Assembly: GCF_004337705.1 (NCBI RefSeq)
Contig: NZ_SKBU01000006.1
Location: forward strand, 1-64,000
DNA: 64,000 nt
Direction: 5' to 3'
From: Rubrobacter taiwanensis
Lineage (GTDB): Bacteria; Actinomycetota; Rubrobacteria; Rubrobacterales; Rubrobacteraceae
In this document: in pieces, positions 1 through 64,000 of the stretch
Layout of the letters: every line of letters starts with the position of its first letter
Position numbering within the stretch: the first letter of the stretch is position 1
Program-made: the position numbers and the translations under genes
Notes under the pieces: model-generated
Database searches by the model: none
What the model saw: the letters and a program-made list of their open reading frames with translations, nothing else
What the model was told of the DNA's origin: nothing

Positions 1-70
1 ATGGCGTCGTCAGCATCAGGCCGTAGCCAGGCGTTGCCATTACAAGCGCAGAGGCGTGCTGCTGGCATGA

Positions 71-1327
71 ATTACAACTGTAGTATTAGGGCTGGGCTTC
101 GAGCAGTACCTGGAGGTAGTTGCGGTGCGGGTGGCGGTGCTGCACGCTGCGGCCGGGACGCTCGTTCCGCTGTTCATGGTGTGCATGCTGACCGGGTTCT
201 TCGGGCGCAACCGCAGCTTCGGCGAGGGGCTCGGGGTTTGGAAGTTCGCGTTGTTCGCCGCCTTCGCGATGACCATCCCGTACGTTACGGTGGCCGCGCT
301 TCTGGGGCCCGAGTTCCCCTCGCTCCTGGGCGGCCTGATCGGGCTGATCATAGTGGTGTTCGCCGCTCAGCGCGGCTTTCTCGTCCCGCGCGAACCGTGG
401 GACTTCGGGCCGCGCTCTGAGTGGGAAGAGGACTGGATGGGCAACGTGGACCCCGAGGAGGAGCTGGCCATCGACCGGCCCAACATGGGGCTCCTGCGGG
501 CCTGGACGCCCTACCTGCTGGTGGCGCTCATCCTGGTCCTGACCCGTGTGCCGCAGCTCCCGCTGCAGGAGTTCCTCTCCGGCATAGCCATCGAGTGGAA
601 CAACATCTTCGGGACCGAGATCTCCGAAGGACTTCAGCCCTTCTACCTGCCGGGCTTCGTGTTTCTGGTGGTCATAGTCTCCACATACTTTATCCACCGC
701 ATGACCCGCCAGCAGATAGCCGCCTCCTGGCGGATAGCCGGGGGCCAGATCCTGGGCGCCGGCATAGCGCTCTTGTTCGCGCTGCCGCTGGTGCGGGTCT
801 TTATCAACTCGGGACCGGAGTTCAACACCACCGGCCTGGAGAGCATGCCGATCACGCTCGCCGAAGGAGCCGCAGCGCTCGCCGGCAACGAGTGGCCGTT
901 CTTCGCGCCCTGGATCGGGGCTCTGGGAGCCTTCATCGCCGGGAGCAACACCGTAAGCAACCTCACCTTCGCCCTCTTCCAGTTCGCCACGGCCGAGCGC
1001 ATAGGAGCCATACCCGAGATAGTAGTGGCCGTGCAGGCCGTCGGCGGGGCAGCGGGGAACATGATCACGGTACACAACGTCGTGGCCGCCTCCGCGACCG
1101 TGGGGCTTCTGGGACGCGAGGGCGCCCTGCTGCGCAAGACGATCATCCCCATGACCTATTACTGCCTGATCTCGGGCTCCCTGGCATACATCTGGGTCAA
1201 CGGCATCGGCCTCAACCTCGGCACGATAGCCTTCCTGCTGCTGGCCGCCGTGCTCGTCGTCGCGGTGCTCGCCATCCGCCGCTCCGCAGCCCGCGCCCCG
1301 GCCCCGGAATCCGAGACCACCCGGTAA
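71..1327 (+). pseudogene. lctP: L-lactate permease (LctP family), 5' part missing
   Basis: The frame reads as the C-terminal part of an LctP/LldP L-lactate permease, a polytopic inner-membrane proton/lactate symporter. Alternating hydrophobic segments run through it, and the late block GGAAGNMITVHNVVAA is characteristic of the family. The family is usually about 550 residues; only about 419 codons are open here. An in-frame TGA lies at 68-70 and the sequence before it does not resemble the permease, so roughly the first 200 residues are absent. A GTG at 125 could start a truncated product, but no good ribosome site precedes it. The gene is either broken by a rearrangement at about position 70 or the window begins at a misjoin. 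Family assignment is secure; the state of the gene is inferred. Confidence 0.75.
73..82. promoter_or_regulatory. TACAACTGTA palindrome (BlaI/CopY-type operator shape)
   Basis: TACAACTGTA matches the TACANNTGTA core recognised by BlaI/MecI/CopY repressors and lies within a longer imperfect dyad (ATTACAACTGTAGTA). It sits exactly where the permease frame becomes unrecognisable and just upstream of a minus-strand ATG at 68 that opens a short frame running off the left edge. No regulator of this family is in the window, so function is a guess from the motif alone. Confidence 0.25.
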
Positions 1328-1338
1328 GTCGACCTCGA

Positions 1339-1362
1339 CGGAGCCCCCGGCCGGGGGCTCCG
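1339..1362. terminator. Hairpin between convergent genes
   Basis: A perfect 24-nt inverted repeat (CGGAGCCCCCGG and its complement) directly follows the permease stop and abuts the stop of the minus-strand gene. There is no U tract, as is common in very GC-rich genomes. It could serve both converging transcripts. Confidence 0.65.
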
Positions 1363-1686
1363 TCAGCTCTCCCCGTTGAGATCCAGGGCCGCCAGCTCCC
1401 GCCAGTAGTCGTCCTCCCGGAGCGCCGCCGCCCGCGCCCAGCGGCCGCACTCCTCGTGACACGGCGGATGTACCGCCCGCCCCCTCACCGAAAGCTCCGC
1501 CAGCTCCCGGAAGACCTCCCCGTAATCCGCTCCGCACCGGCAGGGCTCCGCAGAACCGGTGAAGACCCGCCGCTCCCCGCAATCGCACTCGATCACAACG
1601 CTCCCCGGACGCCACCGGTAGACCGTCCCGTGAGGCACCCTGTACACCTCATAGCGCCCCTCGATGCGTTCCAGAATCCGCACCAT
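1363..1686 (-). CDS. Conserved hypothetical protein with Cys pairs
   Basis: A 107-residue protein of unknown function. It contains two CxC pairs (IECDC near residue 35 and PCRCG near residue 51) followed by PCHEECG near residue 75, a spacing suggestive of zinc binding in a small ribbon. No signal peptide or membrane segment is visible. The ATG is preceded by a strong ribosome site (AAGGAGG about 6 nt upstream), which makes the gene credible despite the lack of a recognisable family. It stands alone, convergent with the permease remnant. Confidence 0.7.
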   Translation of the reverse strand: MVRILERIEGRYEVYRVPHGTVYRWRPGSVVIECDCGERRVFTGSAEPCRCGADYGEVFRELAELSVRGRAVHPPCHEECGRWARAAALREDDYWRELAALDLNGES

Positions 1687-1879
1687 CCCCCGACCTCCTT
1701 CCCCGCAACAAAAGTCGCAAACCCCCGGGGACTACAGGATAACTCTGACGGGCGCGGGAGTCCATGCCGCCGGCGCTCTGCCGGGTTTTCTTAAAGATTC
1801 TTAAACCGGGGAGAGGGGTGTGTTCGCTCCCGGCTACCGGGCGGCGCCGGGGGTGGGCGTGTGTTAGTTTTATGAGGCT

Positions 1880-3349
1880 ATGGATAACGTCAGAGTTAGG
1901 TATGCTCCGAGTCCCACGGGGCGGTTGCACGTCGGAGGGGTGCGCACGGCGCTCTTCAACTGGTTGTTCGCCCGCAAGCACGGAGGGGTCTTCGTACTGC
2001 GCATAGAGGACACGGACCTGGAGCGCTCGACCGAGGAGTCGGTGGAGCAGCTCAAGAGCTCTCTGCGCTGGATCGGCCTGGAGTGGGACGAGGGGCCGGA
2101 GGTCGGCGGGCCGCACGCCCCCTACCGCCAGACCGAGCGGCTGGATTTGTACCGGGAGGCCGCGCGGAGGCTAGTGGACTCCGGCGCGGCCTACTACGAC
2201 TTCGCAACTCCGGAGGAGCTTGCGGCCTTCCGCGAGCGGGAACGGGCCGCGAAGCGGCAGCCGGTCTACCGCGGTGGGGAGTACCGGGAGATGCCACCGG
2301 AGGAGGCGCGCGAGCGGGTGGAGGCCGGCGAGCCCTACACGGTCCGCTTCAGGACCCCGCGCGGGGGAGAGACGGTGTTCGAGGACATGATCCGGGGCCC
2401 GGTCAGGTTCGACAACGCCAGCATCGAGGACTTCGTGCTCATGAAGTCCTCCGGCACGCCGACCTACAACTTCGCGGCCGCGGTGGACGACGCGGAGATG
2501 GAGATCTCGCACGTCATCCGGGGCGACGACCACATCTCGAACACTCCGCGCCAGATCCTCATCTACGAGGCTCTGGGGTATGAGCTTCCGGCGTTCGCCC
2601 ACGTACCGCAGGTGCTCGGGCCGGACAGGAAGAAGCTCTCCAAGCGCCACGGAGCCGCGAGCGTCGAGGAGTTCGCCGCGCAGGGCTATCTGCCGGAGGC
2701 GCTCTTCAACTACCTGGCGCTGCTCGGGGCCGGGTACGCGGCGGATGAGGAGATCTTCACCCCCGAGGAGCTTGCCGCTCGTTTCCGCATCGAGAAGGTC
2801 AGCGGCAACCCGGCGGTCTTCGACCTGCAGAAGCTCACGGCCATAAACCAGGTCTACATCCGCAAGAAGAGCCCGGAGGAGCTGGCCATGATCGCCGCTC
2901 CCATGCTGGTCGAGTCCGGGGTGGCGAGCCGGGACGAGATAGAGGGCGGCATGCCGCGCCTCACGAAGATCATGGCGCTGATGCGGGAGCGCATCAGCCG
3001 CCTCACCGAGATCCCAGCCGCCATCGGCTACTTCTACGGCGGCGCGCTGGAGTACGACCCGCAGGAGTTCGAGAAGCAGTTCGGCAAGGAGTTCGTGCGC
3101 GAGGCCTTCCCCGAGCTGGTCGAGCGGCTCAAGCAGCTGCCGGAGTGGACGGAGGAGTCCACCGAGCGGTGCATCCGGGGTCTGGCCGCCGAGAAGGAGA
3201 AGGGCGCGCGGCATCTGATCCACCCCACCCGCTTCGCGACCACCGGGCGCACGGTGAGCGCCGGGCTCTTCGAGACGCTGGAGCTCCTGGGCCGGGAGCG
3301 CTGCATCGAGCGCCTGGAGCGGGCCGTCGAGAGGATGCGGCGGCTCTGA
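1880..3349 (+). CDS. gltX: Glutamate--tRNA ligase
   Basis: Class I aminoacyl-tRNA synthetase charging tRNA-Glu in the cytoplasm; 489 residues, the usual bacterial length. The HIGH-type nucleotide motif appears as APSPTGRLHVGG (residues 8-19) and the KMSKS-type loop as DRKKLSKRHG (about residue 250), followed by a helical anticodon-binding C-terminal domain. The ATG at 1880 gives the canonical N-terminus; GAGG lies only a few bases upstream and TAGTTT (1865-1870) could be a -10, so a very short leader is likely. A tRNA-Glu gene lies 1.1 kb downstream on the same strand. Confidence 0.97.
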   Translation: MDNVRVRYAPSPTGRLHVGGVRTALFNWLFARKHGGVFVLRIEDTDLERSTEESVEQLKSSLRWIGLEWDEGPEVGGPHAPYRQTERLDLYREAARRLVDSGAAYYDFATPEELAAFRERERAAKRQPVYRGGEYREMPPEEARERVEAGEPYTVRFRTPRGGETVFEDMIRGPVRFDNASIEDFVLMKSSGTPTYNFAAAVDDAEMEISHVIRGDDHISNTPRQILIYEALGYELPAFAHVPQVLGPDRKKLSKRHGAASVEEFAAQGYLPEALFNYLALLGAGYAADEEIFTPEELAARFRIEKVSGNPAVFDLQKLTAINQVYIRKKSPEELAMIAAPMLVESGVASRDEIEGGMPRLTKIMALMRERISRLTEIPAAIGYFYGGALEYDPQEFEKQFGKEFVREAFPELVERLKQLPEWTEESTERCIRGLAAEKEKGARHLIHPTRFATTGRTVSAGLFETLELLGRERCIERLERAVERMRRL

Positions 3350-3436
3350 TCTGCGTGCCGTGGCACATCCGGACGGGTAAGAAGCGGGTATGCACACCGG
3401 GACGAGAGGGCGGATACATAAGCGGGAGGGTGTGGT

Positions 3437-4387
3437 GTGAACCGGATCCCCGGGCTGAGACTCTTGAGAAGGGCGGAACGCAGGGGCAACGAGATCGGGG
3501 TGCCGATGACCCGGGGCCTCGGGATCGTGGACCTGCTGAAGCAGTCTTTCCGGCAGGCGGGCCGGGACCACCTCGACGCGTTCGCCGGGAACCTCACGTA
3601 CAAGGGGCTCTTCGCCATATTCCCGTTCCTGGTCTTCCTGCTCTCGCTGCTCGGGCTCTTCGGAGCCGCCGGCCTGGTGGAGACGCTGCTGGAGCAGGCC
3701 CGGACCGCGATGCCGCAGGAGGCCGTGGTCCTGATCGAGGACCAGATCCTGGGGCTGGTCGAGGCCCGGGCAACCGGGGCCTTCACGGTGGGTGCGATCG
3801 TCGCGATCCTCGCCGCCCTCTGGGGCGTCTCGGGTGCCTTCCGGGCCATAATGGAGGCGATGAACGTCATGTACGGAGTCGAGGAGGGACGCCCGCTCTG
3901 GAAGAGGTATCTGATCTCGATCCTCCTCTCGCTCGGCGTCACCGCCCTGCTGCTCGCCGCGCTCGTGCTGGTGGTCTTCGGGCCTTCGATCGGCGGCGCG
4001 GTAGCGGACCTCGCCGGGCTCGGAGCCGTCTTCCAGTGGGTGTGGAACATCCTGCAGTGGCCGGTGCTGGCCGCCTTCGTCCTCTTCTCCTTCGCGCTCA
4101 TCTACTACTTCGCACCCGACGCGGAGCAGAGCTTCCGCTGGATCAGCCCCGGCTCGGTCTTCGCCTTCACGCTGTGGCTGGTGTTCTCGCTGCTCTTCTC
4201 GTTCTACGTCAACAACTTCGCCACCTACAACGCAACCTACGGAGCGCTGGCCGGCGTCGCGATCCTCATGCTCTACATCTACTACTCCGCCTACATCCTG
4301 CTGTTCGGGGCCGAGATGAACCAGGTCATAGAGGAGCACATCCCCGGGGGTAAGGACCCGGGCGAGAAGGCGCCCGATACGGGATAG
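3437..4387 (+). CDS. YihY/BrkB-family integral membrane protein
   Basis: A 316-residue polytopic protein of the YihY/UPF0761 (BrkB) family, historically mis-called ribonuclease BN. Six hydrophobic segments are spaced over residues 50-300. Family-typical stretches include AGNLTYKGLFAIFPFLVFLL near residue 50 and ATYNATYGALAGVAILML near residue 265. The molecular role of the family is unsettled. The GTG start at 3437 is preceded by GGGAGGG at 3424-3430. It follows gltX by 87 bp and may share its transcript. Confidence 0.9.
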   Translation: MNRIPGLRLLRRAERRGNEIGVPMTRGLGIVDLLKQSFRQAGRDHLDAFAGNLTYKGLFAIFPFLVFLLSLLGLFGAAGLVETLLEQARTAMPQEAVVLIEDQILGLVEARATGAFTVGAIVAILAALWGVSGAFRAIMEAMNVMYGVEEGRPLWKRYLISILLSLGVTALLLAALVLVVFGPSIGGAVADLAGLGAVFQWVWNILQWPVLAAFVLFSFALIYYFAPDAEQSFRWISPGSVFAFTLWLVFSLLFSFYVNNFATYNATYGALAGVAILMLYIYYSAYILLFGAEMNQVIEEHIPGGKDPGEKAPDTG

Positions 4388-4402
4388 CAGCCGCCGCGCA
4401 CT

Positions 4403-4431
4403 TTGACGGAGCAGGAGTTATACGCTAAACT
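4403..4431 (+). promoter_or_regulatory. Sigma-70-type promoter of tRNA-Glu
   Basis: TTGACG (4403-4408) and TAAACT (4426-4431) are separated by exactly 17 nt and end 13 nt before the mature tRNA. This is the cleanest two-box promoter in the window. Confidence 0.75.
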
Positions 4432-4444
4432 ATGCTCCCGACTC

Positions 4445-4517
4445 GGCCCCATCGTCTAGCGGCCTAGGACATCGCCCTCTCACGGCGAAAACCGGGGTTC
4501 GAATCCCCGTGGGGTCA
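4445..4517 (+). tRNA. tRNA-Glu (CTC anticodon)
   Basis: 73 nt that fold as a complete cloverleaf. The acceptor stem pairs GGCCCCA (4445-4451) with TGGGGTC (4510-4516), with discriminator A at 4517. The five-base-pair anticodon stem (4472-4476/4484-4488) encloses a seven-base loop with CTC at 4479-4481, which reads GAG. The T arm carries GGTTCGAATCC. CCA is not encoded, so the 3' end needs CCA-adding enzyme. It lies immediately upstream of a strong hairpin. Confidence 0.96.
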
Positions 4518-4523
4518 CCGCAG

Positions 4524-4548
4524 GAGAGCCCGCCCCCGGCGGGCTCTC
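4524..4548 (+). terminator. Hairpin terminator after tRNA-Glu
   Basis: GAGAGCCCGCC (4524-4534) pairs perfectly with GGCGGGCTCTC (4538-4548) around a 3-nt loop. It ends before the promoter of the next gene. Confidence 0.8.
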
Positions 4549-4554
4549 TCCGTC

Positions 4555-4560
4555 TATCAT
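4555..4560 (+). promoter_or_regulatory. -10 element TATCAT for the glycosylase gene
   Basis: TATCAT followed by seven bases and then ATG at 4568. The same hexamer-N7-start geometry recurs at several other genes in the window and suggests a leaderless mRNA. Confidence 0.5.
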
Positions 4561-4567
4561 GCCGGGC

Positions 4568-5236
4568 ATGCCGGACAACCTCGCAGACCTGAGGCGGGAG
4601 ATCACGGCCTGCCGCCACTGCCCGCGGCTGGTGGAGTGGCGCGAGCGCACCGCCCGCGAGAAGCGGGCCGCCTACAGGAACGAGACCTACTGGGGACGCC
4701 CCGTCCCCGGCTTCGGAGATCCGGCAGCCCGGGTGCTGCTGCTCGGTCTGGCCCCCGGAGCTCACGGAGCGAACCGCACCGGCCGCCCGTTCACCGGCGA
4801 CGGCACCGGGTTCCTCTTCGACGCCCTGTACCGGGCCGGCCTGGCCGACCGGCGGGAGTCCCGCCGTGCCGGCGACGGTTTGCAACTGTACGGGCTCTGG
4901 ATCTCGAACGCCGTCCGCTGCGCGCCGCCGCAGAACCGCCCCACCCCCTCCGAGCGCGACGCCTGCCTGCCCTACCTCGGACGGGAGATCGCGCTGCTGC
5001 GCAACCTGCGGGTCGCGGTCTGCCTGGGAGCGTTCGCCTGGGGGGCAGCGCTGCGCACCTTCGGAGTGCGCCCGAAGCCGAAGTTCGAACACGGAGCGGA
5101 ACACCCCGTACCCGGCCGGGGAATAACGCTCCTCGGCTGCTACCACACCTCCCGGCAGAACACCTTCACCGGAAGGCTCACGCCGGAGATGCTGGACGCC
5201 GTACTGATGCGAGCCCGCAACCTGGGAGGTAGCTGA
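4568..5236 (+). CDS. udgB: Type 5 uracil-DNA glycosylase (UdgB)
   Basis: Removes uracil and related deaminated bases from DNA. Residues GLAPGAHGANRTGRPFTGD carry the family 5 water-coordination loop, which lacks the polar residue used by other UDG families, and CYHTSRQNTFTGRLT holds the C-terminal DNA-contact motif; both match actinobacterial UdgB. N-terminal Cys residues (ACRHCP) and later Cys (VRCAPP, VCLG) are the expected 4Fe-4S ligands. Start: ATG 4568 is favoured over ATG 4559 because TATCAT at 4555-4560 fits a leaderless promoter seven bases upstream; using 4559 adds three residues. A second, type 4 enzyme is encoded at 29308. Confidence 0.88.
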   Translation: MPDNLADLRREITACRHCPRLVEWRERTAREKRAAYRNETYWGRPVPGFGDPAARVLLLGLAPGAHGANRTGRPFTGDGTGFLFDALYRAGLADRRESRRAGDGLQLYGLWISNAVRCAPPQNRPTPSERDACLPYLGREIALLRNLRVAVCLGAFAWGAALRTFGVRPKPKFEHGAEHPVPGRGITLLGCYHTSRQNTFTGRLTPEMLDAVLMRARNLGGS

Positions 5237-5243
5237 GAAAGTT

Positions 5244-5277
5244 GAAGAGGCCGGGGTGAGAACACCCCGGCCTCTTC
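5244..5277. terminator. Bidirectional terminator hairpin
   Basis: A perfect 15-bp stem (5244-5258 with 5263-5277) and 4-nt loop between two convergent genes. The A/T-containing outer stem gives a short U tract in both directions. Confidence 0.85.
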
Positions 5278-5293
5278 GAGATCCGGCCCTTCT

Positions 5294-6409
5294 CTACCGC
5301 GAGACCACCTTGCGGGCCAGGAGACCGCCGGCCATCAGCAGAACGCCTCCGGCCAGCGCGAGCCACGGAGCACCGCCCGTGTCCGGCAGCAGGGCGAACC
5401 CCTCGGTCCCGGCGATGCCGGTGTTCTCCACACCGCCGGCGGCGGCCGCGCCGTTTGCATGAGCGTCGCCGTGAACGATCCCGTCACCGGCACCCGCCGC
5501 ACCGGCCACGGTGACGTTCTCGATCAGCTGCAGGCAGTACTGCACCTGCGCCTGGGTGAGCTCCTGCAAGGAACCCTCAACCCCGACCTGATACTGAGCG
5601 GCGCTCTGGTCGCCGAAGACGGCGATGCACTGCTGCAGGTTCAGGGTCGCAGCCCCGGCACCAGCCCCGTCACCCGGAATGCCGTCGTCCACGCCGTCAC
5701 CGGGCGGCGCAACGCCGTCCGCCGGAGCACCCTCGTTTATGTTGTTGATGATCTGGTAGCAGTACTGGACGATCGTCGCGTCGTACTGTATCCCGGTGTT
5801 GTTGATTATCGCGAGGCACTGACCGGCGGTTATGTCACCGATGGAGATGTCGCCGGTGTCGCCGCCGATCTGACCATCGCCCGGCCCCGGAACGCCGTTG
5901 TCGTCGTCGGGAGGCGCAACACCGTCATCGGGGCACTCGGGGACCACGATCTGCTCGGTAGAAGTCAGCAGGCTGGCCTCGAGATCTATCCCCACCCCCG
6001 GCGGCAACACCGCTTCCAACGCACCGATGAGCGCCTCGGCATTGACCACAGAAGTGGTGACCGTGTAGGTCCCGGGCGGCAGACAATCGGTCTCACCCGG
6101 TGAATAAGTGCCAACGAGGTTGCCCTCGGCGTCGGTGACCTCGAACTGGATGACCGCCACCTCCGCAAGAACGTTCAGAATCTCCTGAGGAATCTCAACC
6201 CCGATGCCGAGACTGGCCCCAAGAACCGCATCGAAGCTGACGTTCCGGCAAGTCCCCTCAGCGTCACACTCCTCAGAGACGGTTATGTCCGTCGTCAGCG
6301 TGATGACCAGGTCCGTAAGCTCCTGAGCCTGAGCCTGCTTGGCCGTAGCCCCAACCGACAGCGAAAACGCCGTCACCAAAGCCAGAGCAACCAGAAATAA
6401 CTGTCTCAA
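5294..6409 (-). CDS. LPDTG-anchored secreted surface protein
   Basis: A 371-residue exported protein of unknown function. A signal peptide covers residues 1-28 (ending AKQAQAQ). The C-terminus has a complete sortase sorting signal: LPDTGG, a hydrophobic segment, and the basic tail RKVVSR. The mature part is acidic, rich in Gly, Asp and Pro, with two related segments that each carry paired cysteines and a QC(L/I)xIxxN-like pattern (AGQCLAIINNTGIQ and LQQCIAVFGDQSAAQ, each followed by VQYC), so disulfide-bonded repeats are likely. The start is TTG at 6409 behind GGGAGAGG. No sortase gene is in the window. Confidence 0.8.
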   Translation of the reverse strand: MRQLFLVALALVTAFSLSVGATAKQAQAQELTDLVITLTTDITVSEECDAEGTCRNVSFDAVLGASLGIGVEIPQEILNVLAEVAVIQFEVTDAEGNLVGTYSPGETDCLPPGTYTVTTSVVNAEALIGALEAVLPPGVGIDLEASLLTSTEQIVVPECPDDGVAPPDDDNGVPGPGDGQIGGDTGDISIGDITAGQCLAIINNTGIQYDATIVQYCYQIINNINEGAPADGVAPPGDGVDDGIPGDGAGAGAATLNLQQCIAVFGDQSAAQYQVGVEGSLQELTQAQVQYCLQLIENVTVAGAAGAGDGIVHGDAHANGAAAAGGVENTGIAGTEGFALLPDTGGAPWLALAGGVLLMAGGLLARKVVSR

Positions 6410-6656
6410 CCGTTACCTCTCCCTTCCTTCCCCGCCGCATAACGGAGGGGAGAATGGCATCGCAACTCCTCAAATACATGAATGCCAAAGATCCCTAACC
6501 TCAGCTCATATATACCCCTCCCTTATTTAGCCTGAGTACTTTAATGTAAGTATTTCACGCCAGGTATTCAGACGCAAGTGTTTATCAGTAGATGAGCTAA
6601 AAATTTTTTGCGAGGGTGTAGAAAAGTTAAGGTATTTGCGGAGCGCCGGGTGCGGG
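6410..6656 (-). promoter_or_regulatory. AT-rich promoter region of the LPDTG protein gene
   Basis: About 250 bp with no convincing gene, markedly more AT-rich than its surroundings. On the minus strand, TATATA near 6510 is the best -10 candidate. A TGGCAT...ATGCCA stem near 6454-6487 could form in the leader. No known riboswitch consensus was recognised. Confidence 0.4.
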
Positions 6657-7220
6657 TCAGAGGAGAAGCAGGAGGGCTGCCGCACCTCCGAGGGAGGCGC
6701 CTGCTACGGTTTGGGCGGGGGTATGGGCGCCGGCTGCCACCCGGGCCCACAGGACGGGCGGCAGCAGCAGCGTGAAGAGGAGGCCGTACGGGAGGAGCAG
6801 TCCTCCGGCCACGGCGGCGTGGCCTGCGACCGCGGAGTGAGCGCTGATCTTCCAGCGCAGGGTCAGCGCTGCGGCGAGGATGCTGGCGAGTCCCATAGAG
6901 AGGGTGGTCCTGAAGAGTTCGGAGGGAGCGTCCAGCAGGGCGAGGAAGGCGAGCAGGGTGGCGAAGCATCCGAGCAGCACCAGGGCGGGCAGTGGTCTCT
7001 CGGTTCGTTCGGAGAGCCAGAAGTCTCCGGCGTGCCTTCGGCGGCGCAGGAGGAGCACGCAGAGGGCTACGGTCCCTGCGGCCAGCAGCTCCGCGGCCGT
7101 GTAGAGGGCGGCATCCGGTGCGGGACTGCCGTGGAAAGCCACGCCTGCGTAGAGTGCCGTGAAGACGGTGAAGGGGTTCAGGGCATTGGTTACGGCGCGG
7201 GCGGGAGGCGAGCTCTTCAT
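6657..7220 (-). CDS. PAP2-like membrane phosphatase (divergent)
   Basis: A 187-residue polytopic protein with about six hydrophobic segments. KISAHSAVAGHAA (residues 123-135) corresponds to the second PAP2 signature (PSGH-like) and ARVAAGAHTPAQTVAG (residues 156-171) to the third (SRxxxxxHxxxD-like), with the final acidic residue replaced. The first motif is weak. Members act on lipid phosphates or pyrophosphates at the membrane; the substrate cannot be told here and loss of the last Asp may alter activity. It is divergent from the gene at 7241. Confidence 0.65.
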   Translation of the reverse strand: MKSSPPARAVTNALNPFTVFTALYAGVAFHGSPAPDAALYTAAELLAAGTVALCVLLLRRRRHAGDFWLSERTERPLPALVLLGCFATLLAFLALLDAPSELFRTTLSMGLASILAAALTLRWKISAHSAVAGHAAVAGGLLLPYGLLFTLLLPPVLWARVAAGAHTPAQTVAGASLGGAAALLLLL

Positions 7221-7227
7221 AGGGAGT

Positions 7228-7233
7228 TAAAAT
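7228..7233 (+). promoter_or_regulatory. -10 element TAAAAT
   Basis: TAAAAT with exactly seven bases before the GTG at 7241. The overlapping TAGATT on the other strand (7231-7236) may serve the divergent PAP2 gene, making a compact bidirectional promoter. Confidence 0.5.
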
Positions 7234-7240
7234 CTAGCAC

Positions 7241-8062
7241 GTGCTCTCACCGGGAACCAGTGGAGCGGACGGGAGGCTGGAGCTCTGGCACGAGTTGGAC
7301 CGGCTCTCGGTCCGGGCGCGGGGTGGCGGCTTCAGGGTGTACGCCGCCGGGCTCGCTGCGGCGTGTGTCTCAGGCTCGGGAGTGCTCACCTCCGGGTACT
7401 TCTTCGGGACCGCCTGGGCCGGTTCGTGGGCCGCTGCGATACCGGTGGGTGTGGGGCTCGTGGCGGGAGCGGCTGTATATGCGGCCGAGCGCCTCCGGAC
7501 CACCCGGCGGGTCGGCTCCCTCAGGCGGGCGCTCGCGGCCGCGGGGGACGACCCCGACCGCCCCACCGCTTCGGGGCTGGGGATGTACTACGATCCGCAG
7601 CTCATCCTGCTCCGCTCGGAGTACGAGCTCGTCCGGGAGCGCGGCGCCCGGTCTGCGGCCCGCTTCTTCGAGGACACCTTCGGGTTCACACCGGAGGACG
7701 GTTTTGAGACCGGTCCGCTGAACGTGACGCCGGAGAGTGAGGCGCTGCGCGGCCTCCGCCGCCGCTGGGAGGGCCGGCTGGCGCTCCGGCGCGAGATAGC
7801 CGGGCAGCCCGCCGTGAGCTTCCGCCGGGCTGTGGACTACCAGCTCTATCCCAAGGAGATGACCGTTCCGGCCGAGCTGGCGGTACGTCAGGCGTATCTG
7901 GAGATCTCGCGCAGGATGCTCAGGGCGCGCTACGGGAACGACCGGGAGCGCTGGGAGGAGATCCTGTCCGGAGATCTCTACCGCCGGGCGGTGCGTGATC
8001 TACGCGAGCTGGAGGAGATCACCCGTGAGCCCAGCCGGCCAGCACCAGGTAGAAGAACATGA
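7241..8062 (+). CDS. Hypothetical membrane protein, two TM segments
   Basis: 273 residues, family not recognised. Two hydrophobic segments (about residues 32-55 and 62-82) are followed by a charged, largely helical cytoplasmic part rich in Arg and Glu. GTG at 7241 is favoured as the start because TAAAAT stands seven bases before it and no ribosome site is present. Its 3' end overlaps the convergent gene at 8019 by 44 bp. Confidence 0.65.
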   Translation: MLSPGTSGADGRLELWHELDRLSVRARGGGFRVYAAGLAAACVSGSGVLTSGYFFGTAWAGSWAAAIPVGVGLVAGAAVYAAERLRTTRRVGSLRRALAAAGDDPDRPTASGLGMYYDPQLILLRSEYELVRERGARSAARFFEDTFGFTPEDGFETGPLNVTPESEALRGLRRRWEGRLALRREIAGQPAVSFRRAVDYQLYPKEMTVPAELAVRQAYLEISRRMLRARYGNDRERWEEILSGDLYRRAVRDLRELEEITREPSRPAPGRRT

Positions 8063-8609
8063 GTGCCGTGGCGACCGGCACGAAGCCCACCAGCGCCGTT
8101 ATGAGGGCCGTCATCAGCGAGGTACGGTAGACGCCGCGCACGGCCAGCACCATGAGCGCCATCGCGCCGTAGCCGAAGGCCAGCGCGCCCACGCCCGGGA
8201 TGCCGAAGAGGATCATCGGCCCGTAGGCGTGGGCCAGGATACGGTAGACCTGCCGGAAGTCCGTGACGGGTCCGACGAAGGTCCGAATCGAGAGCCAGTA
8301 GCAGGCAGCGGCAGCCGCCACCAGCAACGGCGAGAGCACAACGAACCCGGCCGCCTGGAGCAGCAGTATCCAGAACGTGCCCCGCTCCCCCAGCCCCAGT
8401 GCGGGCCCGAGGATGCTGAGGACGAGCCCGGTGACGGCGGCCACGGCGGTTACGAGCATCACGAAGAGGGCGGGGTCCCGCACCTCTCCTTCGGGCGAGA
8501 AGTTCAGGAAGAACCGGCGGGGCCTTAGGAAGAGCTCCCGCAGCACCGCTGCGGCGCTCTCCAGCGGGCGGCCGCCGTCGAACTCCGGGCTGTGTACCTT
8601 CTCCGGCAT
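8019..8609 (-). CDS. Yip1-family integral membrane protein
   Basis: A 196-residue Yip1-like protein. A short charged N-terminus (MPEKVHSPEFDGG) leads to an amphipathic stretch with LFLRPRRFFLNFSPEGEVRDP, then five hydrophobic segments, a pattern typical of bacterial Yip1 proteins, whose function is unknown. The frame extends further upstream, but ATG 8609 is preferred because a consensus TATAAT lies at 8620-8625 on the minus strand, inside the longer frame. Confidence 0.75.
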   Translation of the reverse strand: MPEKVHSPEFDGGRPLESAAAVLRELFLRPRRFFLNFSPEGEVRDPALFVMLVTAVAAVTGLVLSILGPALGLGERGTFWILLLQAAGFVVLSPLLVAAAAACYWLSIRTFVGPVTDFRQVYRILAHAYGPMILFGIPGVGALAFGYGAMALMVLAVRGVYRTSLMTALITALVGFVPVATALMFFYLVLAGWAHG

Positions 8610-8619
8610 GGAGTACCTG

Positions 8620-8625
8620 ATTATA
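8620..8625 (-). promoter_or_regulatory. -10 element TATAAT of the Yip1 gene
   Basis: A consensus TATAAT ten bases before ATG 8609, with no ribosome site between them; a leaderless or near-leaderless transcript is likely. Confidence 0.5.
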
Positions 8626-8811
8626 CAGGGAGGCGGCCGGAGCGGCGGAGAACCCGGTCGCAATCTTGCTTGCAAAACGGGGGGTGGAAATTTAGACTAA
8701 GAGGTGGCGGCGATCTACGTTTCCGATCTCTCTTCAGCGGGAACGTAGACCCCGAAACCCTTCAGAAGCGTACGGGGGCGAGCAGAGATAGCTCAGGGAG
8801 TCTACATAGCG

Positions 8812-9234
8812 ATGCTGGCGACCGCTCTGGCGGTGGCCGCGGCCTTTCTCCTGAACCGCCTGCTCAGGCAGCCCCGCTACTCGGCCCGGCGGCTCTCGCC
8901 GGAGACGATCGTGAACTACGAGCCTCCGGAGGAGGACGAGGAGCCCTCGCCCGAGCAGCTCTCGCGCTTCATCGTGGAGCGGGCCGAGGAGATCCACAGG
9001 ACCCTTCTGGAGTCCCCGGACGAGCTGCAAGTCGAGATGTGCGCCCTCGGCTACCGGGCCTGCGTGGAGGACATGATCACGCTCACCCACCGGGTGAACG
9101 AGGAGCTGAGAGAGGCCGGTCCGCTGCGCCGCGCCCGGCTGAACGCCTCCAAGCGCCGGGCGGCCGACGCCCTCTACCGCGTGCGGCAGGAGCTGCCCCC
9201 GAGTGCTCTGAGGGCCACCCGCCAGCAGCAGTAG
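8812..9234 (+). CDS. Hypothetical membrane-anchored protein
   Basis: 140 residues, family not recognised. One N-terminal hydrophobic segment (residues 1-16, LATALAVAAAFLLN) precedes an acidic linker (PPEEDEEPSPEQ) and a charged helical domain containing one Cys pair (MCALGYRACVEDM). It is probably a membrane-tethered cytoplasmic protein. GGGAG lies upstream of ATG 8812. Confidence 0.6.
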   Translation: MLATALAVAAAFLLNRLLRQPRYSARRLSPETIVNYEPPEEDEEPSPEQLSRFIVERAEEIHRTLLESPDELQVEMCALGYRACVEDMITLTHRVNEELREAGPLRRARLNASKRRAADALYRVRQELPPSALRATRQQQ

Positions 9235-9246
9235 GAGCGGGAGCCG

Positions 9247-9489
9247 CTAGGCCGTCCGGATCTCTCTGACGTCCGGGACCTCTTGCCGGATCAGGCGCTC
9301 CAACCCGTAGACGAAATCCAGCTGGGAGAGCGGGCAGCCCCGGCAGGCTCCGACCATCGCGATGCGCACCAGGCCGCGGCGTTCGTCGCACTCCACGACT
9401 CTGGCGTCCCCGCCGTCGGCCCTCAGGGCCGGGCGTACCTTATCCAGAGCCGCCTCTATGCGGCTGCGCATGGGCTCCCTCGCCTCCAT
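9247..9489 (-). CDS. NifU C-terminal-type Fe-S carrier
   Basis: An 80-residue stand-alone NifU C-terminal (Nfu) domain. RIEAALDKVRPALRADGGDA leads into the cluster-binding loop GACRGCPLS, with the conserved CxxC. Such proteins accept and pass on 4Fe-4S clusters. ATG 9489 is chosen over an upstream TTG because TATAAT (9499-9504, minus) is nine bases upstream, implying a leaderless mRNA. The gene stands alone. Confidence 0.88.
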   Translation of the reverse strand: MEAREPMRSRIEAALDKVRPALRADGGDARVVECDERRGLVRIAMVGACRGCPLSQLDFVYGLERLIRQEVPDVREIRTA

Positions 9490-9498
9490 GGTGCCCGG

Positions 9499-9504
9499 AT
9501 TATA
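9499..9504 (-). promoter_or_regulatory. -10 element TATAAT of the Nfu gene
   Basis: A consensus hexamer nine bases before ATG 9489; no ribosome site lies between. Confidence 0.5.
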
Positions 9505-9566
9505 TACCAACGCCCGACCCCGCCCCTTCCCTAGTAGAATGGAGCGTCAGAGAAGAAGGGAGCCGC

Positions 9567-10727
9567 ATGAGCGCAGACGAGAATCTGCTGGTAATAGGAG
9601 ACACCGAGACCGGGGCCGACGGCTACCGCCTCTGCGGGTTTCTGGCACCGGACCCCGTAATCTGCGCCCGTGTGGGCGGAAGGACGTACCTGGCGGTCTC
9701 CGCTCTGGAGTATGGCCGTGCGCGCAGACAGGCCCGGGTAGACGAGCTGCTCAGCTTCGAGGAGCTAGATGTCCTGAAGCTCTCCCGCGAGCTCGGGGAC
9801 GGCAGCCGGGGTCTGGCTGCCGCTGCGGCCCGGCTGCTGCGGGAGCGTGGAGCGGATTCGGTCGCCGTGCCCCCTGCATTCGGGGTAGCCTACGCCGACG
9901 AGCTGCGCGCCCGGGGGGTGGAGGTCAGGCCCGACGGCGGGCTCTTCTCCCGGCTCCGGCGCACCAAGACGGAGGAGGAGATCTCGCACATCGAGCGCGC
10001 CCAGCGGGCGGTGGAGCGCAGCTGCGAGCGGGCCGTGGAGATCTTGCGCGAGGCGCGCACCGGTCCCGGAGGCGGGCTATTCTGGAACGGGGAGACACTC
10101 ACGAGCGAGATTCTGCGCAGCGAGATAGAGATCTCGCTGCTGAGGCATGGGTGCTCCGCGAAGGGGACCATCGTGGCCGGGGGCGCGCAGGCGGCGGACC
10201 CGCACGAGACGGGCAGCGGTCCGTTGCGGGCCGGGGAGACCATCATCCTCGACATCTTCCCGCTGGATCGCGAGAGCCGCTACCACGCCGACATGACGCG
10301 CACCTTCGTCAAGGGCGAGCCGCAGAGCGCGGAGATCGGACGCGCCTACCGGGCGGTGCTGGAGGCTCAGGAGGCAGCGCTCGGCATGATCCGGGCCGGC
10401 GCCAACGGCCGGGACGTGCACCGGAGGGTCTCTGACATCCTGCACGAGGCCGGGTACGAGACCACCGTGCATGACCAGAAGGAGGGTAAGCCGCTCACAC
10501 GGGGATTCTTCCACGGTACCGGACACGGGCTGGGCCTCGAGGTGCATGAGAGCCCGCGCATCTCGCTGGCAGACGAGGAGCTCCGGGAAGGGGATGTGGT
10601 CACGGTCGAGCCCGGCGTCTACGATCCGGCCTTCGGGGGCGTGCGCATCGAGGATCTCGTCGTGGTCACCGCGGAGGGGTGCCGCAACCTCACGCGCTTC
10701 CCCAAGGAGGAGTTCAGGATACCGTAG
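9567..10727 (+). CDS. M24-family Xaa-Pro dipeptidase/aminopeptidase
   Basis: A 386-residue pita-bread metallopeptidase. The N-terminal creatinase-like domain (about 1-150) is followed by the catalytic domain with the metal ligands in order: LDIFPLD, HADMTRTF, GTGHGLGLEVHE, and the Glu of VVTVEPGVY and GVRIEDLVVV. It hydrolyses peptides with proline in the second position; exact substrate unknown. ATG 9567 is preceded by GAAGGGAG. TAGAAT near 9534 is a plausible -10. Confidence 0.9.
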   Translation: MSADENLLVIGDTETGADGYRLCGFLAPDPVICARVGGRTYLAVSALEYGRARRQARVDELLSFEELDVLKLSRELGDGSRGLAAAAARLLRERGADSVAVPPAFGVAYADELRARGVEVRPDGGLFSRLRRTKTEEEISHIERAQRAVERSCERAVEILREARTGPGGGLFWNGETLTSEILRSEIEISLLRHGCSAKGTIVAGGAQAADPHETGSGPLRAGETIILDIFPLDRESRYHADMTRTFVKGEPQSAEIGRAYRAVLEAQEAALGMIRAGANGRDVHRRVSDILHEAGYETTVHDQKEGKPLTRGFFHGTGHGLGLEVHESPRISLADEELREGDVVTVEPGVYDPAFGGVRIEDLVVVTAEGCRNLTRFPKEEFRIP

Positions 10728-10760
10728 TACCGCCGCAGTTATAGTTTGTGGTGCGCAAGA

Positions 10761-10766
10761 TATAAT
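10761..10766 (+). promoter_or_regulatory. -10 element TATAAT of the kinase gene
   Basis: A consensus TATAAT placing transcription start near 10773, about 37 nt before the favoured CTG start. It sits inside the upstream part of the open frame, arguing that translation starts downstream. Confidence 0.55.
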
Positions 10767-10809
10767 TGGTCGGCAGAGGCTCTTCGAGCGCAGCGGGAGG
10801 TGGTGGAGC

Positions 10810-12129
10810 CTGAGGGCCCCGATCGGGACGGTCCTCGGAGACCGGTACAGGATTCAGAGCACGCTCGGCGAGGGGGGGATGGCCTCCGTATACAAAGCCG
10901 AAGACACGGTGCTCGGCCGCACCGTCGCCATCAAGGTCCTGCACCCCAGATACGCCTCTGACGAGGCCTTCCGCAGGCGTTTCAAGCAGGAGGCCCGGGC
11001 GATGGCCTCCCTCGACCACGAGAACATCGTCAAGGTCTACGATATCTCCCAGGACGACGGCACGCCCTTTATAGTGGCGGAGTACGTCGAGGGCCGGGAT
11101 GTGGGGGCCCTGCTCAAGACCAACGGAAGGTTCAACGAGCGGTTCACCCGGCGGATCGCCATCCAGCTTTTACGGGCGCTGGCCTACGCCCACCGGCGCG
11201 GCGTCATCCACCGCGACATCAAGCCCTCCAACATCCTCATAACGCAGGACGGGACGGTCAAGGTGGCAGACTTCGGCATCGCCCGGCTGGTCGAGGACGA
11301 GGACGTGGGCCGTCCCGGCGAGATTATCGGCAGCGCCCGTTACATGTCGCCCGAGCAGCTCACCGGTGAGGAGACCACGCCCCGCAGCGACATCTACTCT
11401 GTTGGGGTCTTCCTCTACCACTGCCTGACCGGTGCTACGCCCTTCAATGGCGACACCCGCAGCGTGGCCCGCCAGCAGATACACGACGAGCCGCGCTCGC
11501 CCCGCCTGATAAACCCCGAGATCTCGCCCCGGATGGAACACATCATCTTGCGGGCGCTCGCAAAGCAGCCCGCCGCCCGCTACCCGACGGCCACCGCCAT
11601 GCTGGATGCCATCCGCCTCCCGGCCCCCTCCGAACCGGCACCGGAGGCCCGGAAGGCGGCCGCACCGACGACGCGCCGCAGCCCGCCGCGCCGGCGGCGC
11701 GGGAGGCTGGCGCCGATGCTCCTCGTGGTCTTGCTGCTCCTGGTGGGCGGCGGAGCGGCGGCCGGGCTCACATATCTGACCCGCGAGAACCCGCCCCCCG
11801 TCGGGCAGCTGGAGCGTCCCGACGGGGGGCGGGAGACACCCGCTCCTCCGGCGGGCGGGGTGCCGGAGGAGAACCCGGCAGCCCCCGAGGAGGCGCAGGT
11901 CGTAATCCCCGATACCGACCTGTACTTCGACTGCTGGGCGCAAGAGTTCCTGCAGCGGGAGGGATTCGAGGTGGTGATCCGCTACCAGCCCCGGGAAGGG
12001 TATGCCAACAACGGCGTCACCTGGGCCACGGACCCGCCGGCGGGCGAGACGGCGCCGGAGGGTTCGACGGTCACCGTCTACGCCACTCCTGTGGACAACC
12101 CTGCCGCGCGGCAGTGCCCGGCGGGCTAG
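10810..12129 (+). CDS. Ser/Thr protein kinase, one TM, PASTA-like C-terminus
   Basis: An eukaryotic-type kinase of the PknB class. The kinase domain starts at GDRYRIQSTLGEGGMASVYKA and carries VAIKVL, HRDIKPSNI, DFGIAR and SPEQL. A Pro/Ala linker and basic RRRRG patch precede one TM segment (LLVVLLLLVGGGAAAGLTY), then an extracellular domain ending in one PASTA-like repeat with two cysteines. No ATG, GTG or TTG lies between the promoter and the Gly loop in this frame; CTG at 10810, nine bases after GGGAGG (10795-10800), is the best start. The first ATG (10879) would delete the Gly loop. It ends in CTAG shared with the convergent gene. Confidence 0.9.
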   Translation: MRAPIGTVLGDRYRIQSTLGEGGMASVYKAEDTVLGRTVAIKVLHPRYASDEAFRRRFKQEARAMASLDHENIVKVYDISQDDGTPFIVAEYVEGRDVGALLKTNGRFNERFTRRIAIQLLRALAYAHRRGVIHRDIKPSNILITQDGTVKVADFGIARLVEDEDVGRPGEIIGSARYMSPEQLTGEETTPRSDIYSVGVFLYHCLTGATPFNGDTRSVARQQIHDEPRSPRLINPEISPRMEHIILRALAKQPAARYPTATAMLDAIRLPAPSEPAPEARKAAAPTTRRSPPRRRRGRLAPMLLVVLLLLVGGGAAAGLTYLTRENPPPVGQLERPDGGRETPAPPAGGVPEENPAAPEEAQVVIPDTDLYFDCWAQEFLQREGFEVVIRYQPREGYANNGVTWATDPPAGETAPEGSTVTVYATPVDNPAARQCPAG

Positions 12130-12560
12130 CGCCTTTCGACCATGTCCGCTATCCAGGGATAGCGGAACTCCTCTCCCTGGTACACCCTGTACGCACCGTA
12201 GGCGGCGTGCACGAACGGCACGAGCGAGATGGGGATCATGATCAGCGCCAGCAAGAACCCGATGAGAACGAGCATCAGGATCACACTGACCATCCACCCC
12301 ACGGTCAGGATGACGAGCCAGGCGATCTGGTACCAGAGTGACTGCAGCGCGTGGAAGGACACCTTCTGCGAGCGGTCCTTGTAGACCAGCCAGATCAGGA
12401 GCGCCACCACCGGTCCGAACACGCCGGTCAGCAGGTTCACAAAGATGCTCAGGTGCGCCAGCATGGACCACGTGCGCTCGTCCTGCGGGCTCAGGGCATC
12501 CGGTGCGGCGGTGCGGGGCGCCTCGCGCTGGGTGCCGTAGTTGTACGGGTCCTGCGTCAT
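12126..12560 (-). CDS. DUF4870-family membrane protein
   Basis: 144 residues. A polar N-terminus with Asn, Gln and Pro precedes three hydrophobic segments containing the family pattern MLAHLSIF, PVVALLIWLVYKDRS and VSFHALQSLWYQIAW. Function is unknown. ATG 12560 has GAGGAG upstream; the frame is open further but with no better start. Its TAG stop overlaps the stop of the convergent kinase gene. Confidence 0.8.
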   Translation of the reverse strand: MTQDPYNYGTQREAPRTAAPDALSPQDERTWSMLAHLSIFVNLLTGVFGPVVALLIWLVYKDRSQKVSFHALQSLWYQIAWLVILTVGWMVSVILMLVLIGFLLALIMIPISLVPFVHAAYGAYRVYQGEEFRYPWIADMVERR

Positions 12561-12614
12561 GGGGGCTCCTCTCTCTGCTTCTCTTTCTGAAAGGGTATCC
12601 GACGGGACCACCAC

Positions 12615-13124
12615 TCACAACCGGCCGGTCAGGTACGCCCGGCGCTGCAGGGCGATGATCTGGTACACGGCGAAGATCACGACCGGCATCGCCCCCGGCG
12701 AGTTGAGAGAGATCTCGTAGCTCCTTCCGGCCGATCTGCCCGAGATCCGGGCGATCTCCTCGCCGGATGCAGAAGACACCGAAGCCTCCCGCTTCAGGAG
12801 GCCGGGGCGGATCCGGTACCCCCGTCCCAGATACTCCGCCCGCCAGATGCCGCTCAGAAACCGCTCCGTCCCGGCGCGCAGGATCTCCTCGCCGTCCGAG
12901 GTCATGCCGTAGCGCAGGCGCCATATCCCCCGCCGGGCTATCCCGGCCTCCAGATCCCCGGCCCGGAAGCGGGCCCCTTTCAGGCCGTGCAGCTCCAGCC
13001 GTCCGAATTCGCCCCCCCCCACCGCTGCGAGCTGGTAGCCGTGCAGCCCGGAGGGGCGGGCCTCGAAACGGCTCCCGGCCCGCTCTCCTAGCGCGCGCCA
13101 GCGCTCACTCTGTGCGGCGGACAT
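12615..13124 (-). CDS. Hypothetical protein
   Basis: 169 residues from ATG 13124, family not recognised. It is Arg- and Gly-rich with a mostly beta pattern and a single hydrophobic segment near the C-terminus (MPVVIFAVYQIIALQ). The motif resembles phospholipid-scramblase-like or LURP-one-type beta-rich proteins only loosely, so no function is assigned. The frame is open upstream, but TAGAAT at 13132-13137 stands seven bases before this ATG. Confidence 0.6.
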   Translation of the reverse strand: MSAAQSERWRALGERAGSRFEARPSGLHGYQLAAVGGGEFGRLELHGLKGARFRAGDLEAGIARRGIWRLRYGMTSDGEEILRAGTERFLSGIWRAEYLGRGYRIRPGLLKREASVSSASGEEIARISGRSAGRSYEISLNSPGAMPVVIFAVYQIIALQRRAYLTGRL

Positions 13125-13131
13125 CTTCTCT

Positions 13132-13137
13132 ATTCTA
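13132..13137 (-). promoter_or_regulatory. -10 element TAGAAT
   Basis: TAGAAT on the minus strand, seven bases before ATG 13124; supports a leaderless start. Confidence 0.45.
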
Positions 13138-13211
13138 TATGCCGACACCCAGCAGGACTCGTGGACGAACCGGGAACCCCTTCTCCGCCGGCCGACCCAC
13201 ACGAACTCATA

Positions 13212-14249
13212 TTACCCGTCCGGGAAGAACACACCTCGCCCGAAGACCGGCCGCACAGCCTCTCCCAGCCGGTAGCGGGCGTCTGCGGGGGCCTGCACCC
13301 GCAACTCGTGGCCCCGCCACCCGACGACGACTTCCTGGGTGTCACCCATAAAGAGCACCGCCCGGACCCGGCCCTCCCCGCCCGGCTCCAGCCGGATGTC
13401 CTGAGGCCGGACGGCGAGCGTCCCGGGACCGGAACCTCCGTGCTCCGGAATGTTCTCCACCTCGAACTCGTTGCCCCCCTCCAGAGCGAACCGCCCGGCC
13501 CCTCGCGCCCGGACCCGCAGCAGGGCCGCGTCGGAGACGAAGCGCGCCACGAACGGCGTAGCGGGCGCGGAGTAGAGCCGCCGGGGCTCGTCCACCTGCA
13601 CCAGCCGCCCCTCATGCAGCACGGCGACGCGGTCGGCGAGCGCCAGGGCCTCGGTGCGGTCGTGGGTTACGTGTACGACGGTCACGCCGGTGCGCCGGAC
13701 CAGCGCGCTCAGCTCGGCACGCAGGCGGGCTCTGAGGGCGGCGTCCAGGCTGGCGAACGGCTCGTCCAGCAGGAGGGCGGCCGGCTGCATCACCAGCGCC
13801 CGGGCCAGCGCTACCCGCTGGCGCTGGCCGCCGGAGAGCGTCTCCGGAGCGCGGTGCTCAAACCCTTCCAGGCCCACCAGAGAGAGCGCCTCCCGGACCC
13901 GCTCCTCGCGCTCGCTCCGGCCGACCTTCGCCAGCCGGAGCGGGTACTCCACGTTGCTCGCGACCGAGCGGTGCGGCCACACGGCGTGGTACTGGAAGAC
14001 CATTCCGAGCCGCCGCTTCTCCGGCGGGACCCAGGCTTTGGGGCCGGCCACGGGCTCGCCGCCGATGAGCACGGCCCCCCGGTCCGGGCGCAGGAAGCCG
14101 CCGACGAGGCGCAGGAGGGTGGTCTTGCCCGAGCCGCTGGGACCGAGCAGGGCGACGAACTCGCCGTCCTCCACGGTCAGGTCCACGCCGGTTACGCCGC
14201 CTCCGCCGCCGTAGGCGAGGCTCACGTCCTGGAACTCAATCTGCGCCAT
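13212..14249 (-). CDS. fbpC: Ferric iron ABC transporter ATP-binding protein
   Basis: 345 residues. An ABC ATPase with GPSGSGKTTLLR (Walker A), LSGGQRQRVALARAL (signature), LLLDEPFASLD (Walker B) and a His switch in VTHDRTEALA, followed by a C-terminal TOBE-like regulatory domain (about 245-345). It is the third gene of a minus-strand iron operon and overlaps the permease gene by 14 nt, showing translational coupling. ATG 14249 is chosen over an upstream in-frame start because it gives the family N-terminus (AQIEFQDVSLAYGG). Confidence 0.92.
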   Translation of the reverse strand: MAQIEFQDVSLAYGGGGGVTGVDLTVEDGEFVALLGPSGSGKTTLLRLVGGFLRPDRGAVLIGGEPVAGPKAWVPPEKRRLGMVFQYHAVWPHRSVASNVEYPLRLAKVGRSEREERVREALSLVGLEGFEHRAPETLSGGQRQRVALARALVMQPAALLLDEPFASLDAALRARLRAELSALVRRTGVTVVHVTHDRTEALALADRVAVLHEGRLVQVDEPRRLYSAPATPFVARFVSDAALLRVRARGAGRFALEGGNEFEVENIPEHGGSGPGTLAVRPQDIRLEPGGEGRVRAVLFMGDTQEVVVGWRGHELRVQAPADARYRLGEAVRPVFGRGVFFPDG

Positions 14250-15885
14250 ACACCCCCCTTCCGCGGGTCGCGAGGGCCATCGCGCCGACACCCAGCAGCC
14301 CGCCGAGGGCCACGACCAGGGCCAGCGCCGTGGAGGCGTTGAAGGCCCCGGCCTGGTGGAGGTTGAAGATCACGACCCCCAGCGTCTCGGTGCCGGGGGC
14401 GACGAGCAGCGCCGAGACGGTCAGCTCCCGGATGGCGGTGAAGAAGACCAGCCCGGACCCCACGACGACGGCCGGGGCGGCGAGCGGCAGGGTCACGTCG
14501 CGCAGGGCCCGCAGGGGGGAGGCTCCGGAGAGCTGGGCCGCCTCCTCCAGCACCACCGGCACGCCGGCGACGGAGCCCCGCACCGCCTGCACCACCAGCG
14601 CGACGAAAGCCATGACGTAGGCGAAAAGGATTATGGAGCGGGTGTTATAGATACCCAGGGGTATGCCGGTCAGGATCCAGGCCACCGCCACCACGGTCCC
14701 CGGCAGGGCCTGCGGGATCAGGGCCAGCGTGTCTATGGAGCCGTTGAGGCGGTTGCGCGTGCGCACCACGAGGGTCGCCACCAGGGCCCCGATCACGCCG
14801 CACAGGAGCGCCGCTCCCGTGGCGAGCACGAAGCTGTTCACGAAGCCCCGCACCGTCGCCGGAGCGAGAACCGCCCGCTCGATGTTCGCCAGCGTCAGGT
14901 TCTCCGGCGTGAGCGGCACGCCCGGAGCCCGCAGCAGCGCCCCCACGAGCAGCGCCAGTACCGGGGCGACGGCGAACAGGAAGGCTACTGCGCCGAGCAT
15001 CGCCGTGACCGGGTAGCGCGAGCGGCCGAGCGCTACCGGCTGCGCCCGGCCTTCGGCGTCCGAGGAGACCCGCCGGAAGAGGTGCCGCTGCAGCAGGAAC
15101 GCCGCGGCCCCCACGGCCAGGAGCACCGTTCCCAGCGCCGAGGCCGCCCCCAGCGGGTTCTCCGTCGTGCCGCCCACGAGGTAGCTGTAGATCAGGGTGG
15201 GCAGCACCTGGTACTGCACCGGCAGCCCGAGCAGGGCCGGAATGCCGAAGTCCGAGAGGTTGGAGACGAAGAGCAGGATGAACCCGGCCAGGAGCGCCGG
15301 GTAGATGTAGGGCAGGGTGACGTCGCGCACCATTCGCAGCCGCCCGGCCCCGCTCGCCCGCGCCGCCTCCTCCAGCGAGCCCGGCACGCCGCGCAGCGCC
15401 GCGGCGGTCATCAGGTAGGTTATGGGGTAGGCGTGCAGGGCCAGCAACGCGATTATCCCGCCCGGCCCGTAGAGGTTTACGAGACCCTCCGAGGAGCCGG
15501 TCGCGTTGTTGTAGAGGACGTTGACGTATCCCACGGGGCCGAAGACCGCGAGCCACCCGATAGCCCCGATAAACGGCGGGATCAGGAACGGCAGGAAGAA
15601 CGCCGCCCGGAAGAAGTTGCGCGCCGGGACGTCGGTGCGTTCGATCAGCAGCGCCAGCCCGGCCCCGAAGGCGGTCGCCACCAGCGCGCTGATACCGGAG
15701 GTGACGAGGCTGTTCACCGTCGCCTCGCGCACCTGCGGCGAGTTCAGTCCGGCCAGGAGCTCCGGCCGCGCTCCGCGCCAGAGCAGCGCCAGCACCGGGA
15801 CCGCGACCAGTCCCAGCAGGACCGCGAGGACCAGGTAGCGGGCGGCACGGAACCCGCCGGGCTCCGGCTGGTAGCTCTCGCCCAC
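14236..15885 (-). CDS. fbpB: Ferric iron ABC transporter permease, fused double-domain
   Basis: 549 residues with two tandem binding-protein-dependent permease domains. Each carries the EAA loop that docks the ATPase: LEEAARASGAGRLRMVRDVT in the first half and LEEAAQLSGASPLRALRDVT in the second. About twelve TM segments. This fused arrangement is usual for FbpB/SfuB. The GTG start at 15885 lies 6 nt from the fbpA stop, with GAGGAAC as its ribosome site inside the fbpA end. Confidence 0.93.
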   Translation of the reverse strand: MGESYQPEPGGFRAARYLVLAVLLGLVAVPVLALLWRGARPELLAGLNSPQVREATVNSLVTSGISALVATAFGAGLALLIERTDVPARNFFRAAFFLPFLIPPFIGAIGWLAVFGPVGYVNVLYNNATGSSEGLVNLYGPGGIIALLALHAYPITYLMTAAALRGVPGSLEEAARASGAGRLRMVRDVTLPYIYPALLAGFILLFVSNLSDFGIPALLGLPVQYQVLPTLIYSYLVGGTTENPLGAASALGTVLLAVGAAAFLLQRHLFRRVSSDAEGRAQPVALGRSRYPVTAMLGAVAFLFAVAPVLALLVGALLRAPGVPLTPENLTLANIERAVLAPATVRGFVNSFVLATGAALLCGVIGALVATLVVRTRNRLNGSIDTLALIPQALPGTVVAVAWILTGIPLGIYNTRSIILFAYVMAFVALVVQAVRGSVAGVPVVLEEAAQLSGASPLRALRDVTLPLAAPAVVVGSGLVFFTAIRELTVSALLVAPGTETLGVVIFNLHQAGAFNASTALALVVALGGLLGVGAMALATRGRGVYGAD

Positions 15886-15891
15886 CGGGGG

Positions 15892-16889
15892 TTAGTTCCT
15901 CAACAGCTCGTTGAAGCGCTCCCTGGCCGCGTCCTGCTCGGCGGTGAGCCGCTCCAGGTCGCCTTCGAGGATCTCGATCTCGTCCAGCTGCGGGGCACCC
16001 TCCGGGCTCTCGATGTCGGAGCGGATGGGGACGTAGTTCTGCTCCACGGAGAGCCGCTGGCCCTCCTCGGAGATCAGGAAGTCCACGAACCTTTCGGCCG
16101 CCTCCCGGTTATCGGTGTTCTCGAAGATCGCGGCGGGCTGGAAGATGGCCGGGACCCCCTCCTCCGGGAACACGCCGGAGACGGGCGAGCCCTGCTCTTC
16201 GAGGTCGCGCACCATGTAGTCTATGAGGATGCCGACGGCGAACTGGCCGCTGGCGAGCCCCTGTTGCACCTGGCCGTTGCCTTCGACGACGGTGGGCTCG
16301 TTGGCTACGAGGGCCTCGATCCACTCCCAGCCCAGCTCCGGCCGGGAGGCCCAGAGGGCGGTGTTGTACGCGGCGGCCCCGGAGTAGTCGGGGCTGGGCA
16401 TCCCGATCCTGCCCCGGTACTCGAGGTCCGTGAGCTCCTGCCAGCTCTGCGGCGGGTCGTCCACCTGGTTGGTGTTGTAGCCGATGATCGTGGAGATCAG
16501 GCGCGTCCCCACGTAGTAGCCGTCCGGGTCCTTAAACTGCTCGTCTATCTGCTCCGCCCCCTCGGGCGTGTACTGGAGGAAGAGCCCCTCCTCCTTGAGG
16601 CTCTCGAAGGTCGGGGCGTCGGCGGCGACCAGCACGTCGGCCTGCACCCCGCTGGCCTCCCGCTCGGACTCTATCCGGGTGACCAGCTCCCCGGTCCCCG
16701 AGCGGAAGACCGTCACCTCGATGTTCGGGTACTGCTCGTTGAACGCGGCGACGAGCGCGTCGGCGTTCTCCTGCGGCTCGGAGGTGTATAGCGTGATCTC
16801 CCCCGCCGGGCCATCCCCCCGGCCGCCGCTCCGCCACAACCGGCGAGCAGCACGAGCAAAGCAAAAGGTGCGAAACGACAGATATTCAT
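15892..16889 (-). pseudogene. fbpA: Fe(3+)-binding lipoprotein with a frameshift after the signal peptide
   Basis: The mature protein (from GEITLYTSEPQENADALV) is a clear class II ferric-iron-binding protein of the FbpA/FutA type, with the late Tyr pair region and C-terminal EEGQRLSVEQNYVPIR. The proper N-terminus is in another frame: ATG at 16889, behind GAGGGG, encodes MNICRFAPFALLVLLAGCGG, a textbook lipoprotein signal with LAGC lipobox. The two frames join across a run of six C (16815-16820); a seventh would restore one 333-codon gene. Without it the exported protein stops early, and the alternative TTG start at 16893 lacks a signal peptide. Either a real frameshift or a homopolymer sequencing error. 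Confidence 0.85.
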
Positions 16890-17028
16890 CCAACCCCTCT
16901 TTCTTCTACCAGGCTCCGAAAAAATTATGCCAGCGGGGTTCGCAGCCGACGTTAAACCGGCGTAAGAGATGCGTAAAATCCGGGTTAACCGCGTTCCTTG
17001 CGAGCGAGAACCCTCCCGCCATACCGGA

Positions 17029-17034
17029 TAGAAT
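17029..17034 (+). promoter_or_regulatory. -10 element TAGAAT in GGATAGAAT
   Basis: Extended -10 type sequence (CCGGATAGAATTGGG) 29 nt upstream of the GTG at 17063. GGATAGARTT-like elements recur upstream of 33083, 35032 and 39775. Confidence 0.45.
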
Positions 17035-17062
17035 TGGGCGGGTAAGCATCGAGAGGAGTTGT

Positions 17063-17407
17063 GTGGAGCTAAAGAACAAGGATCAGATAAGGAACGAGAT
17101 CCTGCAGTCCTGGGTCAAAGACGCCTGGATGACTCCGGTGCGCGGGCCGAACAACCAGGTGTTCCTGCGTCTCACGCCCGGTGGGAGGCTGAAGGTGCGC
17201 CGCCGGATAAAGGAGCTGGAGGAGCGGCTCGGCGTGAGCGGGAGCGAGCTGGCGAAGCAGGACGAGGAGAACACCATCCCGGTCGAGCGCGAGAAGCTGG
17301 AGCTGGCGATGATGGTGCGTGCCTACACCTCGGAGCGCAAGCTCATGGAAGCTCAGGGCATAACGCTAGGCCCGGCCGCGGTCTCGCTAGAGGAAGAGCA
17401 GGAGTAA
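17063..17407 (+). CDS. Hypothetical cytoplasmic protein
   Basis: 114 residues, family not recognised. It is charged and helical, without Cys, signal peptide or TM segment. GTG 17063 is chosen because GAGAGGAG ends four bases before it; the frame is open far upstream but that part lies across the fbpA region. It has its own promoter and is followed by a hairpin terminator, so it is a single-gene transcript. Confidence 0.7.
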   Translation: MELKNKDQIRNEILQSWVKDAWMTPVRGPNNQVFLRLTPGGRLKVRRRIKELEERLGVSGSELAKQDEENTIPVEREKLELAMMVRAYTSERKLMEAQGITLGPAAVSLEEEQE

Positions 17408-17414
17408 GAAGAGG

Positions 17415-17444
17415 CCGGGAGCGGCCTGTGGAAGCCGCTCCCGG
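17415..17444 (+). terminator. Hairpin terminator
   Basis: CCGGGAGCGGC (17415-17425) pairs with GCCGCTCCCGG (17434-17444) around an 8-nt loop between convergent genes. Confidence 0.75.
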
Positions 17445-17465
17445 TGTGCGCGTTAACCTTCCGGC

Positions 17466-18263
17466 TCAGGTGAGGCGGCGGCGCAGGAGCAGAATCCCCG
17501 CAGCAGCGGCGGAGAAAAAGAGGAGCGAACCGGCCAGCAGAACGCCTCCGGGAGAGAGTCCACCGGTATCGGGCATGGCCATGCTGTCCTCGGTCAGGAT
17601 GACATCCAGCGAGCCGTCCTCGGCCAGTCCGACGGCGAAGGCGCTGTAGACGACGCCGGCGTTCAGCGCGACGTCCGGAACGGTGAGGGCCACCTGGTCC
17701 GTCCCGGCGGCCTTCACCTCGATGGTGTAGGTGCCGGCGGGGACCTCGGCGTAGTCCGAGGCGTTGGGGAACTCCAGGCCCTCGACCAGGTTGCCTCCTC
17801 CCTGCGCTCCTACGTCCACCGGTCCGGCGTCCGGCGAGGCGTGCACGACGCGCAGCCTGGCGTTATCTCCGGCCGGCGGGGTGTTGTCGTCTTGGTAGAC
17901 CTGGGCGGTCAGGGAGCCGTCCTCTACCAGCCCCACGGCCCCGACCGTGTAGTCCGCCCCGGCGGCGAGATCCACATCGGCCTCGATCACGGGCTCCGAG
18001 GTGTCGCCCGCCGCGTAGACCTTAACGTTCTGGGTCCCGGCGGGGACCGGCAGGTAGGGTGAGATGGTACCGTAGGGCACGCCCTGGAGCTCGGCCACCG
18101 GTTCGTCGTTCAGGTAGACGTCTACATTAGGGGCGTCCGGCGAGAGGTGCGCGACCCGCAACATCGCGTTCTCTCCGCCGCTCTGGGCGAGCGCCGGAAC
18201 GGCCAGCGCGAGCGCCACCAGCCCGGCCGCTCCGAGCGTCAGCAACCTTGCAAAGGTTCTCAA
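17466..18263 (-). CDS. DUF4397 surface protein with MPDTG anchor
   Basis: 265 residues. A signal peptide (residues 1-26, ending ALAVPALAQ) is followed by two DUF4397-type repeats of about 100 residues; each opens with an (L)RVxHxSPDA signature (LRVAHLSPDAPNVDVY and LRVVHASPDAGPVDVG). A C-terminal sorting signal MPDTGG, hydrophobic segment and RRRLT tail suggest sortase anchoring with M in place of L. DUF4397 domains are extracellular beta modules of unknown ligand. It is divergent from the sigma factor gene 130 bp away. Confidence 0.88.
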   Translation of the reverse strand: MRTFARLLTLGAAGLVALALAVPALAQSGGENAMLRVAHLSPDAPNVDVYLNDEPVAELQGVPYGTISPYLPVPAGTQNVKVYAAGDTSEPVIEADVDLAAGADYTVGAVGLVEDGSLTAQVYQDDNTPPAGDNARLRVVHASPDAGPVDVGAQGGGNLVEGLEFPNASDYAEVPAGTYTIEVKAAGTDQVALTVPDVALNAGVVYSAFAVGLAEDGSLDVILTEDSMAMPDTGGLSPGGVLLAGSLLFFSAAAAGILLLRRRLT

Positions 18264-18337
18264 GAACTTCCTCCTTCGCTAAGCCTCCTTACACCGGACA
18301 CAACGAAGCTCCCCGCGTCCCGGATTCATGGTTGAGG

Positions 18338-18343
18338 TAGAAT
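18338..18343 (+). promoter_or_regulatory. -10 candidate TAGAAT before the sigma factor
   Basis: TAGAAT puts transcription start near 18350, too close to the upstream TTG (18348) and so supporting GTG 18393 as the real start. Confidence 0.35.
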
Positions 18344-18392
18344 CCACTTGCGCGCGCATGAGCGGATCTTTCGACACACCGTCCGGAGACCG

Positions 18393-18986
18393 GTGAACTA
18401 CGAGCGCCTGAGCGACGAAGAACTTCTAGGGCGAATCGTCGAGGGAGAGGGCGACGCTCTGGAGGCTCTGTACGACCGCCACGCGGGCCTCGTCTTCTCC
18501 CTGGCCCGGCGCATAACCGGGGACCGGGAGGCTGCAGAAGAAGTGGTGCAGGATACCTTTCTGACCGTCTGGCGACAGGCCGCCAGCTACAGCCCGAGCA
18601 GGGGCCGTCCCTACTCCTGGCTGGTCAGGATCGCCCGCAACCGCTCCATAGACGAGCTCCGGCGCATGGACTCCAGAGAGCGGCGGCAACGCCGGAGCCG
18701 GGAGGTTCTCGACGCCTACACTCCGGACCCGGCGCTCAAAGCGGTCGAGGACGCCCGGGAGGCCGAGCTGCGGCGGCTGGTGAGTGAGGCTCTGCAGGAT
18801 CTGCCCGAGCCCCAGCGGGAGGTTGTGGAGCTCTCGTACTTCCGGGGCTGGAGCCAGGTCGAGATCTCGCGCCGCACCGGGCTCCCTCTGGGGACGGTCA
18901 AGACGCGCATGCGGCTCGCCCTGAGCAAGCTGCGGAACGCCCTGAGGCGGGAAGCGAAAGGCACTCCGGAACGAGATGGCATCTAG
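18393..18986 (+). CDS. ECF RNA polymerase sigma factor (SigK-like)
   Basis: 197 residues from GTG 18393. Region 2 is visible as LYDRHAGLVFSLARRITG and DAEEVVQDTFLTVWR-type sequence (AEEVVQDTFLTVWRQA), with SYSWLVRIARNRSIDELRR-like helix 2.4; region 4 is LPEPQREVVELSYFRGWSQ with the HTH EISRRTGLPLGTVKTRMRLA. CCGGAG precedes GTG 18393 closely. Its last 11 nt overlap the anti-sigma gene, so the two are translated together; the pairing with an RskA-type partner places it with SigK-like group factors. Confidence 0.92.
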   Translation: MNYERLSDEELLGRIVEGEGDALEALYDRHAGLVFSLARRITGDREAAEEVVQDTFLTVWRQAASYSPSRGRPYSWLVRIARNRSIDELRRMDSRERRQRRSREVLDAYTPDPALKAVEDAREAELRRLVSEALQDLPEPQREVVELSYFRGWSQVEISRRTGLPLGTVKTRMRLALSKLRNALRREAKGTPERDGI

Positions 18987-19695
18987 AGGACACGTAGAAG
19001 AGCTGCTCCCCGACTACCACCTCGGGCACCTTCTGCCGGAGGAGGCCGGGGCAGTCGAGGAGCACCTGCGCGAGTGCGAGCGCTGCCGCCGCTCGCTGGA
19101 GGAGGTCTCCGAGACGCTGGACGCGCTGCCCTATGCCGCTCCCCAGGCTGCGCCACCGGAGCGCGTCAGGGAGCGCCTCATGGCCGAGGTCCGGAAGCCG
19201 GAAGAGGCCGGCAGGACGGGCCGGTGGGACCGGATACCTGCGATCGTCGCCGCGGCAGCGCTGCTGGCGGCCGCGGTCCTCGGTTGGGCCTATCTCGAGG
19301 TGCGCGACGAGAACCGGCAGCTGCGGGCCGAGATCCAGGAGCTGCGGGAGAGGAGCCCGCAGCCGGGCGATCTGCTGGTCGCGATCGCGACCGGGACGGA
19401 CGAGGCGCCCGAAGCCCGGGGAACGGCGGTGATGGCCCCGCAGGCCGGCGAGCTGGCGCTCGGCGTCTACAACCTGCCGGCCCCACCGCAGGGCCACACC
19501 TACCAAGCCTGGCTCATCCGGGAGGACGGCGAGGCCGTCCCGCTCGGACAGATGCAGCTGGACGAGCATGGCGACGGCCACATGACGGGCGCCATGCCGG
19601 GACCTCCGGGCGCTTACGAGCGCCTGGAGATCACGGCGGAGCCCCGCGGAGCGGCGGAGAAGACCGGCCCCGTCTACCTGCGGGCGGCGCTGTAG
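18976..19695 (+). CDS. Anti-sigma factor, RskA type
   Basis: 239 residues. An N-terminal zinc-finger anti-sigma domain has the HxxxCxxC set in EEHLRECERCRRSLEEV (residues 29-45). One TM segment (about 83-102, IPAIVAAAALLAAAVLGWAY) leads through a short coiled coil (VRDENRQLRAEIQELRE) to an extracellular RskA C-terminal domain with GHTYQAWLIREDG. It likely holds the overlapping sigma factor at the membrane until regulated proteolysis. ATG 18976 overlaps the sigma gene. Confidence 0.92.
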   Translation: MASRGHVEELLPDYHLGHLLPEEAGAVEEHLRECERCRRSLEEVSETLDALPYAAPQAAPPERVRERLMAEVRKPEEAGRTGRWDRIPAIVAAAALLAAAVLGWAYLEVRDENRQLRAEIQELRERSPQPGDLLVAIATGTDEAPEARGTAVMAPQAGELALGVYNLPAPPQGHTYQAWLIREDGEAVPLGQMQLDEHGDGHMTGAMPGPPGAYERLEITAEPRGAAEKTGPVYLRAAL

Positions 19696-19699
19696 CCGC

Positions 19700-20431
19700 T
19701 CAAGCCACGCGGCGGTTCAGACGGCGGTCCAGGGCGTTGGCGAGGTAGATCAGGGGCACGCAGACCGCCAGGTACAGCAGGGCTGCCGCGATCAGCGGGG
19801 TCCCGTTGAACGTCGCCGACTGCAGCACCCGTGCCGCCCGCAGCAGCTCGGCGAGCCCGATCACGGAGACCAGCGAGGTGTCCTTCACCAGCGCCACGAA
19901 CTCGTTGGTCAGCGGCGGGATCACGCGCCGGAAAGCCTGCGGGATTATCACGTAGCGCATCGCCTGCACGTAGCTGAGCCCCGAGGCCCGGGCCGCCTCC
20001 ATCTGCCCCTTGTCTATGCTCTGGATGCCGGCCCGGAAGATCTCGGCCACGTACGCCGCCCCGTTCAGGCTCAGGGCCGCTAGCCCCGCGAAGAAGAGGC
20101 TCGTGAACCGGATGCCGATCAGGGGCAGCGTGAAGTAGAGGATCGTGATCTGCACCAGAAGCGGCGAGCCCCGGAAGACGTCCACGTAGGCCTGCGAGAG
20201 GAGCTGCAGCGCCTTCGGCGCGGAGACCCGGATCAGGGCCAGGACCAGCCCGATGACTATCCCGATCACCTCCGCCAGCAGCGCCAGCGAGATGGTCACC
20301 AGAAACGCCGCGAAGATGACGTCCATGTTCTGGAAGACCAGCTGGAAGTTCAGGTAGTTCTCGACGATCCGCTGCGGGTTGAAGGCCCCGGGATCTATCT
20401 CCACCTGGAGCAGCGCCGGCGGTATGTACAC
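19700..20431 (-). CDS. Amino-acid ABC transporter permease
   Basis: 243 residues of the HisMQ/GlnP type. About five TM segments; the EAA docking loop is QMEAARASGLSYVQAMRYVI and the downstream helix PQAFRRVIPPLTNEF is typical of polar amino-acid permeases. GTG 20431 with AAGGAG upstream, 11 nt after the preceding gene. It is the last gene of a four-gene minus-strand uptake operon and sits only 4 nt from the convergent anti-sigma gene. Confidence 0.92.
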   Translation of the reverse strand: MYIPPALLQVEIDPGAFNPQRIVENYLNFQLVFQNMDVIFAAFLVTISLALLAEVIGIVIGLVLALIRVSAPKALQLLSQAYVDVFRGSPLLVQITILYFTLPLIGIRFTSLFFAGLAALSLNGAAYVAEIFRAGIQSIDKGQMEAARASGLSYVQAMRYVIIPQAFRRVIPPLTNEFVALVKDTSLVSVIGLAELLRAARVLQSATFNGTPLIAAALLYLAVCVPLIYLANALDRRLNRRVA

Positions 20432-20442
20432 CTAAAGGCTCC

Positions 20443-21258
20443 TTATGGGATCTCTTCCGGCTCCTGGCCGAACCACTTCTCGTAGATCTCGGCGTAGGTT
20501 CCGTCTTCCTTGATCTCCGCAAGCGCCTGGTTTACCGGTTCGCGCAGCTCGCTGTCCGGCGGGAAGGCGATTCCATACTGCTCGCCGGTCGGGAAGGTCT
20601 CCACGATCTCCAGGTCGGCGCCGCTGGTCTCGACCCGGTCCGCCGAGACGGGGAAGTCGTTGATCACGGCGTCCACCTGCCCGTTCTCCAGCGCCAGGAA
20701 GGCGTCCTCTATGGTGTCGAAGGTCGTGAGCTCCCCTATCCGGCCCTCGCTCTGGAACTCGGTCGCCAGCATCGCGCCGGTCGTGCCGAGCTGCACGCCC
20801 ACGTTCGCATCGGCGAGATCGTCTACGCTCTCTATGTCGGAGCCGGCGCGCACCAGGAGCGACTGGTCGGCGTTGAAGTACGGATCGGAGAAGTCTACCT
20901 GCTGCTCGCGCTCCTCGGTGATCGTCATGGCCGAGATGGCCATGTCGTAGGTCCCGGACTGGAGCCCCGGTATGATGCCGTCGAACGTGACGTTCTGGAT
21001 ATCCGGCTCGAAACCGGCCCGCTCGGCGATCTCGTTGATGAGGTCTATGTCGAACCCGACGGGCTCGCCGCCCTCCATGAACTCGAACGGCCGGTAGGCG
21101 ATGTCCGAAGCTATGGTCACGGTCCGGCCCTCAAGACCGGCCCCGTCCTCCGGCTGCTCCGCGCCGTTCTCTCCCCCGGCGTCCCCTCCCCCGCCGCAGG
21201 CCGCCAGCGCGAAGGCGCACACCGCCACCAGCAGCAATGCCCTGAATCTACCCACCAA
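20443..21258 (-). CDS. Amino-acid ABC transporter binding lipoprotein
   Basis: 271 residues. A lipoprotein signal (FALAAC lipobox, Cys about 20) is followed by a Gly/Asp/Glu linker and a family 3 solute-binding domain, with TVTIASDIAYRPFEFMEGGEPVGFD, DGIIPGLQSGTYDMAISAMT and KWFGQEPEEIP. TTG 21258 lies six bases after GAAAGGAG; GTG 21255 is equally possible. Ligand is a polar amino acid, not further defined. Confidence 0.9.
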   Translation of the reverse strand: MVGRFRALLLVAVCAFALAACGGGGDAGGENGAEQPEDGAGLEGRTVTIASDIAYRPFEFMEGGEPVGFDIDLINEIAERAGFEPDIQNVTFDGIIPGLQSGTYDMAISAMTITEEREQQVDFSDPYFNADQSLLVRAGSDIESVDDLADANVGVQLGTTGAMLATEFQSEGRIGELTTFDTIEDAFLALENGQVDAVINDFPVSADRVETSGADLEIVETFPTGEQYGIAFPPDSELREPVNQALAEIKEDGTYAEIYEKWFGQEPEEIP

Positions 21259-21350
21259 TACGGCTCCTTTCTAGAAACCCTTGCCCGGAATGGGAGGATA
21301 GTTGCTTAGCACCTGTATTATCTCCGAGCCGCCCGGCGGAACGCAACCTC

Positions 21351-22211
21351 TCACGAGCCGGCGGGCCAGACCTCCGGGGTGAAGGGTTCCTCCCCCTCGA
21401 ACCATTCCCGGTAGATCTCCTCGTAGCGCCCCTCCTCCACCAGCTCCATGAGCGCGAAGTTGACGGCGTCCCGCAACGCCGAGTCGTTCTGCCGCACCCC
21501 GATGCCGTAGGGCTCGTCGCTGAAGGGCCCGCCCACGATCTTTACCGCGGCACCCTCCTCTTCCGCAATCTCCTTGAGCCCCATCAGGATGGCCCCGTCG
21601 GTCGTGACGGCCTCGGCTTCCCCCCGGAGCAGCGCGTCCAGCGCTTTGCGATGGGTCTCGTAGGTCAGCACCTCGGCCTCCGGGGCCTTCCGTCGGATGT
21701 TCACCTCGCTCGTCGAGCCGCCCGCGGTAGCCACGGTCCGCCCGGCGAGGTCCTCAACGCTCTCTATCTCCGAACCTGCCGGGACCAGGATCCGCTGCCC
21801 GTCCCGGAAGTAGGTAACGGAGAAGTCTATTATCTCGTCCCGGGCGCGCGTGTGCGTCATGGTCGCTATTACCAGGTCTACCTCACCGCTCTGCAGCATC
21901 TCCACGCGGTCGCCGGTCGTTACCCGAACGAACTGCGGCTCCACATCCAGCTTCTTCGCGATAGCGCGCCCCAGATCCACCTCGAAACCGACCGGCCCCT
22001 CCCCCTCTTCCGCCACGTAGCCGAACGGCGGCTGGTCGAACTTCACCCCAATCCTTATCTCACCCCGCTGCTGCGCCTCAAACAGCGTGCCGATCCCGGA
22101 ACGGGATGGGGCGTCCTCACCCCGCGGCTCATCGCCGGAGCCGCATCCGGAGAGAACCGCCAGAAGCAGCAGAGCGACCAGAACCGGCACGATCGGAGCG
22201 CGTGCGTGCAT
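21351..22211 (-). CDS. Second amino-acid ABC transporter binding lipoprotein
   Basis: 286 residues. Lipobox LSGC (Cys about 23), then a family 3 binding fold with IRIGVKFDQPPFGYV, GPVGFEVDLGRAIAKKL and MLQSGEVDLVIATMTHTRAR. It resembles glutamate/aspartate-type binders (GluB/GlnH) more than its neighbour does, and the two are only distantly alike, so the single permease may serve two ligands. ATG 22211; 24 nt after the ATPase gene. Confidence 0.9.
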   Translation of the reverse strand: MHARAPIVPVLVALLLLAVLSGCGSGDEPRGEDAPSRSGIGTLFEAQQRGEIRIGVKFDQPPFGYVAEEGEGPVGFEVDLGRAIAKKLDVEPQFVRVTTGDRVEMLQSGEVDLVIATMTHTRARDEIIDFSVTYFRDGQRILVPAGSEIESVEDLAGRTVATAGGSTSEVNIRRKAPEAEVLTYETHRKALDALLRGEAEAVTTDGAILMGLKEIAEEEGAAVKIVGGPFSDEPYGIGVRQNDSALRDAVNFALMELVEEGRYEEIYREWFEGEEPFTPEVWPAGS

Positions 22212-22235
22212 GGTAGAGATGAGCGAAGTCCTCCC

Positions 22236-22967
22236 CTAGTGCAGTATCCGGCTCAGGAAGCGCCTGGTGCGCTCGTTCTCGGGGTTCCGGAAGAAGTGCT
22301 CCGGAGACCCCACCTCGATTATACGGCCCTCGTCCATGAAGACCACCCGGTCGGCCACCTTGCGGGCGAAGCCCATCTCGTGCGTGACGACGACCATCGT
22401 CATCCCACCCCGCGCCAGATCCACCATCACATCCAGGACCTCGTTGATCATCTCCGGGTCCAGAGCGCTGGTGGGCTCGTCGAAGAGCATGATCTTCGGC
22501 TCCATGGCCAGCCCGCGCGCGATCGCGACCCGCTGTTGCTGGCCGCCCGAGAGACTCTCGGGGTACTTGTTCGCCTGCTCCGGGATACCGACGCGCTCCA
22601 GCAGCCGGGTGGCCCGCCGCACGGCTTCCTCCCGGGGCACCTTCTTCACCTTCATCGGCGCCAGGATGATGTTCTCCAGCGCCGTCATGTGCGGGTAGAG
22701 GTTGAACTGCTGGAAGACGAACCCGATCTCGGTCCGCACCCTGTTCAGGTTGGTCTTGCTATCGTGGACCTTGATGCCGTCGACTATCAGCTCGCCGGAA
22801 TCTATGGTCTCCAGAGCGTTTATGCACCGGAGCAGCGTGCTCTTTCCGGAGCCCGAAGGCCCGATGATAACGACGACCTCTCCCTCGCCTACGGCGAAGT
22901 CTATCTCCTTGAGGACGTGAAAGTCGCCAAACCACTTGTTCACGCCCCTGAACTCTATGATGCTCAT
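22236..22967 (-). CDS. glnQ: Amino-acid ABC transporter ATP-binding protein
   Basis: 243 residues of the GlnQ/HisP class. [18 protein letters not shown] (Walker A), [19 protein letters not shown] (signature), [14 protein letters not shown] (Walker B) and [15 protein letters not shown] (His switch). First gene of the operon that continues with two binding proteins and a permease. ATG 22967 with a purine-rich ribosome site. Confidence 0.94.
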
Positions 22968-23030
22968 CCTGCGCCTCTGCTAGCGGGCCCGTCCGCGAAA
23001 TATTCGCCCGAACGTCTGCATCCTGTCAAG

Positions 23031-24992
23031 TCATGACGCAGCCGGCTCCTTGCCGACCCGGCCCCGGACGTACTGGAACACCCCGACGGCGACCATGAGC
23101 GCGAGCCCCGGCAGCGAGACGAAGATCTCCGGGTAGACGAGCATGAGCCCCGCGGCTACCAGCAGCAGCCGCTCCAGGAAGTTCGCCCGCCGTACGAAGT
23201 ACCCGACGACCCCGGCGCTGATCGCGCCCATCCCGACGAGGGCCGTCACGATGGCGAGCGCCAGAGGGAAGGGCTCCGCATCCACCAGCAGGAGCATCGG
23301 GTTGGTCACGAAGATGTACGGGATTATGAAGGCGGCTATGGCCAGCTTGACCGCGTTCACCCCGGACTTGAGCGGGTTGGCCCCGGCGAGCCCGGCCCCG
23401 GCGTAGGCCGCCAGACAGACCGGCGGCGTGATGTCCGCCACGATGCCGAAATAGAAGACGAAGAAGTGGGCCGCGATCACGGGCACCCCGAACTCCAGCA
23501 GCGCCGGGGCCGCGATGGTCGCCGTGACCACGTAGTTGGCCGTGGTCGGCAGCCCCATCCCCAGGATGATGCAGGCGATCATGGTAAAGAACATCAGCAG
23601 GAAGAACTGCCCGAGCGCCAGCTCCAGCAGCCCCCCGGCGACTATGGCCCCCAGCCCCGTCGTGGTCACGATCCCCACCACGATGCCCGCGCTGGCACAG
23701 GCCGCGATCACCGGCAGCGCGGTCCGCGCCCCGTCCTCCAGCAACTTGAGCAGCTCCTTCGGGGAGAGCCGGGTGTCGCGCCTGAGGAAGCTGAGGGCGA
23801 GCGCCGTCCCGATGCCGTAGAGGGCGGCGGAAGAGGGCGTCCTCCCGGCGAGCAAGAGCCCGATTATCACGGCGAGCGGCAGCAGGAGGTCGATCCGCTT
23901 CAGGAGTCCGGCGAGCGCCGGGAGTTGCTCTCTGGGGAGCCCCAGGATGCCCTCCCGCTTGGCCGTAAAATGCACGCCCATGAATACCCCAGAGAAGTAG
24001 AGAACGGCCGGGATGAAGGCGATGATGATGATCTCGTTGTACGGCACCCCGGTGTATTCCGCCATGATGAAGGCCGCCGCGCCCATGAGGGGAGGCATGA
24101 TCTGCCCCCCGGTGGAGGCCGAAGCCTCCGAGGCGGCGGCGAACTCCGGCCTGAAGCCCGCGCGCTTCATCATCGGGATGGTGAACGCGCCTGAGGTAAC
24201 CGTGTTGGCCACCGAGCTGCCCGAGACCATGCCCTGAAGCCCGCTCGCGGTGACCGCGGCCTTCGCCGTGCCGCCCGTGAAGCGCCCCGTGGCCCCGAAG
24301 GCCAGGTCGGTGAAGAACTGCCCGATCCTGGTCTTCATCAGGACCACGCCGAAGAAGAGGAAGAGGTAGATGAAGGTGGAGGAGACCTGGATGGGCGTGC
24401 CGAAGATGGCGGCCGAGCTGTAGAAGATGTTGGTGGAGAGCCGGGGCCAGCTGAAGCCCGCGTGCGCGAAGATGGGGATGTACGGTCCGAAGAGCCCGTA
24501 CAGAAGCGCCGCGACCGCGATGAGGACTATCGGGAGCCCGATGCAGCGGCGGGTGGCCTCCAGGACGAGTATGATCCCGGCCGAAGCTATCAGGACGTCG
24601 ACGGTGGTGAAGCCGAAGACTATGGCCTCGGTGACCAGATACTCGTAGTTGAAGACAATGTAGTAGTTGCAGCCCATGGCCGCAACGGCCAGAACCGCGT
24701 CGTAGAACGGCACCCCTGCCCGATCGGCCCACGCCTTGCGCGCGGGATAGAGCAGGAAGATGAGGCCGAGCGCCGTCCCGAGGTGGAAGGCGCCCTGGAT
24801 GAGCGAGGGGTAGGGGCCCCGGAACGCCGTGTAGAGCTGGAAGATGGTGAGCACCGCCCCTATGGCGAGCGTGATCCAGCCCCACTTCCCCAACCGGGTC
24901 CGGTAGGCGGTCTCGGCGCTGTACTTCCGGAGCAGCTCCCGCTGCCTCCCCTCCGGCGGCTGCCCTGCTACCCTGCCCGCGCTCTCGCTCAT
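23031..24992 (-). CDS. TRAP transporter permease, fused 4TM/12TM (TAXI type)
   Basis: 653 residues with about 16-18 TM segments. The small (DctQ-like) and large (DctM-like) subunits are fused, as is usual for transporters that use TAXI binding proteins. The DctM part carries SGLQGMVSGSSVANTVTSG and ASASTGGQIMPPLMGAAAFI, and later GLPTTANYVVTATIAAPAL. It imports a carboxylate or amino acid driven by an ion gradient; substrate unknown. It is 50 nt downstream of its binding protein gene on the minus strand. Confidence 0.93.
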   Translation of the reverse strand: MSESAGRVAGQPPEGRQRELLRKYSAETAYRTRLGKWGWITLAIGAVLTIFQLYTAFRGPYPSLIQGAFHLGTALGLIFLLYPARKAWADRAGVPFYDAVLAVAAMGCNYYIVFNYEYLVTEAIVFGFTTVDVLIASAGIILVLEATRRCIGLPIVLIAVAALLYGLFGPYIPIFAHAGFSWPRLSTNIFYSSAAIFGTPIQVSSTFIYLFLFFGVVLMKTRIGQFFTDLAFGATGRFTGGTAKAAVTASGLQGMVSGSSVANTVTSGAFTIPMMKRAGFRPEFAAASEASASTGGQIMPPLMGAAAFIMAEYTGVPYNEIIIIAFIPAVLYFSGVFMGVHFTAKREGILGLPREQLPALAGLLKRIDLLLPLAVIIGLLLAGRTPSSAALYGIGTALALSFLRRDTRLSPKELLKLLEDGARTALPVIAACASAGIVVGIVTTTGLGAIVAGGLLELALGQFFLLMFFTMIACIILGMGLPTTANYVVTATIAAPALLEFGVPVIAAHFFVFYFGIVADITPPVCLAAYAGAGLAGANPLKSGVNAVKLAIAAFIIPYIFVTNPMLLLVDAEPFPLALAIVTALVGMGAISAGVVGYFVRRANFLERLLLVAAGLMLVYPEIFVSLPGLALMVAVGVFQYVRGRVGKEPAAS

Positions 24993-25042
24993 CGCTGCCC
25001 CTCTCTGCTTCTCCGGAAGGGCCTAACTCCTCCCGGTCCCGG

Positions 25043-26035
25043 TCAGTCCAGCATCCCCTCTTCCCGGTAGTAGCGCTCGGCACCGGGATGGAGCGGCAGA
25101 TCCAGCCGGCCCAGCAGCGCGTTCTCCTTGGTCATGTTCTCGGCCTGCGGGTGAGAGATCTCCTCCGCGGCCCGCTCCGCGAGAACCTTGGTGATCTGGT
25201 AGCCGGTCTCCTCGTCGATCTGGTTGGTCGAGCCGACGAGGATGGCGTAGGCCGAAACGGTGCTGACCGGCTCCTCCAGCCACGCGTAGTGGTCCGCCGG
25301 TATCTCGTAGGGCTCGTAGAAGGTCTCGCCGGTGAACCGCTCCAGAGCATCGCCCTCGATCTCCAGGTACCGCACCTGACCGGTGGTGGCCTGCAGCTCG
25401 TCCACGCTGGAGGCAGGGGAACCCAGTATCGCGAACGAAGCATCCAGGTTGCCGTCCTGCAGCCGGCCCGCAGCATCGCCGAAGCCCTCCTCGAAGGCCT
25501 GGTAGTCGCCGTCCTCTATGCCGTAGGCGGCGAGAATCCCGCGGGTCGCGCTCTGCGTCGCACTCCCGGGAGGCCCGATCGCAACGCGCTTGCCCTCAAG
25601 GTCCGCGATGGACTCGATGCCGGTCCTCTCCAGGGTCACCACGTGCATGACCTCGGGGTAGATCTGGATCATGAACCCGAAGTTCTCGACCGGCCGCCCC
25701 TCGAATTCTCCCTCGCCGTTCATGGCATCCTGAGCAGTCCCGTTGACGGTCATGCCGAGCTGGAACTCACCGGTGCCGATCTTGGCCAGATTCTCCACCG
25801 AAGCCCCCGACTCGACCGAGCTGACGTTGAACCCCTCGATGTCCACCTCATCGGAGAGAAGGGTTGCCATCTCACCCCCGAGCGGGAAGTAGGTGCCCCC
25901 GACGCTCCCCGTGCCTAGCTGGATATCGGTCCTGAAGTCCTCCTCCTGCGGCTCCCCGGTCGGTCCCGTGCCGCAGGCGGCCAGAACGGCCGCGAGCAGA
26001 AATGCTACCGCTACCGTGAGAAAACTTTTCTTCAA
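25043..26035 (-). CDS. TAXI-family TRAP transporter binding lipoprotein
   Basis: 330 residues from TTG 26035. Lipobox LAAC (about Cys 18), then the TAXI signature IQLGTGSVGGTYFPLGGEMA and VSSVESGASVENLAKIGTGE. TTG is chosen because GGAAGGAGG lies just before it, whereas the in-frame ATG at 26059 would place this ribosome site inside the coding region. It delivers an unknown carboxylate to the fused permease downstream. Confidence 0.92.
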   Translation of the reverse strand: MKKSFLTVAVAFLLAAVLAACGTGPTGEPQEEDFRTDIQLGTGSVGGTYFPLGGEMATLLSDEVDIEGFNVSSVESGASVENLAKIGTGEFQLGMTVNGTAQDAMNGEGEFEGRPVENFGFMIQIYPEVMHVVTLERTGIESIADLEGKRVAIGPPGSATQSATRGILAAYGIEDGDYQAFEEGFGDAAGRLQDGNLDASFAILGSPASSVDELQATTGQVRYLEIEGDALERFTGETFYEPYEIPADHYAWLEEPVSTVSAYAILVGSTNQIDEETGYQITKVLAERAAEEISHPQAENMTKENALLGRLDLPLHPGAERYYREEGMLD

Positions 26036-26147
26036 CTGCCCTCCTTCCTGTAAGGCCATAACATGACAAACGCTTGCAAAGACCGCCCGACGCATGTATG
26101 TCAGAGATCGCCCACCGACCCTCCTTCCCTCCACACCCCCCGCCATT

Positions 26148-26846
26148 CTACCCTACCCCGCACTCCCAGGGAGCCCCCTCCTCAGCATAGCGCGCAAGGC
26201 CCGCCAATCCCAGCTCCGCAAACCGGACCGGCCCGCCGTCCCGCTCGGCCCGCACGAGCGCGAGCGCCATGTCGGCGAAGCGGGCCGAGATCTCCTCTAT
26301 CGATAACCCACCCTCCGGTGAGTACCACTGCGCCACACCCGTGCACATCTGCAACAGCGCAAACCCCGCAAGCCGGACGTCGTCCACCCGGAACACCCCC
26401 TCCACTACTCCCCGCCGGATAACCTCCCGCCAGTAAGCCTCGTACTCGTCGCGGCGGGCCCCGATCCGAGCGCGGTTCTCCCCGCCGAGCACCCGAAACT
26501 CCGTGTCGTTGACGAGGTGCAAGAGCCGCCGCCGACCATGAGAGAGCACGTGCAGATAAGCCAGAGCCGCCAACCGCTCCTCGGGAGATTCCAGATCTTC
26601 CAACGCCCTCCGCGCCGCAGAGATCAACCGCTCCAACCCCCGCTCCATCAACGCGAGCAGAATCTCCTCCTTGGACGCCGCATAGTGATAGAGCCCAGCC
26701 GGCGTAATGCCCACCCCGGCCGCTATGCTCCGGATCCCCGTCGCCTCATAACCCCGCTCGGCGAATAACCGTAACGCCACCCCTAATACCCTCTCCCGCG
26801 TCCCCTCCTCACCCCGGGAGCTCCCCGTGACACAGCGATGCTCCAT
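26148..26846 (-). CDS. TetR-family transcriptional repressor
   Basis: 232 residues. The N-terminal HTH is RERVLGVALRLFAERGYEAT through GITPAGLYHYAASKEEILLA; the rest is a helical ligand-binding domain with a TetR C-terminal 33-like pattern (KstR2/FadR-like group). It is divergent from an enoyl-CoA hydratase/CoA ligase pair with an 18-bp dyad between them, so it probably represses both itself and that pair and responds to an acyl-CoA. ATG 26846 with TAACAT eight bases upstream suggests a leaderless mRNA. Confidence 0.9.
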   Translation of the reverse strand: MEHRCVTGSSRGEEGTRERVLGVALRLFAERGYEATGIRSIAAGVGITPAGLYHYAASKEEILLALMERGLERLISAARRALEDLESPEERLAALAYLHVLSHGRRRLLHLVNDTEFRVLGGENRARIGARRDEYEAYWREVIRRGVVEGVFRVDDVRLAGFALLQMCTGVAQWYSPEGGLSIEEISARFADMALALVRAERDGGPVRFAELGLAGLARYAEEGAPWECGVG

Positions 26847-26857
26847 GAGTTACTATG

Positions 26858-26875
26858 TTATCGATCGCTCGGTAA
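26858..26875. promoter_or_regulatory. Likely TetR operator
   Basis: TTATCGATCGCTCGGTAA is an imperfect dyad (14 of 18 positions symmetric) with the CGANCGNTCG core common to acyl-CoA-responsive TetR proteins such as PaaR. It overlaps the presumed -10 of the tetR gene and precedes the hydratase gene. Confidence 0.6.
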
Positions 26876-26895
26876 GGTGTCAAACGGGAGGGGCG

Positions 26896-27669
26896 ATGAA
26901 GGGCGCGAGCGTGGTGGAGTACGAGGTTGTCGGCGGGGTGGCGCGCATCCATCTGAACCGGCCGCGCCGGTTGAACGCGGTGGTTCCGGAGCTGGTGGAG
27001 GGGTTGAATGCGGCGTTGGACCGGGCGCTGGAGGAAGAGGTTGGGGCGGCGGTTCTGGCGGGGCGGGGCCGTGCGTTCTGTTCTGGGGCGGATCTGAAGC
27101 GCCGGGAGCCGCCGGTTTCGGAGGCTGAGCTGCGGCGCCGGATGCAGCGTGTGCAAGATGTGACGCGCAGGGTCCGGCGGGTTCCTTTCCCCGTGATCTC
27201 GGCCGTTCACGGCTACGCGCTGGGAGCGGGTTGCGAGTTCGCTCTCGCCTGCGATCTGGTGGTGGCCGCGCGCGACGCGGTCTTCGGCTTTCCGGAGGTC
27301 AGTGTTGGACGCGGTGTCACCGGCGGCATCTCGCACCTACTCCCCCTTGCGGTCGGGCCGGCACGGGCCAAGGAGTTGGTGCTGCTCGGGGAGCGGTTCG
27401 GTGCGGAGCGGGCCGCCGAGCTGGGGCTGGTGAACCGGGTTGTGGAGTCCGGGAAGCACGAAGCGGCGGCGCTGGAGCTGGCCCGGAGGCTCAGCGGTCT
27501 GCCGCGCGGGGCCGTGGCGCGGGCCAAGTACGCGCTCGACCGCGGGGCGCAGTCGGGCATTGAGACCGCCTTCGAGGTAGAGGTGGACTATGCCGTGGCC
27601 GCCCGGCTCTCGGAGGAGTCGGAGCGGGCCGCCGAGGAATTCCGGAACCGGAAGAAGGAGGAGGACTGA
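26896..27669 (+). CDS. Enoyl-CoA hydratase/isomerase family protein
   Basis: 257 residues of the crotonase fold. The CoA-binding/oxyanion elements are AAVLAGRGRAFCSGADLK and SAVHGYALGAGCEFALACDL. The first catalytic Glu is replaced in the GYALGAGCEF block by the usual Gly-Cys-Glu layout, and the second lies in GFPEVSVGRGVTGG. It likely hydrates or isomerises a short acyl-CoA formed by the ligase encoded next. ATG 26896 with GGGAGGGG upstream is preferred over an in-frame ATG at 26827 which lies across the operator. Its stop overlaps the ligase ATG by one base. Confidence 0.9.
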   Translation: MKGASVVEYEVVGGVARIHLNRPRRLNAVVPELVEGLNAALDRALEEEVGAAVLAGRGRAFCSGADLKRREPPVSEAELRRRMQRVQDVTRRVRRVPFPVISAVHGYALGAGCEFALACDLVVAARDAVFGFPEVSVGRGVTGGISHLLPLAVGPARAKELVLLGERFGAERAAELGLVNRVVESGKHEAAALELARRLSGLPRGAVARAKYALDRGAQSGIETAFEVEVDYAVAARLSEESERAAEEFRNRKKEED

Positions 27670-29258
27670 TGGAGAGCGTGGCCAGGCTAGGGCTGGACCG
27701 TATCCCGGATCTGGGGACCCTGACCGCCCGCGCTGCGGCCCGGTGGGCCGGACGCACCGCCCTGACGTTCGACGAGACCGGGGAGAGCCTGACTTACGGC
27801 GAGGTAGAGGGGCGGTCGAACCGGATCGCGCACGTCCTGGGCGAGCTCGGTGTGGGCTTCGGGGACCGGGTCGGCGTGATGCTGCGCAACCGGCCGGAGT
27901 TCCCGTTGACGTGGCTGGCGCTGGCCAAGCTCGGGGCGGTCATGGTCCCGATCAACGTCTACTACCGGGAGCTCGACGCCCGTTACGTGTTGGAGCACTC
28001 CGGGGCGAAGCTGGTTGTGACCTCTTCGGAGTTTGTCCCGCTGCTGGAGGAGATCCGGGCTCGGTCCGGTGCTCTGGAGCGTGTGGTGTCGGTGGACGGC
28101 GGGTTCAAGTCGCTGCTGGAAGCCGCGGCCGGAGAGCCGCCGGGGGTGAGAGTTTACCCGGAGAACCTGGCCAGCATCCAGTACACCTCCGGTACGACGG
28201 GACCTCCGAAGGGCTGCATGCTCTCGCACGGCTTCTGGGTTCACAAGTTCCGCAAGCACATCGAGCAGCCCGAACCGCCCGTAAACGAGAGCGACGTGCT
28301 GCTCACCGCCCAGCCCTACCACTACATAGACCCGCAGTGGAACACGCTCGTCTCGCTGGCCTCCGGCGCTCCACTCGTGGTACTCGACCGGTTCCATCCC
28401 TCCACCTTCTGGGAGAAGGTGCGCCGCTACGGCATCACCTTCTTCTTCTGCATCGGGGCCATGCCGACGCTGATGCTCAAGATGCCGTCCACGCCGGAGG
28501 ACAGGGACCACCGGGTACGGCACATCATCTGTTCCGGCATTCCGAAGAACATCCACCGGGAGCTGGAGGAGCGCTGGGGAGCGCCCTGGCACGAGTGGTT
28601 CGGGATGACCGAGACCGGCGGTGATATCTCGGTCCGGCAGGACGAGCACGACGAGCTCGTCGGGACCGGCTGCATCGGGCGGCCCCACTACACCCGGGAG
28701 GCGCGCATCGTGGACGACTCGGACAGGCCCGTGCCGCGGGGCGAGACGGGCGAGCTGGCGTTGCGCGGCCCGGGCATGATGGACGGCTACTACAGGATGC
28801 CGGAGGAGACTGCGGAGGCATTCCGGAACGGCTGGTTCCACACCGGAGACCTGGCCCGGATGGACGAGGAGGGCCGCATCTACTACGTTGGCCGCAAGAA
28901 GGCCAGGATCCGGCGCAGCGGGGAGAACGTCTCCGCCGAGGAGGTCGAAGGAGCGCTGGAGAGCCACCCGGAGGTGCGGTCGGCCGCCTGCATCCCGGTT
29001 CCGGACGAGATCCGGGGCGAGGAGATCAAGGCCTACATCGTGCTCCGGCCCGGCGCCTCGCCGGAGAGCGTGCCGCCGCAGGAGCTTGCTGAGTTCTGCT
29101 CGGAGAAGCTGGCGTACTTCAAGGTACCCCGCTACTGGGAGTACCGAGAGGAGCTGCCCCGCACGCCCTCTGAAAGAGTAGCCCGGCACCTCTTGCAGCG
29201 CGAGAAGGAGGATCTGCGCGCCGGGTCCTACGACCGGGTGGACGGCGTGTGGCGCTAG
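27669..29258 (+). CDS. AMP-dependent acyl-CoA ligase
   Basis: 529 residues of the ANL superfamily. YTSGTTGPPKGCM (AMP/phosphate loop), FGMTETGG (A5), GWFHTGDLARMDEEG (A7) and the hinge GRKKARIRRSGENVSAEEVE are intact; the C-terminal lobe ends with PRTPSERVARHLL, where the catalytic Lys of PxTxTGKxxK is replaced by Arg or shifted. The pattern resembles crotonobetaine/carnitine-CoA ligases (CaiC). Together with the hydratase it suggests activation and hydration of an unsaturated acid. Translation is coupled to the hydratase gene. Confidence 0.88.
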   Translation: MESVARLGLDRIPDLGTLTARAAARWAGRTALTFDETGESLTYGEVEGRSNRIAHVLGELGVGFGDRVGVMLRNRPEFPLTWLALAKLGAVMVPINVYYRELDARYVLEHSGAKLVVTSSEFVPLLEEIRARSGALERVVSVDGGFKSLLEAAAGEPPGVRVYPENLASIQYTSGTTGPPKGCMLSHGFWVHKFRKHIEQPEPPVNESDVLLTAQPYHYIDPQWNTLVSLASGAPLVVLDRFHPSTFWEKVRRYGITFFFCIGAMPTLMLKMPSTPEDRDHRVRHIICSGIPKNIHRELEERWGAPWHEWFGMTETGGDISVRQDEHDELVGTGCIGRPHYTREARIVDDSDRPVPRGETGELALRGPGMMDGYYRMPEETAEAFRNGWFHTGDLARMDEEGRIYYVGRKKARIRRSGENVSAEEVEGALESHPEVRSAACIPVPDEIRGEEIKAYIVLRPGASPESVPPQELAEFCSEKLAYFKVPRYWEYREELPRTPSERVARHLLQREKEDLRAGSYDRVDGVWR

Positions 29259-29307
29259 CGGGGGGCGCGTGTAAAATGGGCGGGAGAGCGAGGCTCCGGA
29301 GGAGGGT

Positions 29308-29943
29308 TTGGACAGCCTCTTCGACGTTCTGGAAGAGGAGAACCGGGAAGAGCGCCTGGCGGAGGTGGCGCGGCAGGTCTCGGTCTGCACCAGGTGCGAT
29401 CTGGCGCGCACCCGGACCAACACGGTCTTCGGCACCGGCGACCCCTACTCCCCGCTCATGCTCATCGGGGAGGGGCCGGGAGAGAACGAGGACGCCTCGG
29501 GGCTGCCGTTCGTGGGCCGGGCGGGCAAGCTGCTGGACGACATCCTGGCGGCGGTGAACCTGACGCGGGAGCAGATCTACCTCACCAACGTCGTCAAGTG
29601 CCGGGCCTCGGAGGAGCTGAACGGCCGCATCCGCAACCGCCAGCCGAACGCGAAGGAGATCCGGGCCTGCAACCCCTACCTGCAGGCGCAGCTGGAGACG
29701 ATCAAGCCGAAGGTGATCCTGTGCCTGGGGGCCCCGGCGGCACGCACCGTGATAGATCCGAACTTCAAGATCACGCGCGACAGAGGCAAGTGGTACCGGG
29801 CGCACGGGGCGCAGGCGATGGCGACCTTCCATCCCGCCTACATCCTGCGCCAGCGCGGTGAGGAGCTGCGCCAGACGAAGCTCCAGGTCTGGCAGGACAT
29901 CCAGAACGTCTACGCCGAATACGAGAAAGTGCTGGAGAGCTAG
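29308..29943 (+). CDS. udgA: Type 4 uracil-DNA glycosylase (UdgA)
   Basis: 211 residues of the thermophile-type Fe-S UDG. GEGPGENEDASGLPFVGRAG is the active-site loop and FHPAYILRQ the C-terminal motif. Cluster cysteines are VCTRCDL (two), VVKCRA and RACNPY, the expected four. The TTG start at 29308 follows GGAGGAGG. A distinct type 5 enzyme is encoded at 4568, so the organism has two different uracil-removal enzymes. Confidence 0.93.
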   Translation: MDSLFDVLEEENREERLAEVARQVSVCTRCDLARTRTNTVFGTGDPYSPLMLIGEGPGENEDASGLPFVGRAGKLLDDILAAVNLTREQIYLTNVVKCRASEELNGRIRNRQPNAKEIRACNPYLQAQLETIKPKVILCLGAPAARTVIDPNFKITRDRGKWYRAHGAQAMATFHPAYILRQRGEELRQTKLQVWQDIQNVYAEYEKVLES

Positions 29944-29956
29944 GCCAAAGGAGAGC

Positions 29957-31102
29957 ATGCGACCGCTCTATCCCCTGATCCTCTTCGCCCTGTTCACCCT
30001 CGCCGCCTGTGGCGGCGAGGAGCGAGAACCCGCGGTGATCGACGATAGGATAGGCGGAGCGGAGGAACCGGCCCCCGAGGCGCAGCCGGAGGATGCCGTT
30101 CCCGTCGTAGAGGAGGTCATAACCGGCCTGAATACGCCGTGGGAGGTCGTCTTCGCGCCGGACGGGCGCGTCTTCATAACCGAGCGTCCGGGGCGAATCC
30201 TGGTCGTCGAGAGCGGAGCGGTGCGGGCCGAGCCCTACGCCGAGCTGGACGTGGACGAGGTCGGGGAAGGGGGTCAGCTCGGGCTCGCGCTCGACCCGGC
30301 CTTCGGGGAGAACGGCTACCTCTACACCTACTACACCGCCCCGGACGGGGAGGGCGGGCTCGTCAACCGGATCTCCCGGCTCGTGGATGAGGGCGGCTCG
30401 GCGACCGAGGACCGGGTGCTGCTGGAGGCCCCGGCGTACAGCATCCACAACGGGGGCCGGGTGGCCTTCGGTCCCGACGGCAAGCTCTATGCGACTTTGG
30501 GCGACGTGGGAGAGGAGGGTCTGGCGCAGGAGCGGGATACGCTGGCCGGCAAGATCGTGCGCCTCAACCCCGACGGCTCCGTGCCCGAAGACAACCCCTT
30601 CCCCGGCTCTCACGTCTACAACGAGGGGCACCGCAACCCGCAGGGGCTCGCCTGGCACCCGGAGACCGGCGAGCTCTACGCCCCCGAGCACGGTCCCACC
30701 GGGCACGACGAGCTGAACTGGATCCGGCCCGGCGAGAACTACGGCTGGCCCGAGGTGGCGGGAGCGGGCGGCGAGCCGGAGTACCGGGACCCCGTGATCG
30801 AGAGCGGAGCGGAGACCTGGGCCCCCTCCGGGGCCGCGTTCGCTACCGGAGGGCCCTTCGCGAACAACCTCTTCTTTACCGGCCTCAGGGGCAGCGCCCT
30901 CTACCGCGTCGCGCTCAGCGCAGACGACCCGTCGCGGGTGGAAGAGTTCGAGCCGCTCCTGGAGGGCGAGCACGGGCGCCTGCGCACCGTCGTGGAGGGG
31001 CCGGACGGCGCGCTGTACGTCCTCACCAGCAACACCGACGGCCGCGGCGACCCGCGGGAGGGCGACGACAGGCTTCTGCGCGTCACGTTCGAGGATGAGT
31101 AA
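29957..31102 (+). CDS. PQQ-dependent sugar dehydrogenase-like lipoprotein
   Basis: 381 residues. A lipoprotein signal (FTLAAC lipobox) precedes a six-bladed propeller of the glucose/sorbosone dehydrogenase family: LNTPWEVVFAPDGRVFITERPG, GQLGLALDPAFGENGYLY, HNGGRVAFGPDGKLYATLGD and EGHRNPQGLAWHPETGELYAPEHGP carry the usual His and Arg of the active site. It probably oxidises a sugar at the outer face of the membrane; PQQ dependence is family knowledge and no PQQ genes are present. ATG 29957 has AAAGGAG six bases upstream, 13 nt after udgA. Confidence 0.9.
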   Translation: MRPLYPLILFALFTLAACGGEEREPAVIDDRIGGAEEPAPEAQPEDAVPVVEEVITGLNTPWEVVFAPDGRVFITERPGRILVVESGAVRAEPYAELDVDEVGEGGQLGLALDPAFGENGYLYTYYTAPDGEGGLVNRISRLVDEGGSATEDRVLLEAPAYSIHNGGRVAFGPDGKLYATLGDVGEEGLAQERDTLAGKIVRLNPDGSVPEDNPFPGSHVYNEGHRNPQGLAWHPETGELYAPEHGPTGHDELNWIRPGENYGWPEVAGAGGEPEYRDPVIESGAETWAPSGAAFATGGPFANNLFFTGLRGSALYRVALSADDPSRVEEFEPLLEGEHGRLRTVVEGPDGALYVLTSNTDGRGDPREGDDRLLRVTFEDE

Positions 31103-31189
31103 ACATTTTCCCTACCCGGCGGTCAGCGTCCTGCTATCATGTTCTTTCAGGGTAGGTCTGAAGTCTAGCTTATCAGGAAGAGTTGCAAC

Positions 31190-32251
31190 GTGGTTCAGTC
31201 GGCTACGAAACCCGAGATAATGGACGCGCTGGACAAGGAGATCCTCAACCTAATCCAGCGCAACATACCGCTGGAACGCGAGCCGTTCGAGGAGATCGGC
31301 CGCGCGGTAGGCACGACCGGGGATGAGGTGATCCGCCGGATAGAGGCGCTCAAACGCGGGCGGGTCATACGCCAGATCAGCGCCATCTTCGACACCCGCG
31401 TGCTGGGCTACGAGTCCAGCCTGGTGGCGGCGAAATTCGCTCCGGAGAAGCTCCACTCCGGGGCCCGGGCCATAAACTCGCATCCCGGCGTCTCGCACAA
31501 CTACGAGCGCAACAACGAGTTCAACCTCTGGTACACGGTCGCCGTCCCGCCGGACTCCCGGCTGGGTCTGGAGCGGACGGTGGAGGTGCTGCGGGAGATC
31601 TCCGGCGCGGAGAAGATGCGCATCCTGCCGACCCTGAAGCTCTTCAAGATCGGGGTCACCCTGGACATGAAAGAGGGTGCGACCGCCCGCAAGGAGGCCC
31701 CGCAGTACGGCGAGCGGGATCGCAGCCGGGCCGACCGCAACATCTCCGAGGCAGACAAGGCGGCGATCCGGGTCCTGCAGGAGGACATCCCCCTCACCCA
31801 GCGGCCCTTCGATCTCTGGGCCGAGCAGGCCGGGCTGGAGCCCGGAGAGCTGATCGGGAAGGCCCGGGAGCTGCAGGCCCGCAAGATCATGCGCCGCTTC
31901 TCCGCCGTACTCTACCACCGCAAGGCGGGCTTCCGCGCCAACGCCATGGGCGTCTGGAAGGTGCCGCCGGAACGGACGGACGAGGTCGGCCAGATGTTCG
32001 CCCAGTACCAGGCCGTCTCCCACTGTTACGAGCGCCCGACCTACGAGGACTGGCCGTACTCGATCTTCAGCATGGTCCACGGCCGCAGCGAGGAGGAGTG
32101 TGAGCGGGTACTCTCCGCCATGTCCGAGGAGAGCGGCATCACCGAGTACGACTCACTCTACTCCACCCGGGAGTACAAGAAGACCCGCGTCCGGTACTTC
32201 ACGCCGGAGATGGAGGCCTGGGAGCGGCTCTACTCGGGCAGGGTGCGTTAG
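31190..32251 (+). CDS. Siroheme decarboxylase, AhbA-AhbB type fusion
   Basis: 353 residues made of two tandem Lrp/AsnC-like halves. Each half has a winged-helix start (LDKEILNLIQRNIPLEREPF; DKAAIRVLQEDIPLTQRPF) and a ligand half with the active-site His: GVSHNYERNNEFNLWYTV in the first, AVSHCYERPTYEDWPYSIF in the second. In the family AhbA and AhbB (or NirD/L) are usually separate and form a heterodimer that decarboxylates siroheme toward heme or heme d1. GTG 31190 follows AGGAAGAG. No nir or ahbC/D gene is in view, so the pathway end product is open. Confidence 0.9.
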   Translation: MVQSATKPEIMDALDKEILNLIQRNIPLEREPFEEIGRAVGTTGDEVIRRIEALKRGRVIRQISAIFDTRVLGYESSLVAAKFAPEKLHSGARAINSHPGVSHNYERNNEFNLWYTVAVPPDSRLGLERTVEVLREISGAEKMRILPTLKLFKIGVTLDMKEGATARKEAPQYGERDRSRADRNISEADKAAIRVLQEDIPLTQRPFDLWAEQAGLEPGELIGKARELQARKIMRRFSAVLYHRKAGFRANAMGVWKVPPERTDEVGQMFAQYQAVSHCYERPTYEDWPYSIFSMVHGRSEEECERVLSAMSEESGITEYDSLYSTREYKKTRVRYFTPEMEAWERLYSGRVR

Positions 32252-32293
32252 CGGGTCTCGCCCGGCGGCCACCGGAGCGCAGCCCGGTATTCG

Positions 32294-33034
32294 ATGGCTG
32301 AGAGCTACGCGGTTGCGCTTCTCGCCATGCTCCTGGCGGGGGGCGTGGCGGGCCTGACCGGGTTCGGCTTCGCGCTGGTATCATCCCCCCTGCTCCTGCT
32401 CGTCTTCGACCCGCCGACGGTGGTAGCGGTGATGCTGGTCCTCTCTCTGCTCATCAACTCCGCCATCGCGCTGGACTCCTGGCGGCAGGTGCGGGTCCGC
32501 CCCGTGCTCTCGCTGCTGCCCTGGGCTCTCGCCGGTCTCCTGCTGGGCGCCGAGGTCCTGCAGGTGCTCGGGGCCGGGCAGATCCGTCTGCTGGCCGGGG
32601 TCACGGTGGTGGTGTTCGCGCTGCTCATGATCTGGGGCGTGGAGATACCGGGCCTGGGCAGCCGCTGGGGAACGGCGGCTGCCGGGGGTGCGAGCGGGGC
32701 GCTCTCCACCTCCACCGGGCTCGCCGGCCCGCCCGTGGTGATGCTCTTCGCGGCGCGCGGGTTTCCGAAGGAGAGTTTCCGGGCCAGTAACGCCGCCTAC
32801 TTTCTGTGCATCAGCCTCGCCGGGCTCGCGCTCTTCTTCCTGCGGGATCTCCTGAGCGCCTCGCACCTCTATCTCGCCGCGGCTCTCCTCCCCGCGGTCC
32901 TGCTCGGCAAGACGGCCGGTACGCGCCTGCTGCTGCGCGTCTCCGACGAGCTCTTCCGCAGGATCACGCTGGCTCTGGTGCTCGTAGCCGGCCTCGCCGC
33001 CGTCGCGAGCGGGCTCTACGCTCTCGTGCCGTAA
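32294..33034 (+). CDS. TauE/SafE-family membrane transporter
   Basis: 246 residues, about eight TM segments. The family repeats are seen as GGVAGLTGFGFALVSSPLLLL and GGASGALSTSTGLAGPPVVM. The family exports or imports sulfite, sulfonates and related anions; the substrate is unknown here. ATG 32294 is 42 nt after the siroheme decarboxylase gene, and the sulfur link (siroheme is the sulfite reductase cofactor) may be more than chance. Confidence 0.87.
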   Translation: MAESYAVALLAMLLAGGVAGLTGFGFALVSSPLLLLVFDPPTVVAVMLVLSLLINSAIALDSWRQVRVRPVLSLLPWALAGLLLGAEVLQVLGAGQIRLLAGVTVVVFALLMIWGVEIPGLGSRWGTAAAGGASGALSTSTGLAGPPVVMLFAARGFPKESFRASNAAYFLCISLAGLALFFLRDLLSASHLYLAAALLPAVLLGKTAGTRLLLRVSDELFRRITLALVLVAGLAAVASGLYALVP

Positions 33035-33066
33035 ATCTCCGCCTTCCGTCACCCGCGGCCACCGGA

Positions 33067-33072
33067 TAGAGT
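33067..33072 (+). promoter_or_regulatory. -10 element TAGAGT in GGATAGAGTT
   Basis: An extended -10-like sequence ten bases before GTG 33083. Confidence 0.4.
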
Positions 33073-33082
33073 TACAGGGACC

Positions 33083-33466
33083 GTGGCCAGACCCTTCATC
33101 ATAGTAGCGCTCTCCACGCTCGCGCTGGCCGGGCTGTTTCTGGCGCTGCGGCCGGAGATTCCCTCCGGCGGGGCTCCGGAGCAGCGCAGCTTCAAGCTCG
33201 AGATCCGCAACGGCTCCATGACACCGGATGAGCTCGTCGTGCGTGAGGGCGACCGGGTGACGCTCAGGATAGAGTCGGACCGGCCGGTCGAGCTCCACGT
33301 GCACGGCTACGATCTCCGGGCAGATGTGGCGCCGGGGGAGACGGCCGAGATCTCGTTCGACGCGGACTTCTCCGGACGGTTCGAGATAGAGAACCACCAC
33401 GACCACTCGAACGGAGATGAACACTCGCACTCCGCTACCGGCACGCTGGTCGTGCAGCCCCGCTAG
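33083..33466 (+). CDS. Cupredoxin-like membrane-anchored protein with His-rich loop
   Basis: 127 residues. An N-terminal TM or uncleaved signal (residues 5-22) is followed by a cupredoxin-like fold of the EfeO/COX2-like type (MTPDELVVREGDRVTLRIES, ELHVHGYDLRADVAPGE). Near the C-terminus the metal-binding loop is expanded into NHHDHSNGDEHSHSATGT, with six His. This suggests binding of copper or another metal outside the cell. The GTG start lies ten bases after a -10 element. It is 3 nt upstream of a Cys-rich membrane protein gene, so the two form one operon. Confidence 0.82.
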   Translation: MARPFIIVALSTLALAGLFLALRPEIPSGGAPEQRSFKLEIRNGSMTPDELVVREGDRVTLRIESDRPVELHVHGYDLRADVAPGETAEISFDADFSGRFEIENHHDHSNGDEHSHSATGTLVVQPR

Positions 33467-33469
33467 GAT

Positions 33470-34942
33470 ATGCGAGCCCTGCGCTTCCTGACCGTCGCGG
33501 CAGCCGCCTTTATTATCTCTCCGGCCCCGGCCTACGCTCACGGGTTCGGCCGCAGCCAGGCGCTGCCGCTCCCCTACTGGCTCTACATCTTCGGCATCAA
33601 CGCCGTCATACTCGCCACCTTCGTCATGATCGCGCTCTCCATGGAGCACCGCCCCACCGGCGGGACGTACCCCAGGCTCGACCTGCTGAGCGTCCGGCCC
33701 CTGCGCGTGCTGCTGACCGGCCGCTGGCTGCCGGCAGCCCTGCGTCTGCTATCGGTGGCGCTGCTCGTGCTCATCGTGCTCTGCGGGCTCCTCGGGAACC
33801 AGGACCCGGCCTCCAACCTCGCCCCGGTCTTCGTCTGGATCTCCTGGTGGGTCGGGTTCAGCTTCTTCACCGCGCTGGTGGGGAACATCTGGCCGCTCGT
33901 GAACCCCTGGGAGATCCTCTTCGAGCGGGCATCCGGACCCGCCCGGCGGCTCGGGCTCCGGAGCCCGGAGCTTCGCGTCCCGTACCCCGCCGCACTCGGC
34001 GTCTGGCCCGCTCTGGTCCTGTTTGCGGCCTTCGCGTGGGTCGAGACCGTCTACGAAGGATCCTCCAACCCCTTCAATCTCGCTCTGCTCATACTGCTCT
34101 ACTCCGCGATCACCTGGACCGGGATGGCCGTCTTCGGCAGGGAGGTCTGGCTCCGGCGCGGTGAGGCCTTCTCGGTCTTCTTCGGCATCCTCGCCCGCTT
34201 CGCTCCGACCGAGGTGCGCACCGCGGGCGCCTGCAAGGGCTGCGACGCCTGCCGGATATCCGGGGAGTGCGTCAACTGCTACGAGTGCTTCGCCCGGGCG
34301 GCTCCGGGGCACCGGGAGATCAACCTGCGCCCCCCGGCGGTCGGGCTCGGGCTGCCGGAGCGGGTGCCGCCGGGCCAGATGACCTTCGTCCTCTTCATGC
34401 TGGCCATCGTTACCTACGACAGCCTCCGGGAGACCCCGCTGTGGACGGCCTCCGGCATCCCGCCGACGGCCGGGCTCCTCGCGCTGCCGCTGGTCTTCCT
34501 CGGACTGTACCTGGGGTTCGTGCGGCTCAGCCGGCGCGTGAGCCGCAGCCGGGTTCCTCCCGGCCGGCTCGCCACCGCCTACGTCTACTCGCTGGTGCCC
34601 ATCGCCGTCGCCTACCAGGTGGCGCACTACCTCTCGTACCTGCTCGTCCAGGGGCAGGCCGCGATCGCCCTGATCTCAGACCCGTTCGGGTGGGGCTGGA
34701 ACCTCTTCGGCACGGCGGGCTACCGGGTGCACGCCGTCCTGGACGCCTCACTCGTGTGGTATCTGCAGGTGGCCCTGATCCTGGCCGGCCACATCCTGGC
34801 CGTCTACCTGGCGCACGCGGTGGCGCTGCGAACCTTCAAGGACCCCCTCCCGGCGGCCCGGAGCCAGTACCCGATGATGGCCCTGATGGTCTTCTACACC
34901 GTCTTCAGCCTCTGGATCCTCTCCCAGCCGGTAGCCGGGTAG
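33470..34942 (+). CDS. Polytopic membrane protein with Cys-rich loop
   Basis: 490 residues, about twelve hydrophobic segments, preceded by a signal-like N-terminus (ending AYAHGFG). A cytoplasmic or external loop near residues 249-270 contains ACKGCDACRISGECVNCYEC, with six Cys in 20 residues, suitable for Fe-S or metal binding. Homologues are sometimes labelled fenitrothion hydrolase, a name that should not be trusted for function. Its tight linkage to a His-rich cupredoxin-like protein suggests metal handling or electron transfer. ATG 33470, 3 nt after the previous stop. Confidence 0.75.
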   Translation: MRALRFLTVAAAAFIISPAPAYAHGFGRSQALPLPYWLYIFGINAVILATFVMIALSMEHRPTGGTYPRLDLLSVRPLRVLLTGRWLPAALRLLSVALLVLIVLCGLLGNQDPASNLAPVFVWISWWVGFSFFTALVGNIWPLVNPWEILFERASGPARRLGLRSPELRVPYPAALGVWPALVLFAAFAWVETVYEGSSNPFNLALLILLYSAITWTGMAVFGREVWLRRGEAFSVFFGILARFAPTEVRTAGACKGCDACRISGECVNCYECFARAAPGHREINLRPPAVGLGLPERVPPGQMTFVLFMLAIVTYDSLRETPLWTASGIPPTAGLLALPLVFLGLYLGFVRLSRRVSRSRVPPGRLATAYVYSLVPIAVAYQVAHYLSYLLVQGQAAIALISDPFGWGWNLFGTAGYRVHAVLDASLVWYLQVALILAGHILAVYLAHAVALRTFKDPLPAARSQYPMMALMVFYTVFSLWILSQPVAG

Positions 34943-34981
34943 TGCCGCGGAAAATCTATTGCCCCCGGGCAACCAACTGGA

Positions 34982-34987
34982 TAGAGT
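34982..34987 (+). promoter_or_regulatory. -10 element TAGAGT in GGATAGAGT
   Basis: An extended -10-like sequence about 45 nt before the protease ATG at 35032. Confidence 0.4.
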
Positions 34988-35031
34988 CGAAGCAGAAGTT
35001 ACAGATAACCGGACATGAAAGCGAGACGGCG

Positions 35032-36675
35032 ATGCGAAGGCGACTACCCATTCTCCCGTTGCTGGTGCTTCTGTTTCTATTGCCGGGAGGATGCCTCTCG
35101 GGCGCACAGCCGGAGAACAACGCCCCGGGCGAGAACGGCGGGACCACGAACGAGGAGCAGAGCAGCAACGCCGTCACCTCGTTAGAAAACGTAGAAGACG
35201 CAACCCTCTACATCGAGGCCCGGGGCGGTGAGGCCGACATGGGCCGCCAGTTCGGCGAGATCTCCTTCGGCAGCGGCTCGGGCTTCATAATCAGCGAGGA
35301 CGGGCTCGCGGTCACCAACAACCACGTGGTCGCCGGTTCGGGATTCCTGCAGGTATACATCGCGGGCGAGGACGAGCCGGTGGATGCCACGGTTCTGGGC
35401 ACCTCGGAGTGCTCGGACCTGGCGGTCATCAAGCTCAACGCGGGCGGCCTGCCCTACCTGGAGTGGCGCGAGGGCGAGATAAGCTCGACCCTCGAAGTGT
35501 ACACCGCCGGCTTCCCGGCCGACGACGTGGAAGGCGAGGAGATCCCGGACTATACCACCACCAGAGGCAGCGTAAACTCCACGGAAGCCAGCGGCGAGAC
35601 AGCCTTCGCCTCGGTCGACTCGGTCATCGAGCACGACGCGGTGATCCGGCCCGGCAGTTCGGGCGGCCCGCTGGTGGACTCCGAAGGCCGGGTCGTGGGC
35701 ATCAACTACGCCGCACGGATCGACAGCAATGGCAACCCCACTCCCCCGTACTTCGCCATCGGCCGCGACGAAGCGCAGGGCATCCTGTCGCAGCTCGAAA
35801 ACGGCGATGTAGACTCCATCGGGATCAGCGGCGAAGCCTTCGTGAACGAAGAGGTAGGTTTCTCCGGCATCGTCGTCACCTCGGTCGAGACCGGCTCGCC
35901 GGCGAGCAACGCGGGCATCGAGGGCTTCGACCCCAACGGGGGAACCGTCGACATAATCACCGAACTGGAAGGCACCCGCCTCGCCGAGGACGGCACCAAG
36001 AGCGTATACTGCAGCGTCCTGCGCCAGCGCGGCGACGACGCCCCGATGAAGATCCGGGTCGAACGCTACCAGCTCGATGCGAACGGCAATCCCACTGGCG
36101 AGTTCCAGGTGCTTGAGGGCGAGCTGAACAGCGACAGAGAGCTGGAGGTGGTCGAGGAGTTCGGCGGAACCGGCGGCTCGGACACCTCCGGCGGCTCCAC
36201 CGAGATCACCGACGACTCAGGGGCCATCATGGTGGAGGTCCCATCCAGCTGGAGCGACGTAAACGGGAGCCCGGCTGCGATCCTCGACGGCCTCCCGGAG
36301 GGCCCGGCGCTCGCCGCTTCGCCGGATCTAAACGGTCTCTTCGAGACGTTCGAAACGCCGGGAGTCGCGATCTACGCCTCCGCCGAGGCCGTCCAGACGT
36401 ACACCCCGGACACCCTGCTGGACAACTTCGACTTCTCCAGCAGCTGCGAGCTGGACGGCTCGCGCGAGAGTTACGACGACGGTCTCTACGTAGGAGTCTC
36501 CGAGGTCTGGACCAACTGCGGCGGGGTTAGCTCTCAGGAGCTGATCTCCATCGCAGCAACGCCGGAAGACGGCTCCTTCATCATATACACCTTCATCCAG
36601 ACCACCGGTCCGGAGGATGTGGAGGCGGCTCAGAGGGTGATCGAGACCTTCACGGTGGACGGCGGCGCCCTGTAG
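35032..36675 (+). CDS. Trypsin-like serine protease lipoprotein with PDZ-like and extra C-terminal domain
   Basis: 547 residues. The signal ends with a lipobox-like LPGGC (about Cys 21), then an Asn/Glu-rich linker. The HtrA-like protease domain shows the triad: TNNHVVAGSG (His), CSDLAVIKL (Asp), IRPGSSGGPLVDSEG (Ser). A degenerate PDZ-like domain (GIVVTSVETGSPASNAGIEG) follows, then a Gly/Ser linker and an acidic domain of about 150 residues containing two Cys (SSCELDG and TNCGGV). This last domain resembles secreted domains found in actinobacterial trypsin-like proteins of unknown role. It probably acts in envelope protein quality control. Confidence 0.87.
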   Translation: MRRRLPILPLLVLLFLLPGGCLSGAQPENNAPGENGGTTNEEQSSNAVTSLENVEDATLYIEARGGEADMGRQFGEISFGSGSGFIISEDGLAVTNNHVVAGSGFLQVYIAGEDEPVDATVLGTSECSDLAVIKLNAGGLPYLEWREGEISSTLEVYTAGFPADDVEGEEIPDYTTTRGSVNSTEASGETAFASVDSVIEHDAVIRPGSSGGPLVDSEGRVVGINYAARIDSNGNPTPPYFAIGRDEAQGILSQLENGDVDSIGISGEAFVNEEVGFSGIVVTSVETGSPASNAGIEGFDPNGGTVDIITELEGTRLAEDGTKSVYCSVLRQRGDDAPMKIRVERYQLDANGNPTGEFQVLEGELNSDRELEVVEEFGGTGGSDTSGGSTEITDDSGAIMVEVPSSWSDVNGSPAAILDGLPEGPALAASPDLNGLFETFETPGVAIYASAEAVQTYTPDTLLDNFDFSSSCELDGSRESYDDGLYVGVSEVWTNCGGVSSQELISIAATPEDGSFIIYTFIQTTGPEDVEAAQRVIETFTVDGGAL

Positions 36676-36703
36676 AGCCCGGAGCAGTGCCGGCGTCCGC
36701 CGT

Positions 36704-37456
36704 TTAGATGCGGAAGACCTCGCCCGGCCCGGCGTGTTCGGCCGGGCCGCCGAACTCCGCGCGGGCTGCAGCTACCGAGGGAGCTTCCGGCCCGGGGATG
36801 TGGGTCAGCAGCAGCCGCCGCGCGCCCGCCATCCGGGCCAGCAGGCCGGCCTCGGCGGCGGAGAGGTGCATGCCCTCGGCCGATCTCCCGTCCGTGCCCC
36901 ACCCTGCTTCGCACAGGAAGAGATCGGCCCCGGTGGCGAATCCTGCCAGCGAGGGGTCCCAACCGGTGTCCGCCGAGTAGACGAGCGCCGCACCGCCAAG
37001 AGAGATCCGGAACGCGTACGTGTCGACCGGGTGGAGGGTCTTGTGAAAAGAGATTCGGACCTTGCCCAGCCGCAGCGTGCTGTCCGGATCGTACTCTGAG
37101 ACCCGGAACGCATCCTTGAAGAAGCCGGGAGAGGGTTCTACGGGTTCGACGACGCGCCGCAGCCGCTCCGCTGCGCCGGGCGGCAGGAAGAGGGGAAGCG
37201 ATGCCCGGCGTCCGGAACCAAAGAGCAGGTAGTAGCGAAAAGGCATCAGGTCCGCGAAGTGGTCGAAGTGGAGATGGGATATGATAACCGCCGAGAGGTC
37301 TTCCGGCGGCATCACGGCCCGCAGCCGCTCGAAGACTCCGGTGCCGCAGTCCAGCAGCACCCGGAGCTCGCCCGTCTCGATCAGGAAACCCGTACAGGCC
37401 CGGCCTGGGGAGGGCCAGGCCGGTCCGCTGCCGAGGACCCGGAGCCGGAGGCTCAC
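36704..37456 (-). CDS. MBL-fold metallo-hydrolase (RNase Z/AtsA-like), possible phosphodiesterase
   Basis: 250 residues. Zinc ligands are SHLHFDH (H61, H63, D65, H66), the His in TLHPVDTY, the Asp in YSADTGWDP and the His in LLTHIPGP. The fold subgroup includes RNase Z-like enzymes and phosphodiesterases. The GTG start overlaps the stop of the cyclase-kinase gene by 4 nt, so the two proteins are made together. Class II cyclic-nucleotide phosphodiesterases share this HxHxDH fold, so it may degrade the nucleotide made by its operon partner; that is inference from context, not from a diagnostic motif. Confidence 0.85.
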   Translation of the reverse strand: MSLRLRVLGSGPAWPSPGRACTGFLIETGELRVLLDCGTGVFERLRAVMPPEDLSAVIISHLHFDHFADLMPFRYYLLFGSGRRASLPLFLPPGAAERLRRVVEPVEPSPGFFKDAFRVSEYDPDSTLRLGKVRISFHKTLHPVDTYAFRISLGGAALVYSADTGWDPSLAGFATGADLFLCEAGWGTDGRSAEGMHLSAAEAGLLARMAGARRLLLTHIPGPEAPSVAAARAEFGGPAEHAGPGEVFRI

Positions 37457-39558
37457 GGCTTCCGGCTGACGGTCACGCTCACAGGCTGGTTCGGGAGGGA
37501 CATGCTGCCCGCGGCGGGGATCTGGGAAACGATCTGCCCCGCTGGGGCGGCCGCGTCCGGATCTTCGCGCACGTTGCCAAGGTTGAGCCCGGAGCCGTTA
37601 AGCCTGCCGCGAGCCTCCTCCATCGTAAGCCCTGCGAGATCGGGGACGGTAACCAGCCGCTGGTTGCTGCTGCCCAGCGAGACGGAGATCTCGGAGCCCG
37701 GCTCCGCCGCCGCGCCGCTCGGCGGGTCCTGGCTGATAACGATATCCTCCGGGTCCGGGCTGGACTCGCTGGCCACGACTTCGAAGCCGCCTGCGGATGC
37801 CCGGGCCTCCTCCAGCGTCTGCCCCACCAGATCCGGGACGGTGGACTCTCCGGCCCCGCCGCCCGGAGAAGATCCGCCGGGTCCGAAGACCGTCCATATC
37901 AGGCCGCCCAGCACCACGGCCGCCGCAAACGCTCCGGCGACCAGCACTCCACCCCTCCGCCCGCCTCTCTCCGGCGGAGGGAGCGGTGTCTGGACCTGCT
38001 GTTCGATCTTCTGGTCTTCGCCTCCCCGCTCACGCTCTTCCAGTTCCTGCTCGATCAGGGTCAGGTCTCCGACTTCCCGCTCGCGCTCCAGCTCTTCCCT
38101 CGACTCCACTATCGTGTCCCCGCTCACACGCATATCGAGCATCCTTTCGAGGTCCGTTATCAGAGCCGCTGCCGACGGATAACGCTTTTCGGGGTCTTTA
38201 GACAGCAGGCGCAGGGTTATTCCGTTCAGCTCCTCAGGAATATCCGGCCTCACCTCCCGGGGCGGGCTGCAATCCCCCCTCAGGTGGCACATCATGATCG
38301 CCGCCGGGGTATCGGCCTTGTAGGGGACCTCACCGGTAAGCATCTCGTACAGGACTATGCCTAAAGAGTACAGGTCGCTCCGGGCTGTGGCTTCCTCACC
38401 CCTGACCTGCTCAGGCGAGATATACTGGGCCGTACCCATCACTGAGCCCTCCTGGGTGATCGAGGCCCCAGACGAGGCACGGGCGATGCCGAAGTCTGCC
38501 ACCTTAGCCTCTCCACCCTCGGTTATGAGTATGTTCTGCGGTTTTATGTCCCGGTGGATGATGCCGTGCTGGTGAGCGTAGTCCAGAGCCCTGGCTATCT
38601 GCATCGTGTATCTCGCCGCTCTTTCGGGTTCGAGCGGCCCCTCGCGCTCGATAACACCCTTGAGGGTCCCGCCTGGGAGGTACTCCATTACTATGTAGTA
38701 GGCGCCCTCCCTGGTCTCGCCCCAGTCGTGCACGGGGACAATGTGCGAGTGTGATAGCGAAGCTGCGCTCTGCGCCTCTCGCCGGAAGCGCTCCAGAAAC
38801 GGTTCGTCAGAAGCATACTGCGGCCGGAGCGCCTTGAGCGCCACCTTCCGCCCCAAAACCTGATCGTATGCCAGATACACCTCCGCCATCCCACCCCCGC
38901 CGATGGGGTACTCGATCTGGTAGCGGTCGCCGCCCGACCTCCCCCCGGCATCCTCTTTCCCGGGCAGCACGGGCCCGGCCGTCTTGATCGGGGGGAAGTC
39001 CGCCGGCAGGTCCGGGACGACGAGCTGGTAGATGTCCTCCGTGTAGCGCAGATCCCGCAGCCGGTGCTCGCCCAGCGGCCTCAGCTCGGCCTCCGGCTCC
39101 ACATGCACCAGGTGATCGCGCATCAGGTAGTACGCCGCGCCGGAGACCAGGATCTGCCCCCCATGCCCGGCGCTCATCAGGCGCGCAACGCGGTTTACCG
39201 GCGGCCCGAAGTAGTCGCCGCCACGCTCGGTCGCCGCGCCGCTGTGCAGAGCCATGCGGACCCGGATCACGCATCTTGGATCCCACGGCTCGGCGAAGAG
39301 CGCCCGTTGGGCCGCCAGCGCCGCCATGAAAGCCTGCCGGGCCGAGTTGAACGCCACGCAGTAAGCGTCGCCGACGGTCTTGAATATATAACCCTCGTTC
39401 GCCTCCATGGCGGCAGCGAGTATCTCATTGTGCCGCACGACGGCCACGTCCATCTCCACCGGGCAGCTCTCGTAGAGAGCCGTCGAGCCCTCGATGTCCG
39501 TGAACAGGAACGTTACCGTGCCGCTGGGAAGACGATCCGATCCATCACGGGAAGCCAT
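37453..39558 (-). CDS. Class III nucleotide cyclase - Ser/Thr kinase - TM - 2x PASTA fusion
   Basis: 701 residues. Residues 14-180 are a class III cyclase with both metal Asp (FTDIEGST, D21; TVGDAY, D64), base-contacting K60, D115 of GGDYFG, and the transition-state pair N122/R126 (VNRVAR), so it looks active. Residues 212-470 are a PknB-like kinase: Gly loop IGGGGMAEVYLA, K242, HRDIKPQNI (335-343), DFGIAR (355-360), activation segment GTAQYISPEQ. A charged helical linker, one TM segment (about 538-557) and two PASTA repeats (571-628, 635-699) follow. The start is ATG 39558. One protein thus carries a second-messenger synthase and a receptor kinase. Divergent from genes with cyclic-nucleotide and FHA domains. 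Confidence 0.95.
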   Translation of the reverse strand: MASRDGSDRLPSGTVTFLFTDIEGSTALYESCPVEMDVAVVRHNEILAAAMEANEGYIFKTVGDAYCVAFNSARQAFMAALAAQRALFAEPWDPRCVIRVRMALHSGAATERGGDYFGPPVNRVARLMSAGHGGQILVSGAAYYLMRDHLVHVEPEAELRPLGEHRLRDLRYTEDIYQLVVPDLPADFPPIKTAGPVLPGKEDAGGRSGGDRYQIEYPIGGGGMAEVYLAYDQVLGRKVALKALRPQYASDEPFLERFRREAQSAASLSHSHIVPVHDWGETREGAYYIVMEYLPGGTLKGVIEREGPLEPERAARYTMQIARALDYAHQHGIIHRDIKPQNILITEGGEAKVADFGIARASSGASITQEGSVMGTAQYISPEQVRGEEATARSDLYSLGIVLYEMLTGEVPYKADTPAAIMMCHLRGDCSPPREVRPDIPEELNGITLRLLSKDPEKRYPSAAALITDLERMLDMRVSGDTIVESREELEREREVGDLTLIEQELEERERGGEDQKIEQQVQTPLPPPERGGRRGGVLVAGAFAAAVVLGGLIWTVFGPGGSSPGGGAGESTVPDLVGQTLEEARASAGGFEVVASESSPDPEDIVISQDPPSGAAAEPGSEISVSLGSSNQRLVTVPDLAGLTMEEARGRLNGSGLNLGNVREDPDAAAPAGQIVSQIPAAGSMSLPNQPVSVTVSRKP

Positions 39559-39774
39559 CTCTCCAGCTCAACTCCTCTTTGCCACCCCTTCTTCGTAAGT
39601 AAGGCGGGCCTCTAGACCATCTCAATCCTGACTCTATCAAGTGCGCCAGCCGCAGCGGACAATTCTTCGAGATTTTTCTCTCAAACCAGAAATTTCACAT
39701 ACCCCACAGCAATCCCGGTTGGATAGAGTTGGGTTGTAACGCGTGTTGTGAGTTCCGGAAAGAAAGGGGGACTC
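39559..39774. promoter_or_regulatory. Divergent intergenic region of the signalling cluster
   Basis: 216 bp without a gene, relatively AT-rich in the middle (39640-39720). GGATAGAGTT with TAGAGT at 39724-39729 is the likely plus-strand -10, about 45 nt before the TTG at 39775. Bases 39595-39640 probably hold the minus-strand promoter, but no clear box was recognised. Confidence 0.5.
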
Positions 39775-40041
39775 TTGCAAGATGGGGAATACCCGGTGGT
39801 GGAGAGAAGGATCGGCCGTATCTACCTGTCTGCGGTTATCGCGGTAGCGCTGGTTCTCCTGCTGGCGGCCGGAGGGCCTGCTCTGGCGCAGGAGACCCAG
39901 ACCCCGCAGACGCTGGGCGGGGGCGAGATCGGCTACCTCGACTGGCTGTACCACCTTCCGCTGGCGCTGGGCTGCGCACTGCTGGTGGTAGCGGTAGACG
40001 CGTTCGTGATCCTCCGGTACATCCGCGGGAAGGAAGCCTGA
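39775..40041 (+). CDS. Small membrane protein
   Basis: 88 residues from TTG 39775, which follows AAAGGGGGA; a GTG at 39748 is a longer alternative. It has a signal or TM segment (IYLSAVIAVALVLLLAAGG, cleavage-like ALAQE) and a second TM segment (LPLALGCALLVVAVDAFVIL) ending in RYIRGKEA. The topology suggests either an exported protein with a C-terminal anchor or a two-TM hairpin. No family recognised. It lies 2 nt upstream of the cyclic-nucleotide-binding membrane protein and is presumably its partner. Confidence 0.7.
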   Translation: MQDGEYPVVERRIGRIYLSAVIAVALVLLLAAGGPALAQETQTPQTLGGGEIGYLDWLYHLPLALGCALLVVAVDAFVILRYIRGKEA

Positions 40042-40043
40042 GA

Positions 40044-41318
40044 ATGGGCGCCACGCTGGAACGCTTCGTCTCGCTGCGGCGCGTCCCGATGAAGGCGGTT
40101 CTGGCGACCGCGCTGGTCTCCTGGGCTTTGCAGGCCTACGCCTTCGCGACGGGGCAGCCGTTCTACCTGATAGTCATCCTGGCCGTGATCCCCTGGATAC
40201 CGCTGGCCCTCTTCGAGGGGCTCTGGAAGTACCAGCACTACAGCTGGATGGCGGTCTTCGCCGTGGTCACCGCCCTGCAGGTGCTGCACATGGGCGAGCA
40301 CTTCCTGCAGGTGACGCAGCTCAGCGTGCTCAACGGGACGCTCGCCTGCCCGCCGCCCTCGGAGGGAGCCACCTTCGCAACCCGCATCGTCATGCCGGAC
40401 GCGGCAGGCCAGCCCACAGACGTGGTCGGACCGGCTGCCTGCGGCGTGCTGGGGTTTCTGGACTTTGAGCTGGTGCACCTTGTGTGGGATACGGCGGTCT
40501 GGCTCGGGGCGCTGTGGCTGCTGACCAAGTTCCCGCGCAACGCCTGGCTGTGGGTGGCCATGATCTTCGCCAGCATCCACGAGGTCGAGCACCTCTTCCT
40601 CGGCTACATCTACTACGTCGAGACGGCGGCCATCTACACGTACCCCAAACAGATGTGGGACCTCGTCCGCGACGGCAACATCCTCACCGCGGTGCCGGCC
40701 GGTATAGAGGTCGTTCCGGCCACCTTCTACGAGGCTGGGGGCAAGACGGGCATCCTGGGCCGCGGCGGGCTGGTAGAGGTTCTGCTCTTCGGGGAAGGTT
40801 CGCAGAGCTTCCTGCTGCGTCCCTACCTGCACTTCGGGTACAACTCGCTGGTCGTCATCCCGACGGTTATAGCGTTCCTGGTTCAGGCCCGCAAAGTGCG
40901 CGACGAGTACCTGGCAAAGGCGCTGCCCACGCTGACCGAGGAGCAGATGATCCAGGCCACACCCCTGCTCGAGCGCGAGGCGTTCGATGCCGGCGAGGTC
41001 ATCATCCGTCAGGGCGACATAGCCGACAAGTTCTACATCATCACCAGGGGCGACGTCGAGGTGCTGCGTGAGCAGCCCGGCGGCCGGGAGCTGGTCATCA
41101 CCCGGCTGGGTCCCGGCCAGTACTTCGGCGAGATCGGGCTGCTCCACGGCGGCAAGCGCACGGCCACCGTACGCGCAGCCGGAGACGTGGAGGTCATGTC
41201 GCTGGACCGCAACACGTTCGCCAGCCTGATGGACAGTTCGGAGCTGAGCAAGGCCGAAGTAGAGCGCCTCGTGCGCCAGCGGGTGAGGCAGTTGCACGCG
41301 ATGAAGACCGGTGGGTGA
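40044..41318 (+). CDS. Polytopic membrane protein with C-terminal cyclic-nucleotide-binding domain
   Basis: 424 residues. Residues 17-285 have six or seven hydrophobic segments with paired His/Glu motifs, HMGEH (82-86) and HEVEH (179-183, an HExxH pattern), plus H65, H145 and H263, suggesting an intramembrane metal site. Residues 315-400 are a cNMP-binding domain with phosphate cassette FGEIGLLHGGKRTATV, containing the Glu and Arg that contact ribose and phosphate. The N-terminal family was not recognised. ATG 40044 with GGAAGGAAG upstream; its stop overlaps the GTG of the next gene (GTGA), so both are translated together. Confidence 0.85.
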   Translation: MGATLERFVSLRRVPMKAVLATALVSWALQAYAFATGQPFYLIVILAVIPWIPLALFEGLWKYQHYSWMAVFAVVTALQVLHMGEHFLQVTQLSVLNGTLACPPPSEGATFATRIVMPDAAGQPTDVVGPAACGVLGFLDFELVHLVWDTAVWLGALWLLTKFPRNAWLWVAMIFASIHEVEHLFLGYIYYVETAAIYTYPKQMWDLVRDGNILTAVPAGIEVVPATFYEAGGKTGILGRGGLVEVLLFGEGSQSFLLRPYLHFGYNSLVVIPTVIAFLVQARKVRDEYLAKALPTLTEEQMIQATPLLEREAFDAGEVIIRQGDIADKFYIITRGDVEVLREQPGGRELVITRLGPGQYFGEIGLLHGGKRTATVRAAGDVEVMSLDRNTFASLMDSSELSKAEVERLVRQRVRQLHAMKTGG

Positions 41319-43849
41319 TCCCCGTGGCCCCGCAGAAGACCCGCGTCCTGATCCTCGGCGGCGGGTTCGGCGGCATAGCCACGGCCCAGGGGCTCTCGAA
41401 GGCGTTCAAGCGCGACCCGGCGGTGGAGATCACGCTCATCAACCGGGACAACTACTTCGTCTTCGTGCCCCTGCTGGCCTCGGCCGCCGCGGGATCGGTA
41501 GAGACGATGCACGTGGTGGCCCCGATCCGGCGCCTGATCCCGGGCGTCCGGTTCCGGGCCGAAGAGATAACCGGGATAGATCCCAGCTCAGGGACGGTGA
41601 CGACCTCCTCGCCGGTCACCGGGCGCGAGCACCGGCTCTCCTACGACCACCTGGTGCTCGCGCTGGGGAACCGCATCAACCTCTCCCGCCTGCCGGGCGT
41701 GGCGCAGCACGGCAAGACGATCAAGACCCTAGGCGACGCCATCTCCATCCGCAACCACGTGCTCCAGATGCTGGAGGCCGCGGACATCGAGACCGACCCG
41801 GCGATCCGGCGCGCGATGCTCACGTTCGTGGTGGCGGGCGGCGGGTTCTCCGGCGTCGAGATGGTCGGCGAGCTGAACGACCTGGTGCGCGAGGCGATCG
41901 AGTACTACCCCTCGATCTCCCGGGAGCAATTGCGGGTAGTCCTGCTGCACTCCGGGGACCGGATTCTGCCGGAGATGGGAGCGGAGATAGCGGGCTACGC
42001 CCTGAAGCAGCTCCGCAAGCGCGGCGTGGAGGTACGCCTCCGGGCGCGTCTGGCCGGAGCCACCCCCCGGGAGACGCTGCTGGAGGGCGGCGCGCGGATA
42101 GCCACCCGCACCCTGATCGTAGCGGTCGGCAACGCCCCGCCCACCGTCCTGGAGGATCTGGACGTGCCGAAGGAGCGCGGCCGGATCGCGGTGGACGACT
42201 TCATGCAGGTGCTGGGACACCCCGGCCTGTGGGCGCTCGGCGATAACGCCGTCGTTCCCAATCGGGCCACCAAGGACGGTTCCCCGAGCCCGCCCACGGC
42301 CCAGTACGCGCTGCGCCAGGGGAAGGCGCTGGCGCACAACATCGGGGCCGCGATCCGCGGCGGGCGCGCACGGCCGTTCGCGTTCGGCGGGCTGGGACTC
42401 CTGTGCACGGTGGGCCACGGGGCCGGGGTCGGCGAGCTGCCGCTCGGCATCAAGACCCGGGGGATGCTCGGCTGGCTTTTGTGGCGGAGCGTCTACTGGT
42501 CCAAAGCGCCCAGCCTCGGGCGCAAGCTCCAGATCGGGGCGGACTGGTTCCTGGACCTCTTCCTCAAGCGGGATATAGCGCAGATCAACCTCTCAAGAAC
42601 CCAGACCGTCGGCCGCGCCCATTACGAAGCTGGAGAGTACATCTTCCGCCAGGGCGACCCCGGAGATCATTTCTACATGATCGCCTCCGGCGAGGTGGAG
42701 GTAATCCGGGAGCGCTCCTCCGGCGCAAAAGAGGTGCTGGCCCGCCTGAGCCAGGGTGAATACTTCGGCGAGACGGCGCTGCTCACCCGCGCCCGCCGCA
42801 ACGCCTCGGTCCGCTGCGCCACGCCGGTGGACGTGATCACCATCGGCCGCGACGACTTCGCAACGCTCGCCGGAGCCTGGCAGCAGCTCGCCAGCAGCCT
42901 CAAGGAGACCTCCGAGCAGCGGGTCTCTGCCGCCCCCCTGACCGCCTTCCTGCCCGTGGTGAGCGTCCCGGACATCCCCGAGACCTCCCCCGCCCGATCC
43001 CTGGAGGAACCAGCCGTGCGCCGCATCGCTCAGCTGCGCCGGGACTCTGGCGCAGAGATAGATCTGGACCGGGACCTCATCACCATCGGCCGCACCCCGG
43101 ACAACCACATAGTCGTCCCCGACCCCCAGGCCTCGCGCCGGCACGCGCTTATCCAGCGCGACGGAGACGCTTACCGGATAGACGACCTGGAGTCCACCAA
43201 CGGCACCTGGGTCAACGGCGAGCGGATAACCGAACCCCGCCCACTGCGTAACGGCGACGAGATCCTGGTCGGGCAGACCCGGTTCACCTTCCAGGCAACG
43301 GCAGCCGGGAGCGCGCCTTCCGGCGGCCAGAGGCCGGGGTCTGTCACGGCCGAAATCCACCGCCTCGACGAGCTGCAGCGGGAGCAGGAGGCCGGCCCCG
43401 TCACCGGCGCCCTGAAGAGCCTGGGCGAAGCGGAAGAGCAGGAGGAGCCCCGGAATCCCGCCGCGCCGCCCGCGGCCCGGGCGGCGCTCCACACCGCCGG
43501 CGGGCGAACCTTCGAGCTGGGCCCGGGAGGAGCCACCATCGGCCGCATGCCCGATAACTCCATCCGGCTCGACGACGGCAAGCTCTCACGCCGGCACGCC
43601 CGGATAGAGTTCAGGGACGGCGGCTACTGGCTGAGCGACCTCGGCAGCAGCAACGGCACGTTCGTCAACGGAATTCGTCTGGGTGCCCCGTACCTGCTGA
43701 GGCCCGGCGACACAATAACCTGCGGCGACACGCAGCTCGTCTTCCGGCCTGCGGCGGAAGGCGAGTCCCCGGAGCGGGGCTCGATCACGGACATGCTCAA
43801 GGCTCTCGATGCTCCAGATCGGCAGGGAAGCGGCGAGCGGCCGTCATGA
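41315..43849 (+). CDS. Type II NADH dehydrogenase fused to cNMP-binding and two FHA domains
   Basis: 844 residues. Residues 8-425 are an NDH-2-like flavoprotein: FAD loop LILGGGFGGIA (12-22), NAD loop VVAGGGFSGVEMVGEL (172-187), LWALGD (305-310), quinone-side TAQYALRQGKA (328-338) and an amphipathic membrane anchor (383-420). Residues 434-525 are a cNMP-binding domain (FGETALLTRARRNASV, R495). FHA1 spans 578-660 (GRTPDN, SRRH 607-610, STNGTWVNG) and FHA2 724-812 (GRMPDN, SRRH 758-761, SSNGTFVNG). Both FHA domains keep the phosphothreonine-binding residues. It oxidises NADH and passes electrons to quinone, probably under control of cyclic nucleotide and Thr phosphorylation. Confidence 0.94.
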   Translation: MIPVAPQKTRVLILGGGFGGIATAQGLSKAFKRDPAVEITLINRDNYFVFVPLLASAAAGSVETMHVVAPIRRLIPGVRFRAEEITGIDPSSGTVTTSSPVTGREHRLSYDHLVLALGNRINLSRLPGVAQHGKTIKTLGDAISIRNHVLQMLEAADIETDPAIRRAMLTFVVAGGGFSGVEMVGELNDLVREAIEYYPSISREQLRVVLLHSGDRILPEMGAEIAGYALKQLRKRGVEVRLRARLAGATPRETLLEGGARIATRTLIVAVGNAPPTVLEDLDVPKERGRIAVDDFMQVLGHPGLWALGDNAVVPNRATKDGSPSPPTAQYALRQGKALAHNIGAAIRGGRARPFAFGGLGLLCTVGHGAGVGELPLGIKTRGMLGWLLWRSVYWSKAPSLGRKLQIGADWFLDLFLKRDIAQINLSRTQTVGRAHYEAGEYIFRQGDPGDHFYMIASGEVEVIRERSSGAKEVLARLSQGEYFGETALLTRARRNASVRCATPVDVITIGRDDFATLAGAWQQLASSLKETSEQRVSAAPLTAFLPVVSVPDIPETSPARSLEEPAVRRIAQLRRDSGAEIDLDRDLITIGRTPDNHIVVPDPQASRRHALIQRDGDAYRIDDLESTNGTWVNGERITEPRPLRNGDEILVGQTRFTFQATAAGSAPSGGQRPGSVTAEIHRLDELQREQEAGPVTGALKSLGEAEEQEEPRNPAAPPAARAALHTAGGRTFELGPGGATIGRMPDNSIRLDDGKLSRRHARIEFRDGGYWLSDLGSSNGTFVNGIRLGAPYLLRPGDTITCGDTQLVFRPAAEGESPERGSITDMLKALDAPDRQGSGERPS

Positions 43850-43926
43850 ACCGGACGTTTACGGCCCCTCCGGACCGACGGCAGGAGAGAAGGCCGTATG
43901 GGAAGACCTGATGCTTGAAACATTTT

Positions 43927-45570
43927 CTAAACCCGCTCCCGCTCCTCGTCGTAGGGCCAGCCCCAGATGCCGCCCTCCAGCGCCCGCACGTCCCGGGCGC
44001 CGGCCTCCCGGAGCTTCAGCGCGGCCTCATAAGAGCACCGGCCGTTGCCGCAGTAGACGACGATGGGCGCGCCGAGATCCAGCTCCGGGATGCGGTCGTC
44101 CAGCTCCTCGAGCGGGATGCGGATCGCGCCCTTTATCCGGTGGGTCGCCGTGCCGGCAGGCTGCACGTCCACCAGCTGCACCTCCGGCAGCGCCGCGCGG
44201 ACTTCGGGGGCTCTGATCTCCCGGATGCCGGCTTCGATCCGGTTCTCCAGCACCCCCGCCGCCGTGATAACCGGGCTCAGGGTAGGTCCGAACGGCGGCG
44301 CGTAGGCCAGGTCCAGGTTCATCAGGTCCCGGTACGTGAGCCCGCCCCAGATCGCGGTCGCGCAGACGTCTATGAGCTTGTCCGCGTTCCCGCCGACGGC
44401 CTCCGCCCCGAGCACACGCCCGCTCTCCCGGTCGGCGACCAGCTTGAGGAAGACCTCCCGCCCGCCGGGGTAGTACCCGGCCGTGCTGCGCGCCTCGATG
44501 GTGGCGCAGACGGCATCGAAGCCCGCTTCCTCGGCCTCTTCCAGCGCGAGCCCGGTCTTCGCCACCCCGAGCTCGAAGACCTTAAAGACCCCGGTCCCGA
44601 GCACGCCCGGGAACGTATCCGAGCCGCCGGCCAGGTTCGTCCCGGCGACCCGCCCCATCTGGTTCGCCGTATCCCCCAGCGGCATCCATACGGGGCGCCC
44701 GCTCACCAAGTGCCGGCTCTCCACGCAGTCTCCGGCGGCCCACACGTCCGGGGCGCTCGTGCGGAGCTGCCCGTCCACCCGGATGGCCCCGGTCTCCCCG
44801 AGCTCTATCCCGGCGGCCTCCGCCAGCCCCACCTCGGGCCTCACCCCGACGCCGGCTATGGCGAGGGAGGCCGGGATCTCCCCGCCGCCCACCCGGACGG
44901 CCCGCACCCGCCCGTCGCCCAGGATCTCCTCGACCCCCGCTCCGGTGATCGTGCGCACACCCTTCTCGCGCAGGTGGCGCTCCACGTTCCTGGAGATCTC
45001 TTCGTCGTAGCCGGGCAGAATGCGGTCGGCGAGCTCGACCATACAGATTTCAAGCCCCCGCTCCACCAGATTCTCCGCGAGCTCCAGCCCGATGTACCCG
45101 GCCCCGATCAGGACCGCCCGCTCCGGCCGGTGGCGCTCCATATACGCCAGTATTTCGTCCGCATCCGAGAGGAAGCGCAGCGTGAAGACCCCATCCAGCT
45201 CCGCGCCGGGGACGGGCGGCAGGTTAGCCTTCGCCCCCGTGGCGAGCAGGAGCCGGTCGTAGGAGTCCTCGAACTCCTCGCCGGTCTGCAGGTTGCGGAC
45301 GGTGAGGCGCTTGCCGGAGACGTCCAGCTCCGTCACCCGGTGGCGCACGAGCGCGCGGATGCCTTGCCTGCCGAACTGCTCCGGGGTGCGGGCGATGAGC
45401 CGGTCCCGGCTCTTTACGGTGCCGGAGATGTAGTACGGCAGGCCGCACGCGCCGATCGAGGTCTCAGGTTCGGCCTGGTAGAGCGTGATCTCCATCTCCG
45501 GGTCCAGGCGGCGGGCACGGGCGGCGGCCTTCGTACCGGCGGCCACCCCGCCGACGACCACGAGCTTCAT
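43927..45570 (-). CDS. CoA-disulfide-reductase-like flavoprotein with rhodanese domain
   Basis: 547 residues. An FAD/NAD(P) disulfide-reductase-like fold: VVVGGVAAGTKAAARARR (3-20), the single redox Cys in SIGACGLPYYISG (Cys 43), NAD loop LIGAGYIGLELAEN and WAAGDCVE. Residues from about 455 are a rhodanese domain with active-site loop YCGNGRCSYEA. This is the domain order of CoADR-RHD enzymes, which reduce CoA disulfides, persulfides or polysulfides. ATG 45570. It is convergent with the NDH-2 fusion gene and not obviously part of that circuit. Confidence 0.9.
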   Translation of the reverse strand: MKLVVVGGVAAGTKAAARARRLDPEMEITLYQAEPETSIGACGLPYYISGTVKSRDRLIARTPEQFGRQGIRALVRHRVTELDVSGKRLTVRNLQTGEEFEDSYDRLLLATGAKANLPPVPGAELDGVFTLRFLSDADEILAYMERHRPERAVLIGAGYIGLELAENLVERGLEICMVELADRILPGYDEEISRNVERHLREKGVRTITGAGVEEILGDGRVRAVRVGGGEIPASLAIAGVGVRPEVGLAEAAGIELGETGAIRVDGQLRTSAPDVWAAGDCVESRHLVSGRPVWMPLGDTANQMGRVAGTNLAGGSDTFPGVLGTGVFKVFELGVAKTGLALEEAEEAGFDAVCATIEARSTAGYYPGGREVFLKLVADRESGRVLGAEAVGGNADKLIDVCATAIWGGLTYRDLMNLDLAYAPPFGPTLSPVITAAGVLENRIEAGIREIRAPEVRAALPEVQLVDVQPAGTATHRIKGAIRIPLEELDDRIPELDLGAPIVVYCGNGRCSYEAALKLREAGARDVRALEGGIWGWPYDEERERV

Positions 45571-45605
45571 CGCAGCGACTCCTCTCTCCAGCGGGCACCG
45601 GCCTC

Positions 45606-45611
45606 TAGAAT
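45606..45611 (+). promoter_or_regulatory. -10 candidate TAGAAT
   Basis: TAGAAT 34 nt before the GTG at 45645, which has its own ribosome site (GGAGGTGA). Confidence 0.4.
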
Positions 45612-45644
45612 GTATACCCCGGAAGACACGAACGGAGGTGAAGT

Positions 45645-46406
45645 GTGCCGCAGACCGCGTTGAAGCTCTACCCCCCGCCGGGCGGGGAGCTGGCGCCGGA
45701 GGAGATCTACGCCACCCTGGAGCTGCCCGGAGGCAAGCCCTACACCGCTATAAACATGGTCAGCACCGCCGACGGGCGGGCCGCCATCGGCGGGAGGGCC
45801 GGCCGGATCGGCAGCGCCACCGACCGGGGGAACATGAACCGCATCCGCGCCGCCGCGGACGCGGTGATGAGCGGGGCCGGGACCCTGCGAAAAGAGGGCG
45901 TGAACTTCGAGCTGCCGGACGAACTGGTGCGTCTCCGCAGGCGGCGCGGCCTCCCCGGACAGCCGCTGGCCGTGATCCTCACCGGCAGCGGGGAGCTTCC
46001 CGCCGGCCGGAGCGTCTTCCGGCGGAGCAGGGAGAGCGTGGTCGTGATGGTACCGGAAACCCTGCCGGAGAAGAAGGAAGCAGAGATCTCCCGCTTCGCC
46101 ACCGTAAGGCGGGCGGGCGGCGACCGATTTCCAGACCTGCGGCGCGCGCTGGAGATCCTGCACGGAGAGTTCGGCGTCCGGCGGCTGCTCTCCGAGGGCG
46201 GCCCGAGCGTCAACCACGCCCTGCTCCGGGCAGGACTTGCCGACGAGCTCTTCCTCACCCTCGCCCCCAAGCTCTCCGGAAACGCCGCCGGTCCGGGCAT
46301 CGTCTCCGGAGAGGAGCTCAACCCCGAAGCGCGGCAGAATCTAAGGCTCGAAACCCTCTACGCCCACGGCTCGGAGCTCTATCTGCGCTACAGGATCCTG
46401 AAATAA
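45645..46406 (+). CDS. RibD C-terminal-like NAD(P)H reductase
   Basis: 253 residues of the RibD-C/dihydrofolate-reductase-like family. PYTAINMVSTADGRAAIGG (32-50) is the substrate/NADPH-binding start, DAVMSGAGTLRKEG the middle motif and LLSEGGPSVNHALL the second half of the dinucleotide site. Such stand-alone proteins reduce the pyrimidine intermediate of riboflavin synthesis or related pteridines. No rib genes adjoin it, so the role is uncertain. GTG 45645 is preceded by GGAGGTGA. Confidence 0.87.
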   Translation: MPQTALKLYPPPGGELAPEEIYATLELPGGKPYTAINMVSTADGRAAIGGRAGRIGSATDRGNMNRIRAAADAVMSGAGTLRKEGVNFELPDELVRLRRRRGLPGQPLAVILTGSGELPAGRSVFRRSRESVVVMVPETLPEKKEAEISRFATVRRAGGDRFPDLRRALEILHGEFGVRRLLSEGGPSVNHALLRAGLADELFLTLAPKLSGNAAGPGIVSGEELNPEARQNLRLETLYAHGSELYLRYRILK

Positions 46407-46489
46407 AGGCTCTCCGTCCGTTTACCCGGCCCCGCTTCGGGGAAAGCAATACCTACTTGAGGGCGAACAGCGAGAGATTGGAGAGACCT

Positions 46490-47095
46490 ATGGCTCAGAG
46501 GGTGGAAGGCTCGGTAGAGATAGAGGCCCCGGTTGAGAAGGTCTACGACTACTGGAAGAACCTAGAGAACCTGCCGCAGTTCATGTCCAACGTCGAAGAG
46601 GTGCGCGTGACCGGAGAGAACACGACGCACTGGCGGGTCAAGGGGCCGTTCGGCAAGACGGTGGAGTGGGAGGCCCGCACCACCTAGCGGGAGGAGAACC
46701 GGGCCATCGGCTGGAACAGTTTGGACGGCGAGGTCGGAACCTCCGGCCAGGTGCGCTTCACCCAGGTCACGCCCAACCGCACCCGGGTCGAGGTGCAGAT
46801 GAACTACGCCGACCCGCCGGGCGGCAAGCTCGGCGAGGTAGCGGCCCGGGCCGTCGCCGACCCGAAGGTGATGCTGGAGCAGGACCTCCGGAACCTGAAG
46901 GACATCCTGGAGGGCCGGGCCACACCGGAGGAGATCCGGCAGCGCCCCGCAGCCGCGACCGCGCAGAGCGGTATCGTGGCCTTCCTGACCTCCGGCACGG
47001 GGCTGGCGACGGTGGCGGTGCTCGTGGTGCTGTTCCTGCTCCTGCGGCGGCGGAACCGGCCGAGCGGCGAGCGCCGGATAATCTTCGAATTTTAA
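46490..47095 (+). pseudogene. SRPBCC-family protein gene with in-frame amber codon
   Basis: The frame from ATG 46490 encodes an SRPBCC/polyketide-cyclase-like protein (VEGSVEIEAPVEKVYDYWKN, PQFMSNVEEVRV, WRVKGPFGKTVEWEA) and is interrupted by TAG at 46685-46687. The same frame continues past it with expected family sequence (REENRAIGWNSLDG, TRVEVQMNYADPPGG) to a normal stop, including a C-terminal TM segment (TGLATVAVLVVLFLLL) and basic tail. One GAG-to-TAG or CAG-to-TAG change explains it. Several ordinary genes here end in TAG, so recoding is unlikely; the gene is a fresh pseudogene or contains a base error. Full length would be 201 codons. Confidence 0.85.
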
Positions 47096-47114
47096 AGCGG
47101 CGACACAGATCCGG

Positions 47115-47142
47115 GAAAGGGGGCCGGCACCGGCTCCCTTTC
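47115..47142 (+). terminator. Hairpin terminator
   Basis: GAAAGGGGGCCGG (47115-47127) pairs with CCGGCTCCCTTTC (47130-47142), one G-U pair, short loop and T-containing outer stem. Ends the SRPBCC transcript. Confidence 0.75.
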
Positions 47143-47150
47143 GCGTACCC

Positions 47151-47172
47151 GGTGAGAGAGGCCTCTCTCACC
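47151..47172. repeat. Perfect 22-nt palindrome
   Basis: A perfect inverted repeat centred on AGGCCT (arms GGTGAGAGAGG / CCTCTCTCACC) without a loop, right after the hairpin at 47115 and 17 bases before TAGAAT at 47189. It may be a second terminator or an operator for the Asp23 gene. Confidence 0.5.
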
Positions 47173-47188
47173 GCCGGGAAGGTCCGGT

Positions 47189-47194
47189 TAGAAT
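47189..47194 (+). promoter_or_regulatory. -10 candidate TAGAAT of the Asp23 operon
   Basis: TAGAAT 36 nt before the GTG at 47231, which has GGAGGAGG as ribosome site. Confidence 0.4.
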
Positions 47195-47230
47195 AAGATT
47201 CACGCAGTAGATCGGCAGGAGGAGGCAGTC

Positions 47231-47602
47231 GTGACGGAGCAGCGCAGCAACTACAGGGTGGAGGACAGCGTGGTGACCAAGATCGCGGGCCTCGCGGTGC
47301 AGGAGACGGAGGGCCTGCGCCCGAACACCGACGCGCCGGATCTCGTAGAGGGAACTCTAGACCAGGTGAGCGGCTCCCAGAGCCGGCCGCAGGGCGTCTC
47401 GGCCGATATCGGGGACTCCGGGGCGACCATAGACCTCACGGTGGCCGTCGAGTACGGCCGGAAGATACCGCAGATCACAGAGGCCGCCCGCCAGAACGTC
47501 ATCCGGCAGGTGGAGCAGCTCGCCGGGGTGAGCGTCCGGGAGGTCAACATCCGGGTCAACGACGTCTACGACCCGGCCGGGGAGCGCCGCCGCGAGGGGT
47601 GA
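47231..47602 (+). CDS. Asp23/Gls24 family envelope stress protein
   Basis: 123 residues. YRVEDSVVTKIAGLAVQETEG is the family start, followed by GATIDLTVAVEYGRKIPQIT and the C-terminal INVNDVYD-like NIRVNDVYDP. Asp23/Gls24 proteins are cytoplasmic, sit near the membrane and respond to envelope or alkaline stress in Gram-positives. GTG 47231. Its TGA overlaps the start of the next gene (GTGA). Confidence 0.9.
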   Translation: MTEQRSNYRVEDSVVTKIAGLAVQETEGLRPNTDAPDLVEGTLDQVSGSQSRPQGVSADIGDSGATIDLTVAVEYGRKIPQITEAARQNVIRQVEQLAGVSVREVNIRVNDVYDPAGERRREG

Positions 47603-47850
47603 CCGCCATGAGCTGGGAAGAGCTGGAACCGTACGTCGAGGAGGCGTTCGCGGGCACGGCCGAGCTCGCCGTGACGGTCGCGCCCGAGGAGGCGGGGGTC
47701 TCCCGGGACGACCTCCTCTTCGCCGCGCGCGAGAACGACGCCCCGGACGAGGTGCTGGAGCTGCTGGAGCAGATCGGTCCGAAGGAGACCTTCGCCGACC
47801 CGGAAGACCTGCGCGAGTACCTCCTCGGTGAGGGCCTCATAGAGGAGTAG
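47599..47850 (+). CDS. DUF2795-like small acidic protein
   Basis: 83 residues. The segment RDDLLFAARENDAPDEVLEL followed by FADPEDLREYL matches the pattern of DUF2795, a short helical domain of unknown function common in actinobacteria. GTG 47599 overlaps the Asp23 stop; ATG 47608 is an alternative giving three residues fewer. Its coupling to the Asp23 gene implies a shared stress role. Confidence 0.75.
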   Translation: MTAMSWEELEPYVEEAFAGTAELAVTVAPEEAGVSRDDLLFAARENDAPDEVLELLEQIGPKETFADPEDLREYLLGEGLIEE

Positions 47851-47888
47851 GCTTCCCCCCGGGACAACCCCTCAGAGAAAGGAGCTGC

Positions 47889-49712
47889 ATGCCGGAAAGC
47901 CGGTTCGCGAACCTGAACCCGACCGACGGCTACCTCCCGCTGGAGGACTTCGGCCTGATCGGGGACGGCAGCACGTCCGCGCTGGTGGGGCGGGACGGGG
48001 CCGTCTCCTGGCTCTGCATCCCCCGCTTCGACTCCGAGCCGCCCTTCTGCAAGATCCTGGACGCCCGGAGCGGCGGCGCGTTTACCGTGGCCCCGGAAGA
48101 CCTGGTGGAGTCCCGGCAGTTCTACGAGCCGGACAGCGGCGTGCTCATAACCGAGCTGCGGGGGCGCTCCAGCCTGGTGCGGGTGACGGACGCGCTCACG
48201 CTGCGCTCCGGAGCCGACCTGAACGAGGACGCTCCGGCCTGCCGCAGCGAGCTGCTGCGGATGGTCGAGGTGCTGCGGGGTCCCGTACGCCTGCGCGTGG
48301 AGGTAGAGCCCCGCGGCGGCGCGGAGGCCGAGCGCCGGGGCGACGGGCTGCACCTGCGCTGCAAGAGGTATGCCGGCCTGGACCTCCAGCTCTGGTCCTC
48401 TAAGCCCCTGCGGGGGACGAGAAACGTACTGGAGCTCGGCGAAGGCGAGCGGATGCATCTCACGCTGCGCTGGGGAGGAGGCCCCTACAGACACCACCCC
48501 GTCCCCCCGCAGAAGGTGCTAGAGTCCACGGTCTCGATCTGGCAGCGCTGGGCGCAGCAGATCACCTACGAGGGGCCGCAGAAGGACCTGGTACGGCGCT
48601 CGGCGATCACGCTCAAGCTCCTCGACTACTTCCAGACCGGGGCCATCGTGGCCGCTCCCACCTCCTCGCTGCCGGAGGCCCTGGGAGGACCGCGCAACTG
48701 GGACTACCGGTACGCCTGGATCCGGGACGCCGCCTTCTCCGTGTACGCGCTGCGGCGCATCGGGCTGCCGGGCGAGGCGGCGGGCTTCCTGGGCTGGGTG
48801 CTGGACGCGGTGGAGCGCCACGGCCGCCCGAAGGTCCTCTACGACATGGACGGCGAGATCCCGCCCCCCGAACGCACGGACGAGGAGCTGGAAGGTTACC
48901 GGAAGTCGCCCCCGGTGCGCTGGGGCAACGCGGCGGCCGACCAGCGCCAGCACGACGTGTTCGGCGAGATCCTGGACTGCGCCTACCAGTGGGCGCGGCA
49001 CGACGGCGTGCTGGACGAGCCTCTCTGGAGGAGGCTCACCGAGCTCGTCGAGGCCGCAGGGAGGGAGTGGCACGACCCGGACCACGGTATCTGGGAGGTG
49101 CGCACCCCGGGCCGGCCGTTCACCTACTCCGCCGCGCTCTGCCAGGTCGCGCTGGACCGCGGGGCCCGGCTCGCGGAGCAGTTCGGGCTCCCGGGAGATG
49201 TCAAGGGCTGGCGCGCCGAGGCGGAGAGGATCCGGGCCGCCATCCTGGAGGAGGCCTGGGACGAGGGGGCAGGAGCCATCACCGAACACCTGGGCGGCGG
49301 CGGGCTGGACGCGGGCCTGCTGGCGCTGCCGCTGCGGCGCGTGGTCCCGGCCGATCATCCCAAAATGGTCGCGACTACAGAAGCCATCGTTGACCGCCTG
49401 GGCGCGGGCGAGGGCCTTCTCTACCGCTACCTGCCGGACGAGTCTCCCGACGGGCTGCCCGGTCACGAGGGAGCCTTCCTGCTGTGCAGCTTCTGGCTCG
49501 TGGACAACCTGGCGGGTCAGGGCCGGGTGGAGGAGGCGGCCGAGCTCTACGAGTCGCTCTGCGGCCGGGCCAATCCTCTGGGGCTGCTCCCGGAGCAGAT
49601 AGACCCCGGCAGCGGAGCCTTCCTGGGCAACTACCCGCAGGCCTTCAGCCACGTGGGCGTGATCTCCAGCGGCGTGAACCTGGCCCGCCGGCTGGAGGGA
49701 GCGCGCGCGTGA
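47889..49712 (+). CDS. GH15-family glycosidase (glucoamylase/trehalase-like)
   Basis: 607 residues. The N-terminal beta domain starts DGYLPLEDFGLIGDGSTSALV, typical of actinobacterial GH15; the alpha/alpha barrel begins near residue 250 with RNWDYRYAWIRDAAFSVYAL. Acidic catalytic candidates lie in that block and in DPDHGIWEVR, and near the end GLLPEQIDPGSGAFLGNYPQ carries the second Glu. Many actinobacterial members hydrolyse trehalose, others maltodextrins; the substrate cannot be told here. ATG 47889 with AGAAAGGAG. Its stop overlaps the zwf start. Confidence 0.9.
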   Translation: MPESRFANLNPTDGYLPLEDFGLIGDGSTSALVGRDGAVSWLCIPRFDSEPPFCKILDARSGGAFTVAPEDLVESRQFYEPDSGVLITELRGRSSLVRVTDALTLRSGADLNEDAPACRSELLRMVEVLRGPVRLRVEVEPRGGAEAERRGDGLHLRCKRYAGLDLQLWSSKPLRGTRNVLELGEGERMHLTLRWGGGPYRHHPVPPQKVLESTVSIWQRWAQQITYEGPQKDLVRRSAITLKLLDYFQTGAIVAAPTSSLPEALGGPRNWDYRYAWIRDAAFSVYALRRIGLPGEAAGFLGWVLDAVERHGRPKVLYDMDGEIPPPERTDEELEGYRKSPPVRWGNAAADQRQHDVFGEILDCAYQWARHDGVLDEPLWRRLTELVEAAGREWHDPDHGIWEVRTPGRPFTYSAALCQVALDRGARLAEQFGLPGDVKGWRAEAERIRAAILEEAWDEGAGAITEHLGGGGLDAGLLALPLRRVVPADHPKMVATTEAIVDRLGAGEGLLYRYLPDESPDGLPGHEGAFLLCSFWLVDNLAGQGRVEEAAELYESLCGRANPLGLLPEQIDPGSGAFLGNYPQAFSHVGVISSGVNLARRLEGARA

Positions 49713-51067
49713 TCCGGCGCCTGGCCATCTTCGGGGCCGCGGGAGACCTCACGGCCCGGTACCTGCTCCCCGCGCTCGTCAAGCTGCACGAGACGGGCCG
49801 CCTCCCCGGAGGATTCCAGATCCTTGGGATCGGGCGCAATGAATGGGACACGGAGAGCTACCGGAGAGAGATAGAAGGGCGGGTGGCGGAGCTAGCACCG
49901 GAGCTGCCCGAAGCATCCCGCAAGGCCGTGGCAGGGATGCTGGAGTACCGCCGGGCCGACGCCACAAGAGGCGAAGAGGTGGCGCAGGCTCTGAGACCGC
50001 TGGACGAACCCGTGGCCGCCTACCTGGCGCTGCCCCCCGCCATCTTCGCCCCGGTCGTGGAAGCCCTGGCGGATGCCGGGCTCCCGGAGGGCAGCCGCGT
50101 CGTCATAGAGAAGCCGTTCGGGGAAGACCTGGAGTCCGCGCAGAGGCTGAACCGGCTCTTGCACGATACGTTCTCCGAGAGCGCAGTCTTCCGGGTGGAT
50201 CACTTCCTGGCCATGCAGACGGTGCAGAACCTCCTGGGCCTGCGGTTCGCCAACCGCGTCTTCGAGCCGCTGTGGAACCGGGAGCACATAGACAAAGTCG
50301 AGATCGTCTGGGAAGAGACGCTGGCGCTGGAGGGCCGGGCCTCCTACTACGACTCCGCCGGAGCGCTGAAGGACATGATTCAGAACCACCTCCTCCAGCT
50401 CTTGTGCCTCGTCGGGATGGAACCTCCCCACACCCTGAACGAGCGGGACCTGCGCGACCGCAAGGTGGAGCTGCTGCGGGCCGTCCGCAGGCTCTCCCCG
50501 GAGGAGGTGGAGCGGAACACCGTTCGCGCCCGCTACTCCGCGGGCCGCATCGGAGACCGGGAGATTCCGGCCTACGCAGATGAGGAGGGCGTAGACCCGG
50601 AGAACGGGACGGAGACCTTCGCGCAGGTGACGCTCGGAGTGGAGAACTGGCGCTGGAAGGGCGTCCCGTTCGTGCTGCGCACCGGGAAGGCTCTAAGCGC
50701 GGACCGGCGGGAGATCCTGATCCGGTTCCGCCCCGTCCCGCACCTGGCCTTCGGTCAGGAGGGCGAACCGCTTCCCGACGCGCTGCGCATCCTGCTCACC
50801 CCCGAGCGCATCGAGCTGGAGATCAACGTCAACGGCCCCGGAGACCCCTTCGAGCTGGAGCGGACGACGCTGGAGGCCGGGCTCGCCCCGCACGAGCTGC
50901 CGGCCTACGGACACGTCCTGCTCGCCGCGCTGGAGGGCGACTCCACCCTCTCCATCCGCGCCGACGAGGCCGAGGAGTCCTGGCGCATCGTGGAGCCGAT
51001 ACTGCAGAGCTGGGCGAAAGGCCGTCCGCAGCTCCTGGAGTACCCCGCGGGCTCCGGCGGCCCCTAA
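49709..51067 (+). CDS. zwf: Glucose-6-phosphate 1-dehydrogenase
   Basis: 452 residues, entry enzyme of the oxidative pentose phosphate route. The NADP loop is FGAAGDLTARYLLPAL (7-22), EKPFGEDLESA the coenzyme-side motif, and RVDHFLAMQTVQNLLGLRFA the substrate site; the catalytic His of DHYLGKE is kept as DHF, but the usual Lys-Glu following is replaced by Met-Gln. GTG 49709 overlaps the GH15 stop (GTGA), so glucose release and oxidation enzymes are co-translated. It ends in a 4-nt overlap with the convergent peptidase gene. Confidence 0.92.
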   Translation: MIRRLAIFGAAGDLTARYLLPALVKLHETGRLPGGFQILGIGRNEWDTESYRREIEGRVAELAPELPEASRKAVAGMLEYRRADATRGEEVAQALRPLDEPVAAYLALPPAIFAPVVEALADAGLPEGSRVVIEKPFGEDLESAQRLNRLLHDTFSESAVFRVDHFLAMQTVQNLLGLRFANRVFEPLWNREHIDKVEIVWEETLALEGRASYYDSAGALKDMIQNHLLQLLCLVGMEPPHTLNERDLRDRKVELLRAVRRLSPEEVERNTVRARYSAGRIGDREIPAYADEEGVDPENGTETFAQVTLGVENWRWKGVPFVLRTGKALSADRREILIRFRPVPHLAFGQEGEPLPDALRILLTPERIELEINVNGPGDPFELERTTLEAGLAPHELPAYGHVLLAALEGDSTLSIRADEAEESWRIVEPILQSWAKGRPQLLEYPAGSGGP

Positions 51068-52962
51068 TCCCCGAGGAACCTCTCGAACCAGCCGGCCATC
51101 CTCCGCAGGAGGTCGAGCTGGTGTTTGCGCTCCTCTATGCGGTGCCCCTCGCGCGGGTAGGTCACCAGCTGCGTCTCGATCCCCAGGCTGCGCAGGGCGA
51201 CGTAGAGCTGGATGCTCTCGGCTACCGAGACGCGCTCGTCCTCCTCGCCGTGCAGGATGAGGGTCGGGGTCTTCACGTTCCCGACGTACCGGATGGGCGA
51301 CCGCTCGTAGTACGGGTCGGGGTCATCATAAGGCGTGCGCTCGAAGAACGAGAGGTTCGCGCTCGGAATGTCGCCGAGCGAGTTGTCGCTGATGAGGTTG
51401 GACGGTCCCGCACCCACCACCGCCGCCCGGAATCTCTCCGTCTGCGTGATGGCCCAGGCGGCCAGGTACCCGCCCCAGCTCCAGCCGCAGATGCCGAGCC
51501 TGTCCGGGTCGGCGAGGCCGCGCCCGACCATGGCGTCCACCCCGGACATGATGTCCCGGAGCTCGCCGCCGCCCACGTCCATGAAGTTGGCGTTCGTGAA
51601 CTCCGGGCCGTACCCGGTGCTCCCGCGCGGGTTGGGCAGCAGCACGGCGTAGCCGCGGGAGGCCAGTACCTGCGCCCAGTCGTGCCAGCCGGCGCAGAAC
51701 TGGTCCTGCCAGAGCCAGTTCGGCCCGCCGTGCGCCTGCACCACGAGCGGGTAGCGCCGCCCCTCCTCATACCCGGCGGGCTGCACCAGCAGCCCTTCGA
51801 CCTCCACCCCCGCATCGCTCTCCCACCGCACGGGCTCCGCAGCCCCGAGCCCGGCGGCCTCCAGTTCCGGGTTCAGGCGGGTGCGCCGGAGTAGCCCGCT
51901 CCCCCCGATCCCACCCGCATATACATCCGGCGGGTGCGCGGCGTCCTGCCGGATGGCGGCGATGCGCTTCCCCTCCCGGTCGGCGGTAACGGGCGCAACG
52001 ACCTTCCCGCGCACCCCCTTAAGCATCCGCTCCATCCGGCCGTCCCAGCCCAGGCGGTAGAAGGCCGCGTGCAGTCCTTCGTGAGCCAGCAGGAGCAGCG
52101 AGTCCCCGAGCCGGGAGAGGTGTGCCCCGGTCCCCCGGTAGTCGGGGGTCAGGCACTCCGGATCGCCGCCGCCGGCCGGGACCCGGTGCACGTAGTCCCC
52201 GTTCACGACCCGCCCGGCCCGGGCGCGGTAGGCCAGATACCTTCCGTCCGGCGACCAGACGAGGTCGCGGGCCGCTCCCACCAGCCGGAAGACGGGCTCC
52301 GGCCCGCCGCCGCTCCGCGGCACCACCGAGACCTCCGTCTCCTCGAACAAGCCGTTGGCGAGCGGCGCAGGCGAGGTGTTGATCGCCAGGCGCTCTGAGT
52401 CCGGAGCCCAGGCATACCCCCACACCTGCCGCCCCTCCGGCGAGACCGGGCTCGCCGCCCGGGACTCCGCATCCACCACCCAGAGGCGGGTGTACTTGTA
52501 GTCTGCGTCCCGGACGCGCGCGTCGTCGCGCTCTTCCTTACGCCGCTTCTCCTCTTCGGTCTCGGGGTCGGTGTAGAGGAAGGCGAGATACCTTCCGTCC
52601 GGCGACCAGGCGGGCTCGCTCACCTTCCCGCGCCGCTCGAAGAGGCGCAGGGCCTCGCCGCCGCCCGCGGGCATCGCGTACAGGGTCCTCTCGCCCCGCC
52701 TGCCCCGGTCGGAGATGAAGGCCAGCCGCGCGCCGTCCGGCGACCAGCGGGGCGCGGCGTCGTACCACTCTCCGCCGCCCGTGAATTGGCGCGCCTCGCC
52801 GCCACCTGCCTCCACGACCCAGATCGCGGCGGCGGGGTGCTCGCCCTCCCGGCTCACCGGGGCCAGCGTGAAGGCTATCCGGTCGCCCTCCGGCGAGATC
52901 TGCGGGTCGGAGGGCCTGCTGTGCGACGTAAGTAAATCAAGGGCGAGAAGCTTCCTCTGCAA
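51064..52962 (-). CDS. S9-family prolyl-oligopeptidase-type serine peptidase
   Basis: 632 residues. An N-terminal beta propeller shows repeated SPDG(A/R)(R/Y)LAF-type TolB-like units (SPDGARLAFISD, SPDGRYLAFLYT, SPDGRYLAYRAR). The C-terminal alpha/beta hydrolase has GWSWGGYLAA (nucleophile), LHGEEDERVSV (Asp) and YPREGHRIEE (His). It resembles acylaminoacyl-peptidases and dipeptidyl peptidases; no signal peptide, so it acts in the cytoplasm. The start is revealed by TTG at 52962, MQRKLLALDLLTSHSRPSDP. Confidence 0.92.
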   Translation of the reverse strand: MQRKLLALDLLTSHSRPSDPQISPEGDRIAFTLAPVSREGEHPAAAIWVVEAGGGEARQFTGGGEWYDAAPRWSPDGARLAFISDRGRRGERTLYAMPAGGGEALRLFERRGKVSEPAWSPDGRYLAFLYTDPETEEEKRRKEERDDARVRDADYKYTRLWVVDAESRAASPVSPEGRQVWGYAWAPDSERLAINTSPAPLANGLFEETEVSVVPRSGGGPEPVFRLVGAARDLVWSPDGRYLAYRARAGRVVNGDYVHRVPAGGGDPECLTPDYRGTGAHLSRLGDSLLLLAHEGLHAAFYRLGWDGRMERMLKGVRGKVVAPVTADREGKRIAAIRQDAAHPPDVYAGGIGGSGLLRRTRLNPELEAAGLGAAEPVRWESDAGVEVEGLLVQPAGYEEGRRYPLVVQAHGGPNWLWQDQFCAGWHDWAQVLASRGYAVLLPNPRGSTGYGPEFTNANFMDVGGGELRDIMSGVDAMVGRGLADPDRLGICGWSWGGYLAAWAITQTERFRAAVVGAGPSNLISDNSLGDIPSANLSFFERTPYDDPDPYYERSPIRYVGNVKTPTLILHGEEDERVSVAESIQLYVALRSLGIETQLVTYPREGHRIEERKHQLDLLRRMAGWFERFLGD

Positions 52963-53060
52963 GCGGCTCCTTTCTCGCGGGACCGGCCCGCATCTTACCG
53001 TAGCCCGAACCCCGATGATGTAGAATGATTCTGCTAACGTACGGGGAAAGGAGCGGCGAG

Positions 53061-54332
53061 ATGGCAGACCGCGAAACCATCTTCACCATGGAGGCCACCC
53101 CGATAAAGTTCGGGCCCGGAGCCTCGGAGGAGACCGGCTGGGAGCTAAAACGCCTCGGGGTAGGCCGGGTGATGCTCGTCTCGGACCCTGGGGTCGTGGA
53201 GGCCGGGATCACGGACCGCATCCGGGAGCGGATCGAGGCCGAAAACATCGAGGTGGAGGTCTTCGCCCGCACCCGCGTCGAGCCCACGCTCGACTCGCTG
53301 CAGGAGGCGGCGGACTTCGCCGTGGAGGGGAACTTCGACGGCTTCGTGGCCGTCGGCGGCGGCTCCAGCATAGACACCGCCAAGGCGGCGAACCTGGCCG
53401 CGACCCACCCGGCCCCGCTCATGGAGTACGTGAACCCGCCGGTGGGCGGCGGGAAGAAGCCTCCTTCGCCCCTGAAGCCCCTGCTCGCCGTCCCGACGAC
53501 CGCCGGCACCGGCTCCGAGGCGACCACCGTCGTCGTGCTGGACATCCCCGAGCAGCGGGTGAAGACCGGCATCTCGCACCAGTACCTGCGCCCGACGCGG
53601 GGCGTCGTGGACCCCGAGCTCACCCTGACGCTGGGCCCGGAGGTCAGCTCCTCCTGTGGGCTGGACGTGGTCTGCCACGCGGCGGAGTCCTACCTCTCCA
53701 GGCCGTACAACGAGCGCCCGAAGCCCGCCTCCCCCGACGACCGGCCGCCCTACCAGGGCTCGAACCCCATCGCGGACATCTGGTCGGCCAAGGCGCTGGA
53801 GTACGGCGGCAGGTACCTGCGCCGGGCGGTGGCCGACGGCCGGGACGTGGAGGCCCGCGGCTTCATGATGCTCGGCGCCACGCTCGCAGGGATCGGCTTC
53901 GGCTCCGCCGGGGTACACATCCCCCACGCCTGCGCCTACCCCATCGCGGGGCTCAAGCACGAGTACCAGCCGCCCGGCTACCCCAAGGACCATCCCTTCG
54001 TACCGCACGGGTGGTCCGTGATCGTCACGGCCCCGGCCGCGTTCCGCTTCACCTACGACGCCATGCCCGAGAAGCACCGGCAGGTCGCCGAGCTGCTGGC
54101 GGGCAGACCGGTCGGGAAGGCCGACGAGAACACCCTGCCCGAGATCATCATCCGGCTCATGCAGGACGTGGGCGCGCCGCGCGGCATCCGGGAGCTCGGC
54201 TACGGCGAGGAGGACATCCCGGATCTCGTAGCGGGTGCGATGAAACAGCAGCGCCTGCTCGTGGGCTCCCCCAAAAAGGTGACGGAGGAGGATCTCGCGA
54301 ACATCTTGCGCGAGTCCATGCAGAACTGGTAG
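53061..54332 (+). CDS. Iron-containing alcohol dehydrogenase, hydroxyacid-oxoacid transhydrogenase type
   Basis: 423 residues of the group III iron ADH family. AVGGGSSIDTAKAANL is the nucleotide motif, VPTTAGTGSEATTVVV the second; metal ligands lie in GLDVVCHAAESY, and the His of GVHIPHACAYPIAGL and FVPHGWSV. The end (GYGEEDIPDLVAGAMKQQRL) matches the ADHFE1/HOT subgroup, which oxidises 4-hydroxybutyrate to succinic semialdehyde with 2-oxoglutarate as acceptor. ATG 53061 with AAAGGAG upstream is preferred over an in-frame start at 53025. TAGAAT near 53021 is a plausible -10. Confidence 0.88.
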   Translation: MADRETIFTMEATPIKFGPGASEETGWELKRLGVGRVMLVSDPGVVEAGITDRIRERIEAENIEVEVFARTRVEPTLDSLQEAADFAVEGNFDGFVAVGGGSSIDTAKAANLAATHPAPLMEYVNPPVGGGKKPPSPLKPLLAVPTTAGTGSEATTVVVLDIPEQRVKTGISHQYLRPTRGVVDPELTLTLGPEVSSSCGLDVVCHAAESYLSRPYNERPKPASPDDRPPYQGSNPIADIWSAKALEYGGRYLRRAVADGRDVEARGFMMLGATLAGIGFGSAGVHIPHACAYPIAGLKHEYQPPGYPKDHPFVPHGWSVIVTAPAAFRFTYDAMPEKHRQVAELLAGRPVGKADENTLPEIIIRLMQDVGAPRGIRELGYGEEDIPDLVAGAMKQQRLLVGSPKKVTEEDLANILRESMQNW

Positions 54333-54395
54333 GCCGGAGGGCTCCGGGCAGGTCAGAGGCGATGCCCGAAGCCCCGTGAGGAAAGGAGTGGGATA

Positions 54396-55187
54396 ATGTC
54401 CGATCTCCGGCTGTACTTCCTGGAGTGCGGCAGCCTGAAGACCCAGGTGCAGTTCATCAAGATGAACCAGGGCCTCGGAGAGCCGTACGAGATTCCGGTG
54501 CCCTTCTTCCTGATCACGCACCCCCGGGGCAACGTACTCTACGACGGCGGCAACGCGCTGGAGGTGGCGCAGGACGCGGTCGGTCACTGGGGTCAGGGAG
54601 TCGTGGACGCCTATACGCCGGTGATGAGCGAGGATCAGTTCGTCGTGAACCAGCTCCAGGGCCTGGACGTAGACCCGGCCTCGGTAAGGTACGTCATCCA
54701 GTCGCACCTGCACCTGGACCACACCGGGGCCATCGGGCACTTCCCCAACGCCCAATACATCGTGCAGCGGCGCGAGCTGCAGTACGCCTACACGCCGGAC
54801 TGGTTCCAGAAGCCCGCCTACATCCGGCCCGACTTCGACAGGGACGTGGACTGGCTCCTGCTGGACGGCCGGCACGACGACGAATATGACGTGTTCGGCG
54901 ACGGCACCATAAAGACGCTCTTCACCCCGGGTCACGCCCCGGGCCACATGTCCGTGGTGGTCAACCTGGAGAACACCGGTGCGATGGTGCTCACCGCAGA
55001 CGCCTGCTATACGCTGGACCACTACGAGAACCAGGCCCTGCCCGGGCTCATCCACTCCGCGGCGGACGTGGCCGAGTCGGTGAGCAGGATCCGGCGCACC
55101 GTGGAGAGGCTCGAAGCGCAGGTGGTGACCGGCCACGACCCGGAGGCCTGGCCCGGCTTCAAGAAGGCCCCCGAGTACTACGATTAG
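54396..55187 (+). CDS. MBL-fold lactonase (AttM/AhlL family)
   Basis: 263 residues. The metal motif SHLHLDHTG (HxHxDH) and TPGHAPGHMSVV, ADACYT and VTGHDPEAW supply the seven zinc ligands of the family. AttM/BlcC homologues open gamma-butyrolactone and, less efficiently, acyl-homoserine lactones. Placed 63 nt after a 4-hydroxybutyrate-type dehydrogenase, a lactone-to-hydroxyacid step is more likely than quorum quenching. ATG 54396 with GAAAGGAG. Confidence 0.87.
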   Translation: MSDLRLYFLECGSLKTQVQFIKMNQGLGEPYEIPVPFFLITHPRGNVLYDGGNALEVAQDAVGHWGQGVVDAYTPVMSEDQFVVNQLQGLDVDPASVRYVIQSHLHLDHTGAIGHFPNAQYIVQRRELQYAYTPDWFQKPAYIRPDFDRDVDWLLLDGRHDDEYDVFGDGTIKTLFTPGHAPGHMSVVVNLENTGAMVLTADACYTLDHYENQALPGLIHSAADVAESVSRIRRTVERLEAQVVTGHDPEAWPGFKKAPEYYD

Positions 55188-55217
55188 CCTTCGGCCCCGG
55201 CCACTCCCGGCCGGTGG

Positions 55218-55245
55218 CGGCGGGCCGCCCGCGGGCGGCCCGCCG
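55218..55245. terminator. Hairpin terminator after the lactonase gene
   Basis: A 28-nt perfect palindrome (13-bp arms CGGCGGGCCGCCC/GGGCGGCCCGCCG, minimal loop). GC-only, without U tract. Confidence 0.65.
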
Positions 55246-55276
55246 TGCCGCTCGAGATCCCGTATCATGGGGTGGT

Positions 55277-56746
55277 ATGAGCACCGGCTGCATCATCGGG
55301 GTGGACCTCGGGACCACGAACGTCAAGGCCACGGCCTACGACCGGCGAGGCACCATCCTCTCCCGCGCCTCGCGCGAGTGCCCGCTGGAGTCTCCGGCCC
55401 CGGGCCGGGCCGAGCAGGATGCGGACGGGATCTTCTCCGCCACGCTGGACGTCATCTCCCGCGCCGCCCGGGAGTCCGGCACGGAGGCCGAGGGCGTCGC
55501 CTTCAGCTCCGCCATGCACAGCCTGCTGGCGCTGGACGGGCGCGGAGAGCCCCTCACACCCGTCATCACCTGGGCGGACAACCGGGCCTCAGATCAGGCC
55601 CGCAGGCTCCGGCGTGACGCCTTCGATATCTACCACCGCACCGGCACCCCGATACACCCCATGTCGCCCCTGGCGAAGCTCCTGTGGTTCCGGGAGGAGG
55701 ACCCGGAGACGTTCCGGCGCGCGCGGCATTGGGTCTCGATCAAGGAGTACATTCTCCACCGGCTCTTCGGCGAGTTCGTCGTGGACCACTCCGTGGCCTC
55801 TGCCACCGGCCTCTTCAACCTGAAGGAGCTGCGCTGGGACCGGGGAGCCCTGGAACTGCTCGGGCTGCCGGAGGAGAAGCTCTCCCGCCCCGTCCCGGCG
55901 ACGCACGCGCTGCGGGGCCTGAAGCGCGAGACGGCCGCCGGACTCGGGCTGGAGCCGGAGACCCCCTTCGTACTCGGGGCGAGCGACGGGACGCTGGCGA
56001 ACCTGGGGGTGGGAGCCACGGAGCCGGGCGTGGCGGCGCTCACCATCGGGACGAGCGGCGCGGTGCGAATGATGGTCCCGGAACCGCGGACGCATCCTGA
56101 GGGACGCACCTTCTGCTACGCGCTCGCGCCGGGCCGGTGGGTGGCGGGAGGCCCGATTAACAACGGCGGGATAGCGCTGCAGTGGGCGCGGGACCGGATG
56201 TTCCCCGACCTGCGCGAGCCAGACCGGGAGACCTACGATCTCATGGAGGAGCTGGCCTCAGAGGTCCCGCCGGGCTCGGAGGGGCTCGTCTTCCTGCCCT
56301 ACCTCACCGGGGAGCGCGCCCCGAATTGGAACCCGGACGTGCGGGCGGTCCTCTTCGGGCTGACGCTGGAGCACGGGCGGGAGCACGTGATCCGGGCCGT
56401 AATGGAGGGAGTGGCCTGCCAGCTCCACGCCGTCGCCCGCACGCTCCCGGAAGAGCCCCGCGAGTACCGCGCTACCGGCGGCTTCGCGCGGTCGCAGCTC
56501 TGGCGCCAGATCCTCTCCGACGTGTTCGGGTGCGAGATCCTCTACCCCGAGAGCCCGGAGAGCTCCTGCTTCGGAGCCGCCCTGATCGGGATGCAGGCCC
56601 TCGGCCACCTCGACTCCCTCGAAGAGGCCCGGGAGCTGGTAGAGGTGTCCCACCGCCAGCGCCCGCTCCCGGAGAACCTGCCGGTCTACAGAGAGCTCAG
56701 CACGAGGTTCGCCCGGCTCTACGAGCGCCTGGAGCCGGAGTTCTAG
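55277..56746 (+). CDS. gntK: FGGY-family gluconokinase
   Basis: 489 residues. The phosphate-1 motif is GVDLGTTNVKATAYD, the substrate block VITWADNRASDQARRL and SATGLFNLKELRWD, and the second ATP motifs are LTIGTSGAVRMM and TGGFARSQLW. The substrate segment fits gluconokinase-type FGGY enzymes, giving 6-phosphogluconate, the product downstream of zwf. ATG 55277, with GGGG as a weak ribosome site and TATCAT at 55263-55268 as possible -10 (eight bases before). Confidence 0.87.
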   Translation: MSTGCIIGVDLGTTNVKATAYDRRGTILSRASRECPLESPAPGRAEQDADGIFSATLDVISRAARESGTEAEGVAFSSAMHSLLALDGRGEPLTPVITWADNRASDQARRLRRDAFDIYHRTGTPIHPMSPLAKLLWFREEDPETFRRARHWVSIKEYILHRLFGEFVVDHSVASATGLFNLKELRWDRGALELLGLPEEKLSRPVPATHALRGLKRETAAGLGLEPETPFVLGASDGTLANLGVGATEPGVAALTIGTSGAVRMMVPEPRTHPEGRTFCYALAPGRWVAGGPINNGGIALQWARDRMFPDLREPDRETYDLMEELASEVPPGSEGLVFLPYLTGERAPNWNPDVRAVLFGLTLEHGREHVIRAVMEGVACQLHAVARTLPEEPREYRATGGFARSQLWRQILSDVFGCEILYPESPESSCFGAALIGMQALGHLDSLEEARELVEVSHRQRPLPENLPVYRELSTRFARLYERLEPEF

Positions 56747-56764
56747 CCCCGGGCAGGATTGAAC

Positions 56765-56798
56765 CATGTGATGCGCATGCGATACTATCTTTCACATG
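56765..56798 (+). promoter_or_regulatory. Inverted repeat and -10 at the antitoxin gene (likely operator)
   Basis: CATGTGA (56765-56771) and TCACATG (56792-56798, including the ATG) flank TACTAT (56783-56788), whose distance to the ATG is seven bases. RHH antitoxins usually bind such dyads over their own promoter. Confidence 0.5.
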
Positions 56799-57044
56799 CC
56801 GAAGATGATCCAGATCCGCAACGTCCCGGATGAGCTGCACCGGACGCTCAAGGTTCGGGCTGCGAAGGCGGGCATGACCCTTTCGGACTACCTGCTCTCC
56901 GAGATCGAGCAGATCGCCGGGAAGCCGACGCTGCGCGAGTGGTTGGAGCAGGTAAGCCGCGACGAACCGGTCGAGCTGGATGAGCTGCCGGAAGTGACGA
57001 TCCGCCGGATGCGGGATGCCGGCGGTCCTCGCGATCTCGAGTAA
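56796..57044 (+). CDS. FitA/VapB-type RHH antitoxin
   Basis: 82 residues. An N-terminal ribbon-helix-helix (IQIRNVPDELHRTLKVRAAK, AGMTLSDYLLSEIEQIAG) is followed by a toxin-binding tail with TLREWLEQV and LPEVTIRRMRD. The sequence fits FitA-like antitoxins. It is six bases upstream of a shortened vapC. Leaderless start, with a dyad overlapping the promoter for autoregulation. Confidence 0.88.
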   Translation: MPKMIQIRNVPDELHRTLKVRAAKAGMTLSDYLLSEIEQIAGKPTLREWLEQVSRDEPVELDELPEVTIRRMRDAGGPRDLE

Positions 57045-57050
57045 CCGTCC

Positions 57051-57224
57051 GTGATAGTCCTCGACGCATCGGCGGCGATCACCGTGCTGCTGAACCTCGG
57101 GGCGAGCGCGGCGCGCCTCCAGGAGAGGATGGGCCGGGAGAATGAAAGCCTGGACGCCCGGCTCGCCCGGGCTTCCGGCATCCACACCGCAGCCGAGGTC
57201 TACGGAGGTAGCGGTGCCCCCTAA
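57051..57224 (+). pseudogene. vapC: VapC toxin with internal deletion
   Basis: 57 residues. It begins as a normal PIN toxin (MIVLDASAAITVLLNLG, keeping the first Asp) and continues to ARLQERMGRENESLDARLARASGIHTAAEVYG, where the second half reads like the usual C-terminus (TRDARLARAxGHxAEVEVY). About 70-80 residues including the central acidic residues of the active site are missing, so it cannot be a nuclease. The reading frame is kept. Confidence 0.75.
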
Positions 57225-57261
57225 AGTTGGCAAGCGGGAGCCGGTGGCGAGGCGAAACGGT

Positions 57262-57267
57262 TAAAAT
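57262..57267 (+). promoter_or_regulatory. -10 element TAAAAT of the thioesterase gene
   Basis: TAAAAT with seven bases (GCCGGGC) before ATG 57275, the same heptamer as at the udgB gene. Confidence 0.5.
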
Positions 57268-57274
57268 GCCGGGC

Positions 57275-57718
57275 ATGGAGCGTCCAAAACCAGAAATTCG
57301 CCGGCAGTATCCTCACTTCCTGAAGATAACCACCCGCTGGATGGACAACGACGTCTACGGCCACGTCAACAACGTCGTCTACTACTCCTACTTCGACACG
57401 GTGGTGAACGGGTACCTGATCGAGCGCGGCGCGCTGGACATCGAGCGGAGCCCGGTCATCGGGCTGGTAGTCGAGACCCAGTGCCGGTACTTCAAGCCCC
57501 TCGCCTTCCCGGATACCGTGCACGCCGGGCTCAGGGTCGCCCGGCTCGGCAACAGCAGCGTGCGGTACGAGATCGGGCTCTTCAAGAACGGCGAAGAGGA
57601 GGCCGCAGCCCAAGGTCACTTCGTGCACGTCTATGTGGATAGAGAGACCCGCCGCCCGGCCGGGCTGCCGCCGGAGCTGCGCCGGGCGCTGGAGCCGCTG
57701 GTGGCCCCCAGAGAATAG
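57275..57718 (+). CDS. Acyl-CoA thioesterase, hotdog fold (YbgC/FadM-like)
   Basis: 147 residues. The active-site start [20 protein letters not shown] carries the Asp and the HVNN of the 4-hydroxybenzoyl-CoA thioesterase group. It cleaves acyl-CoA or acyl-carrier thioesters in the cytoplasm; the natural acyl group is unknown. ATG 57275 is favoured by the -10 seven bases upstream; 57266 would add three residues but lies in the -10 element. Confidence 0.88.
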
Positions 57719-57721
57719 CCG

Positions 57722-57841
57722 CTACCCCTCCGGCCGGAACTCCCGGCGGCTCTGAATGATCTCCTGCAGATCCCTCCAGGATAACGTCTCCCGCTTGCCG
57801 GAGACCCGTCGCGGTATTTGAACAAGGAGTTCAAGCCTCAC
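57722..57841 (-). CDS. Small ORF coupled to the MFS gene
   Basis: 39 residues (MRLELLVQIP start, ending SRREFRPEG). Its GTG overlaps the MFS stop by 4 bases (GTGA), it runs without interruption to TAG at 57722-57724, and it has the charged amphipathic-helix character of a real peptide (LSWRDLQEIIQSRR). No homology is recognised, so it may be a genuine small protein or the remnant of a longer one. Confidence 0.4.
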   Translation of the reverse strand: MRLELLVQIPRRVSGKRETLSWRDLQEIIQSRREFRPEG

Positions 57842-59124
57842 CTATCCTGATCTTCCACCCGGGCGTCTTTGAGCGGGGAGAATGCGACCCACAGCACGCC
57901 CATAAAGCTTCCTAAGGCCGCCACCAGGATCGTCGGCGCGAGACCCACAGCTTCGCCCAGAAATCCGCCCAAAAGCGCTCCCACGGGCATCGAGCCCTGG
58001 ATGAAGAAGCGCCGGGTGGCGTGCACGCGCCCCAGCAGCCGGGAAGGCGTTATGGCCTGGATGAGGCTTATGCCGTTGACACCATAGGTTATGGCTCCCA
58101 CGCCAAAGATGAACTTGGAGAACAAGAGTACTGCGGCTGCTACTATCTCGGGTCCGGGCAGGACTCCTGCGAGCGGGATCAGCAGGTAAGAGATACTGTC
58201 CAATATGTAGGCCCACAGGAGGGTTCTGCCCTCTCCGTAGCGCCGAGCTGCTTTAGCGGCCAGCGCGGCGCCCAAGAGGCCGCCAATGGCACCCGCTCCC
58301 AAGATGATCCCTAAAAGAGCCGGGGAGATACTGACCTCCCGAGTGACGTAGAGCACGAAGATGGCATCCTGGATGGCCCAGAAGAGGGTTATGACGATCC
58401 CACTGCCGGCGATGGTTCTTTGGATGGGAGCGCGAACCACAAAGTTCATCCCCTCCATTACGTCCTTCCATATCTTCCGTCGCTCCGGGGTCGACTCTGG
58501 CGGCGGTTCTTCGCGCCGGATCGCACCGAAGAGCGCGGCTGAGACCACCATCGAGACGGCTTGAAACGCCACGGCTATAGGAGCCGTCAGGAGCTGCACC
58601 AGCACCCCGCCGGCAGAGGGACCCGCGATCTGGGCCAGCGAGCGGCTCGCCTCCAGCCGGGAGTTGGCCGCAGGAAGCCACCCGCGCGGCACGAGCGAGG
58701 GCAGATACGACTGGTAGGCCACATAGAAGAAGACCAGAAGCGTCCCGGTAAGGAACCCGACGACATAAAGCTGCCAGAGACTCAGGAATCCCAGCAAGGC
58801 CGCAGCCGGTATCGAACTCAGGAGCAACGCCGAACCGAGAGCGGTGACTATCATTACGGGCCGGCGGCGCAGGCGGTCCACCCACGCCCCCGCAAACAGC
58901 CCTACCACAAGCCACGGAGCTTGCTGAACGGCTGCCAGAAGCCCCATCTGCGCCGCCGAAGCATCGAGGGTTATGACGGCCGTGAGCGGGATGGCCAGCA
59001 AAGAAACCTGCATCCCCAGCATCCAAATGCTCTGTCCGGCCCAGAGCTTGAGGAAGTCTCGCTTCTCCTCCGAATCGCCGGATTCGGGAGGGGACAAAGC
59101 CTGCAAGAATCGCAGGCGATTCAT
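57838..59124 (-). CDS. MFS transporter (enterobactin exporter-like)
   Basis: 428 residues, twelve hydrophobic segments, with the MFS loop 2-3 motif GLFAGAWVDRLRRRPVM and loop 8-9 copy ALAAKAARRYGEGRTLL. It belongs to the EntS/MFS_3-type exporters of siderophores, drugs or metabolites. ATG 59124 is the best family start although its ribosome site is weak; GTG 59130 is possible. It is divergent from the gene at 59280. Slightly lower GC than neighbouring genes. Confidence 0.85.
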   Translation of the reverse strand: MNRLRFLQALSPPESGDSEEKRDFLKLWAGQSIWMLGMQVSLLAIPLTAVITLDASAAQMGLLAAVQQAPWLVVGLFAGAWVDRLRRRPVMIVTALGSALLLSSIPAAALLGFLSLWQLYVVGFLTGTLLVFFYVAYQSYLPSLVPRGWLPAANSRLEASRSLAQIAGPSAGGVLVQLLTAPIAVAFQAVSMVVSAALFGAIRREEPPPESTPERRKIWKDVMEGMNFVVRAPIQRTIAGSGIVITLFWAIQDAIFVLYVTREVSISPALLGIILGAGAIGGLLGAALAAKAARRYGEGRTLLWAYILDSISYLLIPLAGVLPGPEIVAAAVLLFSKFIFGVGAITYGVNGISLIQAITPSRLLGRVHATRRFFIQGSMPVGALLGGFLGEAVGLAPTILVAALGSFMGVLWVAFSPLKDARVEDQDR

Positions 59125-59279
59125 CGACACTAGGACGCTGATGTTCCCGCGCGTACCATCTACGCCTTCATACACCACGATGAGCAGAGAATGCAAGTTC
59201 TTGTTTAGCAGTCCCCGCTCCTGGGTATGCGATTTTTGGGTAACCGTGTAGGCCACAACGAAGGAAAGGAGGGCCTAGT

Positions 59280-59786
59280 ATGGAGGCAAAGAACTCGGCA
59301 CTCCTCACTGAAGCTGAAACGCGGTGGGAGAAGCTGTTGTGTCCGCAAAACTGCAGCTTTCGGATGCAAACCATCGAGCCAGAGACCTGGAGCGGCCTTT
59401 GGAAGTTCGACCTCAAGGGAATACCTGCCTTTATCTCCGCGTATAAGAATGTGCTTGAGATGGTGCGCTGGCTCGCCATCTATGAGCCGGAGAAGGCCAT
59501 TCCGCTCGGTGAGGACGCACTTGCAGATCTCGAAGAACTCCTGCGGGTGGCCAGGGAGAAACTTTCCTACGAGATGAGCCGTGATGACGTACCCGACTCT
59601 TACGAGTGGGCCACGAGCGAGTGCATCCAGCGTCTCGAAGCCATCCACGCGGCACTGGCAGCCCTGATCGACAAGGTTGAGACAGGAACGGAGAAGATCG
59701 AGAAGGCCGAGGTCTACTCGTTACTTGAGAGGCTGCATCAGCATACAGTCAATCCACCTGGCTGGACGGATTACAAGCCGGCATAA
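59280..59786 (+). CDS. Hypothetical helical protein
   Basis: 168 residues, not recognised. No TM or signal. It is helical, with two Cys near the N-terminus (LLCPQNCSF) and a coiled-coil-like part (about 125-150). Base composition is clearly lower in GC than most of the window, hinting at a different origin. ATG 59280 with GAAAGGAGG upstream; followed by a strong terminator, so a stand-alone gene. Confidence 0.75.
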   Translation: MEAKNSALLTEAETRWEKLLCPQNCSFRMQTIEPETWSGLWKFDLKGIPAFISAYKNVLEMVRWLAIYEPEKAIPLGEDALADLEELLRVAREKLSYEMSRDDVPDSYEWATSECIQRLEAIHAALAALIDKVETGTEKIEKAEVYSLLERLHQHTVNPPGWTDYKPA

Positions 59787-59813
59787 GAGCCCGGCAAACC
59801 TGTCCTTCGTAGC

Positions 59814-59844
59814 GCGGGAGAAGGTGATTTATCTCTTCTCCCGC
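59814..59844 (+). terminator. Rho-independent terminator
   Basis: GCGGGAGAAG (59814-59823) pairs with CTTCTCCCGC (59835-59844) around an 11-nt loop and is followed by TTCTTT, the clearest U-tract terminator in the window. Confidence 0.88.
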
Positions 59845-59909
59845 TTCTTTAGCCTTGGTGTTGCGAGAACATATCTCCCGTGCAGGCAGAGCAGAAAGGG
59901 TTCAGATAC

Positions 59910-60737
59910 ATGAGTGAACAAGGACTCGAAGCCCGGCATGTGATCGCGATAGGAAGCGGCAAGGGCGGCGTGGGGAAATCCACGGTGAGCCTGAACCTGG
60001 CCCTGGCTCTGGCGCAGGAGGGCGCATCGGTAGGCTTGCTGGACGCGGATTTCTACGGGCCGAACATCCCCGTGATGGTAGGGCTGACCAGGACGCAGGA
60101 GGCGCAGAAGTGGTCGTTCTGGCGGCATCCGGGAGCAGGCGGGCTTGGTATGGACCCCATCGAGCGCTTCGGGGTGAAGATCATGTCCGTCGGGTTCCTG
60201 CTCGGCGAGCGCCAGCAGGTCTTCTCCTGGGGGCCGCTGGTCGGACAGATCGGCTACCAGATGCTCCACCACGTGCGCTGGGGCAGGCTGGATTACCTGA
60301 TCATCGACCTCCCGCCGGGTGCCGCAGAGGTCCAGCAGGAGCTGCTGCGCTCGCTCTCCCTCTCCGGCACGGTCGTGGTGGTCGGCCCTCAGGATGTGGC
60401 TCACCTGGACGCCAAGAAGATCATTGAGATGCTCAAGAAGCTTGAGATCCGGGTTCTTGGAGGCGTTGAGAACATGAGCAGAGTCCGCTGCCCCTGCTGC
60501 GGCGAGCAGTTCGAGGTGTTCCCGCACGTCCGCACCGACCGCTCGATCTGGTCGCTTGGTGTCCCGCTTTTGGGAAGCGTGCCGCTCGGCCCTGCAGTCG
60601 CGCACGAGGCCAACCGAGGCAAACCGATTGTCGTCTCCCAACCCGATAGTGCAGAGGCCCGCGCTTTCCGAAAGATAGCAACCTCCGTTGTGCGTAGGCT
60701 CCACTCAACGGAAGACGGAGAGAGCAGCCCCTCGTAG
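59910..60737 (+). CDS. Mrp/NBP35-type P-loop ATPase, short form
   Basis: 275 residues. Deviant Walker A SGKGGVGKSTVSLNLALA, LDADFYGPNIPVMVG (switch I), YLIIDLPPG (Walker B) and CPCCG (CxxC, residues about 194-198) with VENMSRVRCPCC. Mrp proteins carry or load Fe-S clusters. The usual N-terminal MIP18/DUF59 domain is absent. ATG 59910 with GAAAGGG upstream. The first frame start at 59880 is not supported by a ribosome site. Confidence 0.9.
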   Translation: MSEQGLEARHVIAIGSGKGGVGKSTVSLNLALALAQEGASVGLLDADFYGPNIPVMVGLTRTQEAQKWSFWRHPGAGGLGMDPIERFGVKIMSVGFLLGERQQVFSWGPLVGQIGYQMLHHVRWGRLDYLIIDLPPGAAEVQQELLRSLSLSGTVVVVGPQDVAHLDAKKIIEMLKKLEIRVLGGVENMSRVRCPCCGEQFEVFPHVRTDRSIWSLGVPLLGSVPLGPAVAHEANRGKPIVVSQPDSAEARAFRKIATSVVRRLHSTEDGESSPS

Positions 60738-60795
60738 CAGACGCTGGTCCTGGTTTTCATGCAGTGGAGATCGAGCGCCTGTGTTGGGCTCCTAC

Positions 60796-61242
60796 CTCAG
60801 CTCCTCCCCGCACCGATCGATCCACACCCGCTTGCACTTATAACCTTCCCCTTCGAGACCGAACTTGCGACATAGATCGGCACTTCCAAACTAACCGCCA
60901 GCGCAATCGCATCGCCACGCTCCGCACCTCAAGCCCCACCGCTTCCAGGAGCCGCTGCGTAAAGTCGTGGGCCAGCAGCCGGGACATACGCCTGCCGCTG
61001 ACCGCCTGCCAGATATCCAGGGCGGCGTCCAGGGGCACCCGAACAGGCAGCACCCGTTCGCCGTACGCCTCGCGCAACACCAACACGGCGGGGAGTCTCT
61101 GGTGGGCGTAGAGTTCGAGCAGGCTGCGCAACTCGTCCATGGACCCGGCCGCTTTCAGCAGCTTGCGTACCTCACCAATCCCGAGCTTTACGACCTCGTC
61201 GACCACGACCTCGACCGTCTCCGCCGGTGCTCTCGCGCCCAC
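60796..61242 (-). pseudogene. Bifunctional-nuclease-like (DUF151) gene, deleted and frameshifted
   Basis: The frame from 61242 encodes VEVVVDEVV, an unusual 30-residue helical insert, then LPAVLVLREAYGERVLPVRV, RLLAHDFTQRLLEAVGLEVRSVA as in DUF151. Immediately afterwards another frame gives GDAIALAVSLEVPIYVASSV, the conserved DUF151 C-terminus, up to a TGA at 60796. About 35-45 residues between the two blocks are missing and the frame is shifted at about 60903. The gene product is therefore not a complete nuclease. Confidence 0.7.
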
Positions 61243-61404
61243 GGGGATACTCCTCCACTCTCAGCCCATCTCCTGTATGAACGCCGCCATGAGGATCAGG
61301 CAGCGTGTATATCCATAAGTCTCTTTGAGAGGTAAAAAGGTTACCGGCAGCTTACCCCCTCAGCCACACTTGTCGAAGGCCAGTTCGTATGCTGCCGGAG
61401 GGGA
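61243..61404. other. Non-coding interval
   Basis: 162 bp between two decayed minus-strand genes. Nothing recognisable beyond a possible AT-rich segment (61310-61340); no start, RNA or repeat stands out. Confidence 0.4.
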
Positions 61405-61690
61405 TCACCGTGCGCGGTGCAGCAGGTACGCCTGCAGGGTCTCGTCGGGATGCCGCACCCGAGGAAGTCTCCGTCGTTGGTCTAGATGGCGCAGCGCCCC
61501 TGGTCGTCTCCGAGGGCCAGGGCGAGCGCAACGGTGGGAATGTCGTCGGGATCCCGGGGGACGCGGCAGGCGGCGCGTTCCAGGTGTTCAGAGTAAACCG
61601 CCTCCGGGACAACGAGCGCTTCCTCTTCTCTAAGAACGAGGTGCGCGTTCAGGAGATTCCCGCCGGCGAGCCTCAGATGGGGGAGGCGGC
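61405..61690 (-). pseudogene. PIN-domain toxin, amber codon plus frameshift
   Basis: Reading minus strand from about 61690: HLRLAGGNLLNAHLVL, then VPEAVYSEHLERAACRVPRDP and PTVALALALGDDQGRCAI, a clear PIN-domain fold. At 61482-61484 the frame hits TAG exactly where Trp of the usual (A)IWTND motif is expected; TNDGDFLGCGIPT follows. A frameshift then leads to DETLQAYLLHRAR and a TGA at 61405. The N-terminal Asp-containing start is also damaged. It follows an antitoxin gene with which it overlaps. Confidence 0.7.
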
Positions 61691-61863
61691 TTTGAGAGAT
61701 CGAAGTATTCGGCCAGCTCCTCCTCGCTCATGCCACTCTCCTTAAGGGCGCGAGAGACGGCAGCCCCCAGCTGCCTGAGAGCCTCCCTCAGCCTTGCCTC
61801 CCGATCCGGCTCCTTAGGCTCTACAGGTATGTAAAAGCCGATCAACCTGCCGTGCCGCTCCAC
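61630..61863 (-). CDS. Antitoxin of a PIN-type module
   Basis: 77 residues as annotated, from GTG 61863. Upstream in-frame sequence (GHLKEAEPIAV) matches the family's usual entry (EPIAVERHGRLIGFYIPVEP), yet no start lies between it and a TAG, so the 5' end may have been trimmed. It keeps the toxin-interacting tail SGMSEEELAEYFDLS. The last residues run into the overlapping toxin remnant and are probably not native. Confidence 0.6.
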   Translation of the reverse strand: MERHGRLIGFYIPVEPKEPDREARLREALRQLGAAVSRALKESGMSEEELAEYFDLSKPPPPSEARRRESPERAPRS

Positions 61864-61981
61864 CGCAATGGGCTCAGCCTCCTTGAGGTGGCCCGATCCC
61901 TAACACTCCCTGACGCCAACGCGCTTAACGATGCCTTCCCCTCCTCAGCAGTCTCTGTGGTCACTTATATGATGTAGGGGT
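61864..61981. promoter_or_regulatory. Divergent promoter region of two antitoxin modules
   Basis: 118 bp between divergent antitoxin genes. TTATATGATGTAGGGG near 61965-61980, with TATGAT at 61967-61972, is a fair plus-strand -10, nine bases before ATG 61982. GGAGTGTTAGGGATC on the minus strand is the only candidate for the other side. Confidence 0.35.
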
Positions 61982-62173
61982 ATGATCCGCAAGCAGCTCT
62001 ACATAAGCGAGGCGCACGAGCGGGCGATCAAGAAGCGGGCCAGAGAGCTGGGCATCTCCGAAGCGGAGCTGGCGCGGCGGCTTCTGGACAGGCTGCTCTT
62101 GGAGGGAGACGACGGCGACGTGCTGGCTTTGGGGCGGGCGGAGGCGGCTTTGGGCTTGTTTGAGGAAGCTTAA
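61982..62173 (+). CDS. RHH antitoxin
   Basis: 63 residues. A ribbon-helix-helix motif (KQLYISEAHERAIKKRAREL, GISEAELARRLLDRLL) is followed by GDDGDVLALGRAEAALGLFEE. The C-terminal end is shorter than usual and it directly joins a PIN-toxin remnant, so the last residues may derive from a deletion. ATG 61982, likely leaderless. Confidence 0.75.
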   Translation: MIRKQLYISEAHERAIKKRARELGISEAELARRLLDRLLLEGDDGDVLALGRAEAALGLFEEA

Positions 62174-62442
62174 GCCGCCGCTGGCTCCGGCGCGCATAGC
62201 GTGGGAGGTGGAGCGGCTCTCTCTGGCATTTCCGGTGCTCTCGCTTACCGCCCCGGTTGGTGATGGAAGCGTTGCGGGGGGTCAGGGAGCACGCCTTCCC
62301 CTGCTACGACGCGCAGGTGTGGGCGGCGGCGCGGTTGGGGCAGGTACCGGTAATTCTGGGCGAGGACTTCAACCCTGGGGCGGTCATTGAGGGCGTGCGC
62401 TTCCTGGACCCCTTCGACCCGAGCTTGGATCTAGCCGCGCTG
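62163..62442 (+). pseudogene. PIN-domain toxin remnant (5' deletion and frameshift)
   Basis: Frame 0 reads RKLKPPLAPARIAWEVERLS and FPVLSLTAPV; after 62253 frame +1 continues VMEALRGVREHAFPCYDAQV, VPVILGEDFNPGAVIEG and VRFLDPF. Together these are the C-terminal two thirds of a PIN toxin (the usual TRKLKPPLSPERA ... SFWDALIVAAA ... LLSEDLQ pattern, with FPCYDAQVWAAA here). The first 60 residues including the catalytic Asp are missing and the frames are offset by one base at about 62251, so it is inactive. It directly follows an RHH antitoxin. Confidence 0.7.
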
Positions 62443-62495
62443 CAGGCCAGGGTCTGGCGGAATATCGGTGGCGGGCGAGCGGGGCTTTACATGCG

Positions 62496-63254
62496 TCAGG
62501 GCCGGATCAGGCACTCTTCTCCTACCTTTCGGGCCTGCTCAAGCGTGCGTTCGCCCACCTTCGCCGGGACGGCCCCGTACCGCTCCTGTGCCTCGGCCGC
62601 AAATGCTTCTATAACATCGGTCACCTCTACCCTCGCTCCGGCCCGGCGCAGGCTGCCGACGCTCTCCGGCCGGAAGGGCAGGCTCATAGCCGCATACACG
62701 CGCTCCAGCACGCGCGCCAGCTCCTTCTCGCCGGAGACGAGCACGATCCCGCCCACGCTCGTCGCCCGCCGGGTTATCCGCTGCGCGATCCCCACCAGCT
62801 TCATCCCGCTCTCGTAGCTCCCGAACCGGATGCTGTGGTCACCGGGACAGAACTCCTCCCTTACCTCGCCCACCTCCGCGCCGGAGAAGCCGAGCCGCTT
62901 GAAAGCGGCCAGCACGAAGTCCGACGCCTCGTCGTAGCGCTCGTCTATGCCCTGCTTCCCATCTTCTTCAGGCCGGATGATCGAGAAGCCGAAGGTGCCG
63001 GTGTCTGCCGCGATGGCTCCCCCGCCCGAGGCGCGCACCAGCACCGGGTACCCGAGCCCGTTCGCGGCCCGCACCGCACCCGCAAACCCCTCCCGGCGGG
63101 TGTCCCGGCGCGTCACCCCCACGTGCCGGGTCGAGGGAGTGATGGAGACCGCCGGCGGCCGCGCGCCGGAGGCTACCTGTTCGAACACGGTGCGGAAGTA
63201 GCCGTAGGCGGCGACCGGGCTCTCGAAGCGTCTGGCGACCAGCAACTCCATCAC
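62496..63254 (-). CDS. Lipoate/octanoate-protein ligase family protein
   Basis: 252 residues of the biotin/lipoate A/B ligase fold (LplA/LipM group). Motifs: VLVRASGGGAIAADTGTFGF (the RRxxGGGAVxHDxG-like loop), CPGDHSIRFG and SGMKLVGIAQRITRRA with the catalytic-site Lys. It probably transfers octanoate or lipoate to 2-oxoacid dehydrogenases or the glycine cleavage H protein; which of the activities it has is unclear. Starts at GTG 63254 or ATG 63251, six bases after the DUF2007 gene. Confidence 0.85.
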   Translation of the reverse strand: MMELLVARRFESPVAAYGYFRTVFEQVASGARPPAVSITPSTRHVGVTRRDTRREGFAGAVRAANGLGYPVLVRASGGGAIAADTGTFGFSIIRPEEDGKQGIDERYDEASDFVLAAFKRLGFSGAEVGEVREEFCPGDHSIRFGSYESGMKLVGIAQRITRRATSVGGIVLVSGEKELARVLERVYAAMSLPFRPESVGSLRRAGARVEVTDVIEAFAAEAQERYGAVPAKVGERTLEQARKVGEECLIRP

Positions 63255-63260
63255 GTGCCG

Positions 63261-63494
63261 CTAGCTCCAGGAGCCCGGCCCCACGGTGTCCTCCACGATC
63301 TCGCGCGCCTCGGGCTCGGCCCAGGCAGGGACCAGGATCTCGCGCGGACCGGCGGCCAGAAACTCCGGCACGTCGAAGCCCTGGGAGCGCCGGATCAGGA
63401 CCGGGATGTGCTGCCCCTTCAGCAGACCCTCGATCATGAGCGCCAGGCTCTCGTTCGGCGCGCTGCCGACCTTCACCCAACGGTTATCGTCCAT
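63261..63494 (-). CDS. DUF2007-family small protein
   Basis: 77 residues. The pattern RWVKVGSAPNESLALMIEGL, HIPVLIRRSQGFDVPEFL, REILVPAWAEPEAREIVED matches DUF2007, a small alpha/beta domain of unknown function sometimes called a putative signal transducer. The start ATG lies seven bases after TATATT (63502-63507), a leaderless arrangement. It precedes the lipoate ligase-family gene by six bases. Confidence 0.8.
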   Translation of the reverse strand: MDDNRWVKVGSAPNESLALMIEGLLKGQHIPVLIRRSQGFDVPEFLAAGPREILVPAWAEPEAREIVEDTVGPGSWS

Positions 63495-63501
63495 CGGGAT
63501 G

Positions 63502-63507
63502 AATATA
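63502..63507 (-). promoter_or_regulatory. -10 element TATATT
   Basis: Minus-strand TATATT with seven bases to ATG 63494. Confidence 0.5.
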
Positions 63508-63674
63508 CCAGCTTCGGGAGAGAGTGGGTCCTAGCTCCACCGGCGCCCCGTCCTCCGGGCTGCCTGAGCCGCCTCCCCGCCGAAGCGCTCCGGATCCCGT
63601 TGGTCGGTCTCCTGCTGAGGTAGCGGAGGGCAGGGTACAGGCTACCCGCCCGGAGGAATAAGCAGCCGCAGCCC

Positions 63675-64000
63675 CTACCCTTCGACCGTAACGTTTACCG
63701 TATGGTAGCCGGTCGCTCCGGCGGGAGCGGGAGCGGAGCGTTCGGCGGTCTGGGTCTCTCCGGTGCCGTCCGTGGCGCGCACCTGGAGCGTGTGCTCGCC
63801 GGGTTCGGCCTCCCAGCGGTAGAGCCACTGGCGCCAGGTGTTCTCGCTCAGCTCGGCGGCGAGCTCGGCCTCGTCCCAGGTGTTGCCGCCGTCGGTGGAG
63901 ACCTCGACCCGCTCGATCCCGCGGGTGGGGGCCCAGGCCACGCCGCCGACGTCTACCGGACCGGCGGGCAGGGTATCGCCGCTCGTCAGGGTGTCTATGC
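63675..64000 (-). CDS. Sulfite-oxidase-family molybdoenzyme, C-terminal part
   Basis: The frame is open to the right edge of the window and ends at 63675. GGVAWAPTRGIERVEVSTDGG, TWRQWLYRWEAEPGEHTLQV, RATDGTGETQ and PAGATGYHTVNVTVEG are the Mo-co oxidoreductase dimerisation (Ig-like) domain of the sulfite oxidase/YedY superfamily. The N-terminal Moco-binding domain lies beyond the window. Likely an exported or cytoplasmic oxidoreductase acting on sulfite or a related substrate. The gene is partial because of the window edge. Confidence 0.88.
   Translation of the reverse strand, partial: IDTLTSGDTLPAGPVDVGGVAWAPTRGIERVEVSTDGGNTWDEAELAAELSENTWRQWLYRWEAEPGEHTLQVRATDGTGETQTAERSAPAPAGATGYHTVNVTVEG

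Follow-up and report, generated by a model that had tools for sequence, protein, structure and literature searches.

The window analysed here, a stretch of 64,000 nucleotides from Rubrobacter taiwanensis, encodes two tight divergent operons of five genes in all, separated by 237 bp, in which a fused cyclase-kinase and a phosphodiesterase-like hydrolase lie head-to-head with a membrane protein and an NDH-2-type flavoprotein, both carrying cyclic nucleotide-binding (cNMP) domains. This layout suggests a hormone-like control of NADH oxidation, and we give about even credence to the locus being a membrane redox module controlled by second messengers. On the best reading, the module would be controlled by cAMP and probably also by phospho-Thr; the ligands, the regulatory effects and the direction of control are all predicted from sequence. 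Bacterial respiration is usually held to be controlled by transcription or redox state, and such a module would let second messengers adjust respiratory flux quickly, as they do in eukaryotic signalling.

Gene content and motifs of the two operons

The following features were identified:

36704..37456, minus strand: MBL-fold hydrolase (250 aa, PF12706), candidate atypical class-II cyclic-nucleotide phosphodiesterase (Pfam, SHLHFDH motif)
37453..39558, minus strand: predicted adenylate cyclase / Ser-Thr kinase / transmembrane (TM) / two PASTA domain fusion (701 aa; Pfam, NF033483, motifs, TM prediction)
38170..38922, minus strand: PknB-type kinase domain, catalytic residues intact (Pfam, motifs)
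39085..39525, minus strand: class III cyclase domain, sole PF00211 match in the 3.04 Mb genome (Pfam, motifs)
39559..39795, no strand: divergent intergenic region (237 bp, 51% GC), sequence between the operons
39796..40041, plus strand: small membrane protein (81 aa, GTG start), signal/TM segment followed by a second TM segment
40044..41318, plus strand: integral membrane protein with a cNMP domain at its C-terminus, from a family that has no annotation (Pfam, conserved residues)
40977..41237, plus strand: cNMP-binding domain A (FGEIGLLHGGKRTATV) of the membrane-cNMP protein (Pfam, motifs)
41315..43849, plus strand: NDH-2-type flavoprotein fused to a cNMP and two FHA domains (844 aa; Pfam)
42620..42868, plus strand: cNMP-binding domain B (FGETALLTRARRNASV), right after the NDH-2 membrane-anchor region (Pfam, motifs)
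43079..43273, plus strand: FHA domain 1 of the NDH-2 fusion (Pfam, motifs)
43535..43726, plus strand: FHA domain 2 of the NDH-2 fusion, followed by the tail motif RGSITDMLKALD with candidate phospho-Thr825 (Pfam, motifs)

The five genes, the domains with their catalytic motifs and the divergent operons of the original prediction were all recovered (ORFs, Pfam, motif positions), and the ORF check confirmed the coordinates. Overlaps of 4 nt join the MBL gene to the cyclase-kinase gene and the membrane-cNMP gene to the NDH-2 gene; for the membrane-cNMP gene, ATG 40044 is the most likely start codon, rather than that of the long TTG ORF. Because every domain E-value is strong and the genome holds one class III cyclase, these domain and gene observations are not due to chance.

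The cyclase-kinase contains Guanylate_cyc (E 7.3e-15), Pkinase (3.2e-56) and two PASTA (1.3e-26) domains and one predicted TM helix (about aa 532-563). Its cyclase domain belongs to class III (PF00211, 55.5 bits against a cut-off of 21.9) and is a predicted adenylate cyclase that would convert ATP to cAMP. The motifs FTDIEGS, FKTVGDA and GDYFGPPVNRVAR are intact and include what we take, from knowledge of Rv1625c, to be the metal-binding Asp pair, the Lys/Asp adenine pair and the Asn/Arg transition-state pair. The kinase motifs VALK, HRDIKPQN and DFG are likewise complete, so that the motif positions bear out the metal ligands and catalytic residues announced for both domains. With these catalytic residues, the TM helix, the PASTA domains and a score of 503.5 for NF033483 (curated cut-off 450), the protein is a member of the Stk1/PknB PASTA kinases; assignment to the TOMM kinase/cyclase fusions (TIGR03903) was rejected (191.7 against a curated cut-off of 705.75).

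The MBL protein contains Lactamase_B_2 (E 6.7e-26), an SHLHFDH motif at aa 60 and the Asp of SAD at aa 161, and thus carries the signature that defines atypical class-II cyclic-nucleotide phosphodiesterases, PF12706 with [T/S]HxHxDH (PMC9293780). It matches NF041851 along its full length with 159.4 bits, below the equivalog cut-off of 400, and matches YhfI (6kns) in the PDB sequence search. The suggestion that it could be a phosphodiesterase is backed by this motif and by its being the best NF041851 match within its own genome.

On the plus strand, the NDH-2 fusion contains Pyr_redox_2 (E 1.1e-46), cNMP (3.2e-25) and two FHA (6.1e-47) domains. By the criteria of dinucleotide motifs and a membrane domain (PMC5299459) it is an NDH-2, with two GxGxxG motifs (the second GxGxxGxE) and NDH2_C over its cut-off. 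The quinone motif AQxAxQ and W261, present in 62% and 99% of NDH-2s, respectively (PMC5299459), are replaced by AQYALR and Val; the protein is therefore called NDH-2-type, and its substrate and acceptor are not certain. Both cNMP domains of the operon exceed the PF00027 cut-off and have the phosphate cassette FGE...R, and both FHA domains exceed that of PF00498 and have GR...SRRH...NG, as predicted for both of each kind. One cassette has RTA; RTA cassettes are also common among cGMP binders. Furthermore, the FHA domains match GarA in the PDB, and NF058543 matches the cNMP part.

The membrane-cNMP protein (cNMP, E 1.1e-26) defines an unannotated family with conserved H82, E85, H86, E142, H145, H179, E182, H183 and H263, and these invariant His/Glu clusters probably form a metal site; the family may represent a metalloenzyme not yet described. 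Sequence searches of Pfam (to E = 10), NCBIfam and the PDB did not identify the membrane domain, and the AlphaFold model of the membrane-cNMP protein from a three-row alignment was too poor to use (pLDDT 49). A CopD identity was rejected, the weak match in one relative (L160, E 0.012) covering only an N-terminal extension and not the family domain. A small ORF (9021-9242) similar to that of the 81-aa protein precedes the membrane-cNMP gene in one Chloroflexota locus (L158).

Genome context and ancestry

The genome encodes one class III cyclase, in this locus, together with 10 cNMP domains (two here, eight elsewhere), 7 kinases (this one and six others) and 6 FHA domains (two here, four elsewhere). 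A search of plasmids gave cNMP-domain matches only. The genome-wide domain search agrees with a sole cyclase placed against two of ten cNMP domains, a divergent neighbourhood with a chance of roughly 0.3% (a rough estimate, taking some 9 cNMP loci in a genome of about 3000 genes). The closed, dedicated loop of the original prediction is overstated, because both signals can have further sources or targets among the eight cNMP domains, six kinases and four FHA domains encoded elsewhere in the genome. With its single class III cyclase, the genome allows a simple test of cyclic-nucleotide control.

Nor is the pairing conserved: neither the 39 class relatives nor the 396 other Actinomycetota sampled have the divergent arrangement or the plus-strand operon itself (0/39 and 0/396), and the exact sender/receiver pairing is found in this genome only, among the genomes sampled. 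The two operons differ in history, the cyclase-kinase being native to this actinobacterial class. In its tree, the NDH-2 nests within Chloroflexota proteins (support 100/99), from which the receiver is derived, and the membrane-cNMP and NDH-2-cNMP-FHA genes are conserved in the same order in two Chloroflexota genomes (L032, L033; 55-59% identity), where Ser/Thr kinases and FHA domains are encoded nearby and no cyclase adjoins the receiver pair. A split form, with membrane-cNMP, NDH2-cNMP and FHA genes consecutive, is encoded in G439 (L161). FHA placement varies: two domains in the window and L032, one in L033 plus two on its membrane partner, N-terminal in G128 and a separate gene in G439. NDH-2-cNMP fusions recur in 14/400 Chloroflexota genomes, in 11 of which no cyclase lies near the fusion (surrounding stretches of 10-18 kb in all, some limited by contig ends). 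In one clade (G061, G242, and G210 with a cut contig), the fusion is accompanied by an MBL gene and a divergent response-regulator-cyclase, which is an independent linkage and a partial analogue of the locus. The best reading is that the local cyclase-kinase joined the receiver module in this lineage.

Proposed working and alternative readings

In the proposed module, the plus-strand operon would provide an NDH-2-type NADH:quinone oxidoreductase together with a small TM protein and an integral membrane protein rich in His and Glu. Both large proteins carry a C-terminal cNMP domain, that of the NDH-2 after its membrane-anchoring helices, and binding of cAMP is expected to affect the two jointly, in their activity, their docking to the membrane or their assembly with each other. 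As a second input, the FHA domains are expected to recognise phospho-Thr peptides, whether these belong to a kinase partner or to the SITDxL-type tail of the protein itself. The minus-strand operon would be the local signal supply, with the genome's one class III cyclase joined in a single chain to a PASTA-sensing kinase; the MBL hydrolase would remove cAMP, and the cell-wall state sensed by PASTA would be relayed to NADH oxidation. A bolder version is doubtful: an undescribed respiratory branch from NADH through quinone to a new di-metal/haem membrane oxidoreductase, including the small TM protein, with both large parts gated jointly by cAMP and phospho-Thr and the cyclase-kinase PASTA receptor as dedicated controller.

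A chance neighbourhood is somewhat unlikely. A horizontally acquired Chloroflexota redox operon would then lie beside a native cyclase-kinase/MBL operon, the two working separately, with the cyclase-kinase serving CRP-type regulators and cell-wall targets and the NDH-2 sensors answering any cellular cNMP and kinases. The different ancestry of the halves, the missing pairing in relatives and the cyclase-kinase fusions of G031 and G034, with no NDH-2 within their short contigs, speak for this reading. The placement of the only cyclase directly divergent to two of ten cNMP domains, and the recurrence of a cyclase beside NDH-2-cNMP in another lineage, argue against it. Even if the operons were neighbours by chance, cAMP made by the genome's one cyclase would still be the likeliest ligand of the cNMP domains. 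In the intergenic region, a sequence scan found no convincing CRP-like palindrome, sigma-70 promoter consensus or terminator; the lack of a CRP-like site counts against a control module.

It is less probable still that the cNMP and FHA domains serve mainly scaffolding or oligomerisation, or bind another ligand, and tether the NDH-2 and the His/Glu membrane protein as a supercomplex. Some CRP/FNR-type domains bind other ligands, the two partners are conserved as neighbours and each has a cNMP domain, and FHA number and position vary as for interaction modules, but the residues that contact the ligands are preserved in all four domains (FGE...R in the two cNMP, SRRH/NG in the two FHA domains). 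An assembly artefact or contamination joining a Chloroflexota contig to an actinobacterial one is very improbable: the receiver's relatives are all Chloroflexota, but identity to them is only 55-59%, the contig spans 350 kb in a genome 99.7% complete and 0.4% contaminated, and the plus-strand genes match their surroundings in GC (66-70%) and GC3 (0.82-0.90), rather than L032/L033 (55-61% GC).

Comparison with known systems

Literature searches found no NDH-2 with cNMP or FHA domains. The closest counterparts are the uncharacterised fusions of the Chloroflexota MAGs NC_groundwater_1009 (L032) and KatS3mg057 (L033), which share the membrane-cNMP and NDH-2-cNMP-FHA pair and differ in FHA number, in having separate kinases nearby in place of the cyclase-kinase fusion, and in having no adjoining cyclase. 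In the cNMP-GNAT acetyltransferases (M. smegmatis KATms, M. tuberculosis Rv0998), a fused cNMP domain gates the enzyme directly, but the enzyme is another one, there is no FHA domain and no cyclase is linked. The calcium-binding (EF-hand) NDH-2s (N. crassa NDE1, plant NDB; NDH-2 B clade) are likewise respiratory enzymes with an added sensor domain (PMC6134880), although sensor and signal differ and no messenger-making enzyme is linked. The OdhI/GarA switch places an energy-metabolism enzyme under Ser/Thr-kinase and FHA control (PMC2784874, PMC10415282) through a separate inhibitor, whereas the FHA domains of the window are part of the enzyme's own chain, alongside a cNMP domain. Myxococcus xanthus Pkn2 and the TOMM fusions (TIGR03903) join a kinase and a class III cyclase on a single chain (PMC1262709); in the window the cyclase occupies the N-terminal part, with TM and PASTA segments closing the chain. 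Finally, the MBL protein resembles the atypical class-II phosphodiesterases Rv1339, YhfI and C. glutamicum CpdA (PMC9293780) in its PF12706 fold, [S/T]HxHxDH motif and full-length NF041851 match, but at 159 bits against 400 it is not an ortholog by the curated threshold and is a candidate phosphodiesterase; in M. smegmatis, both oxygen consumption and the NADH/NAD+ ratio change when Rv1339 is used to lower cAMP (PMC9293780).

The divergent locus and its genome

The locus lies on a 350-kb contig, of which the window is a part, in a genome of 3.04 Mb (99.7% complete). ORF calls and domain searches confirmed that the genes named in the original prediction are real, and every motif named there is intact in the locus proteins. 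The minus-strand genes are referred to as the sender operon and the plus-strand genes as the receiver operon:

36704-37456, - strand: MBL hydrolase, overlapping the cyclase-kinase gene by 4 nt (ORF and domain search)
37453-39558, - strand: cyclase-kinase-TM-PASTA protein, 701 aa (ORF and domain search)
39796-40041, + strand: membrane protein, 81 aa, GTG start at 39796 (ORF call)
40044-41318, + strand: membrane protein with a cNMP domain, ATG start at 40044 (ORF and domain search)
41315-43849, + strand: NDH-2-cNMP-FHA-FHA protein, overlapping the membrane-cNMP gene by 4 nt (ORF and domain search)

A whole-genome profile search gave a single PF00211 match, the locus cyclase, and this sole cyclase stands head to head, 237 bp apart, with an operon encoding two of the ten cNMP domains of the genome; by a rough, post hoc estimate, a cNMP locus would be the divergent neighbour of the cyclase by chance about 9 times in 3000. 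The closed signalling loop that had been proposed was not borne out, because further cNMP domains, kinases and FHA domains are encoded elsewhere: only two of the six FHA domains are at the locus, as is one of the seven kinases over the cut-off; of the other kinases, one lies in the window (10471-12129) and one, PknB-like, on contig C12. The second kinase of the window (552 aa) and the cyclase-kinase share 47% identity over the kinase domain. The C12 region (L259, 36000-52000) encodes two kinases, one of 701 aa with PASTA repeats, and two FHA proteins, and is apparently the genome's canonical PknB/FhaA/FhaB-type cluster. A CoA-disulfide-reductase-like flavoprotein with a rhodanese domain (43927-45570) is convergent to the NDH-2 operon, and GC drops to about 59% at 58000-61000 (window, 68%).

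The cyclase keeps both the Lys and the Asp that we take, by analogy with Rv1625c, to be the ATP-selecting pair, so cAMP is a likelier product than cGMP. NF033483 (503 bits; cut-off 450) identifies the kinase as a true PASTA kinase, whose closest PDB relative is PknB. The MBL hydrolase has PF12706 and [T/S]HxHxDH, which together define the atypical class-II PDEs (PMC9293780); it is the best NF041851 match of the genome (159 bits against a cut-off of 400; next locus, 95 bits), and YhfI (6kns) is one of its two best PDB matches. In M. smegmatis, Rv1339 lowered cAMP and altered oxygen consumption and the NADH/NAD+ ratio (PMC9293780).

Ancestry of the two operons

The divergent arrangement described in the original prediction is not conserved in the Actinomycetota sampled. 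In a class sample of 40 genomes, all of one family and with the source genome as sole representative of its genus, neither the NDH-2 fusion nor the membrane domain (40044-40931) occurs in the 39 relatives; class matches to the fusion end at or before residue 434, save a few extending into stop-interrupted sequence. The membrane domain is also absent from the 396 other Actinomycetota sampled. Among 400 Chloroflexota genomes, 14 encode the membrane domain and 14 an NDH-2-cNMP protein, and two Chloroflexota MAGs, NC_groundwater_1009 (L032) and KatS3mg057 (L033), carry the full membrane-cNMP and NDH-2 fusion pair in the same order, the fusions being 55-59% identical to that of the window. In a maximum-likelihood tree, the window NDH-2 groups with L032, then L033 (each node 100/99), nested in Chloroflexota NDH-2-cNMP proteins; class NDH-2s and the two source-genome paralogs that were included fall elsewhere. 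Class cyclases share 61-69% identity with the locus cyclase; two of them (G031, G034) are likewise kinase-fused, with no PASTA detected. Between the locus kinase and the PknB-like kinase of the same genome, identity is 60%. A native sender and a receiver of Chloroflexota type were therefore probably brought together in the source lineage. The receiver genes resemble their surroundings in GC and GC3; thus the operon is not a recent acquisition and is unlikely to be a contaminant. The fusions of the relatives are of cyclase-kinase and cyclase-kinase-kinase type (L260, G031:C236; L261, G034:C13), and the G031 cyclase is without the adenine-selecting Lys (FSEGGDA).

Signalling genes also occur beside the Chloroflexota homologs: (i) a kinase-FHA gene lies 5' of the membrane-cNMP gene in L033, (ii) genes for FHA, PP2C, FHA and two kinases lie downstream in L032, (iii) membrane-cNMP, NDH-2-cNMP and FHA genes are consecutive in G439 (L161), and (iv) G128 encodes an FHA-NDH-2-cNMP protein and, at a separate locus, a membrane-cNMP-FHA protein. 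In G061 and G242, an MBL gene (PF12706) precedes NDH-2-cNMP, with a response-regulator-cyclase gene divergent to, or one gene from, the MBL gene; in G210 the contig ends inside the apparent start of the same cyclase gene, and G367 keeps MBL and NDH-2-cNMP together. These genomes form one clade in the NDH-2 tree, so the linkage counts as one independent case, and the four Chloroflexota genomes in which cyclases were counted hold 8-33 each; the linkage is for these reasons supportive rather than conclusive. Eight other NDH-2-cNMP loci have neither a cyclase nor a kinase in the 18 kb covered. A two-component/cAMP/NDH-2 cluster in Chloroflexota (L253:3379-9706; L251:8833-16201; L254; L255) comprises a response-regulator-cyclase, an MBL hydrolase, a CrtO/CrtI-like FAD enzyme and NDH-2-cNMP; in L251 a histidine kinase also lies 3' of the cyclase. 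A gammaproteobacterial MAG (L035) has an NDH-2-cNMP fusion (9941-11584) and, about 5 kb off, a class III cyclase (3789-5036).

The membrane family and the NDH-2 fusion

The membrane domain has no relatives in Pfam, NCBIfam or PDB. Its family (40044-40931; L158-L170), some members of which have cNMP/FHA tails and others not, shows, in the aligned sequences, nearly invariant HxxEH, ExVH, HxxEH and LHFxYN motifs within or at hydrophobic segments, a pattern suggestive of a metal or haem site; the family is a candidate new metalloprotein. A small TM ORF resembling the 81-aa protein lies 5' of the membrane-family gene in G206 (L158:9021-9242), and several other family proteins bear a similar VVDA-type TM segment in an N-terminal extension. 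At L160:9169-14984, genes for tryptophan dioxygenase, a kynureninase-like protein and an FAD/FMN oxidoreductase, making up a kynurenine/anthranilate-type operon, are directly followed by a stand-alone family gene.

By published family criteria (PMC5299459), the substrates of the NDH-2 are uncertain, because W261 is absent and AQYALR replaces AQxAxQ. A repeated Thr motif, PGS(I/V)T(D/A)x(L/I)xxLD, occupies residues 674-685 and 821-832 and is common to the tail of the L032 fusion (L032:766-3237), where the repeats PGTITDVLKDLD and PGSITDILHGLD match RGSITDMLKALD (T825) and PGSVTAEIHRLD (T678) of the window protein. The repeats probably sit in disordered stretches around the FHA domains and are a candidate phospho-switch; since a Thr with Ile/Leu at +3 would suit FHA recognition, a self-bound switch as in OdhI/GarA is possible. 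NDH-2s with cNMP or FHA domains were not found in a literature search with sparse coverage of subscription journals; the main NDH-2 survey excluded sequences with extra fused domains (PMC5299459).

Possible regulation and known systems

The best reading of these sequences is that cAMP, bound by the two cNMP domains, would tune the NDH-2-type enzyme together with its membrane partner, that phospho-Thr recognition would be a second input, and that the divergent cyclase-kinase/PDE operon would be the local source and sink of the signal. Each of these principles is known separately. Enzymes gated by cNMP have already been described. The same holds for a sensor-fused NDH-2, of the calcium-binding type (PMC6134880), for a kinase-cyclase fusion, Pkn2 (PMC1262709), and for FHA control of an energy enzyme, by OdhI/GarA (PMC2784874, PMC10415282).
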